The position numbers and the translations under genes were made by a program. Positions 1-64,000 of a stretch of DNA of 64,000 nt are shown in pieces. The stretch spans positions 1 to 64,000 of the forward strand of contig NZ_SOBE01000003.1 of NCBI RefSeq assembly GCF_004364285.1, in the 5' to 3' direction. How positions within the stretch are numbered: position 1 is the first letter of the stretch; each line of letters opens with the position of its first letter. The stretch comes from Frigoribacterium sp. PhB116. Its GTDB lineage: Bacteria; Actinomycetota; Actinomycetes; Actinomycetales; Microbacteriaceae. The notes under the pieces are model-generated. The model had not been told where the DNA came from. It did no database searches and was given only the letters and a program-made list of their open reading frames with translations.

Positions 1-259
1 CGCTCCGCCGCACCTCCGTGGTGACAAGAGGAAACATTACAGGCACACCAGGCACATCGTCCAAACCCTGCCGCATCCCGGGCGTGTCGCAACGTTGATC
101 CCCGGAAAATCAAGGGTCGAGGCCGCGTTCGGCCGTCTGGGCCCGGCACAGGGCGTCCCAGGCCGTGGTGAGGATCGCGATCGACCGCCCGGATCGACCC
201 GATCGCTCGGCCGCGCCGAGAGACGAGGGGACTGGGACGAGGGGCGAGGGGCGAGGTCG
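1..259. other. Non-coding edge region
   Basis: No convincing gene lies here. Frames on both strands are short or read as arginine/serine-rich shadow peptide. The first 120 bases are less GC-rich than the rest (an AAACATTACAGG patch near 32-43), which could belong to a promoter of a gene beyond the left edge, but no clear -35/-10 pair is visible. The right part is the downstream flank of the YeiH-type gene; I see no clean terminator hairpin in it. Confidence 0.5.
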
Positions 260-1279
260 TCAGCCGAGCGGCAACGCGAGGACGACGAGCAGCGAGACCC
301 CGGCGACGAAGACCCAGGAGCCGAGCCCGACGAGGACGGCGCGACCACCGGTGCGGGCGAGACGCTCGAGCCGGACGCTCGACCCGAGCCCGACGAGTGC
401 CAGGCCGAGCAGGACGGTCTGGACGGTGTCGGCTCCGGTGACTACCGCCTCCGGCAGGTCGACCAGGGTGCGCAGCACGACCGCGGCGAGGAAGCCGACC
501 ACGAACAGGGGCACCAGGGGCGGCCGGGTGCCGGCGTCGCCTCCCCCGCGGCGGACCACCGCAGACGTGATCGCGACCACGGGGGCGAGCATCACCACCC
601 GTGTGAGCTTGACCACCACGGCGATCGCGAGTGCCGAGGCACCGGCGGTCTGGGCGGTCGCGACCACCTGGCCCACGTCGTGGACGCTGGCGCCGGTCCA
701 TGCGCCGAACTGCACCGGCGTCAGTCCGAGCGCCGACCCGAGCGCGGGGAGGACGGCGATCGCCGCGGTGCCGCACAGGGTGACGAGGGCCACGGGGGTA
801 GCGGCGTCCTTGCCGCGGTCGCGGGTCACCGCCGACATCGCGCCGATCGCCGACGCCCCGCAGATCGAGAAGCCGGCCGCGAGCAGGAGGGGCTGGTCGC
901 CGGGGAGTCTCGCCCACCTCCCGAGCTGCCAGGTCACCAGGAACGTCGCGACCAGGATCCCGACGACGCTGAGCACCGTCGCCCAGCCGAGCCCGGCCAC
1001 GTCGACCAGGCTGAGCTTGAGCCCGAGCAGCACGACCCCGATGCGGAGCAGCCGCTTGGCCGAGAGCGTCAGCCCGGGTGCGAGCACCCCGTCGAGCGTC
1101 GGCCGGAACGCGGGGACCTGGCCGAGGACGATGCCGAGGACGACGCAGCCGGTGAGGATCGGGACCGCCGGCAGCACCAGGTGCACGAGCCAGGCGACCC
1201 CGAGCACCGCGGCCGCGAGACCGATCCCGGGGAGGACCCGTCGCCGCGGAGGCGCGGCGGACGGTGCCGGGGTCGTCAC
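260..1279 (-). CDS. YeiH/UPF0324-family membrane protein (putative sulfate exporter family)
   Basis: This is a 339-residue, almost entirely hydrophobic protein with about ten predicted membrane segments. It matches the YeiH (Cons_hypoth698) family in length and in conserved stretches: the AKRLLRIGVVLLGLKLSL segment, the SICGASAIGAM segment and the GASVHDVGQVVA segment with its conserved Asp/His pair. Family members are annotated as putative sulfate exporters on thin experimental evidence, so the substrate is not assigned here. The start is GTG, with the FAH-family stop only 9 bp upstream, so it is the last gene of the leuB-ilvE-FAH operon. Its link to branched-chain amino acid synthesis is not obvious. 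Family call is confident; function is open. Confidence 0.85.
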   Translation of the reverse strand: MTTPAPSAAPPRRRVLPGIGLAAAVLGVAWLVHLVLPAVPILTGCVVLGIVLGQVPAFRPTLDGVLAPGLTLSAKRLLRIGVVLLGLKLSLVDVAGLGWATVLSVVGILVATFLVTWQLGRWARLPGDQPLLLAAGFSICGASAIGAMSAVTRDRGKDAATPVALVTLCGTAAIAVLPALGSALGLTPVQFGAWTGASVHDVGQVVATAQTAGASALAIAVVVKLTRVVMLAPVVAITSAVVRRGGGDAGTRPPLVPLFVVGFLAAVVLRTLVDLPEAVVTGADTVQTVLLGLALVGLGSSVRLERLARTGGRAVLVGLGSWVFVAGVSLLVVLALPLG

Positions 1280-1288
1280 CGACGGCGC

Positions 1289-2059
1289 CTAGACGCGGTT
1301 CTTGGCGGGGTTGATCAGCGAGCCGATGCCCGAGATCGCGACCTCGACGGTCTCGCCCGCGGTGAACGGGCCGATCCCGGCGGGAGTGCCGGTGAGGATC
1401 ACGTCGCCGGGCAGGAGCGTGAACACGTCGGTCACGTACTCGATCAGCTCGGGGATCTTGTGGATCATCTGCATCGTCGACTCGCGCTGCTTGACCTCGC
1501 CGTCGACGCGGGTCTCGATGGTCGCGTCGCTCCAGTCGAACTCGTTCTCGATGTACGGGCCGAGCGGCAGGAACGTGTCGTAGCCCTTCGCCCGCGTCCA
1601 CTGGCCGTCGGCCGACTGGACGTCGCGGGCGGTGACGTCGTTCGCGATCGTGTAGCCGAAGACCACGTCCTGGTAGTCCTCGGCCTTGACGCGCTTGGCG
1701 ATCGAGCCGATCACGATGGCGAGCTCGCCCTCGAAGTCGACCTGACCGATGTCCGGCGGCAGCTGGATCGAGTCGCCGAAGCCGATGACCGTCGTGTTCG
1801 GCTTCAGGAACAGCAGGGGCGCCTCCGGCGGGGTCTGCCCCAGCTCGTCGGCGTGGTCGTGGTAGTTCAGGCCGACGCCCACGACCTTCGAGCGCGGGAT
1901 CACCGGCGCGAGCAGCTTGGCCGAGCGGAGCGAGACGCGCTCGCCCGTGGTCTCGTAGCCGCTGTACATCGGGTCGCCCGCGAGCACGATCAGCTCGCGC
2001 TCGTCGACGATGCCGTAGCGAGGGTCTTCTCCGGGGGTCGCGAACCGTGCGATCTTCAT
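1289..2059 (-). CDS. Fumarylacetoacetate hydrolase (FAH) family protein
   Basis: A 256-residue soluble protein of the FAH fold. Visible family marks are the GVGLNYHDHA motif, the acidic metal-binding stretch FEGELAIVIG, and ANDVTARDVQ followed by W and a K-G-YDTF segment. The family includes fumarylpyruvate hydrolases, 2-hydroxyhepta-2,4-diene-1,7-dioate isomerases and oxaloacetate decarboxylase-like enzymes; the sequence alone does not choose between them. The start chosen is the ATG at 2059, because it overlaps the ilvE stop in an ATGA junction; an upstream in-frame start at 2080 would overlap ilvE by more. It is co-translated with ilvE and precedes the YeiH-type gene by 9 bp. The leuB-ilvE-FAH order suggests a shared promoter rather than a proven shared pathway. 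Confidence 0.85.
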   Translation of the reverse strand: MKIARFATPGEDPRYGIVDERELIVLAGDPMYSGYETTGERVSLRSAKLLAPVIPRSKVVGVGLNYHDHADELGQTPPEAPLLFLKPNTTVIGFGDSIQLPPDIGQVDFEGELAIVIGSIAKRVKAEDYQDVVFGYTIANDVTARDVQSADGQWTRAKGYDTFLPLGPYIENEFDWSDATIETRVDGEVKQRESTMQMIHKIPELIEYVTDVFTLLPGDVILTGTPAGIGPFTAGETVEVAISGIGSLINPAKNRV

Positions 2060-3213
2060 GCGTCGAGCCTCGTCATCCATCCGTGGACGTCGTCGCGACG
2101 CCCGTACTGGATGTCGGTGAGCTCTTCGCGCAGCGACATCGTGAGGGGTCCGCCCTCGGCGGCGGGCGAGCCGACGTGGAAGCCCTCGCCCTTGAGCTCG
2201 GCGATCGGGACGACCACGGCGGCGGTGCCGCAGGCGAAGACCTCGACGATGTCGCCGTTCTCGACCCCGTCACGCCACTCGTCGAGCGACACCCGGCGGC
2301 GCTCGACGCGGTGGCCGCGCGCCTCGGCGAGCTCGAGGATCGAGTCGCGGGTGATGCCCTCGAGGATCGAGTCGCTGTCGGGGGTGACCAGGGTGCCGTC
2401 CGCGTAGACGAGCACGACGTTCATGCCGCCGAGCTCTTCGATGTAGGTGCTCTCGGACGAGTCGAGGAACAGCACCTGCTGGCAGCCGTTCTCGTAGGCC
2501 TCCTGCTGCGGCAGCAGCGACGAGGCGTAGTTGCCGCCCGTCTTGGCGGCCCCCGTGCCGCCCTTGCCCGCGCGGGCGTAGTTCGTGGTGAGCCAGATCG
2601 AGACCGGGGCCACGCCTCCGGTGAAGTAGGCGCCGGCCGGGCTAGCGATGACGTGGTAGTCGACCTGCTGGGCCGCCCGCACGCCGAGGAAGCTCTCGCT
2701 CGCGATCATGAACGGCCGCAGGTAGAGGCTCGTCTCGGGCGCGCTCGGCACCCACGAGCTGTCGACCTGCACCAGCTGCTTGACGCTCTCGACGAAGTCG
2801 TCGGTCGAGAGCTCGGGCAGCGCGAGACGCCGGGCCGAACGCTGGAGGCGCCTGCCGTTGGCGTCGGGGCGGAAGGACCAGATCGATCCGTCCGCGTGGC
2901 GGTAGGCCTTCATGCCCTCGAAGATCTCTTGTGCGTAGTGCAGCACCGACGCCGCCGGGTCGAGCTGGAGCGGCCCGTACGGGTGCACGCGGGCGGCGTG
3001 CCAGCCCTCGTCGAGGGTCCAGCGGATCGAGACCATGTGGTCGGTGAAGTGCTTGCCGAAGCCCGGGTCGCTGAGGATCACCTCGCGCTCGGCGCTGTCG
3101 CGGACCGACTCGGACGGGGTCAGCTCGAAGCTGAGGCCGAACTCGGCGGTCGTCGCGGTGTCGTCGACGGTCGTGGTGGTGTCGGCCGTCGTGGTGTCGT
3201 CGGTCTGGCTCAT
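2056..3213 (-). CDS. ilvE: Branched-chain amino acid aminotransferase
   Basis: A 385-residue class IV PLP aminotransferase that makes leucine, isoleucine and valine from their 2-oxo acids with glutamate as amino donor. It carries the group II BCAT marks: [11 protein letters not shown] near the N-terminus, FEGMKAYR, the Schiff-base lysine in [11 protein letters not shown], the EELGGMNV segment and the C-terminal [10 protein letters not shown] motif. The first 25 residues are Thr/Asp-rich and look like a disordered extension of the usual 360-370 residue enzyme. The start ATG overlaps the leuB stop (ATGA at 3210-3213), and its own stop overlaps the FAH-family start. The leuB-ilvE pairing places the last two steps of leucine synthesis together. 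Confidence 0.97.
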
Positions 3214-4292
3214 GATGCGGCCTCCTGGCTGGTGAGGGCGGCGACGCGGTCGGCGATCGCCGTGCCGATCTCGGACGTGCTGCGGCGGGTGCCCGCGGAC
3301 TGCTGACGGGCGGCGATGTCGGCCTCGACGGCCTCGCGGACCCGCGCCGCCGCCTCCTCCAGGCCCAGGTGGTCGAGCAGGAGCGCGACGGACAGGACCG
3401 CGGCGGTCGGGTCGGCCCGCTGCTGGCCGGCGATGTCGGGCGCCGAGCCGTGCACGGGCTCGAACATGCTCGGGAACGCCCCGCTCGGGTTGAGGTTGCC
3501 CGAGGCCGCGAGCCCGATGCCGCCGCTGATCGCGCCGGCGAGGTCGGTGAGGATGTCGCCGAACAGGTTGTCCGTGACGATCACGTCGAAGCGTGCCGGG
3601 TCGACGACCAGGTGGATGGTCGCCGCGTCGACGTGCTGGTAGTCGACCTCGACGTCGGGGTACTCGGCCGCGACCGCGTCGACGAGGCGCTGCCAGAGAC
3701 CGCCCGCGAAGACGAGCACGTTGGTCTTGTGCACGAGGGTCAGGCGGCCACGACGGCTGCGCGCCTTCTCGAAGGCGAAGCGGACGACGCGCTCGACGCC
3801 GTGCGCGGTGTTGACGCTCACCTCGTTGGCGATCTCGTGCGGCGTGCCGGCACGGAGCACGCCGCCGTTGCCCACGTACGGCCCCTCGGTGCCCTCGCGG
3901 ACGACCACGAAGTCGACCTCGCCCGGGTCCGACAGCGGCGACGGGACACCTGGGTACACGGTCGTCGGGCGCACGTTGACGTAGTGGTCGAACGCGAACC
4001 GCAGCTTCAGCAGCAGGCCGCGCTCGATGATGCCGCCCTTGAGGCGGGGGTCGCGCGGGTCGCCGCCGACCGCGCCGAGCAGGATCGCGTCGTGCGAGGC
4101 CAGCGCCGCGAGGTCGTCGTCGGTGAGGATGTCGCCCGTCTCGAGGTAGCGCGCCGCGCCGAGCGAGAACGTCGTCACGTCGAAGGAGGCGTCGGAGCCT
4201 GCCGCGACCTCGAGCACCTTGAGCGCCTCGGCGACGACCTCGGGGCCGATGCCGTCGCCGGGGACGGCGGCGAGGCGGACGGTGCGCGACAT
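3210..4292 (-). CDS. leuB: 3-isopropylmalate dehydrogenase
   Basis: A 360-residue cytoplasmic beta-decarboxylating dehydrogenase that oxidises 3-isopropylmalate to 2-oxoisocaproate precursor with NAD in leucine synthesis. The sequence shows the N-terminal [10 protein letters not shown] motif, the arginine-rich substrate segment ([14 protein letters not shown]), the catalytic HKTNVL lysine, and the metal-binding [14 protein letters not shown] aspartates followed by the [14 protein letters not shown] nucleotide loop. Length matches the family. An AGGAG ribosome-binding site lies just upstream of the ATG. It heads the leuB-ilvE-FAH-YeiH operon; the 120-bp gap to the MFS gene should hold the promoter, where a TACAGT -10-like hexamer is visible on the minus strand near 4328-4333, without a clear -35. 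Confidence 0.97.
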
Positions 4293-4412
4293 GGGACTCC
4301 TGGGGTCGGCGAAGCGGGTGACCCTTCACTGTACCTGCGCGGGGAGGGGCGCCGCGCCGCCGGCAGGGGGTCGCGGGCGGTCGCCAGGGACGCGCGTCGC
4401 GCCTCCTGCGGG

Positions 4413-5978
4413 TCAGTCGTGCGCGGAGGCCCGGCGGAGGGCCACGAGGGCGACCACGACGGCGAGCACCATCACGCCGGCCCCGACCGCCGCGGTCGCG
4501 ACGAGCCCGGTGTCGAAGGCGTGCGTCGCGGCGTCGAGGAGCGCCGTGGCGAGCGAGGGCTCGAGGGGCTCGGCCGCGGCCACGGCGCCGCCGAGGGTCT
4601 CGCGGGCGGCCGCCGCGGCGTCGGCGGGCACCGTGCCGGGCACCACGAGCGCACCGCGGTAGATCGCCGTGAGCATGCTGCCGAGCACGGCCGTGCCCAG
4701 CACCGCCCCGACCTCGTAGGCGGTCTCGGAGACCGCGGAGGCGGCTCCTGCGCGGTCGGCCGGGACCGCGGCGATGATCAGGTCGTTCGAGATCGTCTCG
4801 GCCGCTCCCACCCCGAGGCCGACCAGGGCGAAGCTGACGACGAAGACCCACACCGGGGCGTCGGCGCCGGACAGCCACACGGCTCCGTAGGCGACGGCCG
4901 CGGCGCCCAGGCCGACCGCGACGATGCTGCGCGGCGCGACCCGGCGGACGAGCGGCACGACCGCCAGCCCGGACAGCACCATGACGACGAGGCCGGGCAA
5001 CAGGGTGAGCGCCGCGTGCAGCGGGCGGAGGCCCACGACGAGCTGCAGGTGCTGCGTCGTGAAGAAGAGGAAGCCCACCAGGGAGGTGATGGCCAGCAGG
5101 TTCACGACGATCGAGCCCGCGAACACCGGGTTCGTGAACAGACGCACGTCGAGCAGCGGACGCGGACGCCGCAGCTGTCGACGGACGAACAGCCAGCCCG
5201 CCGTGACGCCGACGACCGCGAGCACTAGCACGTCGAGGCCCGGGCCGTGCGTCGCGAGCTGCTTGATCGCGGCGACGACCGGCGCCATCGCGAGCAGGGA
5301 GAGCAGGACGGAGACCAGGTCGAACGGACCGGGCGCCGGGTCACGGCTCTCGACGACGAGGATCGGCGCCGCGACGAGGAGGGGCAGCAGCACCGGCACG
5401 GCGATGAGGAAGATCGAGCCCCAGGCGAAGTGCTCGAGCAGGACTCCCCCGACGATCGGGCCGAGCGCGGAGCCGGCCGCGAAGCCGCTCGCCCAGATCG
5501 CGATGGCCAGGCGGCGCTGGTCACGGTCGGTGAAGGTGCTGCGGAGCAGCGAAAGCGTCGCCGGCATGATCATCGCGCCGAAGAAGCCGAGCACGGCGCG
5601 GGCGGCGATCAGCGCCTCGGCGGTGGGGGCGAAGGCGGCGACGACCGAGACCGCGGCGAACCCGCTGGCCCCGATCAGGAGGAGGCGCCTGCGTCCGAAG
5701 CGGTCGCCGAGCGAGCCCATCGCGACGAGCAGGCCGGCGAGGACGAGGGAGTAGACGTCGACGATCCAGAGCTGCGCGGCCGCCGAGGGCTGCAGCGCGG
5801 TCGAGATCTCGGGGAGCGCGAAGCTGAGCACCGTGTTGTCGACGGAGACGAGGAGGACCGGGAGCATCAGGACGACGAGCGCGGCCCACTGGCGGGCGCC
5901 GGCCCGGGCGGGCACGGGGGCGCGGGTCGTAGCAGGGGTCGTCGGGGCGGGGGTGCGGCGGTCGTCGCGGGCGCTCAT
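4413..5978 (-). CDS. MFS drug exporter, DHA2 (14-helix, QacA-like) type
   Basis: A 521-residue major facilitator of the DHA2 drug:proton antiporter family, expected in the cytoplasmic membrane. The first helix carries the DNTVLSFALPEI segment typical of 14-helix exporters, loop 2-3 carries GSLGDRFGRRRLLL (motif A), and the C-terminal half has a PADRAGAASAVSETAYEVGAVLGTA stretch typical of helix 11-13. The ATG at 5978 is chosen because an upstream extension to 6149 runs through the operator region and into arginine-rich shadow sequence. The gene is divergent from a tetR gene with two tandem operators between them, so it is very likely repressed by that TetR and induced by a substrate of the pump. 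Substrate cannot be read from sequence. Confidence 0.92.
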   Translation of the reverse strand: MSARDDRRTPAPTTPATTRAPVPARAGARQWAALVVLMLPVLLVSVDNTVLSFALPEISTALQPSAAAQLWIVDVYSLVLAGLLVAMGSLGDRFGRRRLLLIGASGFAAVSVVAAFAPTAEALIAARAVLGFFGAMIMPATLSLLRSTFTDRDQRRLAIAIWASGFAAGSALGPIVGGVLLEHFAWGSIFLIAVPVLLPLLVAAPILVVESRDPAPGPFDLVSVLLSLLAMAPVVAAIKQLATHGPGLDVLVLAVVGVTAGWLFVRRQLRRPRPLLDVRLFTNPVFAGSIVVNLLAITSLVGFLFFTTQHLQLVVGLRPLHAALTLLPGLVVMVLSGLAVVPLVRRVAPRSIVAVGLGAAAVAYGAVWLSGADAPVWVFVVSFALVGLGVGAAETISNDLIIAAVPADRAGAASAVSETAYEVGAVLGTAVLGSMLTAIYRGALVVPGTVPADAAAAARETLGGAVAAAEPLEPSLATALLDAATHAFDTGLVATAAVGAGVMVLAVVVALVALRRASAHD

Positions 5979-6015
5979 GGGGCTCTCGATGGTCGTGGTG
6001 GGCGTTCGGGGCGGG

Positions 6016-6059
6016 CTGTACCGTCCGGACGGTACAGCTTGACCGTCCAGACGGTACAG
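6016..6059. promoter_or_regulatory. Two abutting 22-bp TetR operators
   Basis: Positions 6016-6037 form a perfect 22-bp palindrome with half-site CTGTACCGTCC. Positions 6038-6059 repeat it end to end with 19 of 22 bases identical (changes at positions 3, 4 and 12). The pair lies between the divergent MFS (start 5978) and tetR (start 6067) genes, so a repressor dimer on each would cover both promoters. That the adjacent TetR binds here is inferred from position and symmetry. Confidence 0.88.
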
Positions 6060-6066
6060 TAACAGG

Positions 6067-6651
6067 ATGAGCCCGCGTCCGTCAGCCCGAGAGAAGATGC
6101 TCGACTCCTTCGAGCACCTCGTCGTCGAGACCGGCGAACGGAGCGCCACCTTCGACGCGGTGGCCGCAGCCGCCGACGTGTCGAAGGGCGGGCTGCTCTA
6201 CCACTTCCCCACGCGCGAAGCGCTGGTCGACGGGCTCGTCACCCGCCTCGAGGCGCTGCTCGACGACGACGTCGCCCGCATGACCTCGGCTGCCGACGGC
6301 GTCGTCGACTACTTCATCCGCACCTCCTCGCGGTCGGCCATCCCCGAGGACGACCCGCTCGACCGGTGCATCACCGCCGTCGCCGGCCTCGGCGCGAGCG
6401 GACGCTGGCCGCAGGCCGTCTCCGCGCTGACGGCCATGCAGGACCGCTGGTACCGGGTCGTGCTCGACGAGGTCGGCGACCCCGCCGTCGCCAGCCTCGT
6501 GTGCCTCGTCTCGGACGGGCTCTACTTCACGCCCGCGCAGTTCGAGGAGGCGTCGGTCGCGTCGGGCGCACCGGGTGCCTCGGACGCGTCACGTCGCGGG
6601 CGAGCGTCGGTCGACGAGGTCGTCGCGCTGCTGCGCAGCCTCGCGCGCTGA
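6067..6651 (+). CDS. TetR-family repressor of the divergent MFS exporter
   Basis: A 194-residue TetR-type regulator. Residues about 5-60 hold the DNA-binding domain (REKMLDSFEHLVVETG, then ATFDAVAAAADVSKGGLLYHFPTREAL, the classic helix-turn-helix with the YHFP motif). The remainder is an all-helical ligand and dimer domain of the TetR_C_37-like type. The second operator ends 7 bp before the ATG and no good ribosome-binding site fits between them, so the message is probably leaderless and the gene autorepressed. It converges on the lactonase gene, leaving only 34 bp between stops. Regulation of the MFS gene is inferred from the divergent layout, a standard arrangement for TetR/exporter pairs. 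Confidence 0.92.
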   Translation: MSPRPSAREKMLDSFEHLVVETGERSATFDAVAAAADVSKGGLLYHFPTREALVDGLVTRLEALLDDDVARMTSAADGVVDYFIRTSSRSAIPEDDPLDRCITAVAGLGASGRWPQAVSALTAMQDRWYRVVLDEVGDPAVASLVCLVSDGLYFTPAQFEEASVASGAPGASDASRRGRASVDEVVALLRSLAR

Positions 6652-6685
6652 CCGGAGCTCTCGCGGGTCGGGCGGGTCAGGCGAG

Positions 6686-7780
6686 TCAGGCGAGGAGGAT
6701 GCAGGCGGGGCTGCCGAGGGTGAAGACGTCGAGGGGCTCGCCGGGGACGCCCGTCTCGGGGTCGAGCGGCAGCACGGCGACCGTGTCCGAGCCCTGGTTC
6801 GCCACGTACATCACGCCGGGCGTGATCGCGAAGTGCCGCGGCCAGGTGCCGCCGCAGGGAGCCTCGCCGACGAGCTCGAGGCGGCCGTCGTCGCCGGGGG
6901 CGAGGACACTGATGCTGTCGCGACCGCGGGTGGCCACGTAGACGCGGCCGCCGTCCACGTCGAGGTGCGAGGGGAAGACCCCGGACGCCGAGGACGAGCC
7001 CTCGAAGACCTCGACCGAGTGGTCGACGACCAGCTTCTCGCCGACGCGCCGGAGCACGTGCAGGCGGGCGTCGAGCTCGCCGGCGACGACGAGGCGGTCA
7101 CCCAGCCACGCGACGTGGCGCGGGCCGGCCCCGGCGGGCAGCAGGTGCACGCCGACGATCTCGGGCACGAGGGCGACAGGGTCGACGGCGACCTCGACCA
7201 GGCGGTCGGTCCCGAGGTCGCTGACCAGCAGCGTGCCCCACGGGGTGGTCGAGGCCTGGTGGGCGTGCGGGCGCTCCTGGCGCTCCTGCACCGGGCCGTG
7301 CCCGACGGGCAGCGCGACGGTGTGCGCGACCCGGCCCGTGAGCGACGGGTCGCTCGAGAGGACGGACATCGTCCCCCCGACGTAGTTCGTGACGACCAGC
7401 GCACCGGACGCGGGGTCGAACAGCACGTGGCAGGGCGCGGCCCCGCCCGAGGCGGCGCTCGACGCGGCCACGAGGCGACCGGCGGAGACGGTGTACGACA
7501 GGACCCGCCCCTCCGTCGTCTCGGACACGGCGTGCAGAGCGCCCTCGGTCGCGACCAGGAAGGAGGGGTCGTCGGCCTCCACGGTCTGCACCGACTGCCA
7601 CGGCTGACCCGGCGCGGTGCGCTCGAGCACCGTGATGCCCACGCCGGAGCCGCCGCTCGAGGCGGTGTACGAGCCGACGTAGAGGCGCTGGGGCGAGCCC
7701 GCCTCGACGGCGGGGAACTCGGCCGCGGGCGCGGGGTCGTGCCCGGCTGACCCGTCGTGCCCGGCTGCCGCGTCGGTCAC
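6686..7780 (-). CDS. Lactonase-family seven-bladed beta-propeller protein (6-phosphogluconolactonase-like)
   Basis: A 364-residue protein of the Lactonase family (PF10282, YbhE/Pgl type). Repeated blade strands are visible (RLYVGSYTA, GALVVTNYVGGTMSVL, GTLLVSDLGTDRLVEV, GRVYVATRGRDSISVL, GVMYVANQGSDTVAVL), with the conserved family stretches GAGPRH and GGTWPRHF that carry the catalytic-site arginine/histidine. It lacks a signal peptide, so it should be cytoplasmic. The known activity of the best-studied member is hydrolysis of 6-phosphogluconolactone; related propellers act on other lactones, so this is a family-level call. The GTG start overlaps the chorismate mutase stop (GTGA at 7777-7780), so the two are co-translated although their pathways are unrelated. 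Confidence 0.87.
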   Translation of the reverse strand: MTDAAAGHDGSAGHDPAPAAEFPAVEAGSPQRLYVGSYTASSGGSGVGITVLERTAPGQPWQSVQTVEADDPSFLVATEGALHAVSETTEGRVLSYTVSAGRLVAASSAASGGAAPCHVLFDPASGALVVTNYVGGTMSVLSSDPSLTGRVAHTVALPVGHGPVQERQERPHAHQASTTPWGTLLVSDLGTDRLVEVAVDPVALVPEIVGVHLLPAGAGPRHVAWLGDRLVVAGELDARLHVLRRVGEKLVVDHSVEVFEGSSSASGVFPSHLDVDGGRVYVATRGRDSISVLAPGDDGRLELVGEAPCGGTWPRHFAITPGVMYVANQGSDTVAVLPLDPETGVPGEPLDVFTLGSPACILLA

Positions 7781-8142
7781 GCCGGGCCCTCGGACGAGGA
7801 CCCGGCGGCATCGTTCGCGATGCGCTGGTGGTGCTGGATGACCTCGCCGACGATGAACCCCAGGAACTTCTCGGCGAAGGCCGGGTCGAGGTGCGACTCT
7901 TCGGCGAGCTGGCGGAGGCGCTGGATCTGCACGCGCTCGCGCTCGGGATCGCTCGCCGGCATGCCCGCCGCTGCCTTGAGGTGCCCCACCGACTGCGTGA
8001 ACTTGAAGCGCTCGGCGAGCAGGTGCACGAGCGCCGCGTCGATGTTGTCGATGCTCTGACGGATGCTCGAGAGCTCGTCGATCGCCTCGCGGTCGTCGGT
8101 CGTGAGGGGGCTGTCCGCGCCGAGGGGACTGTCGAGTGCCAT
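7777..8142 (-). CDS. Chorismate mutase, AroQ class
   Basis: A 121-residue all-helical chorismate mutase, which converts chorismate to prephenate at the branch to phenylalanine and tyrosine. The AroQ pattern is clear: IRQSIDNIDAALVHLLAERF with the active-site Arg, then the K of GHLKAA, DPERERVQIQRL, and the C-terminal FLGFIVGEVIQHHQRI helix. There is no signal peptide, so it is the cytoplasmic form, and it matches the short actinobacterial enzymes in length. The first 25 residues are a flexible Asp/Ser-rich tail. The gene sits downstream of ohr, separated from it by a large palindrome at 8224-8259, and overlaps the lactonase start. Confidence 0.93.
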   Translation of the reverse strand: MALDSPLGADSPLTTDDREAIDELSSIRQSIDNIDAALVHLLAERFKFTQSVGHLKAAAGMPASDPERERVQIQRLRQLAEESHLDPAFAEKFLGFIVGEVIQHHQRIANDAAGSSSEGPA

Positions 8143-8223
8143 GTCCCGACCCTATCGGGGCGCCGCGACGGCAGGCCGGGACGATCGACGACGTTCCGTG
8201 TCGCAGGGCGGAGCGAGCAGACG

Positions 8224-8259
8224 AGGAGGCGCGTCCCGCGATCGCGGGACGCGCCTCCT
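8224..8259. terminator. Perfect 36-bp palindrome, probable terminator of ohr
   Basis: Bases 8224-8259 are a perfect palindrome (half-site AGGAGGCGCGTCCCGCGA). It lies 50 bp beyond the ohr stop and upstream of the chorismate mutase gene, on the path of minus-strand transcription. It would fold into a very stable hairpin with almost no loop. No U-run follows on the minus strand, which is common in high-GC actinobacteria, so terminator function is inferred. Confidence 0.6.
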
Positions 8260-8261
8260 TC

Positions 8262-8308
8262 GCTGCTGCTGCGCTGTCGTGCTGCTGCGCTGCTGTGCTG
8301 CTGCTGCG
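8262..8308. repeat. CTG-rich low-complexity tract
   Basis: About 47 bp of irregular GCTGCTGC units separate the palindrome from the ohr stop codon. It is outside any gene on the minus strand and looks like slippage-prone simple sequence. Confidence 0.6.
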
Positions 8309-8734
8309 TCAGTCGACGAGGGTCAGCGTGACCTCGACGTTGCCGCGCGTGGCGTTCGAGTACGGGCACACGTGGTGCGCGGCGTCGGCGAGCTCCTGGC
8401 GGCGGTCGGCCGGCACGTTCGGCGTGTAGATGTCGAGCTCGACGGCGAGGCCGAAGCCGCCGTCGCCGTTGCCGCCGATGCCGACGCTCGCGCTGACCGA
8501 GCTGTCGCTCGTGTCGACGTCGAGCTTCTTGGCGATGCTGTGCATCGCGCTGAGGAAGCAGGCCGCGTAGCCCGCGGCGAAGAGCTGCTCGGGGTTGGTG
8601 CCCTCGCCGGAGCCGCCGAGCTCCTTGGGCGGACGGGTGTCGAAGTCGAGGCGGTCGTCCTCGCTGCGGACGTGGCCGTCACGGCCCCCGCCGGTGGCGT
8701 GGGCGATGGCGGTGTAAGCGATCTCCAAAGTCAT
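8309..8734 (-). CDS. ohr: Organic hydroperoxide resistance protein Ohr (OsmC superfamily)
   Basis: A 141-residue thiol peroxidase that reduces organic hydroperoxides. Both redox cysteines are present: Cys59 in AAGYAACFLSA and Cys123 in HHVCPYSNATRGN, the latter being the signature that separates Ohr from OsmC. The conserved Arg in the SEDDRLDFDTRPP stretch and the GTNPEQLFAAGYA motif are also seen. The ATG at 8734 gives the usual Ohr length; an upstream extension adds an unrelated N-terminus. No ohrR-type MarR gene lies next to it, so its control is not local or not by the usual repressor. The GNAT gene ends 19 bp upstream in the same direction. Confidence 0.95.
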   Translation of the reverse strand: MTLEIAYTAIAHATGGGRDGHVRSEDDRLDFDTRPPKELGGSGEGTNPEQLFAAGYAACFLSAMHSIAKKLDVDTSDSSVSASVGIGGNGDGGFGLAVELDIYTPNVPADRRQELADAAHHVCPYSNATRGNVEVTLTLVD

Positions 8735-8753
8735 GAGAGCAACAGTCGACCCC

Positions 8754-9386
8754 TCATCTGGACGGTTGCTGAACAGTCTCCAGACGCCGCATGAGACCAT
8801 CCCGGACGCCCGGCCACTCGTCGGCGAGGACGGAGTAGACGGCCGTGTCGCGCCACGAGCCGTCGGCCCGCGGCTGCGTGCGGCGGTGGACGCCCTCGAA
8901 GGTCGCGCCGAGCCGGGTGATCGCCGCCCGCGACCGCTCGTTCAGGGCGTCGGCCTGGATCTGGACACGCCCGAGACCGTGCTCGAAGAGCGACCCCAGC
9001 ACGAGCAGCTTCGTCTCGACGTTGACGCCGGTGCCCCACACCTCGGGGGCGTAGGCGGTCCAGCCGACGTGGGCGCTCTCGCAGCGGAGGTCGACGAGGC
9101 CGACGGTGGTGGTGCCGACGAGCTCGCCGGGCCCCTCGCCCGCCGGGACCGTGCGGCGGACGCCCCAGACGAGCCCCTCGTCCCAGGGCAGGTAGCCCAG
9201 GATGAAGTCGGCCCATCCCTCGTAGTCGTCGCGGTAGGCCGCCGCGCCGCCGCCCCAGCCCCCGGCGAAGACCTCGGGCCTGCCGACGGCGCGGTGGAGC
9301 TCGGGCAGGTCGTCGTGACGGAGCGGGACGACCGTGACGAGACGGCCGACGAGGGGGACGAAGGGCACCGGTCCGAGCGTGGTCAT
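8754..9386 (-). CDS. GNAT-family N-acetyltransferase (RimJ/RimL-like)
   Basis: A 210-residue acetyltransferase of the Acetyltransf_3 type. Landmarks are the N-terminal GRLVTVVPLRHDDLPELHRAV, the central strand ELVGTTTVGLVDL, and the acetyl-CoA region HVGWTAYAPEVWGTGVNVETKLLVL followed by LGRVQIQADALNERSRAAITRLGATFEGVHRRTQ, the N-E-R-S pattern typical of RimJ/RimL relatives. Family members acetylate ribosomal protein N-termini or small amines; the substrate is not predictable. It starts 36 bp from a divergent DinB-fold gene, so they share a short promoter region. Its stop is 19 bp from the ohr start, so the two may be transcribed together. Confidence 0.9.
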   Translation of the reverse strand: MTTLGPVPFVPLVGRLVTVVPLRHDDLPELHRAVGRPEVFAGGWGGGAAAYRDDYEGWADFILGYLPWDEGLVWGVRRTVPAGEGPGELVGTTTVGLVDLRCESAHVGWTAYAPEVWGTGVNVETKLLVLGSLFEHGLGRVQIQADALNERSRAAITRLGATFEGVHRRTQPRADGSWRDTAVYSVLADEWPGVRDGLMRRLETVQQPSR

Positions 9387-9422
9387 GCGTCGATCCTGGC
9401 AGCGGCGGAGCAAGATGTCAGC

Positions 9423-10031
9423 GTGACCACACCCCGCACCTTCGGCCAGTCGGCCGAGTCGTTCGTCGACCTCCTCTCGCGAGTCCGCCCCGAGCAGTGG
9501 GACGCGCCCGGCCTCGGGCGCTGGACCGTCCGCGACCTGGCGGGCCACACCTCCCGGGCGGTGCTCACGGTGTCGACCTACCTCGGCCTGGACGAGCCGA
9601 GCGACGTGACCATCCCGTCGGCCGAGGCCTGGTACTCGGCGTACGCCTCGCAGTTCACCGACGCGGACGGCGTGCACGCCCGCGGAGTCGAGGCCGGCCG
9701 GTGGCTCGGCGACGACCCGGCCGCCCGGGTCGCCGAGGCGCTCGTCGAGTCGCGCGGCGCCCTCGACCGGGCCCCCTCGAACCGGATCGTGTCGCTCGGC
9801 GGCATGGGGATCCCGCTCGGCGAGTACCTGCGGACCCGCGTGTTCGAGCTCGTCGTGCACACGATCGACCTGTCGCGGGCGACCGGGCTGGCCCACACGC
9901 TGCCGACGGCCGCGGTCGCCGACACCGCGGCGCTCGCGGCGCGCACCGCGACGATGCAGGGGCACGGCGAGGAGGTGCTGCTCGCGCTGACGGGACGCGG
10001 CCGCCTCGGGGAAGGGTTCAGCGTCGTCTGA
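9423..10031 (+). CDS. Maleylpyruvate isomerase family / DinB-fold mycothiol-dependent enzyme-like protein
   Basis: A 202-residue protein of the MDMPI_N/DinB four-helix fold common in actinobacteria (TIGR03086-like). Visible features are an early W (PEQWDAPGLGRWTVRDLAGHTSRAV), with the first metal-ligand histidine in AGHTSRA, and the later RTRVFELVVHTIDLSRATG segment with the second His and the Asp. These residues form the divalent metal site in characterised members, which use mycothiol as cofactor. The true reaction is unknown; many paralogues exist per genome. The start is GTG at 9423 with a GGAG ribosome-binding site 12 nt upstream. It is divergent from the GNAT gene and converges on purA through an intergenic repeat element. 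Confidence 0.82.
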   Translation: MTTPRTFGQSAESFVDLLSRVRPEQWDAPGLGRWTVRDLAGHTSRAVLTVSTYLGLDEPSDVTIPSAEAWYSAYASQFTDADGVHARGVEAGRWLGDDPAARVAEALVESRGALDRAPSNRIVSLGGMGIPLGEYLRTRVFELVVHTIDLSRATGLAHTLPTAAVADTAALAARTATMQGHGEEVLLALTGRGRLGEGFSVV

Positions 10032-10063
10032 GGCGGGCGGCGCCTCCTGGGCTGCCTCCGGTC

Positions 10064-10089
10064 GAGTCACGGACTCGACTCCGTGACTC
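10064..10089. terminator. Hairpin between convergent genes
   Basis: A perfect inverted repeat with 10-bp arms (GAGTCACGGA and its complement) and a 6-base loop begins 32 bp after the MDMPI-like gene stop. It directly abuts the repeat element at 10088-10185. Terminator function is inferred from position between convergent genes. Confidence 0.6.
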
Positions 10090-10185
10090 AGGAACTCGGG
10101 CGTGCGGGTTCCTGAGACGTGCACAGGTCAGGAGCCCGAGTCCTGAGTCGTGCGAACTCAGGTCCCCTGTTCCTGAATGAGGAGA
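10088..10185 (-). repeat. Copy A of a 98-bp intergenic inverted-repeat element
   Basis: A run of alternating TCAGGA and TCCTGA hexamers (starts 10088, 10110, 10128, 10141, 10157 imperfect, 10171) that can fold into successive hairpins. The reverse complement has the same hexamer order and the same spacing as the element at 26438-26535, and the two also share a TCTCCTC-NTTCAGGAAC edge. It fills the gap between the convergent MDMPI-like gene and purA. Confidence 0.75.
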
Positions 10186-10205
10186 GCCAGCCCGGGACGG
10201 GCGGG

Positions 10206-11492
10206 TCAGGCGAGGAGGTCGTGGCGGACGACGACGGCCTCGCGGCCGGGGCCGACCCCGATCGCCGAGATGCGGGCGCCGCTCATGGCCTCGACGGCGA
10301 GGACGTAGTCCTGTGCGGCCTTCGGGAGGTCGCCGAACTCGCGGGCCCCGGTGATGTCCTCGGTCCAGCCGGGGAACTCCTCGTAGATCGGCACGGCGTG
10401 GTGGAAGTCGCTCTGCGACACCGGCACCTCGTCGTGACGCACCCCGTCGACGTCGTACGCGACGCAGACCGGGATCGTCTCGAGGCCCGTGAGCACGTCG
10501 AGCTTCGTGAGCACGAAGTCGGTCACGCCGTTGATGCGCGCCGAGTAGCGGGCGATCGGGGCGTCGTACCAGCCGCAGCGACGCGGCCGGCCCGTGGTCG
10601 TGCCGAACTCGAAGCCGTTGGCGCGGAGGAACTCGCCGGAGGCGTCGAACAGCTCGGTCGGGAACGGGCCTGCCCCGACACGGGTCGTGTACGCCTTGAC
10701 GATGCCGATGACGCGCTGGATGCGACCGGGACCGATGCCGGAGCCGGTGGAGGCGCCTCCTGCGGTCGCGGACGACGACGTGACGAACGGGTACGTGCCG
10801 TGGTCGACGTCGAGCATGGTCGCCTGGCCGGCCTCGAAGAGGACGGTCTTGTCGGCCTCGAGCGCCTGGTGGATCTCGAGCGCCGTGTCGGCCACCATCG
10901 GCTTCAGCCGCTCGGCGTACGAGAGCAGCGACTCGACGATCTCGTCGGCCTCGATCGCGCGTCGGTTGTAGATCTTCACGAGCAGGTGGTTCTTCTGGTC
11001 GAGGGCCGCCTCGACCTTCTGGCGCAGGATGCCCTCGTCGAAGATGTCCTGCACGCGGATGCCGACGCGGTTGATCTTGTCGGCGTAGGTCGGGCCGATG
11101 CCGCGACCGGTCGTGCCGATCTGGCGCTTGCCGAGGAACCGCTCGGTCACCTTGTCGAGGGTGCGGTGGTAGTGCGTGATGACGTGCGCGTTGGCGCTGA
11201 CCTTGAGCTTCGAGACGTCGACGCCGCGGGCGATCAGCGCGTCGAGCTCGTCGAAGAGCACCTCGATGTCGATGACGACGCCGTTGCCGATGACCGGCGT
11301 GACGCCGGGCGACAGGATGCCCGAGGGCAGCAGGTGCAGGGCGTACTTCTGGTCGCCGATGACGACCGTGTGGCCCGCGTTGTTGCCGCCGTTGAACTTG
11401 ACGACGTAGTCGATGCGGCTGCCGAGCAGGTCGGTGGCCTTGCCCTTGCCTTCGTCGCCCCACTGGGCTCCGATGATGACTACTGCGGGCAT
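10206..11492 (-). CDS. purA: Adenylosuccinate synthetase
   Basis: A 428-residue enzyme that joins IMP and aspartate with GTP hydrolysis, the first committed step from IMP to AMP. The GTP-binding and catalytic loop [11 protein letters not shown] is at residues about 8-18, followed by the [11 protein letters not shown] loop, the [11 protein letters not shown] segment, and the conserved [11 protein letters not shown] and [14 protein letters not shown] stretches. Length matches the bacterial enzyme. The ATG at 11492 has a GGAGAC ribosome-binding site; the upstream in-frame start at 11534 is not needed. The gene is monocistronic here, divergent from xylB across a 146-bp region that contains the xylB operator nearer to xylB. 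Confidence 0.98.
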
Positions 11493-11607
11493 GGTCGTCT
11501 CCTCGCGGTCGGCGATCGCACCTGGGTGAGGCACGCGTGCACCGTGTCAGGTGCACTTGAGTCTACCGACGAGGAGGCGCGCCACGCCCGTCCCGCACCG
11601 CTCTAGG

Positions 11608-11632
11608 AATTCGTTGCGCGATACGACAAACT
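11608..11632. promoter_or_regulatory. ROK/XylR-type operator upstream of xylB
   Basis: The 21-bp core at 11610-11630 reads TTCGTTG-N6-ACGACAAA, an imperfect inverted repeat shared with the sites at 20502-20522 and 20639-20659. It ends 8 bp before the xylB ATG. No ribosome-binding site fits in the remaining gap, so transcription may begin at the ATG and the operator would cover the core promoter. Confidence 0.8.
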
Positions 11633-11638
11633 ACGGCC

Positions 11639-13111
11639 ATGAGTCTCGTCGCCGGGGTCGACTCCTCGACCCAGAGTTGCAAGGTCGTGATCCGCGACAC
11701 CGTCACCGGAGAGCTGGTGCGCCAGGGCACCGCCCGGCACCCGGAGGGCACCGAGGTGCCGCCCGACGCCTGGTGGGACGCCCTCGTGGAGGCGATCGAC
11801 GCGGCCGGCGGTCTCGACGACGTCGCCGCGATCTCGGTCGCCGGGCAGCAGCACGGGATGGTCGTGCTCGACTCCGACGGCGCGGTCGTGCGCGACGCCC
11901 TGCTCTGGAACGACACCCGCAGCGCCGGGGCGGCTCGCGAGCTGACCGCCGAGCTCGGGGCGGAGGAGTGGGCGCGACGGACGGGCTCGGTGCCCGTCGC
12001 CTCCTTCACGGCCACCAAGCTGCGCTGGCTGCGCGACGCCGAGCCCGAGGCCGCGGCACGCGTCGCGGCGGTCGCGCTGCCGCACGACTGGCTGACCTGG
12101 CGTCTGCTCGGGTACGGGACCCGCGCCTCCTCTCCCCTGGGACCCGACCTCGACGAGCTGGTCACCGACCGCAGCGACGCCAGCGGCACCTCGTACTGGA
12201 GCCCCGGCGACGAGGCGTACGACCTCGAGATCTTCGAGCGGGCGCTCGGCCGCCCGGGCCGCGTCGCCGGCGGCGACGGGGACGACGCCTCGGCCGTCGT
12301 GCTGCCGCGCGTGCTGGGGCCCTCGGAGGCGGCAGGCACCACGGTCGCGCACGGTCCCGTCCCTGAGGGGATCGTCGTCGGGGCGGGTGCCGGCGACAAC
12401 GCCGGGGCCGCCCTCGGGCTCGACGCCGGGGTCGGCGACCTCGTCATCAGCATCGGCACCAGCGGGACGGCCTTCGCCGTGACGGACGCCCCCACCGCCG
12501 ACGGCAGCGGCACGGTCGCCGGCTTCGCCGACGCCGCCGGCGGGTTCCTGCCGCTCGTCGCCACCCTCAACGCGGCCCGCGTGCTGTCGTCGGTCGGCAC
12601 GCTGCTCGGCGTCGACCACGACGAGTTCGCGCGGCTGACGCTCGCCGCGGAGCCAGGAGCGGGCGGCGTCTCGCTCGTGCCGTACTTCGAGGGCGAGCGG
12701 ACCCCGGACCTGCCCGACGCGACGGCCACGCTCTCGGGGCTGACGCTCGCCTCGACCACCCGCGAGAACCTCGCCCGTGCCGCCGTCGAGGGGATGCTGT
12801 CGGCCCTCGCCGACGGCGCCGCCGCCGTGCGCGACCAGGGGGTGGAGGTGCGGCGCGTGCTGCTGATCGGCGGCGCCGCGCTGAACCCGGCCGTGCAGGC
12901 CGTCGCGGCCCAGGTGCTCGACGTGCCGGTCACGGTGCCCGCACCGGGCGAGTACGTCGCGGACGGTGCGGCACGGCAGGCGGCGTGGGCCCTCTCGGGG
13001 ACGCGACCGGGGTGGGCGTTGTCGACCCGCGCCTCCTCGGAGCCGGACCTCGTGCCCGCGATCGGCGAGCGCTACCGGGCGGCGCAGGCGCTCGGGTCGC
13101 TGCCGCGCTGA
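11639..13111 (+). CDS. xylB: Xylulokinase
   Basis: A 490-residue FGGY-family sugar kinase that phosphorylates D-xylulose with ATP, feeding the pentose phosphate pathway. Both FGGY domains are visible: N-terminal [15 protein letters not shown], the [11 protein letters not shown] and WNDTRSAG motifs that mark xylulokinases, and the C-terminal [25 protein letters not shown] and [24 protein letters not shown] nucleotide-binding stretches. The start ATG lacks a purine-rich ribosome-binding site and lies 8 bp from a ROK-type operator that is also found at xylA, so induction by xylose is likely. It is separated from xylA by nine genes' distance, with the regulator operon between. A seven-base tandem repeat begins two bases after its stop codon. 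Confidence 0.95.
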
Positions 13112-13113
13112 GC

Positions 13114-13162
13114 GCTGCGAGCTGCGAGCTGCGAGCTGCGAGCTGCGAGCTGCGAGCTGCGA
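13114..13162. repeat. Seven tandem copies of GCTGCGA
   Basis: Seven perfect 7-bp units follow the xylB stop directly and end in a partial copy. A 7-bp unit is not codon-sized, so copy-number change would not matter for a coding frame here. It may still affect the stability of the xylB message end. Confidence 0.9.
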
Positions 13163-13182
13163 GCTGAAGACTGCGATCGGCC

Positions 13183-13253
13183 GAGGGCGGGTCGGCGTGG
13201 TCGAGGGCGGGTCAGCGGCGACCCGCCCTCGAGCGCACTGACCCGCCCTCGAC
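13183..13253. repeat. Four copies of GAGGGCGGGT forming alternative hairpins
   Basis: Direct copies lie at 13183-13192 and 13203-13212, inverted copies at 13221-13230 and 13241-13250. The second copy can pair with the near inverted copy (8-base loop) or, as a 16-bp perfect stem (13200-13215 with 13238-13253), with the far one. It lies between xylB and the DtxR-family gene, both plus strand, and probably terminates or attenuates xylB transcription. Confidence 0.7.
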
Positions 13254-13327
13254 GAACGGCATGCGCAAGGGAGGGTGCCGCAGGGGCACGAGTGGGGGCG
13301 CAGGAGGCGGGACCTAGGATCGGGGGC

Positions 13328-14044
13328 ATGCCACCGGAACCGGGACCCACCCGCTCGACGATGACCGAGGACTACCTCAAGGTCATCTGGAAGGCCGAGG
13401 AATGGGCGGCCCCGGGCTCCCCCGGCATCACGACCAACGAGATCGCGGCGACGCTCGGGGTGGGCGCGTCGACGGTGTCGGGCAACCTCCGCAAGCTCGA
13501 GCGCGACGGGTTCATCGACTACACGCCGTACCGCAGCATCGCGCTGAGCGAGCTCGGCCGCCACGTCGCCGTCGGCATGGTGCGCCGCCACCGCCTCATC
13601 GAGACGTACCTCGTCGAGCGGCTCGGCTACGCGTGGGACGAGGTGCACGACGAGGCCGAGGTGCTCGAGCACGCCGTCAGCGACCGTCTGCTCGAGGCGT
13701 TCGACGTCGAGCTGGGCCGCCCCACAGCCGACCCGCACGGCGACCCGATCCCCCAGGCCGACGGCACCGTCGTGCGGCCCGTCGCCCACACCCTGCAGGA
13801 GTTCGTCGAGGGCGAGTGCGGCCACGTCGTCCGCGTCTCGGACGACGAGCCCGAGCTGCTGCGCTACCTGGGCTCGCTGCAGCTGCGGGTGGGCGCGCAC
13901 GTCCGGGTCGCCGAGCGCCGCGACTACGCGGGGTCGCTGCGGGTCGAGCTCGACGACGGCACGGTCGACCTCGCCGGGCCCGCCGCGGTCGCCGTGTGGG
14001 CGACGCGCGACGAGCACGGGCACGCGGCGGCCGCCACGGCCTGA
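13328..14044 (+). CDS. DtxR-family metal-dependent regulator with manganese-type (MntR-like) ligands
   Basis: A 238-residue DtxR/MntR-family repressor. Residues about 10-70 are the winged helix (TEDYLKVIW, then TTNEIAATLGVGASTVSGNLRKLERDGFIDYTPYRSI). Residues about 80-150 form the dimer and metal domain with RRHRLIETYL and VHDEAEVLEH. The C-terminal 100 residues resemble the extended FeoA/SH3-like tail of long DtxR proteins. At the two positions that set metal choice, DtxR has Met and Cys, while this protein has Asp15 (in TEDY) and Glu111 (in DEAEVLEH), as in B. subtilis MntR. I therefore expect Mn(II) sensing. The ATG at 13328 has a GGGGG-type ribosome-binding site. No metal transporter gene is adjacent, so the target genes lie elsewhere. 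Confidence 0.88.
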   Translation: MPPEPGPTRSTMTEDYLKVIWKAEEWAAPGSPGITTNEIAATLGVGASTVSGNLRKLERDGFIDYTPYRSIALSELGRHVAVGMVRRHRLIETYLVERLGYAWDEVHDEAEVLEHAVSDRLLEAFDVELGRPTADPHGDPIPQADGTVVRPVAHTLQEFVEGECGHVVRVSDDEPELLRYLGSLQLRVGAHVRVAERRDYAGSLRVELDDGTVDLAGPAAVAVWATRDEHGHAAAATA

Positions 14045-14070
14045 CACCGGGCCTGGAGGCGCGGGTCGGG

Positions 14071-15348
14071 TCAGGAGGCGCGGACCGGGTCGGCGAGGAG
14101 GTCGGCGAACGCCAGCTCGGCGGCTCCGATCATCAGCCGGTCGGCGCCGAGCGCGGCCCGCCGCAGCTGCACGCCGTCACGCGGCCCGGGCAGCGCCTGA
14201 GCGGTGACGCGGTCGAGCAGCCGGTCGGGCGCGGCGGCCTGCAGCGACCCGAGGAACCCGCCGAGCACGATCACCGACGGGTTGAAGGCGTTGAGCACGT
14301 TGCGGAGCGCCACCGCCACGTAGTCCACCTGGCGCTCGACCTCGCGGCGCACGTCGACGTCGCCCTCGGCGAGCGCCGTCGCCAGCGCGGCGTCGAGCTC
14401 GTCCGCCTGGGCGCGGGACAGGCCGGTGACGGCCAGCAGCTCGGCCTGGCCGACCTCGGTCTCGAGGCAGCCGACGGCGCCGCAGTGGCAGAGCCGCCCG
14501 GCCGACTCGACGAGCGTGTGGCCGATCTCGCCCGCGAAGCCGTCGCGGCCGCGGAGCGGGCGGCCGTCGACGACCACTCCCCCGCCGACGCCGCTCGCGC
14601 CGCCGTTGAGGAACACGAGGTCGCTGGCCCCCGCGCCGGCGCCGAAGAGGCCCTCGGCCACGACCGCGGTGCTCGCGTCGTTGGCGGCCCGGGCGGGCAG
14701 TCCCGTGGCGTCGGACAGGAGGCGCGCGAACGGCTCGTCGACCCAGCCGAGGTGCGGCGCGAGACGGACGAGGCCCCCGTCCGCGTGCACGAGGCCCGGC
14801 ACGGCGGCGCCGACGCCGACGACCCGGGCGGCGGGCACCTCGTCGGCGAGCTCCCGGACGAGGCGGGCCGCGATCTCCGCCGCCTCGGCCGCGGTCGGGA
14901 CGCCGTCCGTCTCGTGGCGGACCCGGCGCTGCACGACCCCGTCGAGCCCGACCCGGCCGACGGTGACGGCGTCGATCTCGGGGTTCACCGCGAAGGCGAC
15001 GACGTCGGGCGAGGCGGTGACCACCGGGCTGGGGCGGCCGACGCGGTTGGCCGCGACGGGCTCCGACTCGACGACGAGGCCGCGCTCGACGAGCTCGCCC
15101 ACGAGGGCGGCGATGGTCGAGCGGTTCAGGCCCGTCAGGCGCGTCAGCTCGCTGCGCGAGGTCGGGCCGTCGCCGTGCACGATGCCGAGCACGGCGGAGA
15201 GGTTCGAGCCGCGAGGGCGATCGAGGAGGGGACGGGCGCGACCGGCGGGAGGGGCGCCTCCTGCAGTGTCTCGCTCTGCTGCGGCGTCGCCCGGAGTCGC
15301 CGGCAGCGTCGCCGACTCGCTCCGGGCCTCACTCGTCTGGTCCTGCAC
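14071..15348 (-). CDS. ROK-family transcriptional repressor, probable xylose regulator
   Basis: A 425-residue ROK repressor: a disordered 45-residue N-terminus, a MarR-like winged helix at about residues 50-105 (SRSELTRLTGLNRSTIAALVGELVERGLV), then the sugar-kinase-fold domain with GVGAAVPGLV, GRDGFAGEIGHTLV and the zinc motif CHCGAVGC. XylR and NagC proteins have this plan, and xylose binding relieves repression in XylR. It is the last gene of a six-gene minus-strand operon, starting 45 bp after Gfo/Idh-1, whose first gene carries the same operator as xylA and xylB. The simplest reading is that it represses all three promoters and its own operon. Start codon is GTG; that it senses xylose is inferred from the neighbours. 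Confidence 0.88.
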   Translation of the reverse strand: MQDQTSEARSESATLPATPGDAAAERDTAGGAPPAGRARPLLDRPRGSNLSAVLGIVHGDGPTSRSELTRLTGLNRSTIAALVGELVERGLVVESEPVAANRVGRPSPVVTASPDVVAFAVNPEIDAVTVGRVGLDGVVQRRVRHETDGVPTAAEAAEIAARLVRELADEVPAARVVGVGAAVPGLVHADGGLVRLAPHLGWVDEPFARLLSDATGLPARAANDASTAVVAEGLFGAGAGASDLVFLNGGASGVGGGVVVDGRPLRGRDGFAGEIGHTLVESAGRLCHCGAVGCLETEVGQAELLAVTGLSRAQADELDAALATALAEGDVDVRREVERQVDYVAVALRNVLNAFNPSVIVLGGFLGSLQAAAPDRLLDRVTAQALPGPRDGVQLRRAALGADRLMIGAAELAFADLLADPVRAS

Positions 15349-15393
15349 CGTGGCCTCCCTGGTCCACGAGGCTATCGCCCGTGCGGGCGGCGC

Positions 15394-16578
15394 TCACGCC
15401 AGGTGCGGCTCGGCGCCGAGCGGCACCAGCGGGGGCACGTCCGGGCGGGTGACCAGCGTCACGACCGTGCCGGACGCGCTCGACGCGGCCACCGCCTCCG
15501 TGATCTCGAGCACGTGCAGGGCGACGTCGCCGGAGGCGCGGTGCGGCTCCCCGGCCGCGACCGCCCGGGCGAGGTCGGCCAGGCCGTACCCGCGACCGGA
15601 GTCGGCGTAGCCCGCCGTCGCCGGGACCTCGCGCCAGGTGCGGTCGTCGACGGTGAGCAACTCGACGGGGTCGCCGAACATGTTCGCGTCGGGGACGGCG
15701 ATCGTGCCGAGCGTGCCGAAGAACTCGGTGATCGGCGACCGGGAGCCCCACACCTCGAAGCTCACCGTCACGGTGGACGCCGCTCCCGAGGCGTGCCGCA
15801 GCAGCGCGCTCGCGTGCGTGTCGACGTCGACCTCGAGCTGCTCGCCCGCTCGGGGGCCGGTGCCGATCGTGCGACGCCGAGCCGAGCGGGAGACGAGACC
15901 GGACACCGAGACGACCGGCCCGAGCAGGTGCACGAGCGTCGTCAGGTAGTAGGGGCCCATGTCGAAGAGCGGACCGCCTCCCGCCCGGTAGTAGAAGTCG
16001 GGCGCGGGGTGCCAGGCCTCGTGCCCGGACGCGGTCCACGAGACGGCGGCGCCGACGGGGTCGCCGACCGCTCCCGAGGCGACGAGCTGGGCCGCGGTCT
16101 GCACCCCCGTGCCGAGCACCGTGTCCGGCGCCGAGCCGACCCGCACGCCCGCCGCGCGGGCCGCCTCGAGCACCGCGGTGCCGTCGGCGACCGTGAGGGC
16201 GAGCGGCTTCTCGCCGTAGACGTGCTTGCCGGCGGCGATCGCCCGCAGCGCGATCTCCGCGTGCGCGGCCGGGATCGTGAGGTTCAGCACCACGTCGACC
16301 CGGTCGTCGGCGAGCAGCTCGTCGACGGTCAGGGCGCGGACGCCGAGACGCTCCGCCACGGAGGCGGCCCTCGCCCGGTCGAGGTCGGCCACGGCCTCGA
16401 GGGCGAGGCCGGGCAGACGCTCGAACGAGGCGAAGTACTGCTCGCTGATGACCCCGACGCCGACCACGCCGACGCGCATCGGCGCCGTGGCCGTGCCGCC
16501 GGCCGTGCTCTCGCCGACCGTGCTCGTGCCGGTCGTGCCGCTGCCGGCCGCGCCCGCGCCCGTGCCCGCGCCGCTCAT
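15394..16578 (-). CDS. Gfo/Idh/MocA-family oxidoreductase 1
   Basis: A 394-residue NAD(P)-dependent sugar oxidoreductase. After a low-complexity Gly/Thr/Ser tail of 33 residues comes the Rossmann motif RVGVVGVGVISEQYF, then the LTIPAAHAEIALRAIAAGKHVYGEKPLALTVADG segment with the conserved EKP lysine. The C-terminal alpha/beta domain shows the GPLFDMGPYYLTTLVHLLG stretch with the catalytic-region aspartate and tyrosine. It resembles the myo-inositol/1,5-anhydrofructose dehydrogenase group; the substrate is unknown. The start ATG overlaps the stop of the upstream ThuA-like gene (ATGA), and the ROK gene follows after 45 bp. It shares the operon with two more Gfo/Idh paralogues of different sequence, so the three likely act on different intermediates or sugars. 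Confidence 0.92.
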   Translation of the reverse strand: MSGAGTGAGAAGSGTTGTSTVGESTAGGTATAPMRVGVVGVGVISEQYFASFERLPGLALEAVADLDRARAASVAERLGVRALTVDELLADDRVDVVLNLTIPAAHAEIALRAIAAGKHVYGEKPLALTVADGTAVLEAARAAGVRVGSAPDTVLGTGVQTAAQLVASGAVGDPVGAAVSWTASGHEAWHPAPDFYYRAGGGPLFDMGPYYLTTLVHLLGPVVSVSGLVSRSARRRTIGTGPRAGEQLEVDVDTHASALLRHASGAASTVTVSFEVWGSRSPITEFFGTLGTIAVPDANMFGDPVELLTVDDRTWREVPATAGYADSGRGYGLADLARAVAAGEPHRASGDVALHVLEITEAVAASSASGTVVTLVTRPDVPPLVPLGAEPHLA

Positions 16579-17267
16579 CGCGAGGCCCACAGCAGGCCGC
16601 GCTCGACGAGCGTGCGGACGGTCGGGTGGTCGAGCACGGCCTGCGAGTGCCCCGGGGTGACCACGGCGATGCGGCCGAGGCCCCACTGGCGGGTCCAGAC
16701 GGCGGGGGAGGTCACCGGGCGCGTCCAGGCGTCGCCGACCCGCGCCTCCTGCGTGGTCGTCGCGAGCACGTCGAGGTAGTCGTCGTGCAGCAGCCAGTAC
16801 TGCTCGCTCTCGACCTCGAAGTCGTCGAGGCCCTCGGTGACGGGATGCGTCGCCGCCGCCTCGGTGAAGCGGACCAGGTGCCGCACGAAGCCGTCGGTCT
16901 CGTCGCCGACCCGGTCGGGCGCGGCCTTGCCGGGGTGCGCCGCGAACTGGCCGCCGATCAGGTGCAGGTAGTCGGCGTCGCCGCGGAACGAGTCGGCGAT
17001 GCCGCCGTGCCAGCCGGCCAGGCCGGTGCCCGCCTCGACGGCAGCGCGGAGCCCCGCGGTCTGCGGCCCCTCGATCGTCGACATCGTGACGTTCTGCAGC
17101 ACGAGGTCGGCGCCGCGCATCACGTCGGCGTCGGCGTAGACCGCCGGCCCGTCGTGCAGGCTGACCTCGAAGCCGGACCGCTCGAGGAACGGCACGAACG
17201 AGTCGGTCGTGCCGATCGGGTCGTGCCCCTCCCAGCCGCCGCGGACGACGAGCGCGCGGCGGGTCAC
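16575..17267 (-). CDS. ThuA-like domain protein 1
   Basis: A 230-residue protein of the ThuA-like (PF06283, glutamine-amidotransferase-like fold) family. Marks are the N-terminal ALVVRGGWEGHDP, the LVLQNVTMSTIEGPQTAGLRAAVEAGTGLAGWHGGIADSF segment with the family's G-W-H-G turn, the DYLHLIGGQFAAHPG stretch with conserved H, and the ESEQYWLLHDDYLDVLATT segment near the C-terminus. The only genetically studied relative, ThuA of Sinorhizobium meliloti, acts in trehalose/maltitol use with the Gfo/Idh protein ThuB; the chemistry is not settled by sequence. The GTG start overlaps the stop of Gfo/Idh-2 (GTGA at 17264-17267), and its stop overlaps the start of Gfo/Idh-1, so it is translated in lockstep with both oxidoreductases. 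Confidence 0.85.
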   Translation of the reverse strand: MTRRALVVRGGWEGHDPIGTTDSFVPFLERSGFEVSLHDGPAVYADADVMRGADLVLQNVTMSTIEGPQTAGLRAAVEAGTGLAGWHGGIADSFRGDADYLHLIGGQFAAHPGKAAPDRVGDETDGFVRHLVRFTEAAATHPVTEGLDDFEVESEQYWLLHDDYLDVLATTTQEARVGDAWTRPVTSPAVWTRQWGLGRIAVVTPGHSQAVLDHPTVRTLVERGLLWASR

Positions 17268-18454
17268 GAGGTCGCCCCTGCCGTGGTCGCCGCGGGGGTC
17301 GTCGGGTCGGCCGCCGACGTCGGGACCGCCTGCAGCGCGGCGCGCACCGAGGTCCACGACTCGAGGCGGGCCCGGACGTCGTCGCGCGCCTCCCGCTCGA
17401 TCGCCGTCGCGAGCGCCCGCTCGAGCAGGTCGTCGATCACGACCCGCTGCCCGCTGCGCGTCGACTCGATCGCCGCCTCGACCATCGCGAGGCTCATCAC
17501 GTTCTCGTGCACCTCGCCGTGCGGCACGGCACCGGTGCGCAGGGCGCCGACGAACGCGGCGAGCGAGCCCTCGATCCCGTCGCCGACGGTCGCCAGCCGC
17601 GACAGCCGGGGCGACGAGGAGGCGCCCGTCTCGTCCGCGAGGGCGAGCACGGGAGCCTCGTCGCCGTCCCAGAGCGCGGTGCCGGCCGAGCCGCCGACGC
17701 GCCACGAGCCGTTCCAGGAGGTCTCGGCGCCGGGGCTGCACCAGCTGCCCGAGTAGGCGTAGCGCACCCCGCCCTCGAACTCGAAGACGGCGTTCGCGGC
17801 CGCGTCGCCGCGGTACCAGCTCCACGACGGGCTGAACGACTCGCACCAGACCGACAGGGGGTCGGCGTCGAGCAGCCAGCGCACCGAGTCGAACGGGTGC
17901 ACGGCCATGTCGAGCAGCAGGACGTCGTCCATCTGCTCGCGGAAGCCGCCGAAGTGCGGCGCCTTGAAGAACTCGGTCGTGACGACGCCGACCTCCCCGA
18001 GCTCGGCGACCTGCTGCTTGAGGGCGACCAGGTGGTCGTCGTACCGACGCGACTGGCTGACCATGAAGAGCTCGCCCGTCACCTCGGCGGCGGCCGCGAG
18101 CGAGAGCCCCTCGGCGACGTCGAGCGCGACCGGCTTCTCGCCGAGGACGGGCAGGCCGGCGAACAGCGACTGCGTCGTCACGGGGTGGTGCGCCACCGGC
18201 ACCGTCACGTCGACCACCGCGTCGGCCGCGAGGTCGGCGATCAGCGCGCCGAGGTCGGTCGAGACGGGCAGCGACGCGTCTCCGTGGTGCTCGGCACCTG
18301 CCCGGGCGGCGTCGAGGTCGAGGTCGACGATGCCGACCAGCTCGACGTCGGCGCTGTCGGCGAGCGCGCGGAGCCAGGCCCGCCCCATGCCTCCTGCACC
18401 GACCTGGACGACTCGCAGGGCGCCTCCTCGGCTGTCGACCGTGCGGAACGTCAT
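17264..18454 (-). CDS. Gfo/Idh/MocA-family oxidoreductase 2
   Basis: A 396-residue oxidoreductase with the N-terminal Rossmann motif [19 protein letters not shown], the [15 protein letters not shown] lysine motif, and the conserved [13 protein letters not shown] stretch, where the His/Asp pair of the active site sits. The [19 protein letters not shown] region fits the group found beside ThuA proteins. The C-terminal 35 residues are Thr/Ala-rich and disordered. The ATG overlaps the stop of ThuA-like 2 and its own stop overlaps the start of ThuA-like 1, giving a strict ThuA-Gfo-ThuA-Gfo alternation. The substrate is not assigned; a keto-sugar or sugar-derivative oxidation is plausible because family members act on the hydroxyls of pyranosides and inositols. 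Confidence 0.92.
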
Positions 18455-19224
18455 CGCTCGAGGGCCCCTTCGTAGTCGGCCCCCCGGAAGTACTGGCCGG
18501 TCTCGTAGCGCAGCAGGGTCGGCGTCTCGCGCTCGCGCTCGGGGCGTGCCCACTCGACGCCGTTCGCGATCACGCGGCGGACGTCGCGGTGGTGGTAGAC
18601 GGGGAAGTCCTGGTCGCCGGGGCTGAAGAAGAACACCTTGCCGAAGCCACGCCGGTAGGTCATGCCGCTGCGGAACACCTCGCCGCCGGTGAAGCCGGAG
18701 ATGAAGACCAGCTCGTCGGGGGTCGGCACGTCGAAGTACTCGCCGTACATCTCCTGCTCGGGGATGACGATCGGGTTCGGCACGCCGCGCGTGATCGGGT
18801 GCTGCGGGTTGACGGTCCAGACGAGCTCCTGGTCGTGCTCGCTGCGCCAGCGGAGCGTGCAGGTCGTGCCCATCAGCTTCGTGAAGATCTTCGACCAGTG
18901 ACCGGAGTGCAGCACGATCAGGCCCATGCCGGCGAGCACGTGGCGGTGCACCCGCTCGACGACCTCGTCGCTCACCTCGTCGTGCGCCGCGTGGCCCCAC
19001 CAGGTCAGGACGTCCGTCTGCTCGAGCGCCTCCTCGCTGAGGCCGTGCTCGGGCATGTCCATCGTCGCGATCGTGATCTGCGCGTCGGGCAGGTTCTCGC
19101 CGACGCCCTCGGCGATCGCTCCGTGCATGCCCGTGGGGTAGCGCTCGGCGACGTGCTGCTCGATCTGCTCGTGGCGGTTCTCGCCCCAGACGGTCACGCG
19201 GAGGGGGGTGGTGGGGGTGCTCAT
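18451..19224 (-). CDS. ThuA-like domain protein 2 (trehalose-utilization type)
   Basis: A 257-residue protein close to the classic ThuA group: [11 protein letters not shown] at the N-terminus, the [44 protein letters not shown] core, then [32 protein letters not shown] and [20 protein letters not shown]. The WWGHAAHD and LHSGH histidines are family hallmarks that would sit where the amidotransferase-fold active site is. It has a GAGAAGG ribosome-binding site and starts 65 bp after the stop of Gfo/Idh-3, with a 10-bp tandem repeat in the gap, then overlaps Gfo/Idh-2. It is clearly different in sequence from ThuA-like 1, so the operon holds two old ThuA paralogues rather than a recent duplication. 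Confidence 0.9.
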
Positions 19225-19240
19225 GGGCCTTCTCTCGGCA

Positions 19241-19290
19241 GGGTCGTGTCGGGTCGTGTCGGGTCGGGTCGGGTCGGGACGGGTCGGGTC
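19241..19290. repeat. Five 10-bp tandem units (GGGTCGNGTC)
   Basis: Five consecutive 10-bp units with consensus GGGTCGGGTC lie between ThuA-like 2 and Gfo/Idh-3 and run into the Gfo/Idh-3 stop codon. It is a simple repeat; copy-number change would alter the spacing between the two genes but not the protein. Confidence 0.8.
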
Positions 19291-20473
19291 AGGGCGCGGT
19301 CGCGAGCCAGCGGCTGCCGTCGGCGGCGCTGCGCTCGACGGCGTCGAGCACCCGCTGCACCTGGAGGCCCTCGGCGAAGGAGGGGGTCGGCTGCTCCCCC
19401 GCCGCGAGCGCGGCGACGAGGTCGCGGGCCTGGTGGCTGAAGGCGTGCTCGTAGCCGAGGCCGTGGCCGGTCGGCCACCACGAGCCCGTGTACGGGTGCT
19501 CCGGCTCTGTGACGAGCACGCGCCGGAAGCCGAGCTGGTCGACCGGGGCGCCGGCGTCGTAGACCTCGAGCTCGTTCATGCGCTCGAGGTCGAAGGCGAT
19601 CGCGCCGCCCGTGCCGCTGAACTCGAGCCGCAGCGCGTTCTTGCGGCCGGTCGCGACGCGGGTGGCCTCGAAGGTCGCGAGGGCGCCTCCCGCGATCTTC
19701 GCGGTGAAGAGGGCCGCGTCGTCGACCGTGACCTGCCCGCGCTCGGAGGAGGCGGTGCCGCCGAGGCCGCGGACCTCGCCGAGCAGCGGGCGCTCGGTCG
19801 TGAAGGTGTGCAGCAGGCCGCTGACGTCGGTCAGCGCCCGGCCCGTGACGAACTGCACGGCGTCGACGAGGTGCGCACCGATGTCGCCGAGCGAGCCGGA
19901 GCCCGCGACGCTCTTGTCGAGGCGCCAGGTCATCGGGCCCTCGGGGTCGACGAGCCAGTCCTGCAGGTACAGGGCCCGGACCTGACGCAGCTCGCCGATC
20001 GCGCCCCGCGCCACGAGGTCGCGGGCGAAGGTGATCGCGGGCACCCGCCGGTAGCTGAAGCCGACCATCGCGAGGACGCCTCGTGCGGCGGCCCGCTCGG
20101 CGGCGTCAGCCATCTGCTCGGCCTCGGCGACGGTGTTGGCGAGCGGCTTCTCGCAGAGCACGTGCTTGCCTGCCTCGAGCGCGGCCACCGCGATCTCGAC
20201 GTGCGTCGAGCCGGGCGAGCAGATGTCGACGAGCTGGACGTCGTCGCTCTCGACCACGCGCCTCCAGTCGGACTCGCCTCGCTGCCAGCCCCATCGCGCC
20301 GCGGCGGCACGGGTCGCGTCGGCGTCGCGGCCGACGATCGCCGTCATCCGCGGGACCAGCGGGAGGTCGAAGAACGCGGGCGCCGTGCGCCAGGCCTGCG
20401 AGTGGGCGGCGCCCATGAAGCCGTGGCCGATCATCGCGACGCCGAGGTCGCGGCGGGACTCGTCGGGGGACAT
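19289..20473 (-). CDS. Gfo/Idh/MocA-family oxidoreductase 3
   Basis: A 394-residue oxidoreductase heading the six-gene operon. It has the [18 protein letters not shown] Rossmann motif, the [39 protein letters not shown] segment with the EKP lysine, and the [20 protein letters not shown] stretch with the catalytic Asp and His. The C-terminal [26 protein letters not shown] segment is typical of a large group in sugar-utilisation clusters. The ATG has a GGAG ribosome-binding site. Upstream, on the minus strand, a TTGCGT/TACTTT hexamer pair with 17-bp spacing overlaps a ROK operator at 20502-20522, so transcription should follow xylA. The substrate is unknown. Confidence 0.93.
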
Positions 20474-20501
20474 CTGACTCCTTCGTCACGCGTCACCACG
20501 T

Positions 20502-20522
20502 TCGTTGTGGCCAACAACAAAG
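20502..20522. promoter_or_regulatory. ROK/XylR-type operator of the Gfo/ThuA operon
   Basis: The 21-bp core reads TTCGTTG-N6-ACAACAAA on the plus strand. On the minus strand the candidate -10 TACTTT (20525-20520) runs into it, with a candidate -35 TTGCGT at 20548-20543 and a 17-bp spacer. A bound repressor would block this promoter. The site is the strongest palindrome of the three. Confidence 0.85.
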
Positions 20523-20548
20523 TACGGGCGATGGCGGGGGCACGCAAC
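20520..20548 (-). promoter_or_regulatory. Candidate promoter of the Gfo/ThuA/ROK operon
   Basis: Minus-strand hexamers TTGCGT (20548-20543) and TACTTT (20525-20520) are 17 bp apart. Each matches the sigma-70 consensus at only three positions, so the call rests mostly on the overlap with the operator, which mirrors the xylA promoter. Confidence 0.45.
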
Positions 20549-20615
20549 CTGCCCGCACCTCCTCGGGGGATGTCCCGTCGACTCACGGACGTCGGGAGGA
20601 ACGACGACGACGCTC

Positions 20616-20644
20616 TTGTGATCACGGGCACGAGCGCATATGTT
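20616..20644 (+). promoter_or_regulatory. Candidate xylA promoter
   Basis: TTGTGA at 20616-20621 and TATGTT at 20639-20644 are separated by 17 bp, four of six bases of each matching the sigma-70 consensus. The -10 is the first six bases of the ROK operator, and transcription would begin near 20651, inside it. Confidence 0.65.
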
Positions 20645-20659
20645 GGAGACGACAACAAA
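20639..20659. promoter_or_regulatory. ROK/XylR-type operator of xylA
   Basis: The 21-bp core reads TATGTTG-N6-ACAACAAA and covers the -10 and start-site region of the xylA promoter. Compared with the sites at 11610 and 20502 the right half is invariant (ACNACAAA) and the left half keeps GTTG. Confidence 0.85.
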
Positions 20660-20685
20660 CGCTCTCGACGACGAGGACCCCGGAC

Positions 20686-21879
20686 ATGACGACCACTCCC
20701 ACCCGCGACGACAAGTTCTCCTTCGGACTCTGGACGATCGGCTACACCGGCGCCGACCCGTTCGGCGGACCGACCCGCCCCGACCTCGACGTGGTCGAGG
20801 CCGTCGAGAACCTCGACCGCCTCGGCGCCTACGGCATGACGTTCCACGACGACGACCTCTTCGCGTTCGGCTCGACCGACGCCGAGCGCCAGAAGCAGAT
20901 CGACCGCCTCAAGGGCGCGCTCGACGCGACCGGCATCGTCGTGCCGATGGTGACGACCAACCTCTTCAGCGCGCCCGTCTTCAAGGACGGCGGCTTCACC
21001 TCCAACGACCGCGGCGTCCGCCGCTTCGCGCTCCGCAAGGTGCTCCGCAACATCGACCTGGCTGCCGAGCTCGGCGCGAAGACCTTCGTCATGTGGGGCG
21101 GCCGCGAGGGCGCCGAGTACGACTCCGCGAAGGACGTGCAGGCGGCGCTGTCGCGCTACAAGGAGGGCGTCGACATGCTCTCGCAGTACGTGCTCGACAA
21201 GGGCTACGACCTGCGCTTCGCGATCGAGCCCAAGCCCAACGAGCCCCGCGGCGACATCCTGCTGCCGACCCTCGGCCACGCGATCGCGTTCATCGAGACG
21301 CTCGAGCACCCCGAGATGGCGGGCGTGAACCCCGAGGTCGGCCACGAGCAGATGGCGGGCCTCAACTTCACGGCCGGCATCGCCCAGGCGCTCTACCAGG
21401 GCAAGCTGTTCCACATCGACCTCAACGGCCAGCGCGGCATCAAGTACGACCAGGACCTCGTCTTCGGCCACGGCGACCTGCAGAACGCGTTCTCGCTCGT
21501 CGACCTGCTCGAGCACGGCTCGCCCCAGGGCGGCCCGACCTACGACGGCCCGCGCCACTTCGACTACAAGCCGTCGCGCACCGAGGACATCTCGGGCGTG
21601 TGGGACTCCGCCGCCGCCAACATGCGCATGTACCTGCTGCTGAAGGAGCGCGCGCAGGCGTTCCGTGCCGACCCCGACGTGCAGGAGGCGCTGGCCGCCT
21701 CCCAGGTCGCGGAGCTGTCGACGCCGACGCTCGGCGAGGGCGAGGGCTACGAGCAGCTGCTCGCCGACCGTGCCTCGTACGAGGACTACGACGCGGGCCA
21801 GCACTTCGGCGGCCACGGGTACGGGTTCGTCCGCCTGCAGCAGCTCGCGCTCGAGCACCTGATGGGCGCTCGGAACTAG
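20686..21879 (+). CDS. xylA: Xylose isomerase
   Basis: A 397-residue class I (actinobacterial-type) xylose isomerase that converts D-xylose to D-xylulose with two divalent metals. Catalytic and ligand residues are all visible: the His and Asp of [12 protein letters not shown], the [11 protein letters not shown] segment, the Glu and Lys of [10 protein letters not shown], the Glu and His of [14 protein letters not shown], and the aspartates of [18 protein letters not shown]. The ATG has a GAGG ribosome-binding site 9 nt upstream and lies 27 bp after the ROK operator. Length matches the Streptomyces-type enzyme. Its message ends at a strong stem-loop shared with the convergent coiled-coil protein gene. 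With xylB it completes the isomerase route for xylose; no transporter gene is in the window. Confidence 0.98.
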
Positions 21880-21895
21880 GCAGCTCGCGTCTCGC

Positions 21896-21951
21896 ACCCC
21901 GTTGTGGACGATGCACCTCGTGACGACGGGGTGCATCGTCCACACCGGGGT
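21896..21951. terminator. Bidirectional terminator hairpin
   Basis: A 15-bp perfect stem (21903-21917 with 21930-21944, 12-base loop) extends by six more pairs after one mismatch, giving 22-nt arms. It begins 17 bp after the xylA stop and ends 21 bp before the stop of the convergent coiled-coil gene, so it suits both. Confidence 0.85.
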
Positions 21952-21971
21952 GTTTCGCTGCGCCGGCAGGG

Positions 21972-22913
21972 TCAGCCGAGGGCGGCTCGGGCACGGTCGG
22001 CGGCCTGGCGCGCAGCGGCCGCGTCGGCGTCGGCACGGCGGCGCTCGCGGGTGAGGAACTTCTCGCGGTCGTCGAGCTCGGCGCTGCGACGCTCGGCGGC
22101 GGCGAACTCGTCCCGGAGGCGGCGCAGCTGATCGAGGACGTCGTCACGGTCGTGAGCCAGCCGGGTCGCGCGTTCGTCGACCTCGGCGAGCGCCGCCTCC
22201 GCGTCGTCGGCCTCGTGCTCGGCGTCCGCGGCCGCCTGCTCGGCTGCTCGTCGGGCGGCCTCGGCAGCCGCCTGCCGAGCGGCCTCCCGGTCGCGTGTCC
22301 GTGATCCGCCGCCGGAGGCCGATCCCGTCGCTCCCCCGCCCTCGTCGTCGTGGTCGTCACCGGCGGGGGCAGCGGCGGCGCTCAGCCGCGTCGGGGCGAC
22401 GCCCTCGGGGGCACGGCCGGCGACGGCGTCGGTGAGGTCCGCCTCCTCGAGGCCGTCGGCGGCGAGCGCCCGCACCAGCCGTCCGCTGCGCACGGCGGCC
22501 GCAGCGGCCGCGTCGGCCACGGCGGCACGGAGGGTCTGGTCCACCTCGGCGAGCGCCGGGGCCGAGAGCGGACGGCCCGCGTCGGACGCGAGGAGGCGGG
22601 CGCGGGCGACGAGGCCGGCCAGCGCCTCCTTCCGCTCACGGGTCAGGGCGGAGAGCGCGGAGCGGTCGCCGTCGGTCTGGGCGGTGCGGAACCGGTCGCC
22701 GAGGGCCGCGAGGGCGACGAGGTCGTCCGGGGCGTCGCGGGCGAGGAGGTCGACGGCCCAGGCGGACGCGGAGGCGCGGCGCAGCAGGCGCACGGAGGTC
22801 GCGAGGGCCGCGTCGCCGTCGGACTTCGCGTCGGCAGCCAGGGCGTCGCGGGCGGCGGTGAACTGCTGCGGCGGCAGGGCGTAGAGCTGCCGCGCCGCCT
22901 CCTCGAGGGTCAT
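21972..22913 (-). CDS. Alanine-rich coiled-coil protein of unknown function
   Basis: A 313-residue protein I can place only as a conserved-looking actinobacterial type. Residues 1-180 are helical and Ala/Leu-rich, starting TLEEAARQLYALPPQQFTAARDALAADAK. This is followed by an Asp/Gly-rich linker at about 190-215. The last 100 residues are a highly charged coiled coil (RREAARQ-type heptads, DEAEAALAEVDERATRLAHDRDDVLDQL, then REKFLTRERRRADADAAAARQAADRARAAL). No signal peptide or membrane segment is seen, so it is cytoplasmic. It converges on xylA and is divergent from the second tetR gene, whose operator region lies just upstream. A structural or DNA-associated role is possible but unsupported. 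Confidence 0.75.
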   Translation of the reverse strand: MTLEEAARQLYALPPQQFTAARDALAADAKSDGDAALATSVRLLRRASASAWAVDLLARDAPDDLVALAALGDRFRTAQTDGDRSALSALTRERKEALAGLVARARLLASDAGRPLSAPALAEVDQTLRAAVADAAAAAAVRSGRLVRALAADGLEEADLTDAVAGRAPEGVAPTRLSAAAAPAGDDHDDEGGGATGSASGGGSRTRDREAARQAAAEAARRAAEQAAADAEHEADDAEAALAEVDERATRLAHDRDDVLDQLRRLRDEFAAAERRSAELDDREKFLTRERRRADADAAAARQAADRARAALG

Positions 22914-22956
22914 CGCCCGACCCTACCGACGCCTCCTCGTCCCTCTCCCACCCTCA

Positions 22957-22990
22957 CGATCTTGCACACTGGTGTGCAAGATCGTATGAT
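22957..22990 (+). promoter_or_regulatory. Promoter and palindromic operator of the second tetR operon
   Basis: Bases 22957-22984 are a 28-bp operator with perfect 13-bp arms (CGATCTTGCACAC) and a 2-base centre. Within and beside it, TTGCAC at 22962-22967 and TATGAT at 22985-22990 form a -35/-10 pair with exactly 17 bp between. The start site would be near 22997, at the GTG start codon, so the mRNA should be leaderless. Confidence 0.85.
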
Positions 22991-22997
22991 CGGGGAC

Positions 22998-23657
22998 GTG
23001 CACTCCCCAGCTTCCCCCTCCTCCCCCACCCGGGCGCCGCGACGCGACGCCGCCGCGAACCGCGAGGCCCTGATGGCGGCCGCCGTGCGCCTCCTCAACG
23101 TCGACCCGGCCGTCCCGCTCGAGGCGATCGCCGCCGAGGCGGGGCTGTCCCGACGCAGCGTCTACGGGCACTTCGCGACCCGCGACGACCTCGTGCGCGA
23201 GGTGACCCTGCGCGGTGCGGCGCGGATCGGAGCGGCGGCGGTGCCGGCTCCCTCGGACGACCCGGTCGTGCAGCTCGCCGAGCTCGGCGCGCGCCTGTGG
23301 GCCGAGGTCGAGCACGTCCGCGTCATGGCGCAGCTCACCGTGCGCGGGCCGCTGATGCGCGACGTGGGCACGGCGCTCGCGCCGCTGCGCGCGTTCCTGC
23401 TCGAGACCGTCCGCCGCGGCGTCGCCGACGGCCGGATGCGCGACGACGTCGACGTCGAGACCCTCGCGCACCTCGTCGAGGGGTCGGCGCTGGCCGTGCT
23501 CGACGAAGCGACCGTGCGCGACCTCGACCGCGCCGAGGGCCACCGGCTCGTGATGCTCGCCGTGCTCGGCATGGTCGGGCTCGGATGGCAGGAGGCGGGC
23601 GAGCTCGTCCGCACCACGCCGGCCCTCGCGCTGCGCACCCCGGAGGACCGCTCGTGA
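22998..23657 (+). CDS. TetR-family regulator of the ABC-like/Pip operon
   Basis: A 219-residue TetR-family protein. After a Pro/Ser/Arg-rich tail, residues about 20-65 are the helix-turn-helix (RREAANREALMAAAVRLL region, then LEAIAAEAGLSRRSVYGHFATRDDLV). The C-terminal domain is helical and ends PALALRTPEDRS. The GTG at 22998 is preferred over the ATG at 22986, because that ATG is part of a TATGAT -10 box whose start site falls at the GTG; the message would be leaderless. A 28-bp palindrome overlapping this promoter is its probable operator, so the gene is likely autorepressed. Its stop overlaps the start of the degenerate ABC-like gene (GTGA at 23654-23657), so it controls the operon it heads. 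Confidence 0.9.
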   Translation: MHSPASPSSPTRAPRRDAAANREALMAAAVRLLNVDPAVPLEAIAAEAGLSRRSVYGHFATRDDLVREVTLRGAARIGAAAVPAPSDDPVVQLAELGARLWAEVEHVRVMAQLTVRGPLMRDVGTALAPLRAFLLETVRRGVADGRMRDDVDVETLAHLVEGSALAVLDEATVRDLDRAEGHRLVMLAVLGMVGLGWQEAGELVRTTPALALRTPEDRS

Positions 23658-24328
23658 GGCTCGAGCTCGACCACGTCGCCGTCGGCGAGGGGCCCGGGGC
23701 GCCGCTGCCCGAGCTGACCGCCGTCGCCGACCGCGGCCTGCCCGGGTTCGTCACCGTCGAGACGGTCGACGCCCCCGTGCTCGCGTCGCTGATCGCCGGC
23801 GGGCGCATGGCCCCGACCAGCGGGCAGGTGACCCTGGACGGGAGCGACGACGCGGCCGCGATCCGCGCCTCCTTCGCCCTGGTCGACACCCCGTCGGTGG
23901 CCGAGCCCTTCGGCTCGCTCACCGTCGCGCAGGTCGCCCGGGAGGAGCTCGCGCTCGCCGGCCTCCGCAGCGACCGCGCCTCGACCACCCTGCTGCTCGA
24001 CGAGATCGGCCTCGCCGAGCACCGCCGCACCCGCCTCCAGGCGCTGCCGACGGAGCTGCGCGTGCGCCTGCTCTGCGAGCTCGCCGTGCTGCGCGAGGGC
24101 GTGCGGGGTCTCGTGCTCACCTCGCCCGAGCGGCACGGCGGCGACGTCGCCGCGTGGCTCGCCGTCGTGCACGACCTCGTCGCCCGCGGCGTCACCGTGC
24201 TGACGATCACCGGGGCCGCGGCGCTGGCCGCCGTCGAGGCGCTGCCGGTGCCCGACTTCGCGGACCTCGACACCACCGACACCACACCCGACGACAGCGC
24301 GGTCGCCCCCACCCGAGAGGACCGCTGA
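23654..24328 (+). CDS. Degenerate ABC-ATPase-like protein lacking ATPase motifs
   Basis: A 224-residue protein that keeps the outline of an ABC ATPase but not its chemistry. It opens VRLELDHVAVGEGPGAPLP, in the way ABC domains begin, and retains the AGGRMAPTSGQVTLDG strand that follows the P-loop in ABC proteins. Where the P-loop should be there is FVTVETVDAPVLASLI, with no GxxGxGK[ST]. The signature region reads LPTELRVRLLCELAVL, without LSGGQ, and the Walker B position reads GLVLTSPERHGGD, without the DE pair. It should therefore not hydrolyse ATP. It sits between a TetR and a Pip membrane protein with a GTGA overlap upstream and a 2-bp gap downstream, so it probably partners the Pip protein. 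Confidence 0.75.
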   Translation: MRLELDHVAVGEGPGAPLPELTAVADRGLPGFVTVETVDAPVLASLIAGGRMAPTSGQVTLDGSDDAAAIRASFALVDTPSVAEPFGSLTVAQVAREELALAGLRSDRASTTLLLDEIGLAEHRRTRLQALPTELRVRLLCELAVLREGVRGLVLTSPERHGGDVAAWLAVVHDLVARGVTVLTITGAAALAAVEALPVPDFADLDTTDTTPDDSAVAPTREDR

Positions 24329-24330
24329 CC

Positions 24331-26418
24331 GTGAAGATCATCGCCATCGTCCGAGCCGAGCTGCAGCGGCTGACCTCCACCGGGCTCGCGCGCCTCGCCC
24401 TCGTCGCCCTGATGACGGTGCCGCTGCTCTACGGCGGCCTCTACCTGTGGGCGAACCAGGACCCGTACGCGAACCTCGACCAGGTGCCCGCGGCGCTCGT
24501 CAACGAGGACCAGGGCTCCGTCGTGGACGGCACCGCGACGAACTACGGCGACCAGGTGACCGACGAGGTCGTCGACGGCGGCGACTTCGACTGGCACACC
24601 GTCTCGTCGGCCGAGGCCGCGGCCGGGCTGCGCGACGGCACCTACGACTTCACCTTCACGATCCCGCGCGACTTCAGCGCCGACCTGACCTCGGCCAGCT
24701 CGGACGACCCGCAGCGCGCGCAGATCGTCCTCGCGACGAACGACACGAACAGCTACCTGGCGACGACGATCGCGGGGCAGGCAGGAAAGACCATCCGCGC
24801 GTCGGTGGCCGAGAAGGTCGGCAAGGAGGCGGCGTCCACCTTGCTCGTCGGCCTCGCCGACATCCGGACGAACCTCGGCAGCGCGGTCGACGGGGCGTCG
24901 CAGCTCGTCAGCGGCGCGGACTCCGCCGTGTCGGGCGCCGACCAGCTCGTGGCCGGGACGGCCGACGCGTCGTCGGGAGCGGACCAGCTCTCGACGGGCG
25001 CGACCACCGCGGCGACGGGCGCGCGGTCGCTGGCGAGCGGCACCTCCCAGCTGGCGACCGGCGCGGCGACCCTCTCGACCGGGCTCGACGAGCTGCGCGA
25101 CCAGACCACCGGCCTGCCCGCCAGCACGCAGCAGCTCGCGGACGGCGCGGCCCAGGTCGCCGACGGCGACCGGCAGCTCGCGACCGCCGTCGGCGACGCG
25201 GCGACGGCCAGCCAGGCCGCCGCCGACGCCGCCCCCGAGACGCAGGCCGCGATCGGGCGTCAGCTCGTCGCCCTCTTCGTCTCGCAGGGCCAGACGCAGG
25301 AGGAGGCGGTCGCCTCGGCGACCGAGGTCGCCTCGTACTTCGCCCCCGTCACCGACGGGCTGGCCGACGCGAACACGCAGGTGCAGCAGCTGAACGGCCA
25401 GGTCGGGGCGCTCTCGACCGGCGCCGACCAGGTCTCCGCCGGCGCGGCGGCGCTCGCCTCGGCGACCCCGGCCCTGACGAGCGGCATCTCCGACGCGGCC
25501 GCCGGGGCCGACACGCTGGCGACGGGAGCGCAGAGCGCCGCCTCGGGCGCCTCCTCGTTGTCGTCGGGCCTCGGCACGCTCGAGACGGGGGCGGCCTCGC
25601 TGTCGACCGGGCTCGGCACCCTCAGCACCGGCACGGTCAGCCTGCGCGACGGGCTCGGGACGCTCGACGACGGCGCCGTGCAGCTGCGCGACGGGCTGCA
25701 GAGCGGCCTCGGCGAGATCCCCGCCAGCACCGAGCAGAGCCGCGACGACCAGGCCTCCGCGATCAGCGACCCCGTCGGGGTCGACGACCAGCCGCTCACG
25801 AGCGCCGGCACCTACGGCGCGGGGCTCGCCCCGTTCTTCATCAGCCTCGCGGCGTGGATCGGGATCTACGCGCTGTTCCTGATCGTGAAGCCCGTGTCGA
25901 AGCGCGCCGTCACCGCTGTGGCGGCGCCCGCGCGGGTCGTCGCGGCCGGCTGGCTGACGCCCGCGCTGCTCGGCGTGCTGCAGATGGTCGCCCTGTTCGC
26001 GATCGTGCGCGGGGCGCTCGGCTTCGAGGTCGCCCACACCTGGGGCATGCTCGGGATGATGGGCCTGGCGAGCGTCACCTTCGCGGCGATCATCATGATG
26101 CTCAACGTGCTGCTCGGCAGCGTCGGGCAGTTCCTGGGGCTGGTGCTCATGGTCGTGCAGCTGGTCACCGCCGGCGGGACGTTCCCGTGGCAGACGCTGC
26201 CCGGACCGCTCGCCGCGCTGCACTTCGTGCTGCCGATGAGCTACGCGACCGACGGGCTGCGCCAGCTGATGTACGGCGGCAGCACGGCGACGGCGTGGAC
26301 CGACGCCGGCGTGCTCGCCCTCTGGATGCTCGGCGCGCTGCTGGTGTCGCTGGTCGCGACGGCCCGGATGACGCGGCAGCGGACGCTGCGCGACCTGCGG
26401 CCGTCGCTGATCGGCTGA
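24331..26418 (+). CDS. YhgE/Pip-domain membrane protein
   Basis: A 695-residue protein with the YhgE/Pip layout: one N-terminal helix (LARLALVALMTVPLLYGGLYLWAN) followed by the conserved NLDQVPAALVNEDQG motif, a long extracytoplasmic segment, and five C-terminal helices (from about residue 490) related to ABC-2 permeases. Between about residues 185 and 480 runs a heptad-like repeat of the type SGAxxLxxGxxxL, predicted to form a long helical rod. Homologues include the Lactococcus phage infection protein Pip and the ESAT-6 secretion-associated YueB, both surface-exposed phage receptors. The GTG start has a GAGAGGA ribosome-binding site. It ends in a convergent region containing repeat copy B. 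Confidence 0.93.
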   Translation: MKIIAIVRAELQRLTSTGLARLALVALMTVPLLYGGLYLWANQDPYANLDQVPAALVNEDQGSVVDGTATNYGDQVTDEVVDGGDFDWHTVSSAEAAAGLRDGTYDFTFTIPRDFSADLTSASSDDPQRAQIVLATNDTNSYLATTIAGQAGKTIRASVAEKVGKEAASTLLVGLADIRTNLGSAVDGASQLVSGADSAVSGADQLVAGTADASSGADQLSTGATTAATGARSLASGTSQLATGAATLSTGLDELRDQTTGLPASTQQLADGAAQVADGDRQLATAVGDAATASQAAADAAPETQAAIGRQLVALFVSQGQTQEEAVASATEVASYFAPVTDGLADANTQVQQLNGQVGALSTGADQVSAGAAALASATPALTSGISDAAAGADTLATGAQSAASGASSLSSGLGTLETGAASLSTGLGTLSTGTVSLRDGLGTLDDGAVQLRDGLQSGLGEIPASTEQSRDDQASAISDPVGVDDQPLTSAGTYGAGLAPFFISLAAWIGIYALFLIVKPVSKRAVTAVAAPARVVAAGWLTPALLGVLQMVALFAIVRGALGFEVAHTWGMLGMMGLASVTFAAIIMMLNVLLGSVGQFLGLVLMVVQLVTAGGTFPWQTLPGPLAALHFVLPMSYATDGLRQLMYGGSTATAWTDAGVLALWMLGALLVSLVATARMTRQRTLRDLRPSLIG

Positions 26419-26437
26419 GCCTCAGGGCTGAGTTCCG

Positions 26438-26535
26438 TCTCCTCGTTCAGGAACTCGAGTCCTGAGTCTGCAGAGATCAGGACCGCGAGTCCTGAAAGGT
26501 GCACAGATCAGGAAGCACCAACGGCCTGGTCCTGA
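26438..26535 (+). repeat. Copy B of the 98-bp intergenic inverted-repeat element
   Basis: TCAGGA and TCCTGA alternate at starts 26447, 26460, 26477, 26490, 26508 and 26530, giving offsets 13, 17, 13, 18, 22. Copy A at 10088-10185 shows the same offsets when read on the other strand. The hexamers and the TCTCCTC edge are conserved while the loops differ. It lies between the convergent Pip and DUF3151 genes. Confidence 0.75.
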
Positions 26536-26568
26536 AACGTGACGGCGCAGGAGGCGCGGCGGGCGCCG

Positions 26569-26994
26569 TCAGCGCCGGCCCGCCTCCTCGGCCTCGATCG
26601 ACGGGGCAGCCGCGGGGTCGGCGTCCGCCAGGAACGTGCCGAGCCGCTCGACCTCGGCGGTCTCGCCGATCGCGGCGGCTCCGCGGCGGAGGGCGAAGAG
26701 CGAGCGCAGCACCCCGCGGTTCGGCTCGTGCGACCACGGGACGGGGCCCTGTCCGCGCCAGCCGGCTCCGCGCAGCGCGTCGAGGCCGCGGTGGTAACCG
26801 ACCCGCGCGTACGCGTACGCCTCGAGGTCGGCGCCCCGGGCAGAGGCCTCGTCGCTGAGCAGGGCCCACGCGAGCGACGACGTCGGGTGGGCGACGACGA
26901 CCTCGGCGAGCGACAGCGTCTCGAGGTCGGCCGTGACGGCAGGGTCGGCGGGCAGGAGGGTCTCGGGCACGCCGAGGAGGTTCGTGGAGGACAT
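26569..26994 (-). CDS. DUF3151 family protein
   Basis: A 141-residue soluble protein of the actinobacterial DUF3151 family, recognised by LGVPETLLPADP at the start, the SLAWALLSDEA stretch, AYAYARVGYHRGLDALRGAGWRG with the nearby PVPWSHEPNRGVLRSLFALRRGA motif, and IGETAEVERLGTFLADADP. Function of the family is unknown. The ATG has a GAGAGGA ribosome-binding site and lies 19 bp after the LuxR-type regulator stop, so it may be read from the surface-protein operon or from an internal promoter. In the family it is usually a stand-alone housekeeping-type gene, so the association here may be only positional. Confidence 0.92.
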   Translation of the reverse strand: MSSTNLLGVPETLLPADPAVTADLETLSLAEVVVAHPTSSLAWALLSDEASARGADLEAYAYARVGYHRGLDALRGAGWRGQGPVPWSHEPNRGVLRSLFALRRGAAAIGETAEVERLGTFLADADPAAAPSIEAEEAGRR

Positions 26995-27013
26995 GGGTCC
27001 ATCCTCTCCCGGC

Positions 27014-29740
27014 TCAGCCGCCGATGAGGCCGCGCTGCGTGGCGGCCTCCACGGCCTCGCGGCGGCCGGAGACGCCGAGCTTTCGGTACACGCTCCGCAG
27101 CTGCGTCTTGACCGTGTTCACGGAGACGTGCAGCTCGGCGGCGACGGAGGGCAGGCTGCGCTCCGTGGCGAGCGAGCGCAGCACGACCGCCTCGCGCTCC
27201 GAGAGCGAGCTGCCGATGGCGTCGGCGGGCAGGTCGCCGGCGAGCGAGCGGCCGGGGCCGAGCATGTCCTCGGCGCGGGGATCGCCCGACGCGGTCGCCG
27301 CGGCGACGAGCTGCTCGAGGTCGTCGCGGGGCACGGTCAGCAGCACGGTGCGGAGGCCGGTGTGGGCCAACGCGTCGAGCACCGCCGTGAAGGTCGCGAG
27401 CGCCGCGGCCGCCCGGTCGAGCCGCAGCTCGGCGACCGCCCTCAGCAGCAGCAGCTGCGACCGGACCCGCTGGTCGGGGACGCCGGCGAGCAGCGCGCCC
27501 GAGACGGTGTCGGCGGCACGTCGGGCGTCGGCGCGCAGCAGGTGCGCGGCCCCGCGGCGCAGGACGACCGTGGGGTCGTCGGCCGGCAGCTGCTCCAGCT
27601 CCGCCTCGGCCCGGCTCACGCGCCCGACCGCGAGCATCAGGCGCACCCGCGTCGTCGCGAGCAGGTCGCCCGACGCTCCGGCGGTCGGCGAGCGGACGCT
27701 CCAGCGCGCCGCCTGGGCGTCGAGGTCGACGAGGTGGCCGGCGACGGCGGTCTGGCCGAGCGAGATCATGGCGGACGCCCGCACGGCGAGGACGATCGGC
27801 CAGTGCTCGGACGAGGCCATCAGCGGCTCGACGTCGGGCACGAGCTGCAGGGCCTCGTGCGGCCGGAAGTCCTCGAGCGCGAGCACGGCCCTCGCGAGCC
27901 CCACCGGGCCGGCCGTCTCGTCGCCCACCTGGGCGAGCAGGGCGCGGCCGGTGGCGACCTCGCCGATCCACAGGTGCACGAACGCGCTGGCGGCGAGCGA
28001 CGACGCCCGCTGGGCCGCGTGCTCCGGTCCCGACGCCGCGCCCGACGCCGCGGCGAACGAGCGCAGCGCCTCCTCGGGCGAGCCGTCGAGCAGGGCGGTC
28101 ACGCCGAGCTGCTGGTGCACGAAGGAGGCGACGGGCGCCATCTCCTCCCGCTCGGCCGGCGACAGGGCCGCGAGCACGACCTCGGCCCGTGCGGCGGCGG
28201 CGCGGGCGCGGGCGACGTCGCCGAGCATCCGGCGTGCCTGGGCCTCGACGGCGAGGAGGAACGCCTGGTCGGGCGCGGGGACGGAGCCGACGCGCTCGCC
28301 GACGGCCGAGACGACGGCCTCGAGGGCCTGCGCGACACGGGCGTGGTGCATGCTCACCGTCGAGAAGGCGAGGGCGGTCATCGCGAGCACGACGGGGTGC
28401 CGGGCCGTGCGCCGGCTCGGCAGCGTCCCGAGCACGCCCACCAGCTCGGCCGCGTGCCGCAGGGTGAACGAGGGCCACGACCGCTGCAGCACGCGCGAGA
28501 GGAGGGGCATGTCGAGCAGCGCCGCCGCGGCCCTGGCTGCGATCATCGGCTGCTCCGCCTCGAGCGCCCACTCGACGGCCTCCTGGCGCAGCGTGCGGGC
28601 GTCGTCGGGCCGCCGGGCGTCCAGCTCGCTCCGCAGCGCCTCGCGCACCGCCGCGTAGTAGGCGAACTCGCCGTGCGCGCCCGTGCTCTCGGTGCGCCAG
28701 GCCCCGAGGCCGTCCTCCGCTGCACGGTCGAGCGCGGCCGCGGCGTCGGCGTCGGGCAGGTCGGCGAGGCGCGCCGCGAGCGCCGTGGGCAGGGAGTCGA
28801 CGACGGAGGTGCGGAGCGCGAACTCCGTGGCGGGCCCGCCACGGAGGTGACGGGCCAGCGAGGCACGGACGTGGTCGAGCGCGCACGCGGCCAGCGCCTC
28901 CTCGAACGACCGGCCGCCGCGGTCGACGAGCAGGGTCCGGTCGGCCTCGACACGGTCGGCGACGGCGCGCGCGGACGCCACGACGGCCCCGGCGTGGCCG
29001 CCCACGGCGGCGTGCAGCGCGACGACGCGCGAGGCGTCCACGGGACGCCGCAGCACGCCGGTCACGACGACGGCGGCCTCCGCAGGCGTGAGGGCCAGGG
29101 CGTCGGGCCCGACCACGACGGTGTCGAGGGCGGCGGCGACGTCGCCCCGCTCGAGCCAGCTGCGGGACCGGGTCGCCACGACCGCCCTGACCCGTCCACC
29201 CGAGCCGACGACCGCCTCCAGGTCGGCCCGGGCCGCCGGGTCGTCGAGCAGGTCGAGGTCGTCGAGCACGAGCACGAGGGGCTGGTCGGGGGCGGCGGCG
29301 GCCGCGACGAGGGCGGACCGTGAGGGGGCCGGGGCGAGGTCGTCGCCGAGGAGGCGCGCGAGGGCCGACGAGGACCGTCCCGAGGCCCGCAGCGCGAGGC
29401 CCACGGCGGCCCAGAAGGCGCGCCGCCGGTCAGCGGCCGGCACGCCGTCGAGCGCCGCGTCGAGGCCGAGCCACAGCACGCGCTCGTCGTCGCGGCGGTG
29501 GCGGCGAGCCCAGTCGGCCAGCAGCACCGTCTTGCCGCAGCCCGCCGGCCCGCGGAGCACCACGACGGGCGACCCCGATGCCTCGTCGAGGGCCCTCAGC
29601 AGCCGGGGCCGGCTGACCGTCGCGCCCGGCAGCCGCGGCACGCCCGTCGGCGACGCGCCGACCGGCACCGACGCGGCAGGTGCCGACCCGGCGGACGCCG
29701 CCGTCGCCGCGCTCGCGGGCACGCCGCTGACGGTGGTCAC
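27014..29740 (-). CDS. Large LuxR-family (LAL/MalT-type) ATP-dependent regulator
   Basis: A 908-residue transcription activator of the LAL class. Residues about 64-71 are a Walker A motif (GPAGCGKT), about 154-161 a Walker B motif (LVLVLDDL), and the middle 500 residues are helical tetratricopeptide-like repeats. The last 60 residues are a LuxR helix-turn-helix (SLSEREAVVLRSLATERSLPSVAAELHVSVNTVKTQLRSVYRKLGV). Such STAND-class proteins switch on an oligomerising ATPase when an inducer binds the repeat domain. The GTG start overlaps the lipoprotein stop (GTGA at 29737-29740), so it is translated as third gene of the operon headed by the giant surface protein. It may regulate that operon or respond to a signal sensed at the envelope; the target is not visible. 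Confidence 0.93.
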   Translation of the reverse strand: MTTVSGVPASAATAASAGSAPAASVPVGASPTGVPRLPGATVSRPRLLRALDEASGSPVVVLRGPAGCGKTVLLADWARRHRRDDERVLWLGLDAALDGVPAADRRRAFWAAVGLALRASGRSSSALARLLGDDLAPAPSRSALVAAAAAPDQPLVLVLDDLDLLDDPAARADLEAVVGSGGRVRAVVATRSRSWLERGDVAAALDTVVVGPDALALTPAEAAVVVTGVLRRPVDASRVVALHAAVGGHAGAVVASARAVADRVEADRTLLVDRGGRSFEEALAACALDHVRASLARHLRGGPATEFALRTSVVDSLPTALAARLADLPDADAAAALDRAAEDGLGAWRTESTGAHGEFAYYAAVREALRSELDARRPDDARTLRQEAVEWALEAEQPMIAARAAAALLDMPLLSRVLQRSWPSFTLRHAAELVGVLGTLPSRRTARHPVVLAMTALAFSTVSMHHARVAQALEAVVSAVGERVGSVPAPDQAFLLAVEAQARRMLGDVARARAAAARAEVVLAALSPAEREEMAPVASFVHQQLGVTALLDGSPEEALRSFAAASGAASGPEHAAQRASSLAASAFVHLWIGEVATGRALLAQVGDETAGPVGLARAVLALEDFRPHEALQLVPDVEPLMASSEHWPIVLAVRASAMISLGQTAVAGHLVDLDAQAARWSVRSPTAGASGDLLATTRVRLMLAVGRVSRAEAELEQLPADDPTVVLRRGAAHLLRADARRAADTVSGALLAGVPDQRVRSQLLLLRAVAELRLDRAAAALATFTAVLDALAHTGLRTVLLTVPRDDLEQLVAAATASGDPRAEDMLGPGRSLAGDLPADAIGSSLSEREAVVLRSLATERSLPSVAAELHVSVNTVKTQLRSVYRKLGVSGRREAVEAATQRGLIGG

Positions 29741-30234
29741 GCGGCGAAGCGCTCCACGCGCAGCACGCAGCTCAGGTCGGCGGAGTCGACGGCGAGCTGC
29801 GCCTCCCACTCGGCGGTCTCGCCCGCGGCGACCGAGTCGAGGTCGACCTGGGTCAAGCCGAGGGTCGCCTGGTCGCCGTCGAGCAGCGACACGTAGATCC
29901 GGTAGTGCTGGGCCGCGTCCGTGGGGTTCGCGGCCGTGCCGGTGACCGTGTACGCGCCTCCGTCGAGCTCGCAGGCGGTCTGCTGCACGTCCTGCAGGGC
30001 TCCCACGAAGTCGGGCGCCGTGCCCGGGTCGTCCTGGATGTCGGTGACGGCGGGCGCCGCGGCGGCCGTGCTCGAGGGCGTGGGCGACGGGCTGGCGTCG
30101 CCGTCGCCTCCCCCGGTGCAGCCGGCGAGGGCGACGACGAGCGCGGCGCCCCCGAGCACGGCCACGGCCGAGCGGGTCAGCGCGGAGCGGGAGCCGGCGG
30201 CGGAGGCGCGGAGCAGGGCGGGTCGGGTGGTCAT
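29737..30234 (-). CDS. Small secreted lipoprotein of unknown function
   Basis: A 165-residue predicted lipoprotein. An arginine-bearing n-region leads into the hydrophobic stretch AVAVLGGAALVVALAGC, where the lipobox cysteine is Cys39. A Ser/Pro/Thr linker follows, then a beta-rich domain of about 95 residues with two cysteines (QQTACELDGGAYTVTGTAANPTDAAQHYRIYVSLLDG and AVDSADLSCVLRVERF) that probably pair. The domain resembles the small FxLYD-like beta-sandwich lipoproteins of actinobacteria. The long n-region is kept because its ATG overlaps the stop of the giant protein (ATGA at 30231-30234). It is co-translated with the surface protein and the LuxR-type regulator, so a role in presenting or sensing that protein is plausible but unproved. 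Confidence 0.82.
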   Translation of the reverse strand: MTTRPALLRASAAGSRSALTRSAVAVLGGAALVVALAGCTGGGDGDASPSPTPSSTAAAAPAVTDIQDDPGTAPDFVGALQDVQQTACELDGGAYTVTGTAANPTDAAQHYRIYVSLLDGDQATLGLTQVDLDSVAAGETAEWEAQLAVDSADLSCVLRVERFAA

Positions 30235-33200
30235 GAGTGTCCTCTCGGGCGAGCGGTCGTCGTGCGCACGTCCCGGTCGCGACGCCGGCCCGTGAGGGCC
30301 AGGCCGAGGCCGGCGACCAGCAGCACCAGGGCGAGGAGCGCCGGGGCGGCCACCTCGTCGCCGGTGAAGGCCAGCACGCGGTCGTGGGTCGGGACGACGA
30401 CGGTGTCGTCGTCGCGGGTCGGGTCGGGGGTCGGGTCGGGGCTCGTCACGGGCGGCACCGTGCCGTCGGGGCCGGTGCCCGTGCCGATCGCGGTCGCCGT
30501 GTTGGACACCTCACCGGCTGCCACGTCGGCGGCGGTGACGGTGTACGCGGCGGTCGCGACGACGCGCTGTCCGGGTGCGAGCACGCCGGGCTCGCCGGGC
30601 CACGACTCGTACCGTACGTCGCCGAGGCCGGGCATCTCGTCCTCCACGCCGACGCCGACCAGCGTCACCGTGCCGGTGTTGACGACGACGAAGCGGTAGT
30701 CGAGCTGCTCGCCGAGGCGTCCGGCGCTGCCGGGCGCGTAGCTGACGGTCTTGGTCAGCTCGACGCCCGAGCGCGGGACCACCGTGACGACGGTCGTGTC
30801 CTCGTCGGCGCGCAGGGCGCCTCCCGCGGTCGTCCCGAGGACGGAGGCGGTGTTGCGGACGAGGCCCGCGTCGACGTCGGCCTGGGTCAGCACGTAGTCG
30901 GCCGTGGCCGTCACGCCCTGCGCCGGGGCGAGCACGCCCTCGGCGCCGGGCCACGGTCCGAACACGACCTCGCCGAGGCCGGGCAGCTCGTCGGTCAGCG
31001 CGAGGCCCGAGAGGGTCTCGTCGCCGGTGTTGACGACCTCGAACCCGAAGCGGACGAGCCCGCCGGCGGCGCCCTCGCCGACGAGGGCGCCGGTCTTGCG
31101 CAGCGAGACGCTGGACGAGCCGGGCAGCACGACCCCCGCCTCGTCGACGTCGTCGACCGTCGCGCCGCCGGGCGCCTCGCCCGTGGCGGTCACCTCGGAG
31201 GTGACGATCCCCGCGTCGACGTCGCGCTGCGTGAGCACGTACGTGGCGCTCGCGGTCACGCTCTGCCCGGGCTCGAGCACGCCGGGCTCGCCCGGCCAGG
31301 TGCCGAACACGATCTGCGAGAGGCCGGGCTGCGCGTCGGACAGCGTCACGCCGCGCAGGGTCACCGAGCCCGCGTTCCGCACGACGTAGCCGAGCTGCAG
31401 CACGTCGCCGGCCCTGCCGGTCGCCCCGTCGGCCATGACCTGCGTCTTGGCGACGGTGAGGCCGGCGACGGCGGGCGCGGTGCGCACGGTCGCCTGCGCG
31501 GCAGCCCCGACGGCCTCGCCGGTCGGCCGGGTCGAGGAGGCGGTGGCCGTGTTGGTCACGGCGCCCGCGTCGACGTCGGCCTGGGTCACCGTCGACGTGG
31601 CGACGGCCGTCACGGACTCCCCCGGGGCGAGCCTGCCCTCGACGGTCGGCCAGGGGCCGAGCACGAGGGGGCTGAGGCCGGGCAGCGGGTCGGCGACCTG
31701 CACGCCCGAGAGCGTGACGCCGCCCTCGTTGCGCAGGGTGATCGTCCAGTCGACGACGTCGCCCGCGAGGCCGGAGCCGCGCAGGGCGCCGGTCTTGGCC
31801 ATGACCAGGGCGGCGTCCGCGACGAGCGGGGTGCGGCCGTCGGCCGAGGCCGAGACGTCGGCCGGGCCGCCGGGGCTGCCGGGGCCGCCCGGGCCGCGCA
31901 CGGGCGTGCCGGTCGCGGTGACGGTCGACGCGATCGCGCCGGCGTCGACGTCGGCCTGGGTCAGCACGTAGCCGGCGGTGGCCGTGACGCTCTGGCCGGG
32001 GGCCAACGCGCCGACCGCGCCCGGCCAGGGGCCGACCACGAGGTCGCCGAGACCGGCCTGGCCGTCGGCGAGCCGCACGTCGGTCAGGGTGACCGAGCCG
32101 GTGTTCCTGACGGTGAACGTGAAGGGCACGGTGTCGCCGGCGACGCCGGCGGTGCCCTCGGGCAGCGCCTGCGTCTTGGTCACGGCGAGGCGCGGCGCGA
32201 CGTCGGCGGTCGCGATCGTCGCCGCGTCGCTCGCCACGGCCGCGGCGCCGGTCGGCGGGACGCCGGAGGCGGAGGCCGCGTTCACGACCGAGCCCGCGTC
32301 GACGTCGGCCTGGGTCACCGCGTACCGGGCCGTGGCGACGACGGACTCGCCGGGGGCCAGCACGCCGGCCGCGTCGGGCCAGCCGTCGGCCGTCCCGCCG
32401 GTGTACGTGACCACGGAGAGCCCGGGCAGCGGGTCGCTCACCACGACGTCGGTCAGCGTGACCGTGCCGGTGTTCGTCACGAGGACTCGGTACTCGACCA
32501 CGTCGCCGACGCGGCCGGAGCCGCCGTCCGCCCACCGCGCCTCCTTGTCGACCGCGAGGGCCGGCGAGGAGGGCAGCACGAGCGGGACGGCGTCGGTCGC
32601 CGAGACCGGGGTGGCCGCGGCGTCGTCGCCCACCGCGGTCGCCGTCGCGCGGGTGACGAGCACCCCGGCGTCGACCTCGGCCTGCGTGAGCACGTGCCGG
32701 GCGGTGAACGTCGCGGAGGCGCCGGGCGCGAGGACGCGGGCGAAGTCGCCCTGGCCGGTCCACGAGACGAACGAGATGTCGCTGAGGTCCGGCTGCTCGT
32801 CGGCGACCGCGACGTCGCGGACGGTGACGTCGCCGGTCGAGGTGACGACCCAGGTGTGGACGACCTCGTCGCCGGCGCGTCCGGTCGCGCCGGGCGCGAG
32901 GGCGACCTGCTCGACGAGCCCGAGGCGGGGCCCGTCGGCCGTCAGCGGCACGGCCGTGCGCGCGTCGGCGAGCACGGCTGCTCCCGACGGCGCGGTGCCC
33001 GAGACGGTCGCGGCGTTGACGACGCTGCCGCGGTCGACGTCGGCCTGCACGACCGCATAGGTCGCGGTGCCGGTGACGACCTGGCGCGGCGCGAGCACGC
33101 CGACCTCGCCCGGCCAGGGGCCGAGCTCGACGGCGGAGACGCCGTTCAGGCGGTCGTCGACCGCGACGCCCGACACCGTGACGGCGCCGGTGTTCGTGAT

Positions 33201-36200
33201 CGTGAAGGCGAACGAGACGCCGTCGCCGACGCGGCCGGTCGTGCCCGAGGGCCCGGCGGTCAGCGCGCCCGTCTTCGTGAGCGCGAGCGAGGCCGTGCCG
33301 TCGAGGCGCACCTCCTGCACCTCGGAGGCGCGGACGGCGGGGCCGCTCGGCGGCGTACCCACGACGCTGCCGCGCGAGGCGACGACGCCGCGGTCGACGT
33401 CGGCCTGCGTGAGCACGTAGCTCGCCGTCGCCGTGACCGTCCGGCCGGGCGCGAGGGTGCCGGCCGCCGCGGGCCAGCCGCCGTACGAGACGACGGAGGC
33501 GCGGGCCTGGTCGTCCGACACGACGACGCCCGAGAGGGTCGCGTCCCCCGTGTTCGTGACGAGGTACTCGTAGCGGACGACGTCGCCGGCCACCCCGGCG
33601 GCCCCGGGCTCCAGGGTCGCCGTCTTGACGATCTGGACTGCGGGTGCGGTCACGGCCGTCGCCAGGGCGGCGCCGTCGCGGACGACGAGGGGGTCGCCGG
33701 CGCCGGCCGGCGGAGCGGCACGGAGCGTCGCGACGTTCACCAGCGCGCCGGAGTCGACGTCGGCCTGCGTCACGACCCGGTCGACCGTCGTGGTGACGCG
33801 CTGGCCCGGGGCGAGCGTGCCGGGGGTGCCCGGCCAGGTCGCCGGCGCGACGACGCCGGAGGGGTCCGCCTCCGTGGCGGTCATCGGGTCGGTCACGACG
33901 ACGTCGGAGAGCGTCACCGTGCCGGTGTTCGCGACCGCGATCGTGAAGCGGGCGACGTCGCCGACGCGACCGGCGCCTCCGGCGACCCACGACGCCGTCT
34001 TGTCGACCGAGGCCGAGGCGGTCCGCGCGAGCTCGACGCCGGCGGCGGCGTCGGACGCGACGACCGAGCCGTCGGGCGTCGTGCCCGTGGTGCGGGCCGA
34101 CGAGCTCACGGCGCCGGCGTCGACGTCGGCCTGGGTCAGCACGTACCTCGCGGTGGCGGTGACGCTCTCGCCGGGCAGCAGGCGGTTCGTCGGGCTCGGC
34201 CAGGGGCCGAAGACGACCGGGGAGGCACCGGTCAGGGCGTCCGCCAGGGTCACGCCGGTGAGGGTGGCCGTCCCGGTGTTCGTCACGACGTACGAGAACT
34301 CGACCGTGTCGCCGGCGACGCCCGCGGCACCCGTCGCGAGGGCGGCGGTCTTCTCGACGCCGATCGCGGCGGCCGTGGGGGCGGTGGACGCCGTGGCCGC
34401 GCTGCTCGCGGTCAGCGGTGCGCCGGTCGGCGGGCTGGCGAGCACCCGCGCCGAGTTCACGACCGAGCCGCTGTCGGCGTCGGCCTGGGTGACCCGGTAG
34501 GTCGCCGTGCCGGTGACGGTCTCGCCCGGCGCGAGGCGCCCGGCGGTCCCGCTCGGCCAGGTCGCGACGGCCACGGGCGAGAGCCCGACGAGGGCGTCGT
34601 CGAACACGACGCCGTCGAGGGTGACGGTGCCGGTGTTCGTCGCGGTGAAGGTGTACCGGAGCGCGTCGCCGGGCGCCGTGCCCGTGGCCGGCGCGACGGT
34701 CTTCGCGAACGCCAGCGCGGGCTGCGGCGGCACGACGACGGTCTTCTCGTCGCTCGCGGTCACGGTCTGCGCAGGCGCCGACGAGCGGCCGGAGGTCGTC
34801 GCGACGGACGACACCGAGCCGCGGTCGACGTCGGCCTGGGTCAGCACGTAGAAGGCGGTCGCCTGCACGGACTCGCCGGGCGCCAGGGTGCCGGCGGTGC
34901 CGCCCGGCCAGGTGCCCGTGGTGATCGTGCCGAGGCCCTGCTGGCCGTCGGCGAGGACGACGCCGGTGAGCGTCGTGTTGCCCTGGTTCGTGACGGTGAA
35001 CGAGTACTCGACCCGGTCGCCGGCGCGACCGGTCGCGCCCTCGGCGAGCTGCGCCTCCTTCGTCAGGCCCACGACCGGGCCCTGCGGCGCCGCCTGCACG
35101 GTGGCCGACGCGGGTCGGCGGACGACGGTGCCGTCGGGCGCGGTGGCGAAGGCCGTGGCCGTGTTCGTGATCGCGCCGCCGGCGTCGAGGTCGCTCTGGC
35201 GGATCGTGTACGAGGCGCGTCCCATGACCCGCTCGCCCGGGGCGAGCACGCCCACGGCGCCCGGCCAGCGGTCGAACGTCACGTCGCTGAGGCCCGGCAT
35301 CTCGTCGACGATGTCGAGCAGACTGAGCGTGACCGTGCCGGTGTTGCGCACCTGGAACGTGTAGTCGACGCCCTGGCCCACCTGGCCGGTCGTGCCGGCG
35401 GCGAGGCGCCCTGCCTTGGTGAACGACATGGTCGAGACCTGGTCGACCGTGACTCCGGCCGTGGCGTCGGCGCGCACGGGCGTGCCGCCGGGGCCGGTGC
35501 CGGTCACGTGGGAGGCGCTGGTCACGCCCCCGGCGTCGACGTCGGCCTGGGTGAGCGTGTACGTCGTCGTCGCGGTGACGCTCTGGCCGGGCGCGAGGCG
35601 ACCGGCGGTGCCGCCGGGCCAGGCGCCGAAGACGGGAGCGGGGGCGCCGACCTGGTCGTCGGCGAGCTGGACGCCCGTGACGGTCTGGTTGCCGGGGTTG
35701 GTGACGACCCAGCTGAGCTGGACGGCGTCGCCGGCGACGCCGCGCGCCCCCGGCGCGAGCGCCTCGGTCTTGGTCAGCGCGAGGGCAGGTCGTCCGGAGC
35801 TGGTCGCGAGCGTCGCGGCGTCCGACGCGCGCACGGTCTCGCCGCGTGCCGGCTGGGCCGAGACCGTGGCGCGGTTCGCGACCGAGCCGGCGTCGAGGTC
35901 CTGCTGCGTGAGGACGTAGGAGGCGGCGCCCGCCGCGGTCTCCCCCGGCGCGAGCACGCCCACGACGGCCGGCCACTGCCAGGCGATCGTGCCGAGGCCC
36001 GGCAGCGGGTCGGCCACGTCGACGCCCGAGAGCGTCACGGCGCCGGTGTTGCCGACGGTGAACGAGTAGCTGGCGACGTCGCCGACCGCACCCGCGCCTC
36101 CTGCGGCGTACGTCACCGACTTGTCGAGCGACACGGCGGCGGGCGCGGTCAGCGGCGTCGACGCGGAGGTGCGCGCGGCGACCGCGTCGCCCTGCGGCGA

Positions 36201-39200
36201 GGTGCCGGAGGCGACGGCCGGCGACGAGAGACCTCCGGCGTCGACGTCGGCCTGGGTCAACACGTGGGTGGCCGTCGCGGTGACGCTCTGCCCGGGGGCG
36301 AGCGTCCCCGCCGAGGTCGGCCAGGAGCCGACGACGAGGTCGGAGAGCCCGGCCTGCGCGTCGGACAGCACGACGTCGGTCAGCGTCGACGTGCCCGTGT
36401 TCGTCACGGTGAACGAGTACGTCACGACGTCGCCGGCCACGCCCGCGGCGCCGACGGGCAGCACCTGGGTCTTGGCGACCGAGAGCGCGGGCGTCGTCGG
36501 GGCGAGCGCGAGGGTGTGCACGCCGGTGCCCGTGACGGGCTCGCCCGAGGGCGGGGTCGCGGTGGCGAGCGCCTGGTTGACGACCGCTCCGGCGTCGGCG
36601 TCGCCCTGCGTGACCGTGTACGACGCGGTGGCGCGCACCTGCTCGCCGGGGCCGACCTGGCCCACCGGGCCGGGCCACTCGCCGAAGCGGACGTCGCCGA
36701 CGCCGGCGAGGGCGTCGCGCACCGTCAGCAAGTTCAGGGTCACGTTGCCGCGGTTGACGACGACGAACTCGTAGTCGATGCGGTCGCCGACCACGCCGCG
36801 TGCGCCGTCGGCGAGCGTGCCGGTCTTGGTGACCGCGACGTCGGGCCGCTCGACGACCTCGGTGCGCGCGTCGGCGGTGCCGGCGACGCGGGCGCCGCTC
36901 GGCGGGGTGCCGCGCGTGGTGGCCGTGCTCGACACGCCGCCCGCGTCGACCTCGGCCTGGCTGAGCACGTGGGTCGCGGTCGCGGTGACCGACCGGCCGG
37001 GGGCGAGGGTGCCCGCCGTGCCGCCCGGCCAGGGGCCGAACACGGCGTCGGTGACGCGCGCCTGGCCGTCGCGCACGGTGACGCCGGTGAGCGTGACGCC
37101 TCCGGTGTTCGTGACGACGTACGAGTACTGGACGGTGTCGCCGGCGACGCCGGTGGCGTCGGGCGCGAGAGCCTGCGTCTTGACGATGCCGATCGACGGC
37201 GCGGCCGAGGTCGCGACGACGGAGGCGGAGGCCCTCGCCGTCGGGGCGGCGCCCGAGCCCGCGGGAGGCGTGCCGCCCGCCGAGGCGGTGTTGACCGCCG
37301 CGCCGGAGTCGACGTCGGCCTGCGTGACCACGCGGTCGGTCGTCGCGGCGATCGACTCGCCGGGCAGCAGCGTGCCCTCCGCGGTCGGCCACGTGCCGTA
37401 CTGCAGCGGCGTCGCGTCGGCCAGCGCCTCGACGATCGCGACGCCGGTCAGCGTCGTCGTGCCGGTGTTGCGCGCCGTCAGCGTGTAGCGCAGGGTGTCG
37501 CCGAGCTGGACGGACGGGACGGCCGAGCCGTCGGTCGCGGATGCCCGCTTGTCGAGGACGAGCGCGTTGTCGCGGGTGCTCACGACCGAGCCGTCGGCCT
37601 GGTCGGTGACGACCCGCGGGGTGCCCGGGCCGCCGGGCGTGCCCGACGCGCCGGGCGCCGTGCCGCGGGCGACCGCCGAGGAGGCGATGCCCCCGGCGTC
37701 GACGTCGGCCTGCGTCAGCCGGTAGGTCGCGGTGGCGGTGATCGACTGGCCGGGCGTCAGGGTGCGGTCCGCGTTCGGCCACGGGCCGAAGACGATCTCG
37801 GAGATCCCGGGCTGGGCGTCGGTCAGCTGCACGTCGCTGAGGGTCGTGTCTCCCGCGTTGGTCAGCGTGTACGCGAAGCGCACCTCGTCCCCGGCGACGC
37901 CACGGGCGCCTCCGTCGAGCTGCTCGGCCTTGTCGAGCGTGACCGAGGGCGACTGGGCGGCGGTGTCGAGGGTGAACGAGCGGGTCGAGGTGATCGGGTC
38001 GCCGGCGGGCGGGTTCGCGATGGCCGTGGCGGTGTTCTCGACCCGGCCGCGGTCGACGTCGGCCTGGGACACCCGATACGACGCGGTGCCCTGGGCCGAG
38101 CTGCCGGGCGCGAGCGAGCGGCCCTCGCCGAGACCCGTGTACGTGACGGCACCGATGCCGGGCAGCGGGTCGCTGACCTCGATCAGGTACAGGGTCACGT
38201 TGCCCGTGTTGACGACGTCGAAGGCGTAGTCGACGCGGTCGCCGAGGCGACCGGCCGCGCCGCCGGCGAAGGCGCCGGTCTTCTCGAACGAGTAGCCGGG
38301 CGCGGCGGCGACGAGCAGGCTGCGCACGTCGGCGGCCTCGACGCGGTCGCCCGCGGCGTCGACCGAGCGTGCCGTCACGGAGGCGGCGCTCCGGACGCGT
38401 CCGGCGTCGACGTCGGCCTGGGTCAGCGTGTACGAGGCCGTGAAGCGCACCGTCTGCCCGGGCGCGATGCGGCTGTCGCCCGTCCACGGGCCGCCGTCGG
38501 CGAGGGCGACGTCGCCGAGGCGGGCCTGGTCGTCGCTCACGACGACGTCGGTCAGGGTCGAGGCGCCCGTGTTCGTCACGTCGAAGGTGAACGAGACGCG
38601 GTCGCCGGCACGGTGCACCGCGGCGTCGGGGTCGGCGAACAGCTCGGTCTTGACGAGGCCGACCTGCGCGGCGGCGTCGAGCTGGATCGAGGCGCTCGCG
38701 ACGCCGGTGGGCGTCGTGCCGTCGGGGGCCGACGCGGAGGCGGTGGCCCGGTTGACGAGCAGGCCGTCGTTCGCGTCGACGTCGGCCTGCGTCACCACGT
38801 GGCGCCCGGTGCCCTTGACGGACTCCCCCGGCAGCAGCGTGCCGGCGGCCGCGGGCCACGGCCCGAGCTGCACGGTCACGCCTGCCATGTCGTCGGCCAC
38901 GCCCACGCCGGTCAGCGTCGTGTTGCCCGTGTTCGTGACGAGGAACGAGTACACGACCGTCTCGCCGACGTCGGTCTGCTGGCCGTTGGTCGTCGAGGCG
39001 TCGAACGCGGCCGTCTTGGCCAGCGCGAGCGCGGGCGCCCGGGTGACGGGCGCCTCCGCTTCGGCGGTCGCCTGGACGGGCCGGCCGTCGGACGCCGTGC
39101 CCGAGGCGGTCGCGGCCGAGCCGATGCGGCCCGCGTCGACGTCGGCCTGCGTCAGGCGGTAGGCGCCCGTCGCCGTGGCGCTCTCGCCCGGGCGCAGCGT

Positions 39201-42200
39201 CACGGTCGTCGAGGTGCCCGAGCCCCAGGTCACCGCCGAGAGGCGGGCCTGCTCGTCGAGGATCGAGATGCCCGAGACGGTCACGTTGCCGGTGTTGGTG
39301 ACGACGTAGGTGAAGACGGCGCCGTCGTTCGCCGTCGTGGGGCCCGAGGCCGGCGGCGTGACGGTCTCGGTCTTGGTCAGCTCGAGGCGGGGCGCGCTCG
39401 TGGCGGTGGCCACGGTCGCGGCCGCGGTGGCCGTGACGGTCCCGCCGCCGGCCCCGGTCGCCGTCGCGCGTGCCGTGTTGACGACGGCTCCCGCGTCGAC
39501 GTCGCCCTGCGTCAGCACCGAGGAGGCCGTGGCCGTCGCCCGCTCGCCGGGCGCGAGCACGCCGTCGGCGCCCGGCCAGGAGACGACGGGCGTCGTGATG
39601 CCGGGCAGGGCGTCGGTGATCGCCGCGCCGGACAGCGTCACCGTGCCGGTGTTGACCAGCACGAAGCGCCACTCGACCGTGTCGCCGACCGCACCGGCGC
39701 CTCCTGCGGTCACCGCCCCGGTCTTCGTCAGCTGGACGCCCGGCGCCTGCCGGGTCGTGACCTGTCCGTCGGCGTCGGCGCGCACCACGGCGCCGCGCGG
39801 AGCGGTGCCCGTGGCGGTCGCGTTCGAGCCGACCCGCCCGGCGTCGACGTCGGCCTGCACGAGGGTGAAGCTCGAGCTCGCCGTCACCGACTGGCCGGGG
39901 GCCAGGGTGCCGGCGGTGCCGCCCGGCCAGGCGCCGTAGACGACGGCCGTGGCGCGGGGCTGCTCGTCGGCCACGCCGACGCCGGTGAGGGTCGTCGTGC
40001 CCGTGTTCGTGATCGTGTAGCCGAGGTCGACCGTGTCGCCGACGTCGCCGGCCGCCGTGCCGCGGAGGGCCTCGGTCTTGACGAGCCCGATCGCCTGGCT
40101 GCCCACGGCCGTGGGGACGGTCTCGGCGTCGGACGCCGTGACGGTCGTGCCGGGAGCGCCGCCGTCTGCGGCGCCGGCCGGTCCGGTCGCGGAGGCGGTG
40201 GCCGTGTTCGCGACGCTGCCCGCGTCGACGTCGGCCTGGGTCAGCACGTAGGTCGCCGTGGCGCGCACGGTCTGGCCGGGGGCGAGCTGGCCGCTCACCG
40301 CGCCGGGCCAGGTGCCGTACGAGATGGCCGAGAGGCCGGGCAGGCGGTCCTCGACGGTGACGCCCGAGACGGTCTGCGAGCCCGTGTTCATCACGTCGAA
40401 GCGGTAGGTGACGCGGCTGCCGACCGCGCCCGAGCCGGCCACGACGGCCGTCTTGTCGAGGGCGATCGCCGGGGCGGAGCCGATCGGCTGCACGGCCGTC
40501 GCCTCGGCCGACGTCTGGACGCCCTGCGGCGTCGCGCCGCGCACGGAGGCGCGGTTGGCCACGCTGCCGGCGTCGGCGTCGGCCTGGGTCACGACGTAGC
40601 GGGCCGTGGCGGTGACGGTCTCCCCCGGGGCGAGGCGGCCGGCGGCGCCCGGCCACGTGTAGGCCAGGGTGCCGAGACCGGCCAGCGGGTCGGCGATGCC
40701 GACGCCGGTCAGGGTGACGGTGCCGCGGTTCGTGGCCGAGAAGCGGTAAACGAGCGCGTCGCCGGCGCGGCCGGCCGAGCCGCCCGCGACGGGCGCGACC
40801 TGCTTGGTCAGCGCGAGGGCGGGCGACGAGGTGATCGGCACGGTCGCGGCGCCGGAGGCGGTGGTCGCCGCCCCGCCGGGGGCCGTGCCGCGGGCCGTCG
40901 CCGTGTTGACGACCGCGCCGGCGTCGACGTCGGCCTGCGTCACGGCGGCCGAGGCGCGGGCGACGAGGGCCTGCCCGGGCGCCAGCTGACCGGGGGTGCC
41001 CGGCCAGGTCAGCACGGGCTCGCTGAGGCCGGCGAGCGAGTCGCTCAGCACCACGGAGCCCAGCGTGACCGTGCCCGTGTTCGTCACGCGGATCGTGAAG
41101 TCGGCGACGTCGCCGGCGGCGCGGGTCGACCCGGCGCGCAGGGCGCCGCTCTTCGCGACGGCGAGCCCGGCGGTCTGCGGCACCGCGGTCGTGGCCGTCG
41201 CGCCCTGGGTCACGAGAGCGTTCTGGGGGGTCCGGCCGGAGGCGGTGGCCGTGTTCACGACGCTGCCCCGGTCGGCGTCCGCCTGCGTCAGGCGGTAGCT
41301 GGCCGTGGCCGTGACGGCCTGGCCGGGCGCGAGGGTGCCCGCGGTGCCGCTGGCCCAGGTGCCGTACGAGACGGCCGAGAGACCGGCCAGCGGATCGGTC
41401 ACGGCGACGCCGCGCAGCGTCACGGCGCCGGTGTTGACGACGCGGAACGAGTAGGTGACGACGTCGCCGGCGGCGCCCGTCGCGCCGGATGCGAGGGTGC
41501 CGGTCTTCGTCAGGCCGAGCGAGCCGGGCGCGCTGATCGGAGCCGTGGCGGAGCCCTGGCCCTGGACGGTGCCGAGCGCCGGGGTCCGGCCGGAGGCGGT
41601 GGCCGTGTTCACGACGGAGCCCGCGTCGGCGTCCGCCTGCGTCACGGCGTACGTCGCGGTCGCCGTCACGCGCTGGCCCGGCGCGAGCGTGCCGGGGGTG
41701 CCGCTCGGCCACGTGCCGTACGACACGGCGGAGAGCCCGGGCAGGGGGTCGGCGACCGCCACCGAGGTGAGGGTCTGCGTGCCCGAGTTCGTCGCGGTGA
41801 ACGTATAGGTGAGCACGTCGCCCGCGCGGGCCGCGGTGCCCGCGACCGACTTCGTCAGCGCGATCGCGGGGGCCGGGGCGACGGTGACGAGGGCGGACCC
41901 GCTCGCGCGCACCGCGCCTCCTGCGGGCGGGGTGCCGGAGGCGGTGGCCGTGTTCGCGACGCTGCCCCGGTCGACGTCGGCCTGGGTCAGCGCGTAGCGC
42001 GCGGTCGCCGTCACCTGCTGGCCCGGCGCGAGCGTGCCCGCGGTGCCCGGCCAGGTGCCGTACGTGACGGCCGAGAGCCCGGGCAGCGGGTCGGTCAGGG
42101 CGACGCCGGTGAGGCTGACGTTGCCCGAGTTGCGCACGGTGAACGTGTAGTCGACGCGGTCGCCGGCGCGGCCCTGGGCGTCGGCCGCGAGCAGGCCCGA

Positions 42201-45200
42201 CTTGGCGACGGAGATCGCGGGCGACGAGGCGACCGGCACGGTCGCGGCCGCGTTCGAGCTGGCCCGCTGGCCGTTCGCCGGGGTGCCGGTCGCGGTCGCC
42301 GTGTTGACGACGGAGCCCGCGTCGACGTCGGCCTGGGTGAGCGCGTAGCTGGCCGTCGCCGAGACCTGCTGGCCCGGTGCGAGACGGCCGGGGGTGCCGC
42401 TCGGCCAGGTGCCGAAGGCCACGCGGTCGGCCACCAGCGGGTCGGTGACCGCGACGCCGTCGAGGGTCGAGGCGCCCGTGTTGCGCACCGTGAACGACCA
42501 GGTGACGACGTCGCCGACACGGCCGGTCGCGCCCGGGGCGAGCGTGCCCGACTTGGTCAGCGAGACGGTGCTCGCCGCGGCCACGTCGACCGAGGCGGTG
42601 GCGGTCTGGCGCACCGCGGCTCCGGACGGCGGGTTGCCCTGCACGGTGGCCGTGTTCTGCACCCGGGCGGCGTCGACGTCGGCCTGGGTCAGCGTGTACG
42701 GCGCGGTCGCCGTGACGGCCTGCCCGGGGGCGAGGGTGCCGGCGGTGCCGCTCGGCCAGGTGCCGTACGTGATCGGGCCGACGCCGGCGACGGCGTCGGT
42801 GATCGTCACGCCGCGCAGGGTGACGGAGCCGGTGTTGGCGGCGCTGAAGCTCCAGGTGACGACGTCGCCGGCACGGCCGGAGGCACCGGCGGCGAGTGCG
42901 CCGGTCTTCGTCAGCGAGACGGACGAGCCGGTCGAGAGCGGCAGCGTCGCCGCGGCCGCCGACGAGACGGCCGCGCCGCTCGGGGGCGTGCCGGTGCCGG
43001 TGGCGCGGTTCACGACCGAGCCGGAGTCGACGTCGCTCTGCCGCACCGTGTAGGTCGCGGTCGCGGTGACCTGCTGGCCGGGGCGCAGGGTGCCGGAGGT
43101 GCCGCTCGGCCAGGTGCCGTAGCTGAAGGCCGAGAGACCGGTCAGCGGGTCGCTCGCGGCGACTCCCGTGAGCGTCTGGTTGCCCGTGTTCGACAACGTG
43201 ACGGTGTACGTGACGACGTCGCCGGCGACTCCGGCGGCGCCTGCGGGCAGCGCGGCGCGCTTGGTGGTGGCGAGGGCGGGCGCGGCGGCGACGGCGACGC
43301 TGGTCGAGGCCGTGTTCGACGTGACGGCGGCGCCGCTCGGCGACGCCGCGCGGGCGGTGGCCGTGTTCGGCACGGTGCCGCGGTCGACGTCGGCCTGGGG
43401 CAGCGTGTACGGGGCGGTGGCCGTGACCTGCTGCCCGGGGGCGAGGCGGCCGGCCGTGCCGCTCGGCCAGGTGCCGTAGGCGATCGTGCCGACGCCCGCG
43501 ACGCCGTCGGTGATCGTCGCGCCGGTGACGGTCTGGTTGCCGCTGTTGCGCAGCGTGAAGGAGAAGGTAACGACGTCGCCGGCACGGCCGGTGCTGCCGG
43601 CGGGGAGGGCGCCGGTCTTCGTGAGGGCGAGGGCCGGGTTCGCCGGCACGGCGGTGCGGGCGGTCGCGGAGGCGGTGGGCTGGGGGCCGCCGTCGGCGTC
43701 GGTGCCGACGACCTGGGCCGTGTTCGAGATCGAGGCGGAGTCGACGACCGCCTGCGTGAGGGCGAAGGTCGCGGTGGCGGTGACCGACTGCCCCTCGCCG
43801 AGGGTGCCGGCGGTGCCGCTGGGCCAGGCGCCGTAGGTGAGGCCGGAGAGGCCCGGGAGGCTCGTGTCCGTGATGCTGACGCCCGTGAGGGTGCCGCCGC
43901 CGGTGTTGCGGGCGGTGAAGGTGTAGGTGACGACGTCGCCCACGGCCCCGGTCGAGCCGGAGGGGAGCGCGCCCGTCTTCGTGAGCGCGATCGCGCTGAG
44001 GTGCACGGTCGTCGTGCCGGTGCTGGTGACGCTGACCGCGCTGTTGCCGGCGGCGGTGCCGGTCGCGGTGGCCGAGCTGACCTGGTTCGCCTGCGTGGGC
44101 GGCGGGCCGGTGCAGTTGAAGGTGACCACGGCACCGACCGCCAGGGTCCCGACGGTCCTCCGGCACTCCGGGTTGTCCGGATCGGCCACGACCACGTTCG
44201 TCAGCGCCACGGAGCCCGTGTTCGACACGGTGATCTGGAACCGCGTGTTCTCGGTGGCGACCCGGTACTGGTCGCCGATCGTGCCGTCGAGGCTCTTGAC
44301 CACCGTCAGGGAGGCGGTGGGCACGCTGAGCACGGCGCTGCGCAGCAGGTACGAGTCGCCGCTGGTGCCGATCTGCAGGTTGATCGAGGTGTCGCCCGCC
44401 TGGACGCCGGGAAGGGTCGTGGTCGCGGCGTCGACGCTCGCGTTCGTGAAGACCGGCGTGGCCGCCGACCCGGTCTGCGTGTAGCGCGTCGAGCCGTCGG
44501 CGCGGCTGATGCCGACGTTGTCCAGGGCCCCTGCGGCGTTGGGGATCTCGGCGTACGCCCCGGCCTGGCGGTTGTAGCGCATGTAGTCGCCGGTGATGCC
44601 CCGGTCGCCCTCGAACAGCGTGTAGCCGAAGCGGGCGGCGCCGAGCGACGAGAAGCCCGAGAACGCGACGGTGAGGTCGGGGTCGGAGGCGCCCTCGCGC
44701 ACGTGGCCCTCGTAGTAGATGACGCTGTGCGGCTCGGAGGCGGTGTTGCCGGGGACGTAGCTGCCGTAGTCGTAGACGACCGTCAGCGACCAGCCGGCGT
44801 AGCAGCCCGCCCCGACGGGGGCCCAGATGTCGCCGGCCGAGACGGCGAGCGCGCTGCCGGTGGCGGCGCCCGCGAAGGCGGCCGTCACGTCGGCGCCGGC
44901 GCTGTAGTAGAGCGCCGTGCCGGGGGCCGTGGCGGCGGTGTCCTCGAGCACGCCGGTCGCGGGGACGCTGCGCACGGCGGCCGAGCCGACCTTGAGCTTG
45001 GCCGCCTGCGTGCGGTAGCCCGACGAGCTGTCGGGACGGGTCGCCAGCGGCGACTGGCCGCTGACCACCTGGTTCTGCGTCAGGGCGCCGCAGCGCAGCG
45101 CGTCGGCTCCGGTGCGCCCCGCGAAGACGCCCGTGTTCGCGCTCCAGCTGAGGAAGGCCTTCGCGACGGTGGCGCCGGAGGGGATGGTGACGGAGGCGGA

Positions 45201-45620
45201 GCTCGAGTTGGTCGTGAAGCCCGAGACGGTGTTCGAGGCCTGCATCGAGAAGTAGTCGTTGACGTTGTTCGTGGCGGTCGTGGTGCCCGCGTGCAGGTTC
45301 GCGCAGGTGCCGGCGCCCGAGACGACGGCCGTGCCGCAGGCGAGCACCCCGTTGCCCACCTGCAGGAAGTCGCCGTTGACCGTGTCCCGCCAGGACGGGG
45401 CGGTGCCGCCGGCTGTACCCCACTGGACGACGGCTGCCTCGGCACGTTCGGCGGGGTCGACGAGCGAGAGGCCGGTCACGGGCACGATCACGGCGAGGAC
45501 GACGGCGACGACGCGCATCGGCAGCGGCCAGGCGCTGCCGCCCGCGCGGTGGCGCGGTCGACGGCGGACGTGGCGGGCGGAGCGGTCACGGCGCGTCGGG
45601 GCGTCGGGGGTTGCGGGCAC
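30231..45620 (-). CDS. Giant secreted surface protein with about 39 DUF11/DUF7507-type repeats and a LAFTG sorting signal
   Basis: A 5129-residue predicted cell-wall protein. Residues 1-62 are an arginine-rich n-region, a hydrophobic core (VVAVVLAVIVPVTGLSLV) and an AEA cleavage site. Residues about 63-435 form an N-terminal beta domain with several cysteines and the GWSLTVVYDYG and FSGFSSLGAARFGYTLFEGDRG stretches usual in giant DUF11 proteins. One divergent repeat (from about 437) and 38 repeats of about 119 residues follow (544 to about 5048). Each starts like LTKTGAL-xxG-xxGxxGDVV and carries NTG, WP-x-GxLxPGQ and TQADVDAG motifs. Residues 5083-5087 are LAFTG, then a membrane helix and an RRR tail, which is a class E sortase signal; no sortase gene is in the window. 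Start is GTG with a GAGGA ribosome-binding site. Likely an adhesin or stalk; function is inferred. Confidence 0.9.
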   Translation of the reverse strand: MPATPDAPTRRDRSARHVRRRPRHRAGGSAWPLPMRVVAVVLAVIVPVTGLSLVDPAERAEAAVVQWGTAGGTAPSWRDTVNGDFLQVGNGVLACGTAVVSGAGTCANLHAGTTTATNNVNDYFSMQASNTVSGFTTNSSSASVTIPSGATVAKAFLSWSANTGVFAGRTGADALRCGALTQNQVVSGQSPLATRPDSSSGYRTQAAKLKVGSAAVRSVPATGVLEDTAATAPGTALYYSAGADVTAAFAGAATGSALAVSAGDIWAPVGAGCYAGWSLTVVYDYGSYVPGNTASEPHSVIYYEGHVREGASDPDLTVAFSGFSSLGAARFGYTLFEGDRGITGDYMRYNRQAGAYAEIPNAAGALDNVGISRADGSTRYTQTGSAATPVFTNASVDAATTTLPGVQAGDTSINLQIGTSGDSYLLRSAVLSVPTASLTVVKSLDGTIGDQYRVATENTRFQITVSNTGSVALTNVVVADPDNPECRRTVGTLAVGAVVTFNCTGPPPTQANQVSSATATGTAAGNSAVSVTSTGTTTVHLSAIALTKTGALPSGSTGAVGDVVTYTFTARNTGGGTLTGVSITDTSLPGLSGLTYGAWPSGTAGTLGEGQSVTATATFALTQAVVDSASISNTAQVVGTDADGGPQPTASATARTAVPANPALALTKTGALPAGSTGRAGDVVTFSFTLRNSGNQTVTGATITDGVAGVGTIAYGTWPSGTAGRLAPGQQVTATAPYTLPQADVDRGTVPNTATARAASPSGAAVTSNTASTSVAVAAAPALATTKRAALPAGAAGVAGDVVTYTVTLSNTGNQTLTGVAASDPLTGLSAFSYGTWPSGTSGTLRPGQQVTATATYTVRQSDVDSGSVVNRATGTGTPPSGAAVSSAAAATLPLSTGSSVSLTKTGALAAGASGRAGDVVTWSFSAANTGSVTLRGVTITDAVAGVGPITYGTWPSGTAGTLAPGQAVTATAPYTLTQADVDAARVQNTATVQGNPPSGAAVRQTATASVDVAAASTVSLTKSGTLAPGATGRVGDVVTWSFTVRNTGASTLDGVAVTDPLVADRVAFGTWPSGTPGRLAPGQQVSATASYALTQADVDAGSVVNTATATGTPANGQRASSNAAATVPVASSPAISVAKSGLLAADAQGRAGDRVDYTFTVRNSGNVSLTGVALTDPLPGLSAVTYGTWPGTAGTLAPGQQVTATARYALTQADVDRGSVANTATASGTPPAGGAVRASGSALVTVAPAPAIALTKSVAGTAARAGDVLTYTFTATNSGTQTLTSVAVADPLPGLSAVSYGTWPSGTPGTLAPGQRVTATATYAVTQADADAGSVVNTATASGRTPALGTVQGQGSATAPISAPGSLGLTKTGTLASGATGAAGDVVTYSFRVVNTGAVTLRGVAVTDPLAGLSAVSYGTWASGTAGTLAPGQAVTATASYRLTQADADRGSVVNTATASGRTPQNALVTQGATATTAVPQTAGLAVAKSGALRAGSTRAAGDVADFTIRVTNTGTVTLGSVVLSDSLAGLSEPVLTWPGTPGQLAPGQALVARASAAVTQADVDAGAVVNTATARGTAPGGAATTASGAATVPITSSPALALTKQVAPVAGGSAGRAGDALVYRFSATNRGTVTLTGVGIADPLAGLGTLAYTWPGAAGRLAPGETVTATARYVVTQADADAGSVANRASVRGATPQGVQTSAEATAVQPIGSAPAIALDKTAVVAGSGAVGSRVTYRFDVMNTGSQTVSGVTVEDRLPGLSAISYGTWPGAVSGQLAPGQTVRATATYVLTQADVDAGSVANTATASATGPAGAADGGAPGTTVTASDAETVPTAVGSQAIGLVKTEALRGTAAGDVGDTVDLGYTITNTGTTTLTGVGVADEQPRATAVVYGAWPGGTAGTLAPGQSVTASSSFTLVQADVDAGRVGSNATATGTAPRGAVVRADADGQVTTRQAPGVQLTKTGAVTAGGAGAVGDTVEWRFVLVNTGTVTLSGAAITDALPGITTPVVSWPGADGVLAPGERATATASSVLTQGDVDAGAVVNTARATATGAGGGTVTATAAATVATATSAPRLELTKTETVTPPASGPTTANDGAVFTYVVTNTGNVTVSGISILDEQARLSAVTWGSGTSTTVTLRPGESATATGAYRLTQADVDAGRIGSAATASGTASDGRPVQATAEAEAPVTRAPALALAKTAAFDASTTNGQQTDVGETVVYSFLVTNTGNTTLTGVGVADDMAGVTVQLGPWPAAAGTLLPGESVKGTGRHVVTQADVDANDGLLVNRATASASAPDGTTPTGVASASIQLDAAAQVGLVKTELFADPDAAVHRAGDRVSFTFDVTNTGASTLTDVVVSDDQARLGDVALADGGPWTGDSRIAPGQTVRFTASYTLTQADVDAGRVRSAASVTARSVDAAGDRVEAADVRSLLVAAAPGYSFEKTGAFAGGAAGRLGDRVDYAFDVVNTGNVTLYLIEVSDPLPGIGAVTYTGLGEGRSLAPGSSAQGTASYRVSQADVDRGRVENTATAIANPPAGDPITSTRSFTLDTAAQSPSVTLDKAEQLDGGARGVAGDEVRFAYTLTNAGDTTLSDVQLTDAQPGISEIVFGPWPNADRTLTPGQSITATATYRLTQADVDAGGIASSAVARGTAPGASGTPGGPGTPRVVTDQADGSVVSTRDNALVLDKRASATDGSAVPSVQLGDTLRYTLTARNTGTTTLTGVAIVEALADATPLQYGTWPTAEGTLLPGESIAATTDRVVTQADVDSGAAVNTASAGGTPPAGSGAAPTARASASVVATSAAPSIGIVKTQALAPDATGVAGDTVQYSYVVTNTGGVTLTGVTVRDGQARVTDAVFGPWPGGTAGTLAPGRSVTATATHVLSQAEVDAGGVSSTATTRGTPPSGARVAGTADARTEVVERPDVAVTKTGTLADGARGVVGDRIDYEFVVVNRGNVTLNLLTVRDALAGVGDVRFGEWPGPVGQVGPGEQVRATASYTVTQGDADAGAVVNQALATATPPSGEPVTGTGVHTLALAPTTPALSVAKTQVLPVGAAGVAGDVVTYSFTVTNTGTSTLTDVVLSDAQAGLSDLVVGSWPTSAGTLAPGQSVTATATHVLTQADVDAGGLSSPAVASGTSPQGDAVAARTSASTPLTAPAAVSLDKSVTYAAGGAGAVGDVASYSFTVGNTGAVTLSGVDVADPLPGLGTIAWQWPAVVGVLAPGETAAGAASYVLTQQDLDAGSVANRATVSAQPARGETVRASDAATLATSSGRPALALTKTEALAPGARGVAGDAVQLSWVVTNPGNQTVTGVQLADDQVGAPAPVFGAWPGGTAGRLAPGQSVTATTTYTLTQADVDAGGVTSASHVTGTGPGGTPVRADATAGVTVDQVSTMSFTKAGRLAAGTTGQVGQGVDYTFQVRNTGTVTLSLLDIVDEMPGLSDVTFDRWPGAVGVLAPGERVMGRASYTIRQSDLDAGGAITNTATAFATAPDGTVVRRPASATVQAAPQGPVVGLTKEAQLAEGATGRAGDRVEYSFTVTNQGNTTLTGVVLADGQQGLGTITTGTWPGGTAGTLAPGESVQATAFYVLTQADVDRGSVSSVATTSGRSSAPAQTVTASDEKTVVVPPQPALAFAKTVAPATGTAPGDALRYTFTATNTGTVTLDGVVFDDALVGLSPVAVATWPSGTAGRLAPGETVTGTATYRVTQADADSGSVVNSARVLASPPTGAPLTASSAATASTAPTAAAIGVEKTAALATGAAGVAGDTVEFSYVVTNTGTATLTGVTLADALTGASPVVFGPWPSPTNRLLPGESVTATARYVLTQADVDAGAVSSSARTTGTTPDGSVVASDAAAGVELARTASASVDKTASWVAGGAGRVGDVARFTIAVANTGTVTLSDVVVTDPMTATEADPSGVVAPATWPGTPGTLAPGQRVTTTVDRVVTQADVDSGALVNVATLRAAPPAGAGDPLVVRDGAALATAVTAPAVQIVKTATLEPGAAGVAGDVVRYEYLVTNTGDATLSGVVVSDDQARASVVSYGGWPAAAGTLAPGRTVTATASYVLTQADVDRGVVASRGSVVGTPPSGPAVRASEVQEVRLDGTASLALTKTGALTAGPSGTTGRVGDGVSFAFTITNTGAVTVSGVAVDDRLNGVSAVELGPWPGEVGVLAPRQVVTGTATYAVVQADVDRGSVVNAATVSGTAPSGAAVLADARTAVPLTADGPRLGLVEQVALAPGATGRAGDEVVHTWVVTSTGDVTVRDVAVADEQPDLSDISFVSWTGQGDFARVLAPGASATFTARHVLTQAEVDAGVLVTRATATAVGDDAAATPVSATDAVPLVLPSSPALAVDKEARWADGGSGRVGDVVEYRVLVTNTGTVTLTDVVVSDPLPGLSVVTYTGGTADGWPDAAGVLAPGESVVATARYAVTQADVDAGSVVNAASASGVPPTGAAAVASDAATIATADVAPRLAVTKTQALPEGTAGVAGDTVPFTFTVRNTGSVTLTDVRLADGQAGLGDLVVGPWPGAVGALAPGQSVTATAGYVLTQADVDAGAIASTVTATGTPVRGPGGPGSPGGPADVSASADGRTPLVADAALVMAKTGALRGSGLAGDVVDWTITLRNEGGVTLSGVQVADPLPGLSPLVLGPWPTVEGRLAPGESVTAVATSTVTQADVDAGAVTNTATASSTRPTGEAVGAAAQATVRTAPAVAGLTVAKTQVMADGATGRAGDVLQLGYVVRNAGSVTLRGVTLSDAQPGLSQIVFGTWPGEPGVLEPGQSVTASATYVLTQRDVDAGIVTSEVTATGEAPGGATVDDVDEAGVVLPGSSSVSLRKTGALVGEGAAGGLVRFGFEVVNTGDETLSGLALTDELPGLGEVVFGPWPGAEGVLAPAQGVTATADYVLTQADVDAGLVRNTASVLGTTAGGALRADEDTTVVTVVPRSGVELTKTVSYAPGSAGRLGEQLDYRFVVVNTGTVTLVGVGVEDEMPGLGDVRYESWPGEPGVLAPGQRVVATAAYTVTAADVAAGEVSNTATAIGTGTGPDGTVPPVTSPDPTPDPTRDDDTVVVPTHDRVLAFTGDEVAAPALLALVLLVAGLGLALTGRRRDRDVRTTTARPRGHS
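30477..43991 (-). repeat. Array of 38 repeats of about 119 codons inside the surface protein
   Basis: The 38 canonical repeats fill 13.5 kb with no spacer. Repeats 1-11 (before about 40098) are one subtype. From repeat 12 to about 37, even-numbered repeats carry a D-x-Q motif (ADEQ, SDDQ, LADGQ, LSDAQ) and an S-for-N change after TQADVDAG, whereas odd-numbered repeats keep the DPLP/DxLxG form and VNTAT ending. The repeats are divergent in sequence, so the array is old and should be stable to recombination. Confidence 0.85.
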
Positions 45621-45963
45621 GGCTGATCCTCATTTGTCGGTTCGGCGACCGCGCGCGGCGATCATCGGCCCTCCGGCTCGTGATCGGAGCGGATGCCGAG
45701 GCGGGGCTGCCGTCCCAGTAGGCGACCCGGTCCCAGTCTGGGCGACACGTGTACCCCGAACGGCGCGTGTCGGTCAATTCACCCCCACCTTCACCCCGCC
45801 CGGTCCCCCGAAGGGCGGACCGAGGACGGCGGCGGACCCGCATGCGGGGGACACGACCCTGGTGAAATTGGAACATCACTGCCATACTCGACATATCACG
45901 CGGCCGTCGCCGCTGATCGGGCCGCTCGTGACGGCACGCCGCGTCGATCTCCCCGAGGACCCG
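45621..45963. promoter_or_regulatory. Divergent promoter region, surface protein versus exopolysaccharide genes
   Basis: No gene is seen in these 343 bp. A less GC-rich patch at 45861-45900 contains CATACT (45883-45888) as a possible -10 for the plus-strand glycosyltransferase, and ACATATCAC at 45891-45899, a motif seen again near two other promoters of the locus. For the surface protein, TTGACC (45777-45772) and TACACG (45753-45748) on the minus strand are 18 bp apart, a weak candidate. A 12-bp palindrome CCCGCATGCGGG lies at 45837-45848. Confidence 0.4.
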
Positions 45964-47169
45964 ATGACCTCCTCTGCCGCTCCTGCCTCCACCTCCGCCT
46001 CCGCCCCCGCTCCGGCTTCGGCTTCCCCCTCGCCGGCGAGATCGACCCGGTCGATCTGCCCCCGCTCGTCCACCGCCGTGCTGGCCTACCCGATGCACGG
46101 ACAGCGCAAGCTGCTCGGCGAGGGGTACCGCACCCGTGACGGCCACCTGATCGAGTGGCTCGGCTCACGCCTCGCCGAGCAGGGCGGCGTGACGGTCGTC
46201 TCCCGACCCGAGCCTCCCCTCCCGCGCCGGTCGGCACGCGGCACCGTCGCCGCCGGCACCCGGTCGGTCGAGCCCCGCGCCTGGCGGGTCCCCCACCTCC
46301 GTGACCGCCGTCGGTGGTGGCCCGACTCCGTCGCCTCCTACCCTGTGGTCCCCGGCTTTCTCGACTCGACGCCGGCCCTCGTCTGGAACCCCTTCGTCGC
46401 GACCGCCCCGACCCGGGCCGATCCGTTCGGCGGGCGACGACGCGTCGTGCTCGACCTGCTCGACGACTGGACCCAGCACTACGCGTTCCGGTCGGTCCGC
46501 ACCCAGGTGCGCGAGGCCTACGCCGCCGCCTTCGCCCGCGCCGACGTGGTCACGGCGAACGGGGCGGGCACCGCCGAGCTCGCCCGGCGATTCGGCCGGG
46601 ACGACGTCGTCCTGCTGCCGAACGGGTGCGACCCCGAGCGCTACGACCCGTCGTCCGCGGCCGAGGGCCGGACGACCGTGGGCTACGTGGGCAAGATCGG
46701 ACGACGGCTCGACCTCGAGGGCATCCTCGCCACCGTGCGTCGGCACCCGACGGCGCACTTCGTCTTCGCCGGGCCCGTCCTCGACGCCGAGTACCGGGCT
46801 CCCCTCCAGGGCGCCGCGAACGTCACGCTGCTCGGCGACGTCCACTACGACGACGTACCCGCGCTCCTCCGCACCTTCGACGTCGGCTGGGTCCCCCACC
46901 ACGTCGGCGAGCGAGAGGTCGGCGGCGACGTCATCAAGACGTACGAGTACCGAGCCGCCGGCCTGCCGGTGCTGAGCACCCCGGTCTGCGGCGCCAGCTC
47001 CCGAGGCCTCGACGGGGTCGTCGTCGCTCCCCTCGCCGAGCACGCCGACCGGCTCGCCGCCCTCGTCGGCGACGGCCCCCGGGTGCCGCGGCTGCGGCCG
47101 TCCATCCCGGCCGAGGCGACCTGGCAGCACAAGGCCGACGTCGTGCTCTCGGCGCTCGGCCTGCGCTGA
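45964..47169 (+). CDS. Glycosyltransferase (GT4-like), exopolysaccharide locus
   Basis: A 401-residue cytoplasmic glycosyltransferase of the GT-B fold. After a Ser/Ala/Pro-rich tail, the N-terminal half has VLAYPMHGQRKLLGEGYRTRDGHLIEWL and LVWNPFVATAPTRADPFGG with VLDLLDDWTQHYAF. The C-terminal half has the GT1/GT4-type donor domain: VVLLPNGCDPERYDP, TVGYVGKIGRRLDLEGIL, DVHYDDVPALLRTFDVGWVPHH, and the EYRAAGLPVLSTPVCG segment that follows the E-x7-E motif. The DLLDDW stretch recalls UDP-galactofuranosyl or GlfT-like and TuaH-like enzymes, so sugar specificity is open. The ATG has a GAGGA ribosome-binding site. It starts a plus-strand group with the tyrosine autokinase 79 bp downstream. Confidence 0.88.
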   Translation: MTSSAAPASTSASAPAPASASPSPARSTRSICPRSSTAVLAYPMHGQRKLLGEGYRTRDGHLIEWLGSRLAEQGGVTVVSRPEPPLPRRSARGTVAAGTRSVEPRAWRVPHLRDRRRWWPDSVASYPVVPGFLDSTPALVWNPFVATAPTRADPFGGRRRVVLDLLDDWTQHYAFRSVRTQVREAYAAAFARADVVTANGAGTAELARRFGRDDVVLLPNGCDPERYDPSSAAEGRTTVGYVGKIGRRLDLEGILATVRRHPTAHFVFAGPVLDAEYRAPLQGAANVTLLGDVHYDDVPALLRTFDVGWVPHHVGEREVGGDVIKTYEYRAAGLPVLSTPVCGASSRGLDGVVVAPLAEHADRLAALVGDGPRVPRLRPSIPAEATWQHKADVVLSALGLR

Positions 47170-47248
47170 GCCGCGCCGCCTCCCTCCCCCCACCTCCTCA
47201 CCGACCACCACCGGCGTCCCGACGCCGACGACGCAGGGAACCCGACCC

Positions 47249-48733
47249 ATGGAACTCAAGGACTTCATCGCCACCATCCGCAGCTCGTGGCTGCTCGTGG
47301 TCGCCGTCACCGCCGTCGCGCTCATGACGGCCGCCGCCGTGACGCTCATGACGCCCAAGACGTTCACGTCGAGCACGCAGCTCTTCGTCTCGGTCGCGCC
47401 CCTCGGCACGTCCAGCGCCGGCGACCTCGTGCAGGGCAGCAGCGCCGCCCAGGCGAAGGTCAGGTCGTACGTCGACGTCGTCACGAGCGGCCGGGTGCTC
47501 GCCCCCGTGATCGCCGAGCTCGGCCTCGACGAGACGCCCGCGGCGCTGGCCGCCCGCGTGTCGGCCTCCAGCCCGCCCAACACGGCCCTCATCGACCTCT
47601 CCGCGAGCGACACCGACCCGGCGGCGGCGGCCGCCCTGACGAGCGCCGTCGCGGCGAGCTTCGAGTCGGTCGTCGAGACGGAGCTCGAGGCGCCCGACGG
47701 AGGCGTCCCCCTCGTCACCATCGAGAGGCTGGACACACCCGTCGCGGCCTCCCGCCCCTCGTCGCCGTCGCCGGTGCTCGCGCTCTCCGTGGGCGGCGTC
47801 CTCGGCCTCCTCGCCGGCGTCGCGGCGAGCCTCCTGCGCCGCACCCTCGACGTCCGCGTCCGCGGCAAGTCCGACGTCGAGTCCCTCACCGACGCGCCCG
47901 TGCTCGGCACCATCGGCCAGCACGACGAGTCCCCGACCGCACCCCTCATCGTGCAGAACGAGCCGCGCAGCCCCCTCGCCGAGGCCTACCGCGCGCTGCG
48001 GACCAACCTGCAGTTCACCTCGTTCGACCGTGCCGAGCGCTCGTTCCTCGTCACCTCCGCCATGCCGTCCGAGGGCAAGTCGACCACGGCGGCCAACCTG
48101 GCGATCTGCCTCGCCGAGACCGGGGCCTCGGTCCTGCTGGTCGACGCCGACCTCCGGCGTCCGCGCGTCGCCGAGCTGATGGGCATCGAGGGCGCCGTAG
48201 GGCTCACCGACCTGCTCGTCGGGCGGGCCGAGGTCGACGACGTGCTCCAGCCCTGGGGCTCGCAGCGCCTCTCGGTCCTGCCCTCCGGCCCGGTGCCCCC
48301 GAACCCGAGCGAGCTGCTCGGCTCCACGGCGATGCGGAGCCTCGTCCAGCACGCCACCGCGATGTTCGACTTCGTCGTCATCGACTCGCCGCCCCTTCTC
48401 CCCGTCACCGACGCCGCGGTCGTGAGCCGGCTCGTCAGCGGCGTGATCCTCTCCGCCTCGGCCCGGCGGTCGACGAGGCCGCAGCTCCGGCAGGCCCTGC
48501 TCGCCGTCAGCGAGATCGGCAGCCGGACCCTCGGCGTCGTCCTGACGATGGCTCCCCTCCGCGGACGGGACGCCTACGGCTACGGCCACTACGGCGCCTA
48601 CTACGGCCACGGCACGGGTCCGACGCCCGGGACGGCCGGCACAGCGCCCGTGACGCCCGCCCCGGCCCCGACTCCCCCCGCCACCACCACCACCCGCGCC
48701 GCCGCGCTCTCCCCGTCCGGGGCGCCGGCATGA
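47249..48733 (+). CDS. Polysaccharide-biosynthesis tyrosine autokinase (Wzc/CpsCD fusion type)
   Basis: A 494-residue bitopic membrane protein joining a Wzz-type chain-length domain to a BY-kinase. The N-terminal helix (SSWLLVVAVTAVALMTAAAVTLM) and a second helix near residue 175 (VLALSVGGVLGLLAGVAASLL) bracket an extracytoplasmic segment. The kinase domain has Walker A (SAMPSEGKSTTAANLA, near residue 272), Walker A' (VLLVDADLRRP) and Walker B (FVVIDSPPLLP). The tail carries a tyrosine cluster (DAYGYGHYGAYYGHG), the autophosphorylation site in this family, then a Pro/Thr-rich end. BY-kinases control polymer length and export. The stop overlaps the start of the phosphatase gene (ATGA at 48730-48733), so kinase and phosphatase are translated together. 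Confidence 0.95.
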   Translation: MELKDFIATIRSSWLLVVAVTAVALMTAAAVTLMTPKTFTSSTQLFVSVAPLGTSSAGDLVQGSSAAQAKVRSYVDVVTSGRVLAPVIAELGLDETPAALAARVSASSPPNTALIDLSASDTDPAAAAALTSAVAASFESVVETELEAPDGGVPLVTIERLDTPVAASRPSSPSPVLALSVGGVLGLLAGVAASLLRRTLDVRVRGKSDVESLTDAPVLGTIGQHDESPTAPLIVQNEPRSPLAEAYRALRTNLQFTSFDRAERSFLVTSAMPSEGKSTTAANLAICLAETGASVLLVDADLRRPRVAELMGIEGAVGLTDLLVGRAEVDDVLQPWGSQRLSVLPSGPVPPNPSELLGSTAMRSLVQHATAMFDFVVIDSPPLLPVTDAAVVSRLVSGVILSASARRSTRPQLRQALLAVSEIGSRTLGVVLTMAPLRGRDAYGYGHYGAYYGHGTGPTPGTAGTAPVTPAPAPTPPATTTTRAAALSPSGAPA

Positions 48734-49311
48734 CCGACTTCGTCGTCCTCGCCGTCTGCACGGGCAACATCTGCAGGTCGCCCGTGGCGGCAGCGCTCCT
48801 CGACCAGGCACTCGGCCACGTCCGCTGCTCCAGCGCCGGCACGCGGGCAGTGGCGGGCGCACCCGTGCCGCCACCGATGCTCGAGCAGGCGTCGCTGCTC
48901 GGCCTCGACCTGGCCGAGCACCGGGCGGCCGACCTCACGGCCGAGACCGTCCGGGCGAGCAGCCTCGTGCTCGGCCTGGCCCGCGAGCACCGGGGTGCCG
49001 CAGCCCGGGCGGTCCCCAGGGCCGCGCGCTGGGCCTTCACCCTCGTCGAGTTCGCCCGGCTCTCCCGGGCGGTCGACCAGGACGACCTCGCCCGTGCGGT
49101 CGAGTCCCTGCCCGGCGCGGTCGACCGCATGACGGCTGCGACCGCACTCGTGGCGTCGCGTCGCGGATCGGGCGCGCTGGTCGTCGCCGGCGACGACGAC
49201 GTCGTCGACCCGTTCGGCCACGGCACGTCCACCTACGCCCGCGCGACGCGTCAGATCACGGCCGCGACCGAGTCCGTCGCCGACTACTTCTCCCGAGCGC
49301 TCGCGGTCTGA
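48730..49311 (+). CDS. Low-molecular-weight protein-tyrosine phosphatase
   Basis: A 193-residue LMW-PTP, the partner expected to dephosphorylate the upstream BY-kinase. The P-loop VCTGNICRSP places the nucleophile at Cys10 and the phosphate-binding arginine at Arg16. The general-acid aspartate lies in the VDPFGHG stretch near residue 160. The middle of the protein is longer than in the E. coli Wzb type, with Ala/Arg-rich helices (REHRGAAARAVPRAARWAFTL). It overlaps the kinase gene by four bases and converges on a glycosyltransferase gene after 70 bp, with a weak hairpin between. Role in exopolysaccharide control is inferred from this pairing. Confidence 0.95.
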   Translation: MTDFVVLAVCTGNICRSPVAAALLDQALGHVRCSSAGTRAVAGAPVPPPMLEQASLLGLDLAEHRAADLTAETVRASSLVLGLAREHRGAAARAVPRAARWAFTLVEFARLSRAVDQDDLARAVESLPGAVDRMTAATALVASRRGSGALVVAGDDDVVDPFGHGTSTYARATRQITAATESVADYFSRALAV

Positions 49312-49333
49312 CGAGCCCCCCACCGGCACGGAC

Positions 49334-49366
49334 GAGCCCGCACGTGCCCGCGAGCTCGCCGGGCTC
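49334..49366. terminator. Weak hairpin between convergent exopolysaccharide genes
   Basis: GAGCCCG at 49334-49340 and its complement at 49360-49366 enclose a 19-base loop, between the stops of the phosphatase and the DUF1972 glycosyltransferase. Terminator function is only suggested by position. Confidence 0.35.
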
Positions 49367-49381
49367 CGCTGCGCCGCGGCG

Positions 49382-50542
49382 TCAGCGCGACCGGCGCCTT
49401 CCCCGCCTGCCCCCGAGCGAGCGGAGCTCGTCCTCGTAGGCCTGGCAGATGGCTGGCCAGCTGTAGTGCTCACGGGCTCGCGACCGGGCCGCGTCGCCCA
49501 TCGTCCTGGCCGCCTCCTCGTCGTCGAGGACCGCCCTGAGACCGGCGGCGATGCTGGCGGGGTCGGGCTCGACGAACGTCCCCGTGTCGGCGAGGACCTC
49601 GCGGTTGTAGACCGTGTCGCGCGCGACGACCGGGGTGCCGCACATCATGGCCTGGACCAGCGCGGGGTTCGTGCCGCCGACGCTGTGGCCGTGGAAGTAC
49701 GCACCCGCGTGCTGCCACAGCGAGAACAACCGGGCGTCGTCGCTGAGGTGCCCGAGCCACTGCATCCGGGGGTGCTCGTCGGCCAGCCGGCGGGCTGCCT
49801 CGTCGAGCTCCCCGCCGTAGCCGCTCGAGCCGACGACGACGACGTCGTGGGTCCCCGCGAGCTCCGCCGCGGCGGCGAGGAACTCGGCCACCGTGTTCTC
49901 GGGCACGAACCGAGCCACCATGAGGACGTAACGGCCGGACTCCAGCCCCGGCTCGACGGGGAGGTCGTCGACCTCGCTGCCGCCGTAGGGGATGAACACG
50001 CCGTCCACGCCCCACATCTCGCTCCAGCGCCGACGGATCTCCTGTGCGTCGCAGACGAGGACGGTGCCCCACCGGGCGGTCATCACGGCACCCGCCCGGA
50101 ACACGGCACGTGCGGCCCGGCCCCACTTCTCGCGCTCCCACTCGATCCCGTCGACGTTGACGACGACGGGGATGCCCCGGAGGCGGAGGAGCGGGATCCA
50201 GAAGCCGTTGGCCACGTTCATGACGAGAGCGACGTCCGGCCGACGACGCACGGCGTCGACGACGGCCGTGAACCCGTACGACAGGGTGCTGAGCGACTTG
50301 GACTCCACGCCGCGGGTGAGCCGGCTGACGACCCGTCCGTCACGAGCGGGGTCGGCGGGGGCGGTCGAGCCGGGGCGGCCGTAGACGGTCACGCCCCAGC
50401 CCCGCTCGGCGAGCCACGGCGCCAGGTGGCGCACCGCGGTCTCGAAGCCGCCGTAGTAGCTGGGGTAGCCGCGGGTGCCGATGACGGCCACGTCGAGGGG
50501 GCGATCGGCGCCTCGGTCGGCGCCGGAGGGGGATCGGGTCAT
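49382..50542 (-). CDS. DUF1972 glycosyltransferase (rhamnosyltransferase-like, GT4)
   Basis: A 386-residue glycosyltransferase of the DUF1972/WchF type. The family opening VAVIGTRGYPSYYGGFETAVRHLA is unmistakable; the donor half shows YVLMVARFVPENTVAEFL, YFHGHSVGGTNPALVQAMMCGTPVVARD with the conserved glutamine and methionines, and a basic C-terminal tail. Characterised relatives (WchF, Cps2T) add rhamnose to a glucose-lipid primer in pneumococcal capsule synthesis, so it may add the second sugar here. The ATG overlaps the stop of the upstream polymerase/ligase gene (ATGA at 50539-50542). It is the last gene of the five-gene minus-strand operon. Confidence 0.93.
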   Translation of the reverse strand: MTRSPSGADRGADRPLDVAVIGTRGYPSYYGGFETAVRHLAPWLAERGWGVTVYGRPGSTAPADPARDGRVVSRLTRGVESKSLSTLSYGFTAVVDAVRRRPDVALVMNVANGFWIPLLRLRGIPVVVNVDGIEWEREKWGRAARAVFRAGAVMTARWGTVLVCDAQEIRRRWSEMWGVDGVFIPYGGSEVDDLPVEPGLESGRYVLMVARFVPENTVAEFLAAAAELAGTHDVVVVGSSGYGGELDEAARRLADEHPRMQWLGHLSDDARLFSLWQHAGAYFHGHSVGGTNPALVQAMMCGTPVVARDTVYNREVLADTGTFVEPDPASIAAGLRAVLDDEEAARTMGDAARSRAREHYSWPAICQAYEDELRSLGGRRGRRRSR

Positions 50543-51858
50543 CGTGACGGACTTCCTGCTCGGGTGGGCCCGACGTGGACGAAGTCCTGCCGGGTCGCGA
50601 CGTGCGCAGCGCGGGCCGGGGTGCCGGGGGCGACGTCAGGTCGTGGTGCCCATGCTGCCGCCCCGAATGCTAGCGCCGCCATCGAGAACCAGACGAACCA
50701 GTCGAAGGAGAACAGCACGACCGCCATCACCAGGAGCACAGCCCGGCCCACGCGCGCGGCCCGCGCGAAGCCGACGACGAGGGCCGCGACCAGCGCGAGG
50801 ACGCCCACGACGCCGAAGGCCGCGAGGGTCGAGACGAGCTGGTTGTCGATCACCGTGAAGCCGCCCTGCGGCAGCAGCCCCCTCGCGTAGAGCTCCGGCT
50901 CGCTGCCGAAGCCCGAGCCGAGCAGCGCCTCGAGCGGGGGCCGGCCGAGGAGCCCCGGCACGCTCGCCAGCGCCCCGACGCGGTTCTCCCAGGAGCCGGA
51001 GTTGATCAGGGTGACGAAGCCGTCGGCGATCTCCCCTTCCAGGAGCCACACGACGACGACGGACGCCACGGCCGACGTGATCACGTTGAGGAGCCGCCTG
51101 CTCTGGGCCGACGTGACGAGCAGGTGCGTGAGGGCCGCGACGAGCGCCGCGACGACGCTGCGACTGCCGGAGAGCAACACGCCCACCACGAGGAGGGACG
51201 TGAGGGCGAGCACGACCGGCGACGGCAGGAGCCGCGGGTGGGCCAGCAGGACGACGAGGCACACGGCCAAGAACACGGCGTAGGGGATGGGGTGTCCGAG
51301 CGTGCCCTCGACGCGGGTGAGGTCTCCGGGGAGGATCCTGTTCGGGCCCGCGAAGACGCTGCCGTCGGCGCGCACCTTGTAGCCCCAGGGCACCGGGCGG
51401 TGCAGCACGGTCAGCTCCACGATGCCGAGCAGGGCCTGGCCGACCCCGAGGACGACGAGTCCCCGGACGAGCAGGAGGAGGTCGCGGGCGGACGCCGTGG
51501 CGATCGTCCATGAGACGAGCAGGCCGACGGCGGCGAGCTCGGCCATCAGGACGATCGTGGACGGCGCCCGGAGGAGCACCAGCACGACGAGCACGACGAA
51601 CAGCGCGCCGGTGGCGACGGTGGCCCGCGGCGGCGGGACGAACCAGGAGCGCGGGGACGCCGCGGCGCCCGCGAGCAGGACCACGACGCCGACGACCGCG
51701 GCCGTGCGGACGGATTCGGGCGCGGACGGCGAGGAGGCGGAGACGAGCACGGCGACCGCGGCCACGAGGGCGACCCCGCGACGCAGGTCGGACGGCAGCA
51801 GCAGGCCGCCCACGAGGGCCACGAGGAGCACGGTCGCCCCCGCCGCGGCAGCGACCAT
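50539..51858 (-). CDS. O-antigen ligase/polymerase-type (Wzy-like) membrane protein
   Basis: A 439-residue protein with about eleven or twelve hydrophobic segments and the layout of the Wzy_C/O-antigen polymerase family. A short loop LHRPVPWGYKVRADGSVFAGPNRILPGDLTRVEGTLGHPIPYAVFLA precedes a middle cluster of helices. A second loop with SGSRSVVAALVAA and SWENRVGALASVPGLLGRPPLEALLGSGFGSEPELYARG has the arginines that act in sugar transfer in characterised ligases and polymerases. It probably polymerises repeat units outside the membrane. The start is either ATG at 51858 or GTG at 51861; both overlap the flippase stop (51858-51860), and ATG is listed. It overlaps the glycosyltransferase below by four bases. 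Confidence 0.88.
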   Translation of the reverse strand: MVAAAAGATVLLVALVGGLLLPSDLRRGVALVAAVAVLVSASSPSAPESVRTAAVVGVVVLLAGAAASPRSWFVPPPRATVATGALFVVLVVLVLLRAPSTIVLMAELAAVGLLVSWTIATASARDLLLLVRGLVVLGVGQALLGIVELTVLHRPVPWGYKVRADGSVFAGPNRILPGDLTRVEGTLGHPIPYAVFLAVCLVVLLAHPRLLPSPVVLALTSLLVVGVLLSGSRSVVAALVAALTHLLVTSAQSRRLLNVITSAVASVVVVWLLEGEIADGFVTLINSGSWENRVGALASVPGLLGRPPLEALLGSGFGSEPELYARGLLPQGGFTVIDNQLVSTLAAFGVVGVLALVAALVVGFARAARVGRAVLLVMAVVLFSFDWFVWFSMAALAFGAAAWAPRPDVAPGTPARAAHVATRQDFVHVGPTRAGSPSR

Positions 51859-53123
51859 CACGACGACGCCCCGGTGAGGGAGGCACGCGTCGCGAGCACG
51901 GGACCGGCTCGACCACCCGCGCCGACCAGCAGCCCCAGCTGCACGACGAGTCCGACGCCCTCGGCGAGCACGAGAGCCGCCACGGCACCGGTCGCCCCGG
52001 CGGCGGCACCCGCCGCCAGGACGCCGGGGACGCCCACGAGCGCGGCGGCGATCGCGGCCGTGGTGGTGTGGCCGTGACGCCCCGCGCTCACCAGGGCGAG
52101 GCCGGCGCCCCGCGAGGAGCAGATGACGGTGACGAGCGCACCGCCCCACACGGCGAGGTCGCGTCCCACGTCGACCGCGCCCGCGAAGAGCCAGCCGGAG
52201 ACCGACGGCATCGCGACCGCGAACACCGTCCCCGCGACGACGCCGAGCCCGGTGTTCACCCCGAGCGAGACGGCGCTCCGGCGCCGTGCGAGCTCGGCGT
52301 CGGGCGTGCCGACCCAGGTCTGGAGGCGGTCGGGGACGGCGGACAGCACCTGGAGCCCCATGCGGAGCGGGCGGTCGGTCGCGGCGAAGGCCGCCACCGA
52401 GGCGGGTGCCGTCACCCCGAGGAGCGCCACGGGGAGGGACTTGTACGTCGTCGTCACCGCGCGTCCCAGCACGAGCACCGCCTGCTCGCGGACGACCAGG
52501 GGGACCTCGGCGAACGCCTGTCGGGACGGGAACCGGGCGGCGTCGTCGACGAGGGGGGTGAGCACGGCGGTGGCGACGACGGCCAGCACGAGGCAGGACC
52601 CGTAGGCCTCGAGGGGCGCGCCGACCACCAGCGCCGCCGCGGCGGCGAGGGCGAGGACGACGCGAGGGAGCGCCTCCGTCAGCACCACGCGACCCGGACG
52701 CCCGAGCCCGACGAAGTACCAGGTGGGGCTCAGCGCGCCGAGGGCCACGCCGACCGCGACCAGGACGGCGGCGAGCACGTGCCGGTCGACCAGCAAGGCC
52801 GTGACCACGACGACCACGGGGAGCAGCACCGCCGTCGCGATGAGCTTGCTGGCCAGGGCCCGGGCGAAGACGGCGGCCCGGGCCTCGGGGTCGCGCGCGA
52901 TCCGCACGGGCCCGACGATGCTCCAGCCGAGCTCAGCCACGACGGCCGCGGCGACGCCGACCGACATGCCCACGGCGACGGCCGACCACCCGGACGCCCC
53001 GAACCGCGAGGTCACCGCGGGGATGACCGCGAGGGGCGCCGCGGCGCTGACGGCAGGCACGAGGACGTGGAGCAGGAGGCGAACCACCTGGGACCCGGTG
53101 ACCCGGCCGGCCACGCGCGTCAC
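51858..53123 (-). CDS. Polysaccharide flippase (Wzx/MOP superfamily)
   Basis: A 421-residue protein with about twelve membrane segments, recognised as a Wzx-type exporter by SRFGASGWSAVAVGMSVGVAAAVVAELGWSIVGP near the N-terminus, the short ALSPTWYFVGLGRPGRVVLTEALPRVV loop between helices, and the ATDRPLRMGLQVLSAVPDRLQTW segment in the middle. It should move lipid-linked repeat units to the outside for the Wzy-like protein encoded next. The GTG start overlaps the upstream glycosyltransferase stop (GTGA at 53120-53123). Order in the operon (GT, GT, flippase, polymerase, GT) fits a Wzx/Wzy-dependent pathway. Confidence 0.88.
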   Translation of the reverse strand: MTRVAGRVTGSQVVRLLLHVLVPAVSAAAPLAVIPAVTSRFGASGWSAVAVGMSVGVAAAVVAELGWSIVGPVRIARDPEARAAVFARALASKLIATAVLLPVVVVVTALLVDRHVLAAVLVAVGVALGALSPTWYFVGLGRPGRVVLTEALPRVVLALAAAAALVVGAPLEAYGSCLVLAVVATAVLTPLVDDAARFPSRQAFAEVPLVVREQAVLVLGRAVTTTYKSLPVALLGVTAPASVAAFAATDRPLRMGLQVLSAVPDRLQTWVGTPDAELARRRSAVSLGVNTGLGVVAGTVFAVAMPSVSGWLFAGAVDVGRDLAVWGGALVTVICSSRGAGLALVSAGRHGHTTTAAIAAALVGVPGVLAAGAAAGATGAVAALVLAEGVGLVVQLGLLVGAGGRAGPVLATRASLTGASS

Positions 53124-54199
53124 GCCCTCCCCCCGCTCGCGAGGACGAACCGGGAGAGGGGACGGTACGACCGGGCGACGAGCGCCTCGAGGCGGTCGTG
53201 CACCCCGGGCGAACCGGCGAGGGCCCGGGTCGGTTCGACGGCGACGAGAGCGTCGGCGAGCGCCCCCGCCCGACCCGGCTCGACCTGGACGAGCTGGTCG
53301 CCGACCGCCTCGGCGACGTCGTCCAGGGCCGACGAACGCTGGGTCACGACGACCCGGCCGCACGCCAGGCCCTGCCAGACCTTGTTCGCGACCACGGACC
53401 GTGCCTTGGGCGACGGGCCGAAGACACCGAGCACGACGTCCGCCCACGCGAGTTGCTCGAGGAGGCCGGACTCGGGGACCGGGTCGACGAAGTCGACGAT
53501 CTGCCCGAGACCCAGGTCGCGGACGCGCTGCTCCGCCCTGGCCCGTGACGGGCCGTCGCCGACGAAGACCACCTGCAGCTCGCGCCGCGCCGCGGCGAGC
53601 GAGAGCGCCTCGACCATCAGGTCGACGCCGTGCAGGGCGATGTACCCGCCGTAGTAGAGCACCCGGAGCCCCGCTCCGGCCGGGGCCGCCGGCTGCCACG
53701 TGGCCCACGACGGCGCCCCCACGGCGACGGCCGCGACCTCGCGGGCCCGTGGGTGTCGACGCCGCACCTCGTCGGCGCGGGGATCCGTGTCGATCAGGTA
53801 GAGGTCGCTCGCGCGGACGGCGAGCCGGTCGTGCAGGTCGAGACGGCGAGCCCGGAGCGACCGCGCGGGGACGTCGCCCCTGTCGACGACCACGGTCTCG
53901 TGCAGGCCGATGAAGCCGTCGACCACGACACGCGCACGGCGGAGCCCGGCTACCACGTGCACGAGCGGCGCGTGGGTGGTGCGGAACTCTGCCAGGACGA
54001 CGACGTCGGCCCCGCGGGACGCTCGCCAGAGCCCCCGGACGTCGGCGAGGGCCCGACGCGCCCGGGAGCCGGCCCGGCTGCGCGGCACGGTCGCGAGCTC
54101 CACGCCAGGGAGGGAGGCGAGGTGCTCGCGCACGCGTCGCCCGCGGGGGTAGTCGAGGTCGTGGGCTCCGTAGTGGACCACCCGCACCGGCGCGCTCAC
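53120..54199 (-). CDS. Glycosyltransferase family 4-like protein
   Basis: A 359-residue GT-B glycosyltransferase. The N-terminal domain starts VRVVHYGAHDLDYPRGRRVREHLASLPG, a pattern found in glycosyltransferases that begin with a short tract before DxxYPR. The donor domain shows LRVLYYGGYIALHGVDLMVEALSLA, LQVVFVGDGPSRARAEQRVRDLG, and SPKARSVVANKVWQGLACGRVVVTQRSSA, where the conserved K-xW-Q and cysteine/glycine turn occupy the usual sugar-nucleotide site. The substrate is not predictable. The start GTG overlaps the upstream glycosyltransferase stop (GTGA at 54196-54199), and it overlaps the flippase downstream. Confidence 0.88.
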   Translation of the reverse strand: MSAPVRVVHYGAHDLDYPRGRRVREHLASLPGVELATVPRSRAGSRARRALADVRGLWRASRGADVVVLAEFRTTHAPLVHVVAGLRRARVVVDGFIGLHETVVVDRGDVPARSLRARRLDLHDRLAVRASDLYLIDTDPRADEVRRRHPRAREVAAVAVGAPSWATWQPAAPAGAGLRVLYYGGYIALHGVDLMVEALSLAAARRELQVVFVGDGPSRARAEQRVRDLGLGQIVDFVDPVPESGLLEQLAWADVVLGVFGPSPKARSVVANKVWQGLACGRVVVTQRSSALDDVAEAVGDQLVQVEPGRAGALADALVAVEPTRALAGSPGVHDRLEALVARSYRPLSRFVLASGGRA

Positions 54200-55299
54200 G
54201 CAGCCCCCTGCCCGACGCGGCCGAGGTGCCCGAGACGGGCCAGGACGGCGTCGACCGAGCGCCCGATCGTGAGCGCCGACGCGTTGGCGTGCACGTGGTC
54301 GCTGAGCCGCCGCCTCAGGTCGGCGTCGGAGACCAGGTCACGGACCGCCGTCGCCCAGGGCCGCGGGTCGTCGACGGGGAGGACGAACCGTCGACGGAGC
54401 TCGTCGTCGGTGACGAGCAGCGGCGCGGCCCCGTAGGCGTCGCCGAGCACGACGGGCACCCCGGCGAGCGCGGCCTCGACGGCGCTGCGCCCGAAGGCCT
54501 CGCGGGAGGCGGTGCCCACGAAGACCGCCGCGTCGGTCCACAGGGCGGCCGGGTCGGCCCAGCCGCGGACGGAGAGCCCGGCGGGCGCCTCACGGCGCAG
54601 CTCGGCCTCGAGCGGACCGTGGCCGTACATCGCCCCGGGGACGCCGGTGGCGGCGACGAGGTCGGCGAAGGCGCGGGGCCTCTTGTCGACGTCGAGGCGG
54701 GCAGCCCAGACGAGCCGCCCCGACGCCTCGCCACGGCTGAGGCGCGGCGCGGCGGGGACGCCCGCCGGGACGAGCTCGGGTCGCCTGGCCGCCGCGACCG
54801 CGTCGGCGAGGACCGGCGTGGTCGCCCAGACGTCGGCGGCTGCACGGAGCGCGCGCGTCTCGACGAGCCGGAGCACGTGACGACGGAGCAGGGTCTGCTC
54901 GCCCTGCGCCGGCCACGGGAGCCCCCTGACCCAGGCGACCCAGGCGGGGCCGAGCGGGGAACGGAGACGTGCCGCGGCGACGTCGCTCTGCGTCACGAGG
55001 GTGACGACCACGTCGGCCTCACGCACCTCGGGCGAGTCGAGAAGCAGCTGGGCGACCTCGTCGACGACGCCGAGCCCGTGCTGCAGCACCTCGACCTCGC
55101 GCACGCCCGCCGCCGGCGAGCTGACGCCCGCCGCGGCGGCGCGCAGGCCGACGACCGCGGACCAGTCGAGGCCGCGGGACCGGGCCTCGGCGACGAGGTC
55201 GAGCGTCGACCGGTACACGCCGCTGCGGGCCATGAGGGGTGCGGCGACGAAGCAGACCCGGAGGCGGGAGGCGAGGGCGGGACTCGAAGGGGGCAACAT
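54196..55299 (-). CDS. Glycosyltransferase family 4-like protein, first gene of the exopolysaccharide operon
   Basis: A 367-residue glycosyltransferase. It starts SRLRVCFVAAPLMARSGVYRSTLDLVAEARSRGLDWSAVVGL, has the linker motif PELVPAGVPAAPRLSRGEASGRLVWAARLDVDKRPRAFADLVAATG, and the donor-binding VFVGTASREAFGRSAVEAALAGVPVVLGDAYGAAPLLVTDDELRRRFV stretch with the conserved E-x7-E-type motif (EAFGRSAVEA). The ATG at 55299 lacks a strong ribosome-binding site. Upstream lies a textbook TTGACT/TATACT promoter. Four more genes follow with 4-bp or similar overlaps, so the whole group down to the DUF1972 glycosyltransferase should be one transcript. Confidence 0.9.
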   Translation of the reverse strand: MLPPSSPALASRLRVCFVAAPLMARSGVYRSTLDLVAEARSRGLDWSAVVGLRAAAAGVSSPAAGVREVEVLQHGLGVVDEVAQLLLDSPEVREADVVVTLVTQSDVAAARLRSPLGPAWVAWVRGLPWPAQGEQTLLRRHVLRLVETRALRAAADVWATTPVLADAVAAARRPELVPAGVPAAPRLSRGEASGRLVWAARLDVDKRPRAFADLVAATGVPGAMYGHGPLEAELRREAPAGLSVRGWADPAALWTDAAVFVGTASREAFGRSAVEAALAGVPVVLGDAYGAAPLLVTDDELRRRFVLPVDDPRPWATAVRDLVSDADLRRRLSDHVHANASALTIGRSVDAVLARLGHLGRVGQGAA

Positions 55300-55352
55300 G
55301 TGCAGCTCGTTCCACTCGGGTGCGGGACCCCGGACAGGGCACGGGCGTTCTG

Positions 55353-55381
55353 AGTATATGTGTGATATTTCTCTGAGTCAA
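55353..55381 (-). promoter_or_regulatory. Sigma-70-type promoter of the five-gene exopolysaccharide operon
   Basis: On the minus strand, TTGACT (55381-55376) and TATACT (55358-55353) are exactly 17 bp apart, each one base off consensus. The start site would be near 55346, giving a 5' leader of about 47 bases. The spacer contains AAATATCACACA, which shares ATATCAC with sites near 45893 and 57641. Confidence 0.85.
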
Positions 55382-55418
55382 CGACCTGCTCCAGGTGGCG
55401 GTCGATCACATGAGCCCG

Positions 55419-57596
55419 TCAGGGCCGGGCGAGTTCGTCACGCAGGAGAAGACCGAGTGAACGCGACATCGCCTCCGTGAGGTGCTGCGCATCGGCCCGG
55501 ATGAGGACTTCCCCCGCCACGACGGGGCACTCGCCGTCGGCCGCGCAGAACCACGACAGGACATCGATGAAGTCGACGTCGACCCCTCGTCCGCGGGCGT
55601 CTTCCACCCCCGCGCGTTCTGCCGTGCGTGCATCGAGGCTGAGTCGTTCCGGCGCGGCCACGCACCCCTGTGCGCCGGTGGGCCGCGCGGCGCAGACCAC
55701 GGGAGAGGGGCCGCGTGGCGGCGCCCCGATCACGACGACCCTCGCACCGCCCAGCGCGAGCTCCGAGACAGCCGTCTCGGTCCCCCGACGCCACTCGGCG
55801 ATCGCTTCGGCACCGGTGGCGCCGCTCGTCAACCGCCCCAGCCCGGAGACGCTGCCCGAGGTCACGACGAGATCCGCCCCGGCCTCGGCCGCGAACTCTC
55901 GGAGGTCGGCGCGGCTGTCGGCGCACTTCTCGACGAAGGACGAGCCGGCGTTGCCGTCGTGGAAACGGGCGTCGGTGACAGAACAGCTCCCGAAGGCCAG
56001 CGCCCGGATCCGCCAGCCACCGCCCAGCGCAGCCTCGAGCGCAGGCAACCAGGAGAGAGCGATCGAGTCGCCCACGAGCACGGCCGTCCGCGGCGCCGCG
56101 CCGTCACCGAGATCGCAGGGCTCAGCGACGGCGGCAGCGGTGCCGACGGGGTACCGGCACTCATCCGAGGCCAGCTGGGGCACCATCGACGCACTCAGGG
56201 CCTCGTCGAGCGCACCCGGAGAGCTTCGCTCCGGGTGGAGGACCGACTCGGACAGCGCCTCCGAGAGGGAGGCGGCCGCCCACGGCACGCCCGAGGCCCC
56301 GGCCGGCCCTGGTCCGCCCTCGGGCGCGGACCCCACGGCGGCGACCGCGACCCCTGGGTCGATCAGCGCGGCAGGACCCTCGAGCTGAGCCGCGGACATG
56401 CCCACGACGACGAGGGTGACCGTCCCGGCCACACCGGCTCGTCGAACGAGGTCGCGACCCCTGTCGGCCCCGTCCGCCGGCGCCTCCCAGCCGCGCAGCC
56501 ACGCTCCGAGACGTGCCGGCTCCTCGACGAAGCGGAACGTGAGGACGCTCAGCACGAGCGTCACGACCAGCCCTCCCGCGACGGCGGGCGGGCCCCGGAG
56601 CCCGAGGGACTCGGCGAACACGATCACGGGGAAGTGCCACAGGTAGATCGAGTAGGAGCGGCGGCCCACCCATCGCGCCGGACTCGAGACCAACACGGTC
56701 TCGACGCCCCCGAGCCGACCCGAGCCGCCCACCACGATCGCGCAGGCGCCGAGCACGGGGAGCAGGGCCCAGGGCCACGGGAAGGACGAACTCGGATCGA
56801 TGACGACCAGGCTCAGGACGAGCACCCCCTGGCCCGCCAGCACGACGGCGCGGCGAAGGGGCAGGCACATGCGCTGCGCGACGGGCCGGGCGAAGGCGCA
56901 GAGAGCACCTGCCGCGAGCTCCCAGAGGCGGGCGACGGAGTCGAAGTAGGCCGCCCTGGGCGAGGCCTCGCCGCGCCAGACCGCGTAGCCGACGGAGAGG
57001 ACGACGACAGCGCACGCCACGCCCACGAGGACGTCCCGGCGCGCACGACGGCTGCTCAGCCGAGCAGCGATCGACGTCGCGACGAGCATCAGGACAGGCC
57101 AGATCAGGTAGAACTGCTCCTCGACGGCCAGCGACCAGAAGTGCTGGAGCGGGCTCGCCGGCGAGTCGGCTCCGAGGTAGTCGGCTCCGACCGCGATGAG
57201 GTGCCAGTTCTGGACGAACGAGAGGGACGCGACAGCGTCGAGGACCGTGCCTGCGAACCGCGGGGTGAACCAGAGGGCTGCTGCCGCGACGAGCGTCGCC
57301 AGGATGACGACCACGGCGGCGGGCAGGACCCGCCGGGCTCGACGGGCGTAGAAGGCCGTCAGCGAGATCGTGCCGGACCGGTCCAGCTCACGCAGCAGGA
57401 CCGCGGTGATGACGAAGCCCGATATGACGAAGAAGACGTCGACTCCGACGAATCCGCCCGGGGGGAGACCGGTGAGATGACCGACCACCACCACCACCAC
57501 AGCCACGGCCCGCAGGCCTTCGACATCGGGCCTGAAGGTCGGGGACCCCTGGGGGTGCCCCGCAGCGATCGTGGTCGGTGACGGTACGCGACTCAT
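55419..57596 (-). CDS. Acyltransferase-3/SGNH fusion (OafA-like) sugar O-acyltransferase
   Basis: A 725-residue two-domain protein of the OafA/YrhL type. Residues about 20-390 are ten membrane helices of acyltransferase family 3: the opening FRPDVEGLRAVAVVVVVVGHL with the conserved Arg and His, then the GGFVGVDVFFVISGFVI and FYARRARRVLPAAVVV motifs, LQHFWSLAVEEQFYLIWP and SYSIYLWHFPVIV. From about 480 a periplasmic-type SGNH domain begins, with the nucleophile in VLVGDSIALSW, an SGSVSG turn and a C-terminal DAQHLTEAMSR Asp/His pair. Such fusions O-acetylate surface polysaccharides or peptidoglycan. It has its own AT-richer upstream region (57631-57680) rather than the operon promoter of the genes downstream. 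Acyl group and target are inferred from neighbours. Confidence 0.95.
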   Translation of the reverse strand: MSRVPSPTTIAAGHPQGSPTFRPDVEGLRAVAVVVVVVGHLTGLPPGGFVGVDVFFVISGFVITAVLLRELDRSGTISLTAFYARRARRVLPAAVVVILATLVAAAALWFTPRFAGTVLDAVASLSFVQNWHLIAVGADYLGADSPASPLQHFWSLAVEEQFYLIWPVLMLVATSIAARLSSRRARRDVLVGVACAVVVLSVGYAVWRGEASPRAAYFDSVARLWELAAGALCAFARPVAQRMCLPLRRAVVLAGQGVLVLSLVVIDPSSSFPWPWALLPVLGACAIVVGGSGRLGGVETVLVSSPARWVGRRSYSIYLWHFPVIVFAESLGLRGPPAVAGGLVVTLVLSVLTFRFVEEPARLGAWLRGWEAPADGADRGRDLVRRAGVAGTVTLVVVGMSAAQLEGPAALIDPGVAVAAVGSAPEGGPGPAGASGVPWAAASLSEALSESVLHPERSSPGALDEALSASMVPQLASDECRYPVGTAAAVAEPCDLGDGAAPRTAVLVGDSIALSWLPALEAALGGGWRIRALAFGSCSVTDARFHDGNAGSSFVEKCADSRADLREFAAEAGADLVVTSGSVSGLGRLTSGATGAEAIAEWRRGTETAVSELALGGARVVVIGAPPRGPSPVVCAARPTGAQGCVAAPERLSLDARTAERAGVEDARGRGVDVDFIDVLSWFCAADGECPVVAGEVLIRADAQHLTEAMSRSLGLLLRDELARP

Positions 57597-57722
57597 CTCA
57601 GCTCCTCTCGTGTCACCTGCGGAGAGGAAGACGGTTCAACATATCACATCTGTTCAAAATCTAATCTGATATTCATGTCCGGAGAGGTGTCCCTGGACCG
57701 TGCTGACGCCCGATCCGGTTCG
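57597..57722. promoter_or_regulatory. AT-richer leader region of the acyltransferase gene
   Basis: About 50 bp (57631-57680) are unusually AT-rich for this genome and hold ACATATCAC at 57640-57648 plus two GTTCAA copies. A minus-strand TATGTT is a possible -10, but no -35 at proper spacing stands out. The right part is the downstream flank of the SpoU-type methyltransferase gene. Confidence 0.4.
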
Positions 57723-58436
57723 CTAGAACCGGTGCTGCCGTACCCACTCGTGCATGACGACAGCTCCTGCGGCGGAGGCGTTGATGCTGCGGGTCGAGCC
57801 GAACTGCGAGATCTCGACCACCAGCTCCGCGGCCGCGAGCACCTCAGGGCTGAGGCCAGGGCCCTCCTGACCGAACACGAGCACGCAGCGTTCCGGCAAC
57901 GCCGTCGTCTCGAGCGGGACCGAGCCGTCGACGTTGTCGACCGCGACGACGACGAGTCCCGCCTCCTGGGCCCAGGCGACGAAGGAGGCGACGTCCGGGT
58001 GGTGCTGCACGTGCTGGTAGCGGTCGGTCACCATCGCGCCCCGCTTGTTCCAGCGCCTCCGCCCGACGATGTGGACCGCCTCGGCGGCGAACGCGTTCGC
58101 GCTCCGCACGATCGAGCCGATGTTCATGTCGTGCTGCCAGTTCTCGATCGCCACGTGGAACGGGTGCCGGACGAGGTCGAGGTCGGCCACGATCGCCTCG
58201 AGGGACCAGTACCGGTAGCGGTCGACGACGTTGCGCCGGTCGCCGTCGCGCAGCAGTTCGCGGTCCCAGTGGTCACCGGCGGGCCAGGCGTCCACGCCGC
58301 CGGGCCACGGGCCGACACCGTGTGCCACGACCGGCTCGGCAGCCGGCTCGGCATCGGGTGGGGCGGTGGACTCGGCGGTCGCCTCGTCGGCGGTGTCGTC
58401 GGGGGTGTCGTCGGGTTCGGGGTGCTGGTCGGTCAC
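57723..58436 (-). CDS. SpoU-family RNA 2'-O-methyltransferase
   Basis: A 237-residue SPOUT methyltransferase that probably methylates the 2'-OH of a tRNA or rRNA nucleoside with S-adenosylmethionine. Residues 1-60 are an acidic disordered tail. Motif 1 is NWQHDMNIGSIVRSANAFAAEAVHIVG with the conserved Asn and Arg, motif 2 CVLVFGQEGPGLS, and motif 3 GSTRSINASAAGAVVMHEW, which together form the knotted cofactor site. The GTG at 58436 is chosen as start although no clear ribosome-binding site is near; an in-frame GTG at 58475 is also possible. It is divergent from the HAD phosphatase gene. Confidence 0.92.
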   Translation of the reverse strand: MTDQHPEPDDTPDDTADEATAESTAPPDAEPAAEPVVAHGVGPWPGGVDAWPAGDHWDRELLRDGDRRNVVDRYRYWSLEAIVADLDLVRHPFHVAIENWQHDMNIGSIVRSANAFAAEAVHIVGRRRWNKRGAMVTDRYQHVQHHPDVASFVAWAQEAGLVVVAVDNVDGSVPLETTALPERCVLVFGQEGPGLSPEVLAAAELVVEISQFGSTRSINASAAGAVVMHEWVRQHRF

Positions 58437-58510
58437 GACGGCCAGCGTAGGTCGCTGGCCGGACCGGCACCGCACCTCCTGCGTTCGCCTGCCCTCAGTA
58501 AGGTGTGCCC

Positions 58511-59323
58511 ATGGGTACTCGCGACGAGGTCGAATGCTGGTTGACCGACATGGACGGCGTGCTGGTGCACGAGAACCAGGCCCTGCCCGGAGCCGCGGCG
58601 CTGATCCAGCAGTGGCAGGACGAGGGCACCCCGTACCTCGTGCTCACGAACAACTCGATCTTCACGCCGCGTGACCTGAGCGCGCGGCTGCGCGCCTCGG
58701 GCCTGCACGTGCCCGAGGAGCGCATCTGGACGAGCGCCCTCGCGACCGCAGACTTCTGCCGCTCGCAGATGCCCGGCGGCTCGGCCTTCGTCATCGGCGA
58801 GGCCGGCATGACGACAGCGCTGCACGAGGCGGGCTTCATCATGACCGAGACCGACCCCGACTACGTCGTCGTGGGCGAGACCCGCAACTACTCGTTCGAC
58901 GCGATCACGAAGGCCGTCCGGCTGATCCTCGGCGGCGCCCGCTTCATCGTCACGAACCCCGACACGACCGGCCCGAGCGCCGACGGCCCGATGCCCGCGA
59001 CGGGCGCCATCGCCGCGATGATCACGGCCGCGACGAACAAGTCGCCCTACGTCGTCGGCAAGCCGAACCCGATGATGTTCCGCTCGGCGATGAACCGCAT
59101 CGGCGCGCACAGCGAGAACACCGCGATGATCGGCGACCGGATGGACACCGACGTCGTCGCGGGCATCGAGGCGGGGCTGCACACGATCCTGGTCATGACG
59201 GGGATCAGCGACCAGGCCGAGATCGACCGCTATCCGTTCCGCCCGAACGAGGTGCTGAGCGGCGTGCACGAGCTGGTCCGTGCCGAGCCGCTCGAGACCG
59301 ACGTGGTGCCGAGCGAGCTCTAG
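58511..59323 (+). CDS. HAD superfamily phosphatase, NagD-like (class IIA)
   Basis: A 270-residue HAD hydrolase. Motif I is WLTDMDGVLVHE with the nucleophile and general-acid aspartates, motif II is LVLTNNS, and the C-terminal KPNPMMF lysine and IGDRMDTDVVAGIEAGLHTILVMTG acidic motif complete the site. The large C2 cap between motifs II and III places it in subclass IIA with NagD, AraL and p-nitrophenyl phosphatases, which remove phosphate from sugar and nucleoside phosphates with broad specificity. The ATG at 58511 is preferred over 58505 because it matches the usual family N-terminus; AAGG lies upstream. It converges on the acidic membrane protein gene across a repeat-rich gap. Confidence 0.92.
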   Translation: MGTRDEVECWLTDMDGVLVHENQALPGAAALIQQWQDEGTPYLVLTNNSIFTPRDLSARLRASGLHVPEERIWTSALATADFCRSQMPGGSAFVIGEAGMTTALHEAGFIMTETDPDYVVVGETRNYSFDAITKAVRLILGGARFIVTNPDTTGPSADGPMPATGAIAAMITAATNKSPYVVGKPNPMMFRSAMNRIGAHSENTAMIGDRMDTDVVAGIEAGLHTILVMTGISDQAEIDRYPFRPNEVLSGVHELVRAEPLETDVVPSEL

Positions 59324-59368
59324 CTCGACACGCGCCGGCGCCGGCCGGTCCACATCCCGGCGTTGTCC

Positions 59369-59449
59369 GCACGGTCCGCGTCACCTGGGCTGCCTGCACG
59401 GTCGGCGTCACCTGCGCTGCCCGCACGGTCCGCGTCACTTGCGCTGCCC
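59369..59449. repeat. Three tandem 27-bp repeats
   Basis: Units at 59369-59395, 59396-59422 and 59423-59449 differ at only a few bases. They start 45 bp after the HAD stop and run into the nested inverted repeat. The unit is a multiple of three, but neither strand holds a plausible gene. Confidence 0.85.
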
Positions 59450-59535
59450 GCAAATGCCGACCACTTGGCCCGATCGACTGCCGCAACAGTGGGATATCCC
59501 GCTGTTGCAAGCTTCTTTGTCGGCATTTGCGGGCA
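59445..59535. repeat. Nested inverted repeat (cruciform-like) between convergent genes
   Basis: Perfect 17-bp arms (59445-59461 and 59519-59535, starting TGCCCGCAAATGCCGAC) enclose a 57-base loop. Inside it, 59483-59508 is a near-perfect 26-bp palindrome centred on GGGATATCCC. The segment is less GC-rich than its surroundings. Termination is one possible role; a mobile-element remnant is another. Confidence 0.8.
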
Positions 59536-59590
59536 ACAGAGGCGCAACTGGGCGATCAGAGCGCAGGAGGAGCGGGTCGGGTGGGGCAGG

Positions 59591-62587
59591 TCAGGCCGCG
59601 GCCGGCGCGACGCTGGTCGTCATCGGCTCGCCGCTCGAGCGGTCGACGAAGCACCAGTACGAACGAACCCCGGCGGCCCACTCCGCGTCGGTCGACGGCC
59701 AGCTCGCGCTGAACTGCGCGTCGGGGTACGTGGAGGCGGCGGCGAGGTCGAGCGCGCTCGCCCCGGTGCAGAGCACCGACATCTGCGACTGCAACGCGTC
59801 GCTCCCCGGGTACGCCGCGGCCGGGTCGGCGTCGAGCGCGCCGATCGAGGCGAGTTGGGCGACGTGCGGCTGCCCGCAGTCGACGACCTCGTAGTCCTGC
59901 TGCCACGCGCTCTCGAAGGCCGAGAAGCACTCGCCGCCCTGCAGGTCGCTCCACGGGTGCGTGCCCGTCGCCAGAGGCCCGGCCACCGCCTCCTGGGCGA
60001 TCTCGGCCGGTGCCGCCGTGACCGTGCGGGTCGCGACCGCCGCCGCAGCCGGGGCCTCGGTCGGCTGCGGCGTCCCGGCGAAGAGCGACCTGCTGAGCAC
60101 GAACAAGGCGGCCAGCGCGAGCACGATCACGAGCGCCGCGGCGACGCCGAGCAGCACCTTGCGGCCGCGGGACCACGACGCGATGCCGCTCCCGGGCCCT
60201 GCCGCGGACGATCCCGTTCCGGGGCCGGACGGCGCCGACGGGGCGGACGGGCCACCGCGCGGAACGAGGGGCGAGACGCCTGAGGAGGCGGCCGCCGGCG
60301 CGGACGGCGACCCTGCCTCGACGCTCAGCCCGGGCAGCTCGGCGCCGGTGTGCGGCACCGAGCGAGGGCGTTCCGCGGCGGCGGTCGGCGGGGTCTCCGC
60401 CGCGGCGGCGGCCCCCGTCGCCCCGGCGCCCGTCAGGCCTGCGCCGGCGAGGCCTGCGCCCGCGAGGGGCAGCGCCGCCGTGGCCGCGTCCGGGGCGTCC
60501 TCCTCGGCCTCGACCCGGAGCGCGGCGAACGGGTCGTCGAGGTCGACCGGGTCGTCGTCCCGGGCCGGGGCCACGAGCTCGTCGTCCTCGGCGGGAGCGG
60601 CAGCGGCAAGGGGCTCATCGACGGCCAGCTCGTCGCTCAGCGCCCAGGACCCGCCCGCCGGCAGCGGGCCGGGATCGACGAGGTCGCTGCGTCCCGCGTC
60701 GGCCGCGGGGTCGCCGGGGGTGTCCTCCAGCGACTCGCGCGCGTCGCCCGACGGTCGCACGATGCCCAGCAGCTCGGTGAACGTGGGCTCCGGGTCGTCG
60801 GCCGTCGGCGCGGACGCCGCTCCCGACGGCGCGGCGAAGGGCAGGCCCGCAGGAGGTGCGGCGGGGGCCCCGGCAGCGCTCTCGTCGTCAGCAGCCGCGG
60901 CCGCAGCCGCAGCAGCCGCACCGTCCGGGGACGCCGCCACCGCGGGCGGCACGACGACCCCCGCGGCTTCGGCCTCGCGGCGCTCTCGCCGGGTCATCTC
61001 GTGGTGCTCGGCGATCCACCAGGGCTCCGCGGGCGCGGACTCGGCCGTGCCCGGCTCGGGCTCGTTCGCGGGCTCCGAGGCGAGCTCCGTCGAGGGCTCG
61101 GTGTCCGGCTCCGAGGCGAGCTCGGTCGAGGGCTCGGTGTCCGGCTCCGAGGCGAACTCGGTCGCGGGCTCGGCCTGCTCGGACGAAGGCTCGGGCTCGC
61201 TCGCCACCTCGGCCACGTTCTCGGTCTGCTCCGCTGCGGGCTCGGACTCGGGCTGGGACTGCTCGACCGTGGACTCGGAGTCGAGCTCGAGCACGGGCTC
61301 GACCAGGTCGACTGCGGGCTCCGGCGCCGACGCAGGCTCGCTCGAGGCCCGGGGCAGTTCGGCCTCGGTCGCGGACTCAGGCTCGGATGCGGCCTCGGGC
61401 GCGAACTCGACCTCAGGCTCGGATGCGAGCTCGAACTCCGACCCGGCCGACGTGGGCTCCGGTCCGACCGGTGTCGATCGGGCCTCCGCCTCGAACGACG
61501 CGGACACGTCCCCGTCCGCAGACGGATCAGGCGCAGCAGCAGGGTCCGCGGCAGCCGGGAGGTCGAACGCCCGCGTCTGCGCGTCGTCGGCCGCGTCGGT
61601 CGACGGGACGGGCGCCTCCTCGGCGTCCTCGCCCGCGGCGGGCGGCAGGTCGACGTCGTCCCGGGACCCTCCGTCAGGGCCCGGGCCCGCGGCCCGGTCG
61701 TCGGACGCCGCCGGGGCGCTCCAGTCGAACGACGACGGGAAGACGGGCTGGGGAGCGACGGGAGGCGTGATCAGGGCGGTGAAGGGGCCGGGCTCGTCCC
61801 GCGGCGCAGGGTCGGCCTCGGGCTCCTCGACCGAGGCGCCGTCCGAGGTGACGGGCTCGTCGTCGTCGACGACCGCGTCCGACGGGTCGGTTGGCGGCAG
61901 CGCGGCGGGCGGCACCGGCGCAGGACGCGGCGCGACAGCCGGCGGGACCTCGTAGCGAGGAGGCGCGACGGCCTCCGACCGGACGGTCTCGTCCGAGACG
62001 GGGTCGGCCTCGTGCTCGTTCTCGTCGACCCCGTCGGCCGACGGCGTCGACTCGGCGGACGGCGTCGGCTCGGCGGACGGCGTCGGCTCGGCGGACGGCG
62101 TCGGCTCGGCGGGCGGCGTCGACTCGGCGGACGGCGTCGGCTCGGTCGGCGAGGGCGGCGGCATCGTCCCGGCGAGCGCCGAGAGATCGAGCGCCATCGG
62201 GTGGCCCGAGCTCTTCACGACCTCGGACTCGGCGGTGGGGGCAGGCGGCACGGTGAACGGCGCGGAGCGGACGGTCTCGGCCGAGATCGGCGTCGCCCCC
62301 GTCCGCAGGCCGGGCTCGGCAAGGTCACCCTCGGCCGAGTCGTCCTCCGCCACGCCGTCGGCGGCCGGGCGGTCAGCGACCACGTCGTCGTGATCGACCA
62401 CGCCGTCGTCGTCAGCGTCGTCGTCATCGACCACGTCGCCGTCGACCGCGTCGTCGTCATCGTCGTCGTCAGCGAACTGCGCCGCGAGCCAGTCGCCCGC
62501 GTCGAGCCCCGACGTGTCGTCCGCTGGCTCCCGGCCCGCCTCCGCCTCCTCGCCGTCCGGCCCGCGGCCGTCGCGCGCGTCGTTCAC
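59591..62587 (-). CDS. Large acidic disordered membrane protein with a septum-formation-type C-terminal domain
   Basis: A 998-residue bitopic protein. Residues 1 to about 800 are rich in Glu, Asp, Pro, Ser and Ala with no clear fold: an Asp-only stretch near residues 40-70, repeated EPTPSA units near 150-185, and SEPDTEPSTELA repeats near 475-505, where the DNA is also tandemly repeated. Residues about 810-831 are a single membrane helix (KVLLGVAAALVIVLALAALFVL). The outer 165 residues have four cysteines (887, 904, 940, 979) in a pattern like the Septum_form domain (GECFSAFESAWQQDYEVVDCGQPH). The topology puts the acidic part inside. The GTG start overlaps the pyrE stop (GTGA at 62584-62587). 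A role in division or envelope work is inferred only from the domain name. Confidence 0.8.
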   Translation of the reverse strand: MNDARDGRGPDGEEAEAGREPADDTSGLDAGDWLAAQFADDDDDDDAVDGDVVDDDDADDDGVVDHDDVVADRPAADGVAEDDSAEGDLAEPGLRTGATPISAETVRSAPFTVPPAPTAESEVVKSSGHPMALDLSALAGTMPPPSPTEPTPSAESTPPAEPTPSAEPTPSAEPTPSAESTPSADGVDENEHEADPVSDETVRSEAVAPPRYEVPPAVAPRPAPVPPAALPPTDPSDAVVDDDEPVTSDGASVEEPEADPAPRDEPGPFTALITPPVAPQPVFPSSFDWSAPAASDDRAAGPGPDGGSRDDVDLPPAAGEDAEEAPVPSTDAADDAQTRAFDLPAAADPAAAPDPSADGDVSASFEAEARSTPVGPEPTSAGSEFELASEPEVEFAPEAASEPESATEAELPRASSEPASAPEPAVDLVEPVLELDSESTVEQSQPESEPAAEQTENVAEVASEPEPSSEQAEPATEFASEPDTEPSTELASEPDTEPSTELASEPANEPEPGTAESAPAEPWWIAEHHEMTRRERREAEAAGVVVPPAVAASPDGAAAAAAAAAADDESAAGAPAAPPAGLPFAAPSGAASAPTADDPEPTFTELLGIVRPSGDARESLEDTPGDPAADAGRSDLVDPGPLPAGGSWALSDELAVDEPLAAAAPAEDDELVAPARDDDPVDLDDPFAALRVEAEEDAPDAATAALPLAGAGLAGAGLTGAGATGAAAAAETPPTAAAERPRSVPHTGAELPGLSVEAGSPSAPAAASSGVSPLVPRGGPSAPSAPSGPGTGSSAAGPGSGIASWSRGRKVLLGVAAALVIVLALAALFVLSRSLFAGTPQPTEAPAAAAVATRTVTAAPAEIAQEAVAGPLATGTHPWSDLQGGECFSAFESAWQQDYEVVDCGQPHVAQLASIGALDADPAAAYPGSDALQSQMSVLCTGASALDLAAASTYPDAQFSASWPSTDAEWAAGVRSYWCFVDRSSGEPMTTSVAPAAA
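61071..61178. repeat. 36-bp tandem repeat within the acidic protein gene
   Basis: Units at 61071-61106 and 61107-61142 are almost identical, and a third more diverged unit covers 61143-61178. They encode 12-residue steps of the SEPDTEPSTELA type, so length variation would stay in frame. Confidence 0.85.
62040..62147. repeat. 18-bp tandem repeat within the acidic protein gene
   Basis: Six consecutive 18-bp units, three of them identical, encode six-residue EPTPSA-type steps. Copy-number change would alter the disordered tail in frame. Confidence 0.9.
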
Positions 62588-63135
62588 GGCTGCAGCCCGA
62601 GGTCGTCCAGCCCGATGGCCGCGTAGTAGGGGTAGCCGGCGGCCTCGATGACCTCGCGGGCGCCGGTGCTGCGGTCGACGACGACGGCGACGGCCGCGAT
62701 CACCGCGCCCACCGCCTCCAGCGCCTTCGCGGCGGCGAGGGGCGAGCCCCCGGTGGTCGACGTGTCCTCGAGGACGACGACCCGCTTGCCCTCGAGGTCG
62801 GGGCCCTCGACCTGCTTGCCGCGACCGTGGTCCTTGGGCTCCTTGCGGACGACGAAGGCGTCGTAGTCGCGCCCCATCGCGACGCCCTGGTGCAGCACGG
62901 CGGAGGCGATCGGGTCGGCGCCCATCGTCAGGCCGCCCACGGCGAACACGTCGGGCACCTCGGTGATGAGGTCGACCATGACCTGCCCGATCAGGGGGGC
63001 GACGCGGTGGTCGAGGCTGACCTTCCGCAGGTCGATGTAGTAGCTCGCCTTCTTGCCGCTCGTGAGCGTGAAGTCGCCGTGGAAGACGGCCTCGGAACGG
63101 ATGTAGTCGATGAGCTGCGTGCGTGCGTCGGTCAC
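62584..63135 (-). CDS. pyrE: Orotate phosphoribosyltransferase
   Basis: A 183-residue enzyme that makes orotidine 5'-monophosphate from orotate and PRPP in pyrimidine synthesis. The PRPP-binding motif is VVVLEDTSTTGGS, and the flexible loop VRKEPKDHGRGKQVEG carries the catalytic lysines. The N-terminal FTLTSGKKASYYIDLRKVSLDHR stretch is typical of actinobacterial PyrE. The GTG at 63135 is chosen because it gives the usual VTDARTQLIDYI start. No ribosome-binding site is seen, while TACCAT lies 8 bases upstream on the minus strand as a possible -10, so the message may be leaderless. The stop overlaps the start of the acidic membrane protein. It is divergent from the exonuclease III gene. Confidence 0.97.
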   Translation of the reverse strand: MTDARTQLIDYIRSEAVFHGDFTLTSGKKASYYIDLRKVSLDHRVAPLIGQVMVDLITEVPDVFAVGGLTMGADPIASAVLHQGVAMGRDYDAFVVRKEPKDHGRGKQVEGPDLEGKRVVVLEDTSTTGGSPLAAAKALEAVGAVIAAVAVVVDRSTGAREVIEAAGYPYYAAIGLDDLGLQP

Positions 63136-63203
63136 GGTGACCAATGGTAGGGCAGGAGGCTCCGCCCAGGCCGGGTGCGCCTCCTGCCGGTAGCGTCGGC
63201 GGC

Positions 63204-64000
63204 ATGCGCGTCGCGACCTGGAACGTCAACTCCGTCCGTGCCCGAGTCGGGCGAGTGGTCGACTGGCTGGTCCGGGAGGACGTCGACGTCGTGGGCCTGC
63301 AGGAGATCAAGTGCAAGCCCGAGCAGTTCCCTTTCGACGCGTTCCGCGAGGCGGGCTACGAGGTCGAGCTGCACGGCCTCAGCCAGTGGAACGGCGTCGC
63401 CTTCGCGAGCCGCCTGCCGATGGACGACGTCACGATCACGTTCCCGACCCAGCCCGGCTTCGCCAAGGGGCAGGAGGGGCTCGACCAGCCCAAGGAGGCG
63501 CGCGCGATCGGCGTCACGGTCGAGGGCGTCCGCCTCTGGTCGCTCTACGTGCCGAACGGCCGTGAACTGGGCGACCCGCACTACGACTACAAGCTCGACT
63601 GGCTCGCCGCCCTCGCCGCCGAGACGGAGGCCTGGATCGCCGAGCGGCCCGACCAGCCGCTCGCGCTGATGGGCGACTGGAACGTCGCCCCGCTCGACAC
63701 CGACGTGTGGGACGTCTCGGTCTTCGAGGGCCACACCCACGTCAGCCAGCCCGAGCGCGACGCCTTCGCCGCGTTCGAGCGCGTCGGCCTGACGGACGTC
63801 GTGCGCCCGCGCCTGCCCGAGGGCTACACCTACTGGGACTACAAGCAGCACCGGTTCCCGAAGAACGAGGGCATGCGGATCGACTTCATCATGGGGTCGC
63901 AGCCGTTCGCCGACCTCGTCACCGACGCGTCGATCCACCGCGACGAGCGCAAGGGCGACGCCCCGAGCGACCACGTCCCCGTCGTGGTCGACCTCGAGCT
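63204..64000 (+). CDS. xthA: Exodeoxyribonuclease III (3' end cut by window)
   Basis: At least 265 residues of an ExoIII/APE-family AP endonuclease and 3'-5' exonuclease for base-excision repair. It is open at the window edge without a stop codon. The full catalytic set is visible: MRVATWNVNSVRARVG (Asn), LQEIKC (metal Glu), YVPNGR, the MGDWNVAP Asp/Asn pair, YTYWDY, RIDFIMGS and the C-terminal SDHVPVVVDLEL Asp/His. The family is usually about 260-270 residues, so only the last few codons are missing. The ATG at 63204 is preceded by a GGCGGC stretch rather than a clear ribosome-binding site. It is divergent from pyrE with 68 bp between starts. Confidence 0.95.
   Translation, partial: MRVATWNVNSVRARVGRVVDWLVREDVDVVGLQEIKCKPEQFPFDAFREAGYEVELHGLSQWNGVAFASRLPMDDVTITFPTQPGFAKGQEGLDQPKEARAIGVTVEGVRLWSLYVPNGRELGDPHYDYKLDWLAALAAETEAWIAERPDQPLALMGDWNVAPLDTDVWDVSVFEGHTHVSQPERDAFAAFERVGLTDVVRPRLPEGYTYWDYKQHRFPKNEGMRIDFIMGSQPFADLVTDASIHRDERKGDAPSDHVPVVVDLE

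Follow-up and report, generated by a model that had tools for sequence, protein, structure and literature searches.

Triad-intact and Asn-less DUF7507 domains alternate in a giant surface stalk of Frigoribacterium

The customary picture of an isopeptide-bonded stalk is a string of beads, each of them locked. Other surface stalks set two kinds of domain in turn, e.g., the G5 and E domains of SasG, which are different folds. As described in the accessible part of PMC4458895, SasG carries no covalent cross-links and its E domains are intrinsically disordered, whereas both domain types of the stalk presented here share one predicted fold. The Mobiluncus mulieris adhesin (7651 residues, 51 Ig-like domains) is likewise giant, wall anchored, and of mixed cross-link classes; according to the available text of PMC10619420, each of its domains is cross-linked by an ester or an isopeptide bond, whereas half of the alternating block of our stalk is Asn-less. 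Periscope proteins are also long tandem-domain surface stalks and are portrayed in the accessible portion of PMC9704523 as built from highly identical repeats in variable number; our stalk departs from this pattern, with neighbors 41-56% identical and a domain number that is constant in four full arrays. The nearest systems are the DUF7507/CLIPPER_2 (PF24346) and DUF11/CLIPPER (PF01345) domains, which, in the sections of PMC12617251 available to us, resemble our stalk in family, in tandem stalk arrays, and in a predicted Lys-Asp-Asn triad. In that 2025 survey of intramolecular isopeptide bonds, DUF7507 is predicted to link Lys to Asn by an isopeptide bond, Asp being the catalytic residue, the family having been built from predicted isopeptide domains (reference member Lys72-Asp112-Asn152), and the triad of the DUF11 crystal structure 9IFR is given as Lys715, Asp748, and Asn806. 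Since CLIPPER_2 is presented in the same text as so far without structural characterization, the bond in DUF7507 is a prediction. The text also reports that some DUF11 domains lack the bond and that DUF11 and DUF7507 domains often alternate. Giant cross-linked stalks (PMC10619420), DUF7507 as a predicted isopeptide family, and bond-less DUF11 domains (PMC12617251) are already known, as far as the accessible parts of these reports go. What differs from the accessible account in PMC12617251 is that here a single family alternates triad-intact and Asn-less domains, with covarying Gln47 and Tyr28, at positions common to two genera. Our literature search, in which most subscription papers were out of reach, showed no description of such a within-family alternation among the papers listed.

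The window, i.e., the whole 64,000-nucleotide stretch of DNA analyzed, encodes the stalk in a frame that starts with GTG (Table 1). Its N terminus is basic and then hydrophobic, as in export signals. All 39 repeats, spaced by 106 to 127 residues, matched PF24346, 38 of them at 74 bits or more and the degenerate first one at 29.3 bits (cutoff, 27). We number this first repeat D0 and the others D1-D38 (D equals repeat number R minus 1); positions 8, 28, 45, 47, and 91 are columns of a profile built from the stalk's own repeats. The LAxTG pattern at the C terminus is a class E sortase motif. Three proteins of the genome match the sortase family PF04203, all encoded away from the stalk locus, and several relative stalks have LxxTG-like C-terminal ends. 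The protein is probably a giant sortase-anchored fibrillar surface protein of CnaA/Ig-like DUF7507 (CLIPPER_2) domains. The N-terminal head yielded no family in a Pfam scan of residues 1-434 at an E value of 0.001, be it one of adhesins or one for the thioester domain of TIE (thioester, isopeptide, ester) proteins; its AF2 model (mean pLDDT, 77.2) has weak and mixed matches in the PDB, with TM-scores to the query of at most 0.26 among the 50 matches listed. Of 398 family genomes, 27 contain the head (the own genome included, and one instance being a 32-residue piece), and these fall in 13 of 85 genera, the nearest named relative being Frigoribacterium faeni (93% identity). High GC probably accounts, by a mirror effect, for the antisense frame that spans the stalk gene. 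Contig 1 of the same genome encodes a second DUF7507-like protein (locus L013; 1153 residues), one of whose six repeats carries the full triad.

Table 1. Features of the stalk locus, in window coordinates
Feature	Coordinates	Strand	Remarks
LuxR/ATPase-type regulator gene	27014-29809		After the FxLYD gene
FxLYD-domain lipoprotein-like gene	29737..30234	-	NCBIfam NF038353, E 6.8e-8; start overlaps stalk stop by 4 bases
Giant surface protein, 5129 aa	30231..45620	-	Export signal, head, 39 DUF7507 domains, LAFTG anchor
Antisense open frame, 5129 codons	30237-45626	+	Spans whole stalk gene
N-terminal head (aa 60-434, 375 residues)	44319..45443	-	Predicted beta-rich
D0, degenerate first repeat (aa 435-540)	44001..44318	-	29.3 bits to PF24346
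D1-D11, uniform block	40101..44000	-	Lys8-Asp45-Asn91 in all
D12-D37, alternating block	30774..40100	-	B in even domains (core lacks Asn), A in odd ones (Lys-Asp/Glu-Asn core)
D12, first B domain	39747..40100	-	K8 Y28 D45 Q47 S91
D14, B domain	39039..39395	-	Tyr28
D16, B domain	38304..38672	-	Phe28
D18, B domain	37572..37952	-	Tyr28
D20, B domain	36849..37202	-	Tyr28
D22, B domain	36144..36494	-	Phe28; middle domain of AF2 model
D24, B domain	35439..35792	-	Trp28
D26, B domain	34725..35081	-	Phe28
D28, B-phase exception	34023..34373	-	Ser91 but Leu47; Tyr28
D30, B domain	33297..33647	-	Tyr28
D32, B-phase exception	32568..32933	-	Glu8, Trp28, Gln47, Thr91
D34, B domain	31818..32198	-	Phe28
D36, last B domain	31119..31469	-	Tyr28
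D38, last repeat	30426..30773	-	A-type core
LAFTG sorting motif	30360..30374	-	Then hydrophobic stretch and basic tail

The same 4-base stop/start overlap, followed by a protein that looks alike by eye, recurs in nine of nine relatives (L009, L010, L014, L015, L016, L019, L020, L022, and L028), the FxLYD match itself coming from the window gene. Given this conserved overlap, the stalk and the FxLYD protein are probably made together, and the latter is a candidate dedicated partner of the stalk. The opposite flank of the stalk gene, at 47-58 kb, holds genes of polysaccharide type.

A first-pass annotation of the sequence had described one subtype in repeats 1-11 and an A/B alternation from repeat 12 onward. 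Both are real, and its even repeats are those with even D numbers. D1-D11 form one type, with Asn91 throughout and Leu or Val at 47. Residue 91 of the 13 even domains from D12 to D36 is Ser (12) or Thr (1), never Asn; Asn91 is kept in all odd domains from D13 to D37. Twelve of the 13 B domains carry Gln47, the residue at 47 being otherwise usually Leu. The annotation was right that D32 deviates, and D28 is an exception that it did not name. Over D12-D37, identity is 0.453 at an offset of two domains versus 0.414 at an offset of one, and all even offsets lie above the odd ones (offsets 1-12; 1-10 in a second run); over D11-D37 (R12-R38), taken here as the second part, in which the annotation had expected greater similarity at two repeats than at one, the values are 0.445 and 0.403. 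Identity in the first part (R03-R12) is 0.555 and 0.553 at these offsets. The same-parity excess was never reached in 20,000 label shuffles, nor, in as many, once the two motif regions had been removed (0.444 versus 0.406), and order shuffles of D12-D37 reached the difference between offsets 2 and 1 in 33 of 10,000 trials. The predicted separation in a tree of the 39 repeats held in part: the B domains cluster, with 3 changes versus 10.9 after shuffling (0 of 500 as low), but form one clade in 5% of bootstraps. For the A domains of the alternating part, that tree calls for 6 changes.

The two sites that alternate lie at or close to members of the predicted isopeptide triad, which the first-pass annotation had not recognized. 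A profile of 17 own A domains placed Lys8 on Lys715 and Asn91 on Asn806 of 9IFR, a weak match (E 0.19) that ranked behind two others at E values of 0.11 and 0.12, which look like chance; single-repeat phmmer searches of the PDB gave nothing at E values up to 1. Asp45 falls one residue past Asp748 as printed in the table of PMC12617251, which we ascribe to a slip in the numbering or to an alignment shifted locally. By this alignment, Asn91 is the predicted bond-forming Asn and residue 47, which changes from Leu or Met to Gln, the second after the predicted catalytic Asp, which means that the stalk alternates domains predicted to be competent for cross-linking with Asn-less ones. Of the 38 domains, the 25 of A type (D1-D11, odd D13-D37, and D38) all have Lys, Asp or Glu (one Glu45), and Asn, and should thus lock themselves by a Lys-Asn isopeptide bond. 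None of the 13 B domains has Asn91, their residues at 8, 45, 47, and 91 being K-D-Q-S in 11, K-D-L-S in one, and E-D-Q-T in one.

We infer, with confidence slightly above even, that locked A domains are interspersed with noncovalent, extensible B domains. Each A domain would be locked by a bond between Lys8 and Asn91, with Asp45 as the catalytic residue, and every second domain of the wall-proximal two-thirds would carry Ser or Thr for the bond-forming Asn. With Lys8 and Asp45 nearly always kept, Gln47, and Tyr28 in about half of the domains, B would most likely be a stable fold without a covalent bond. Under load, A would resist unfolding, whereas the regularly spaced B domains would open and dissipate force; the 11 head-proximal domains would remain fully locked. 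The AF2 prediction for D21-D22-D23 scores well (mean pLDDT, 95.5; pTM, 0.76), and the strands of the two types correspond in it, which makes B look properly folded. Foldseek and VIA matched this model mostly to integrin and protocadherin chains and to some bacterial adhesins, i.e., generic beta-sandwich stalks, 9IFR being absent among the matches listed. The mechanical part of the proposal draws on the ester-bond domain of Cpe0147, a model for locked versus unlocked states although its bond is a Thr-Gln ester and its family is not DUF7507; in the accessible part of PMC8382745, the ester-deprived domain unfolds at approximately 92 pN and the bonded form is inextensible. By analogy, extension would fall to the B domains, the A domains on either side being locked. 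The contrast may nevertheless be weaker, one of degree, because isopeptide-bonded CnaA-like domains are themselves reported, in the part of PMC12617251 available to us, to unfold partly under tension.

Comparison with the relatives bears on whether the alternation has been maintained. Among arrays at 25 relative loci, 38 profile matches, as in our own array, were found in those of F. faeni (G003), Curtobacterium pusillum (G226), and G336 (same genus as G226), i.e., 39-domain arrays; 12 loci have 47 or 48 matches, and two (L035 and L036) have no repeat match. The stalk gene at L015 (G336) is interrupted by a stop in its head, and those at L018 (G354) and L027 (G148) are split over two frames. 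Ser or Thr91 occupies all 13 even positions from D12 to D36 in our array and in L009, L015, and L016. Over the 52 B positions of the four 39-domain arrays, Asp45 is present in all and Lys8 in 51. Odd positions have Asn91 except for D13 of G336 and G226, which has Asp91 and lacks Lys8 and Asp45 as well; D31 of the same two arrays lacks Lys8. Paired with the B domains of L015, which is from another genus, ours share residue 45 in all 13 pairs, residues 8 and 91 in 12 each, and residue 47 in 10, at a mean column identity of 0.53; among 113 columns, Asp45 ranks 1, Lys8 and residue 91 rank 11, and Gln47 ranks 22. The pattern over the first 27 domains recurs in Microbacteriaceae PS02333, whose array may be close to that of G336, C. 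pusillum AA3, and Curtobacterium MCBA15_009. All 38 domains of F. faeni pair one to one with ours. Full one-to-one orthology between Frigoribacterium and Curtobacterium was unsupported, with 14 of 38 reciprocal best pairs, 7 of them at the same position; zero shift was nonetheless the best register, at 0.511 versus at most 0.490 at other shifts. None of 5000 within-parity shuffles of L015 D12-D37 reached the zero-shift identity; for L016 D25-D37 alone, 113 of 5000 did, and shift -6 lay above zero.

The first-pass annotation had proposed that the array expanded by single domains at first and by a two-domain unit later, a view that our data support in part. The period of two from D12 and a compatible single origin of B agree with this, but the later A domains are not set off as a group from D1-D11, needing 6, 7, and 8 changes in three trees. 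When three relatives are added and the motif columns left out, the tree places 48 of the 52 B domains, together with D37 of our array and of F. faeni, on one side of a branch (SH-aLRT 83); a single clade of all 52 was not rejected (p-AU 0.923), the likelihood of the constrained tree being higher by 58 units. In a 94-domain tree that adds 18 domains from three 47-domain arrays, again with the motif columns removed, 24 of 26 B domains and four Gln47-type domains of the added arrays share one side of a branch with support 0. These trees are compatible with a single origin of the B subtype across the four arrays, and B may be an old subtype that spread in A-B doublets before the arrays of Frigoribacterium and Curtobacterium diverged, or else before one genus received its array from the other. 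Same-type identity hardly drops with distance (rho -0.06, P = 0.45 in our array; -0.03, P = 0.67 in L009; -0.20, P = 0.014 in L015 and L016), and single duplication steps are therefore unreadable.

The compatible single origin also fits a functionless alternation, in which the amplified doublet just happened to hold one Asn-less domain. Higher-order repeats with little or no Asn loss, as in L022, L070, and L034, speak for this reading. The tested arrays of 47-48 domains (L010, L014, L020, L022, L026, and L028) have a period of 6 and partly also of 3, faint in L028; for domains 1-38 of L022, identity is 0.546 at offset 6 and 0.522 at offset 3 versus 0.473-0.482 at offsets up to 10 that are not multiples of 3, and in L021-L024 only three late domains lack Asn91. 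An array of at least 51 DUF7507 domains (L070, G516) has a period of 4, with identity of 0.65 at offset 4 versus 0.47-0.49 at offsets 1-3 and 5-7, and no Asn loss in 51. The 33-domain array at L034 (G186) has a period of 2 and Asn91 in all 33, so a period of 2 does not require Asn91 loss. As a separate observation, domain number is nearly fixed across several genera among the 47-48-domain arrays.

We nevertheless consider a functionless by-product unlikely. The B domains retain Asp45 and Lys8 almost without exception although the Lys-Asn bond is impossible in them, and parity has been kept between genera at an identity of approximately 0.51. Several 47-domain arrays lose Asn in one domain of three (7 of 9 Asn91-less domains of L020 lie in one phase of three), and the second frame of G148 loses it in alternate domains over its first 13; both use other cores. 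Moreover, Asn91 losses favor the wall-proximal part of the stalks: across 18 arrays (those below 33 domains and two frame-split ones left out, and a Ser-bearing first domain uncounted), only 9 of the 302 domains in the first 40% have lost Asn91 to a residue other than Asp, versus 121 of the 481 that remain. As a separate observation on Asn91, in G502 (L071/L072), an 8489-residue frame whose DUF7507 repeats are approximately 0.8 identical in its first part, three Asn91-to-Asp changes occur in the last 25 domains.

Asp45 is kept in 13 of 13 and Lys8 in 12 of 13 own B domains, and Tyr28 is present in 7. We scanned the other 115 columns for residues present in at least 30% of Ser/Thr91 domains with Lys8 kept. 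Gln47 came first and Tyr28 second in our array (11/12 versus 0/25; 7/12 versus 0/25), in the four 39-domain arrays (45/50 versus 0/96; 33/51 versus 2/96), and in other arrays (21/35 versus 0/631; 15/35 versus 1/632). This joint enrichment in Asn-less domains points to a B core that has been rewired rather than decayed. In the 39-domain arrays (own, L009, L015, and L016; 152 domains less 2 with gaps), 46 of the 53 Asn-less domains have Gln47, and none of the 97 with Asn does. The corresponding counts for the 22 other array pieces (809 domains less 30 with gaps) are 28 of 108 and 1 of 671, so that 80 of these 108 Asn-less domains lack Gln47; because the arrays are related, these domain counts are not phylogenetically independent. 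When Lys8 is also lost from Ser/Thr91 domains, Asp8 (28/43) and Tyr28 (41/48) prevail and Leu47 is commonest. Three cores emerge at positions 8/28/45/47/91: K-F-D-L-N, K-Y/F-D-Q-S, and D-Y-D/E-L-S. A class-wide, nonrandom sample of the best-scoring matches listed (frames with at least three domains; 148 domains set aside for gaps) weakens the exclusivity of Gln47 to Asn-less domains, since 3 of 211 domains combine it with Asn91; among 15 Asn-less domains, the 2 that have Gln47 both carry Asp91, and many of the calls of a lost Lys in this sample are alignment ends.

The association of Gln47 with Lys8 raises the question of whether B carries another covalent bond, either Lys8-Gln47, the amide having moved to a neighboring position, or a Ser/Thr91-Gln47 ester. 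Across 26 array pieces, Gln47 is found in none of 727 domains with both Lys8 and Asn91, yet in 45 of 50 (39-domain arrays) and 21 of 37 (others) Asn-less domains that keep Lys8, against 1 of 3 and 7 of 71 that have lost it, and Thr-Gln esters are known in bacterial adhesins, as the accessible parts of PMC10619420 and PMC8382745 relate. We still judge such a bond quite improbable. Gln47 occurs without Lys8 (our D32; D-Y-E-Q-S domains in L028), which argues against a Lys-Gln bond, and Ser91 occurs without Gln47, which argues against an obligatory ester; in the AF2 model, Gln47 sits just beyond the strand that ends at Asp45. The more specific proposal that Gln47 replaces Asn91 as the partner of Lys8 in a Lys-Gln isopeptide, so that the stalk alternates two cross-link geometries, is one that we likewise hold to be improbable.

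The first-pass annotation had suggested that alternating faces give the stalk two ligand or packing surfaces. Further columns do differ between A and B, and the periods of 2, 3/6, and 4 in the relatives are such as phased faces might give; the columns that best separate the two types, though, hold the Asn of the predicted isopeptide and the second residue past the catalytic Asp, both expected in the core from the published triad, so that this suggestion found no support and now seems very unlikely. Least credible of all is an alternation that makes neighbors unlike to prevent similar domains from misfolding side by side, such misfolding linked to identity being raised in the accessible part of PMC9704523: neighbors in D12-D37 are indeed 0.41 identical versus 0.46 for domains of the same parity, but those in D1-D11 are 0.56 identical and those in L071, whose array comes from a different family within the class, 0.80.

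Membership in DUF7507 alone is thus no warrant for calling every copy cross-linked. If B domains are indeed noncovalent, extensible elements between locked A domains, this natural stalk and its one-in-three relatives would be a ready-made series for testing whether domain order is how bacteria adjust adhesin mechanics, and the paired A and B cores would offer a route to asking what a bond-free core requires.
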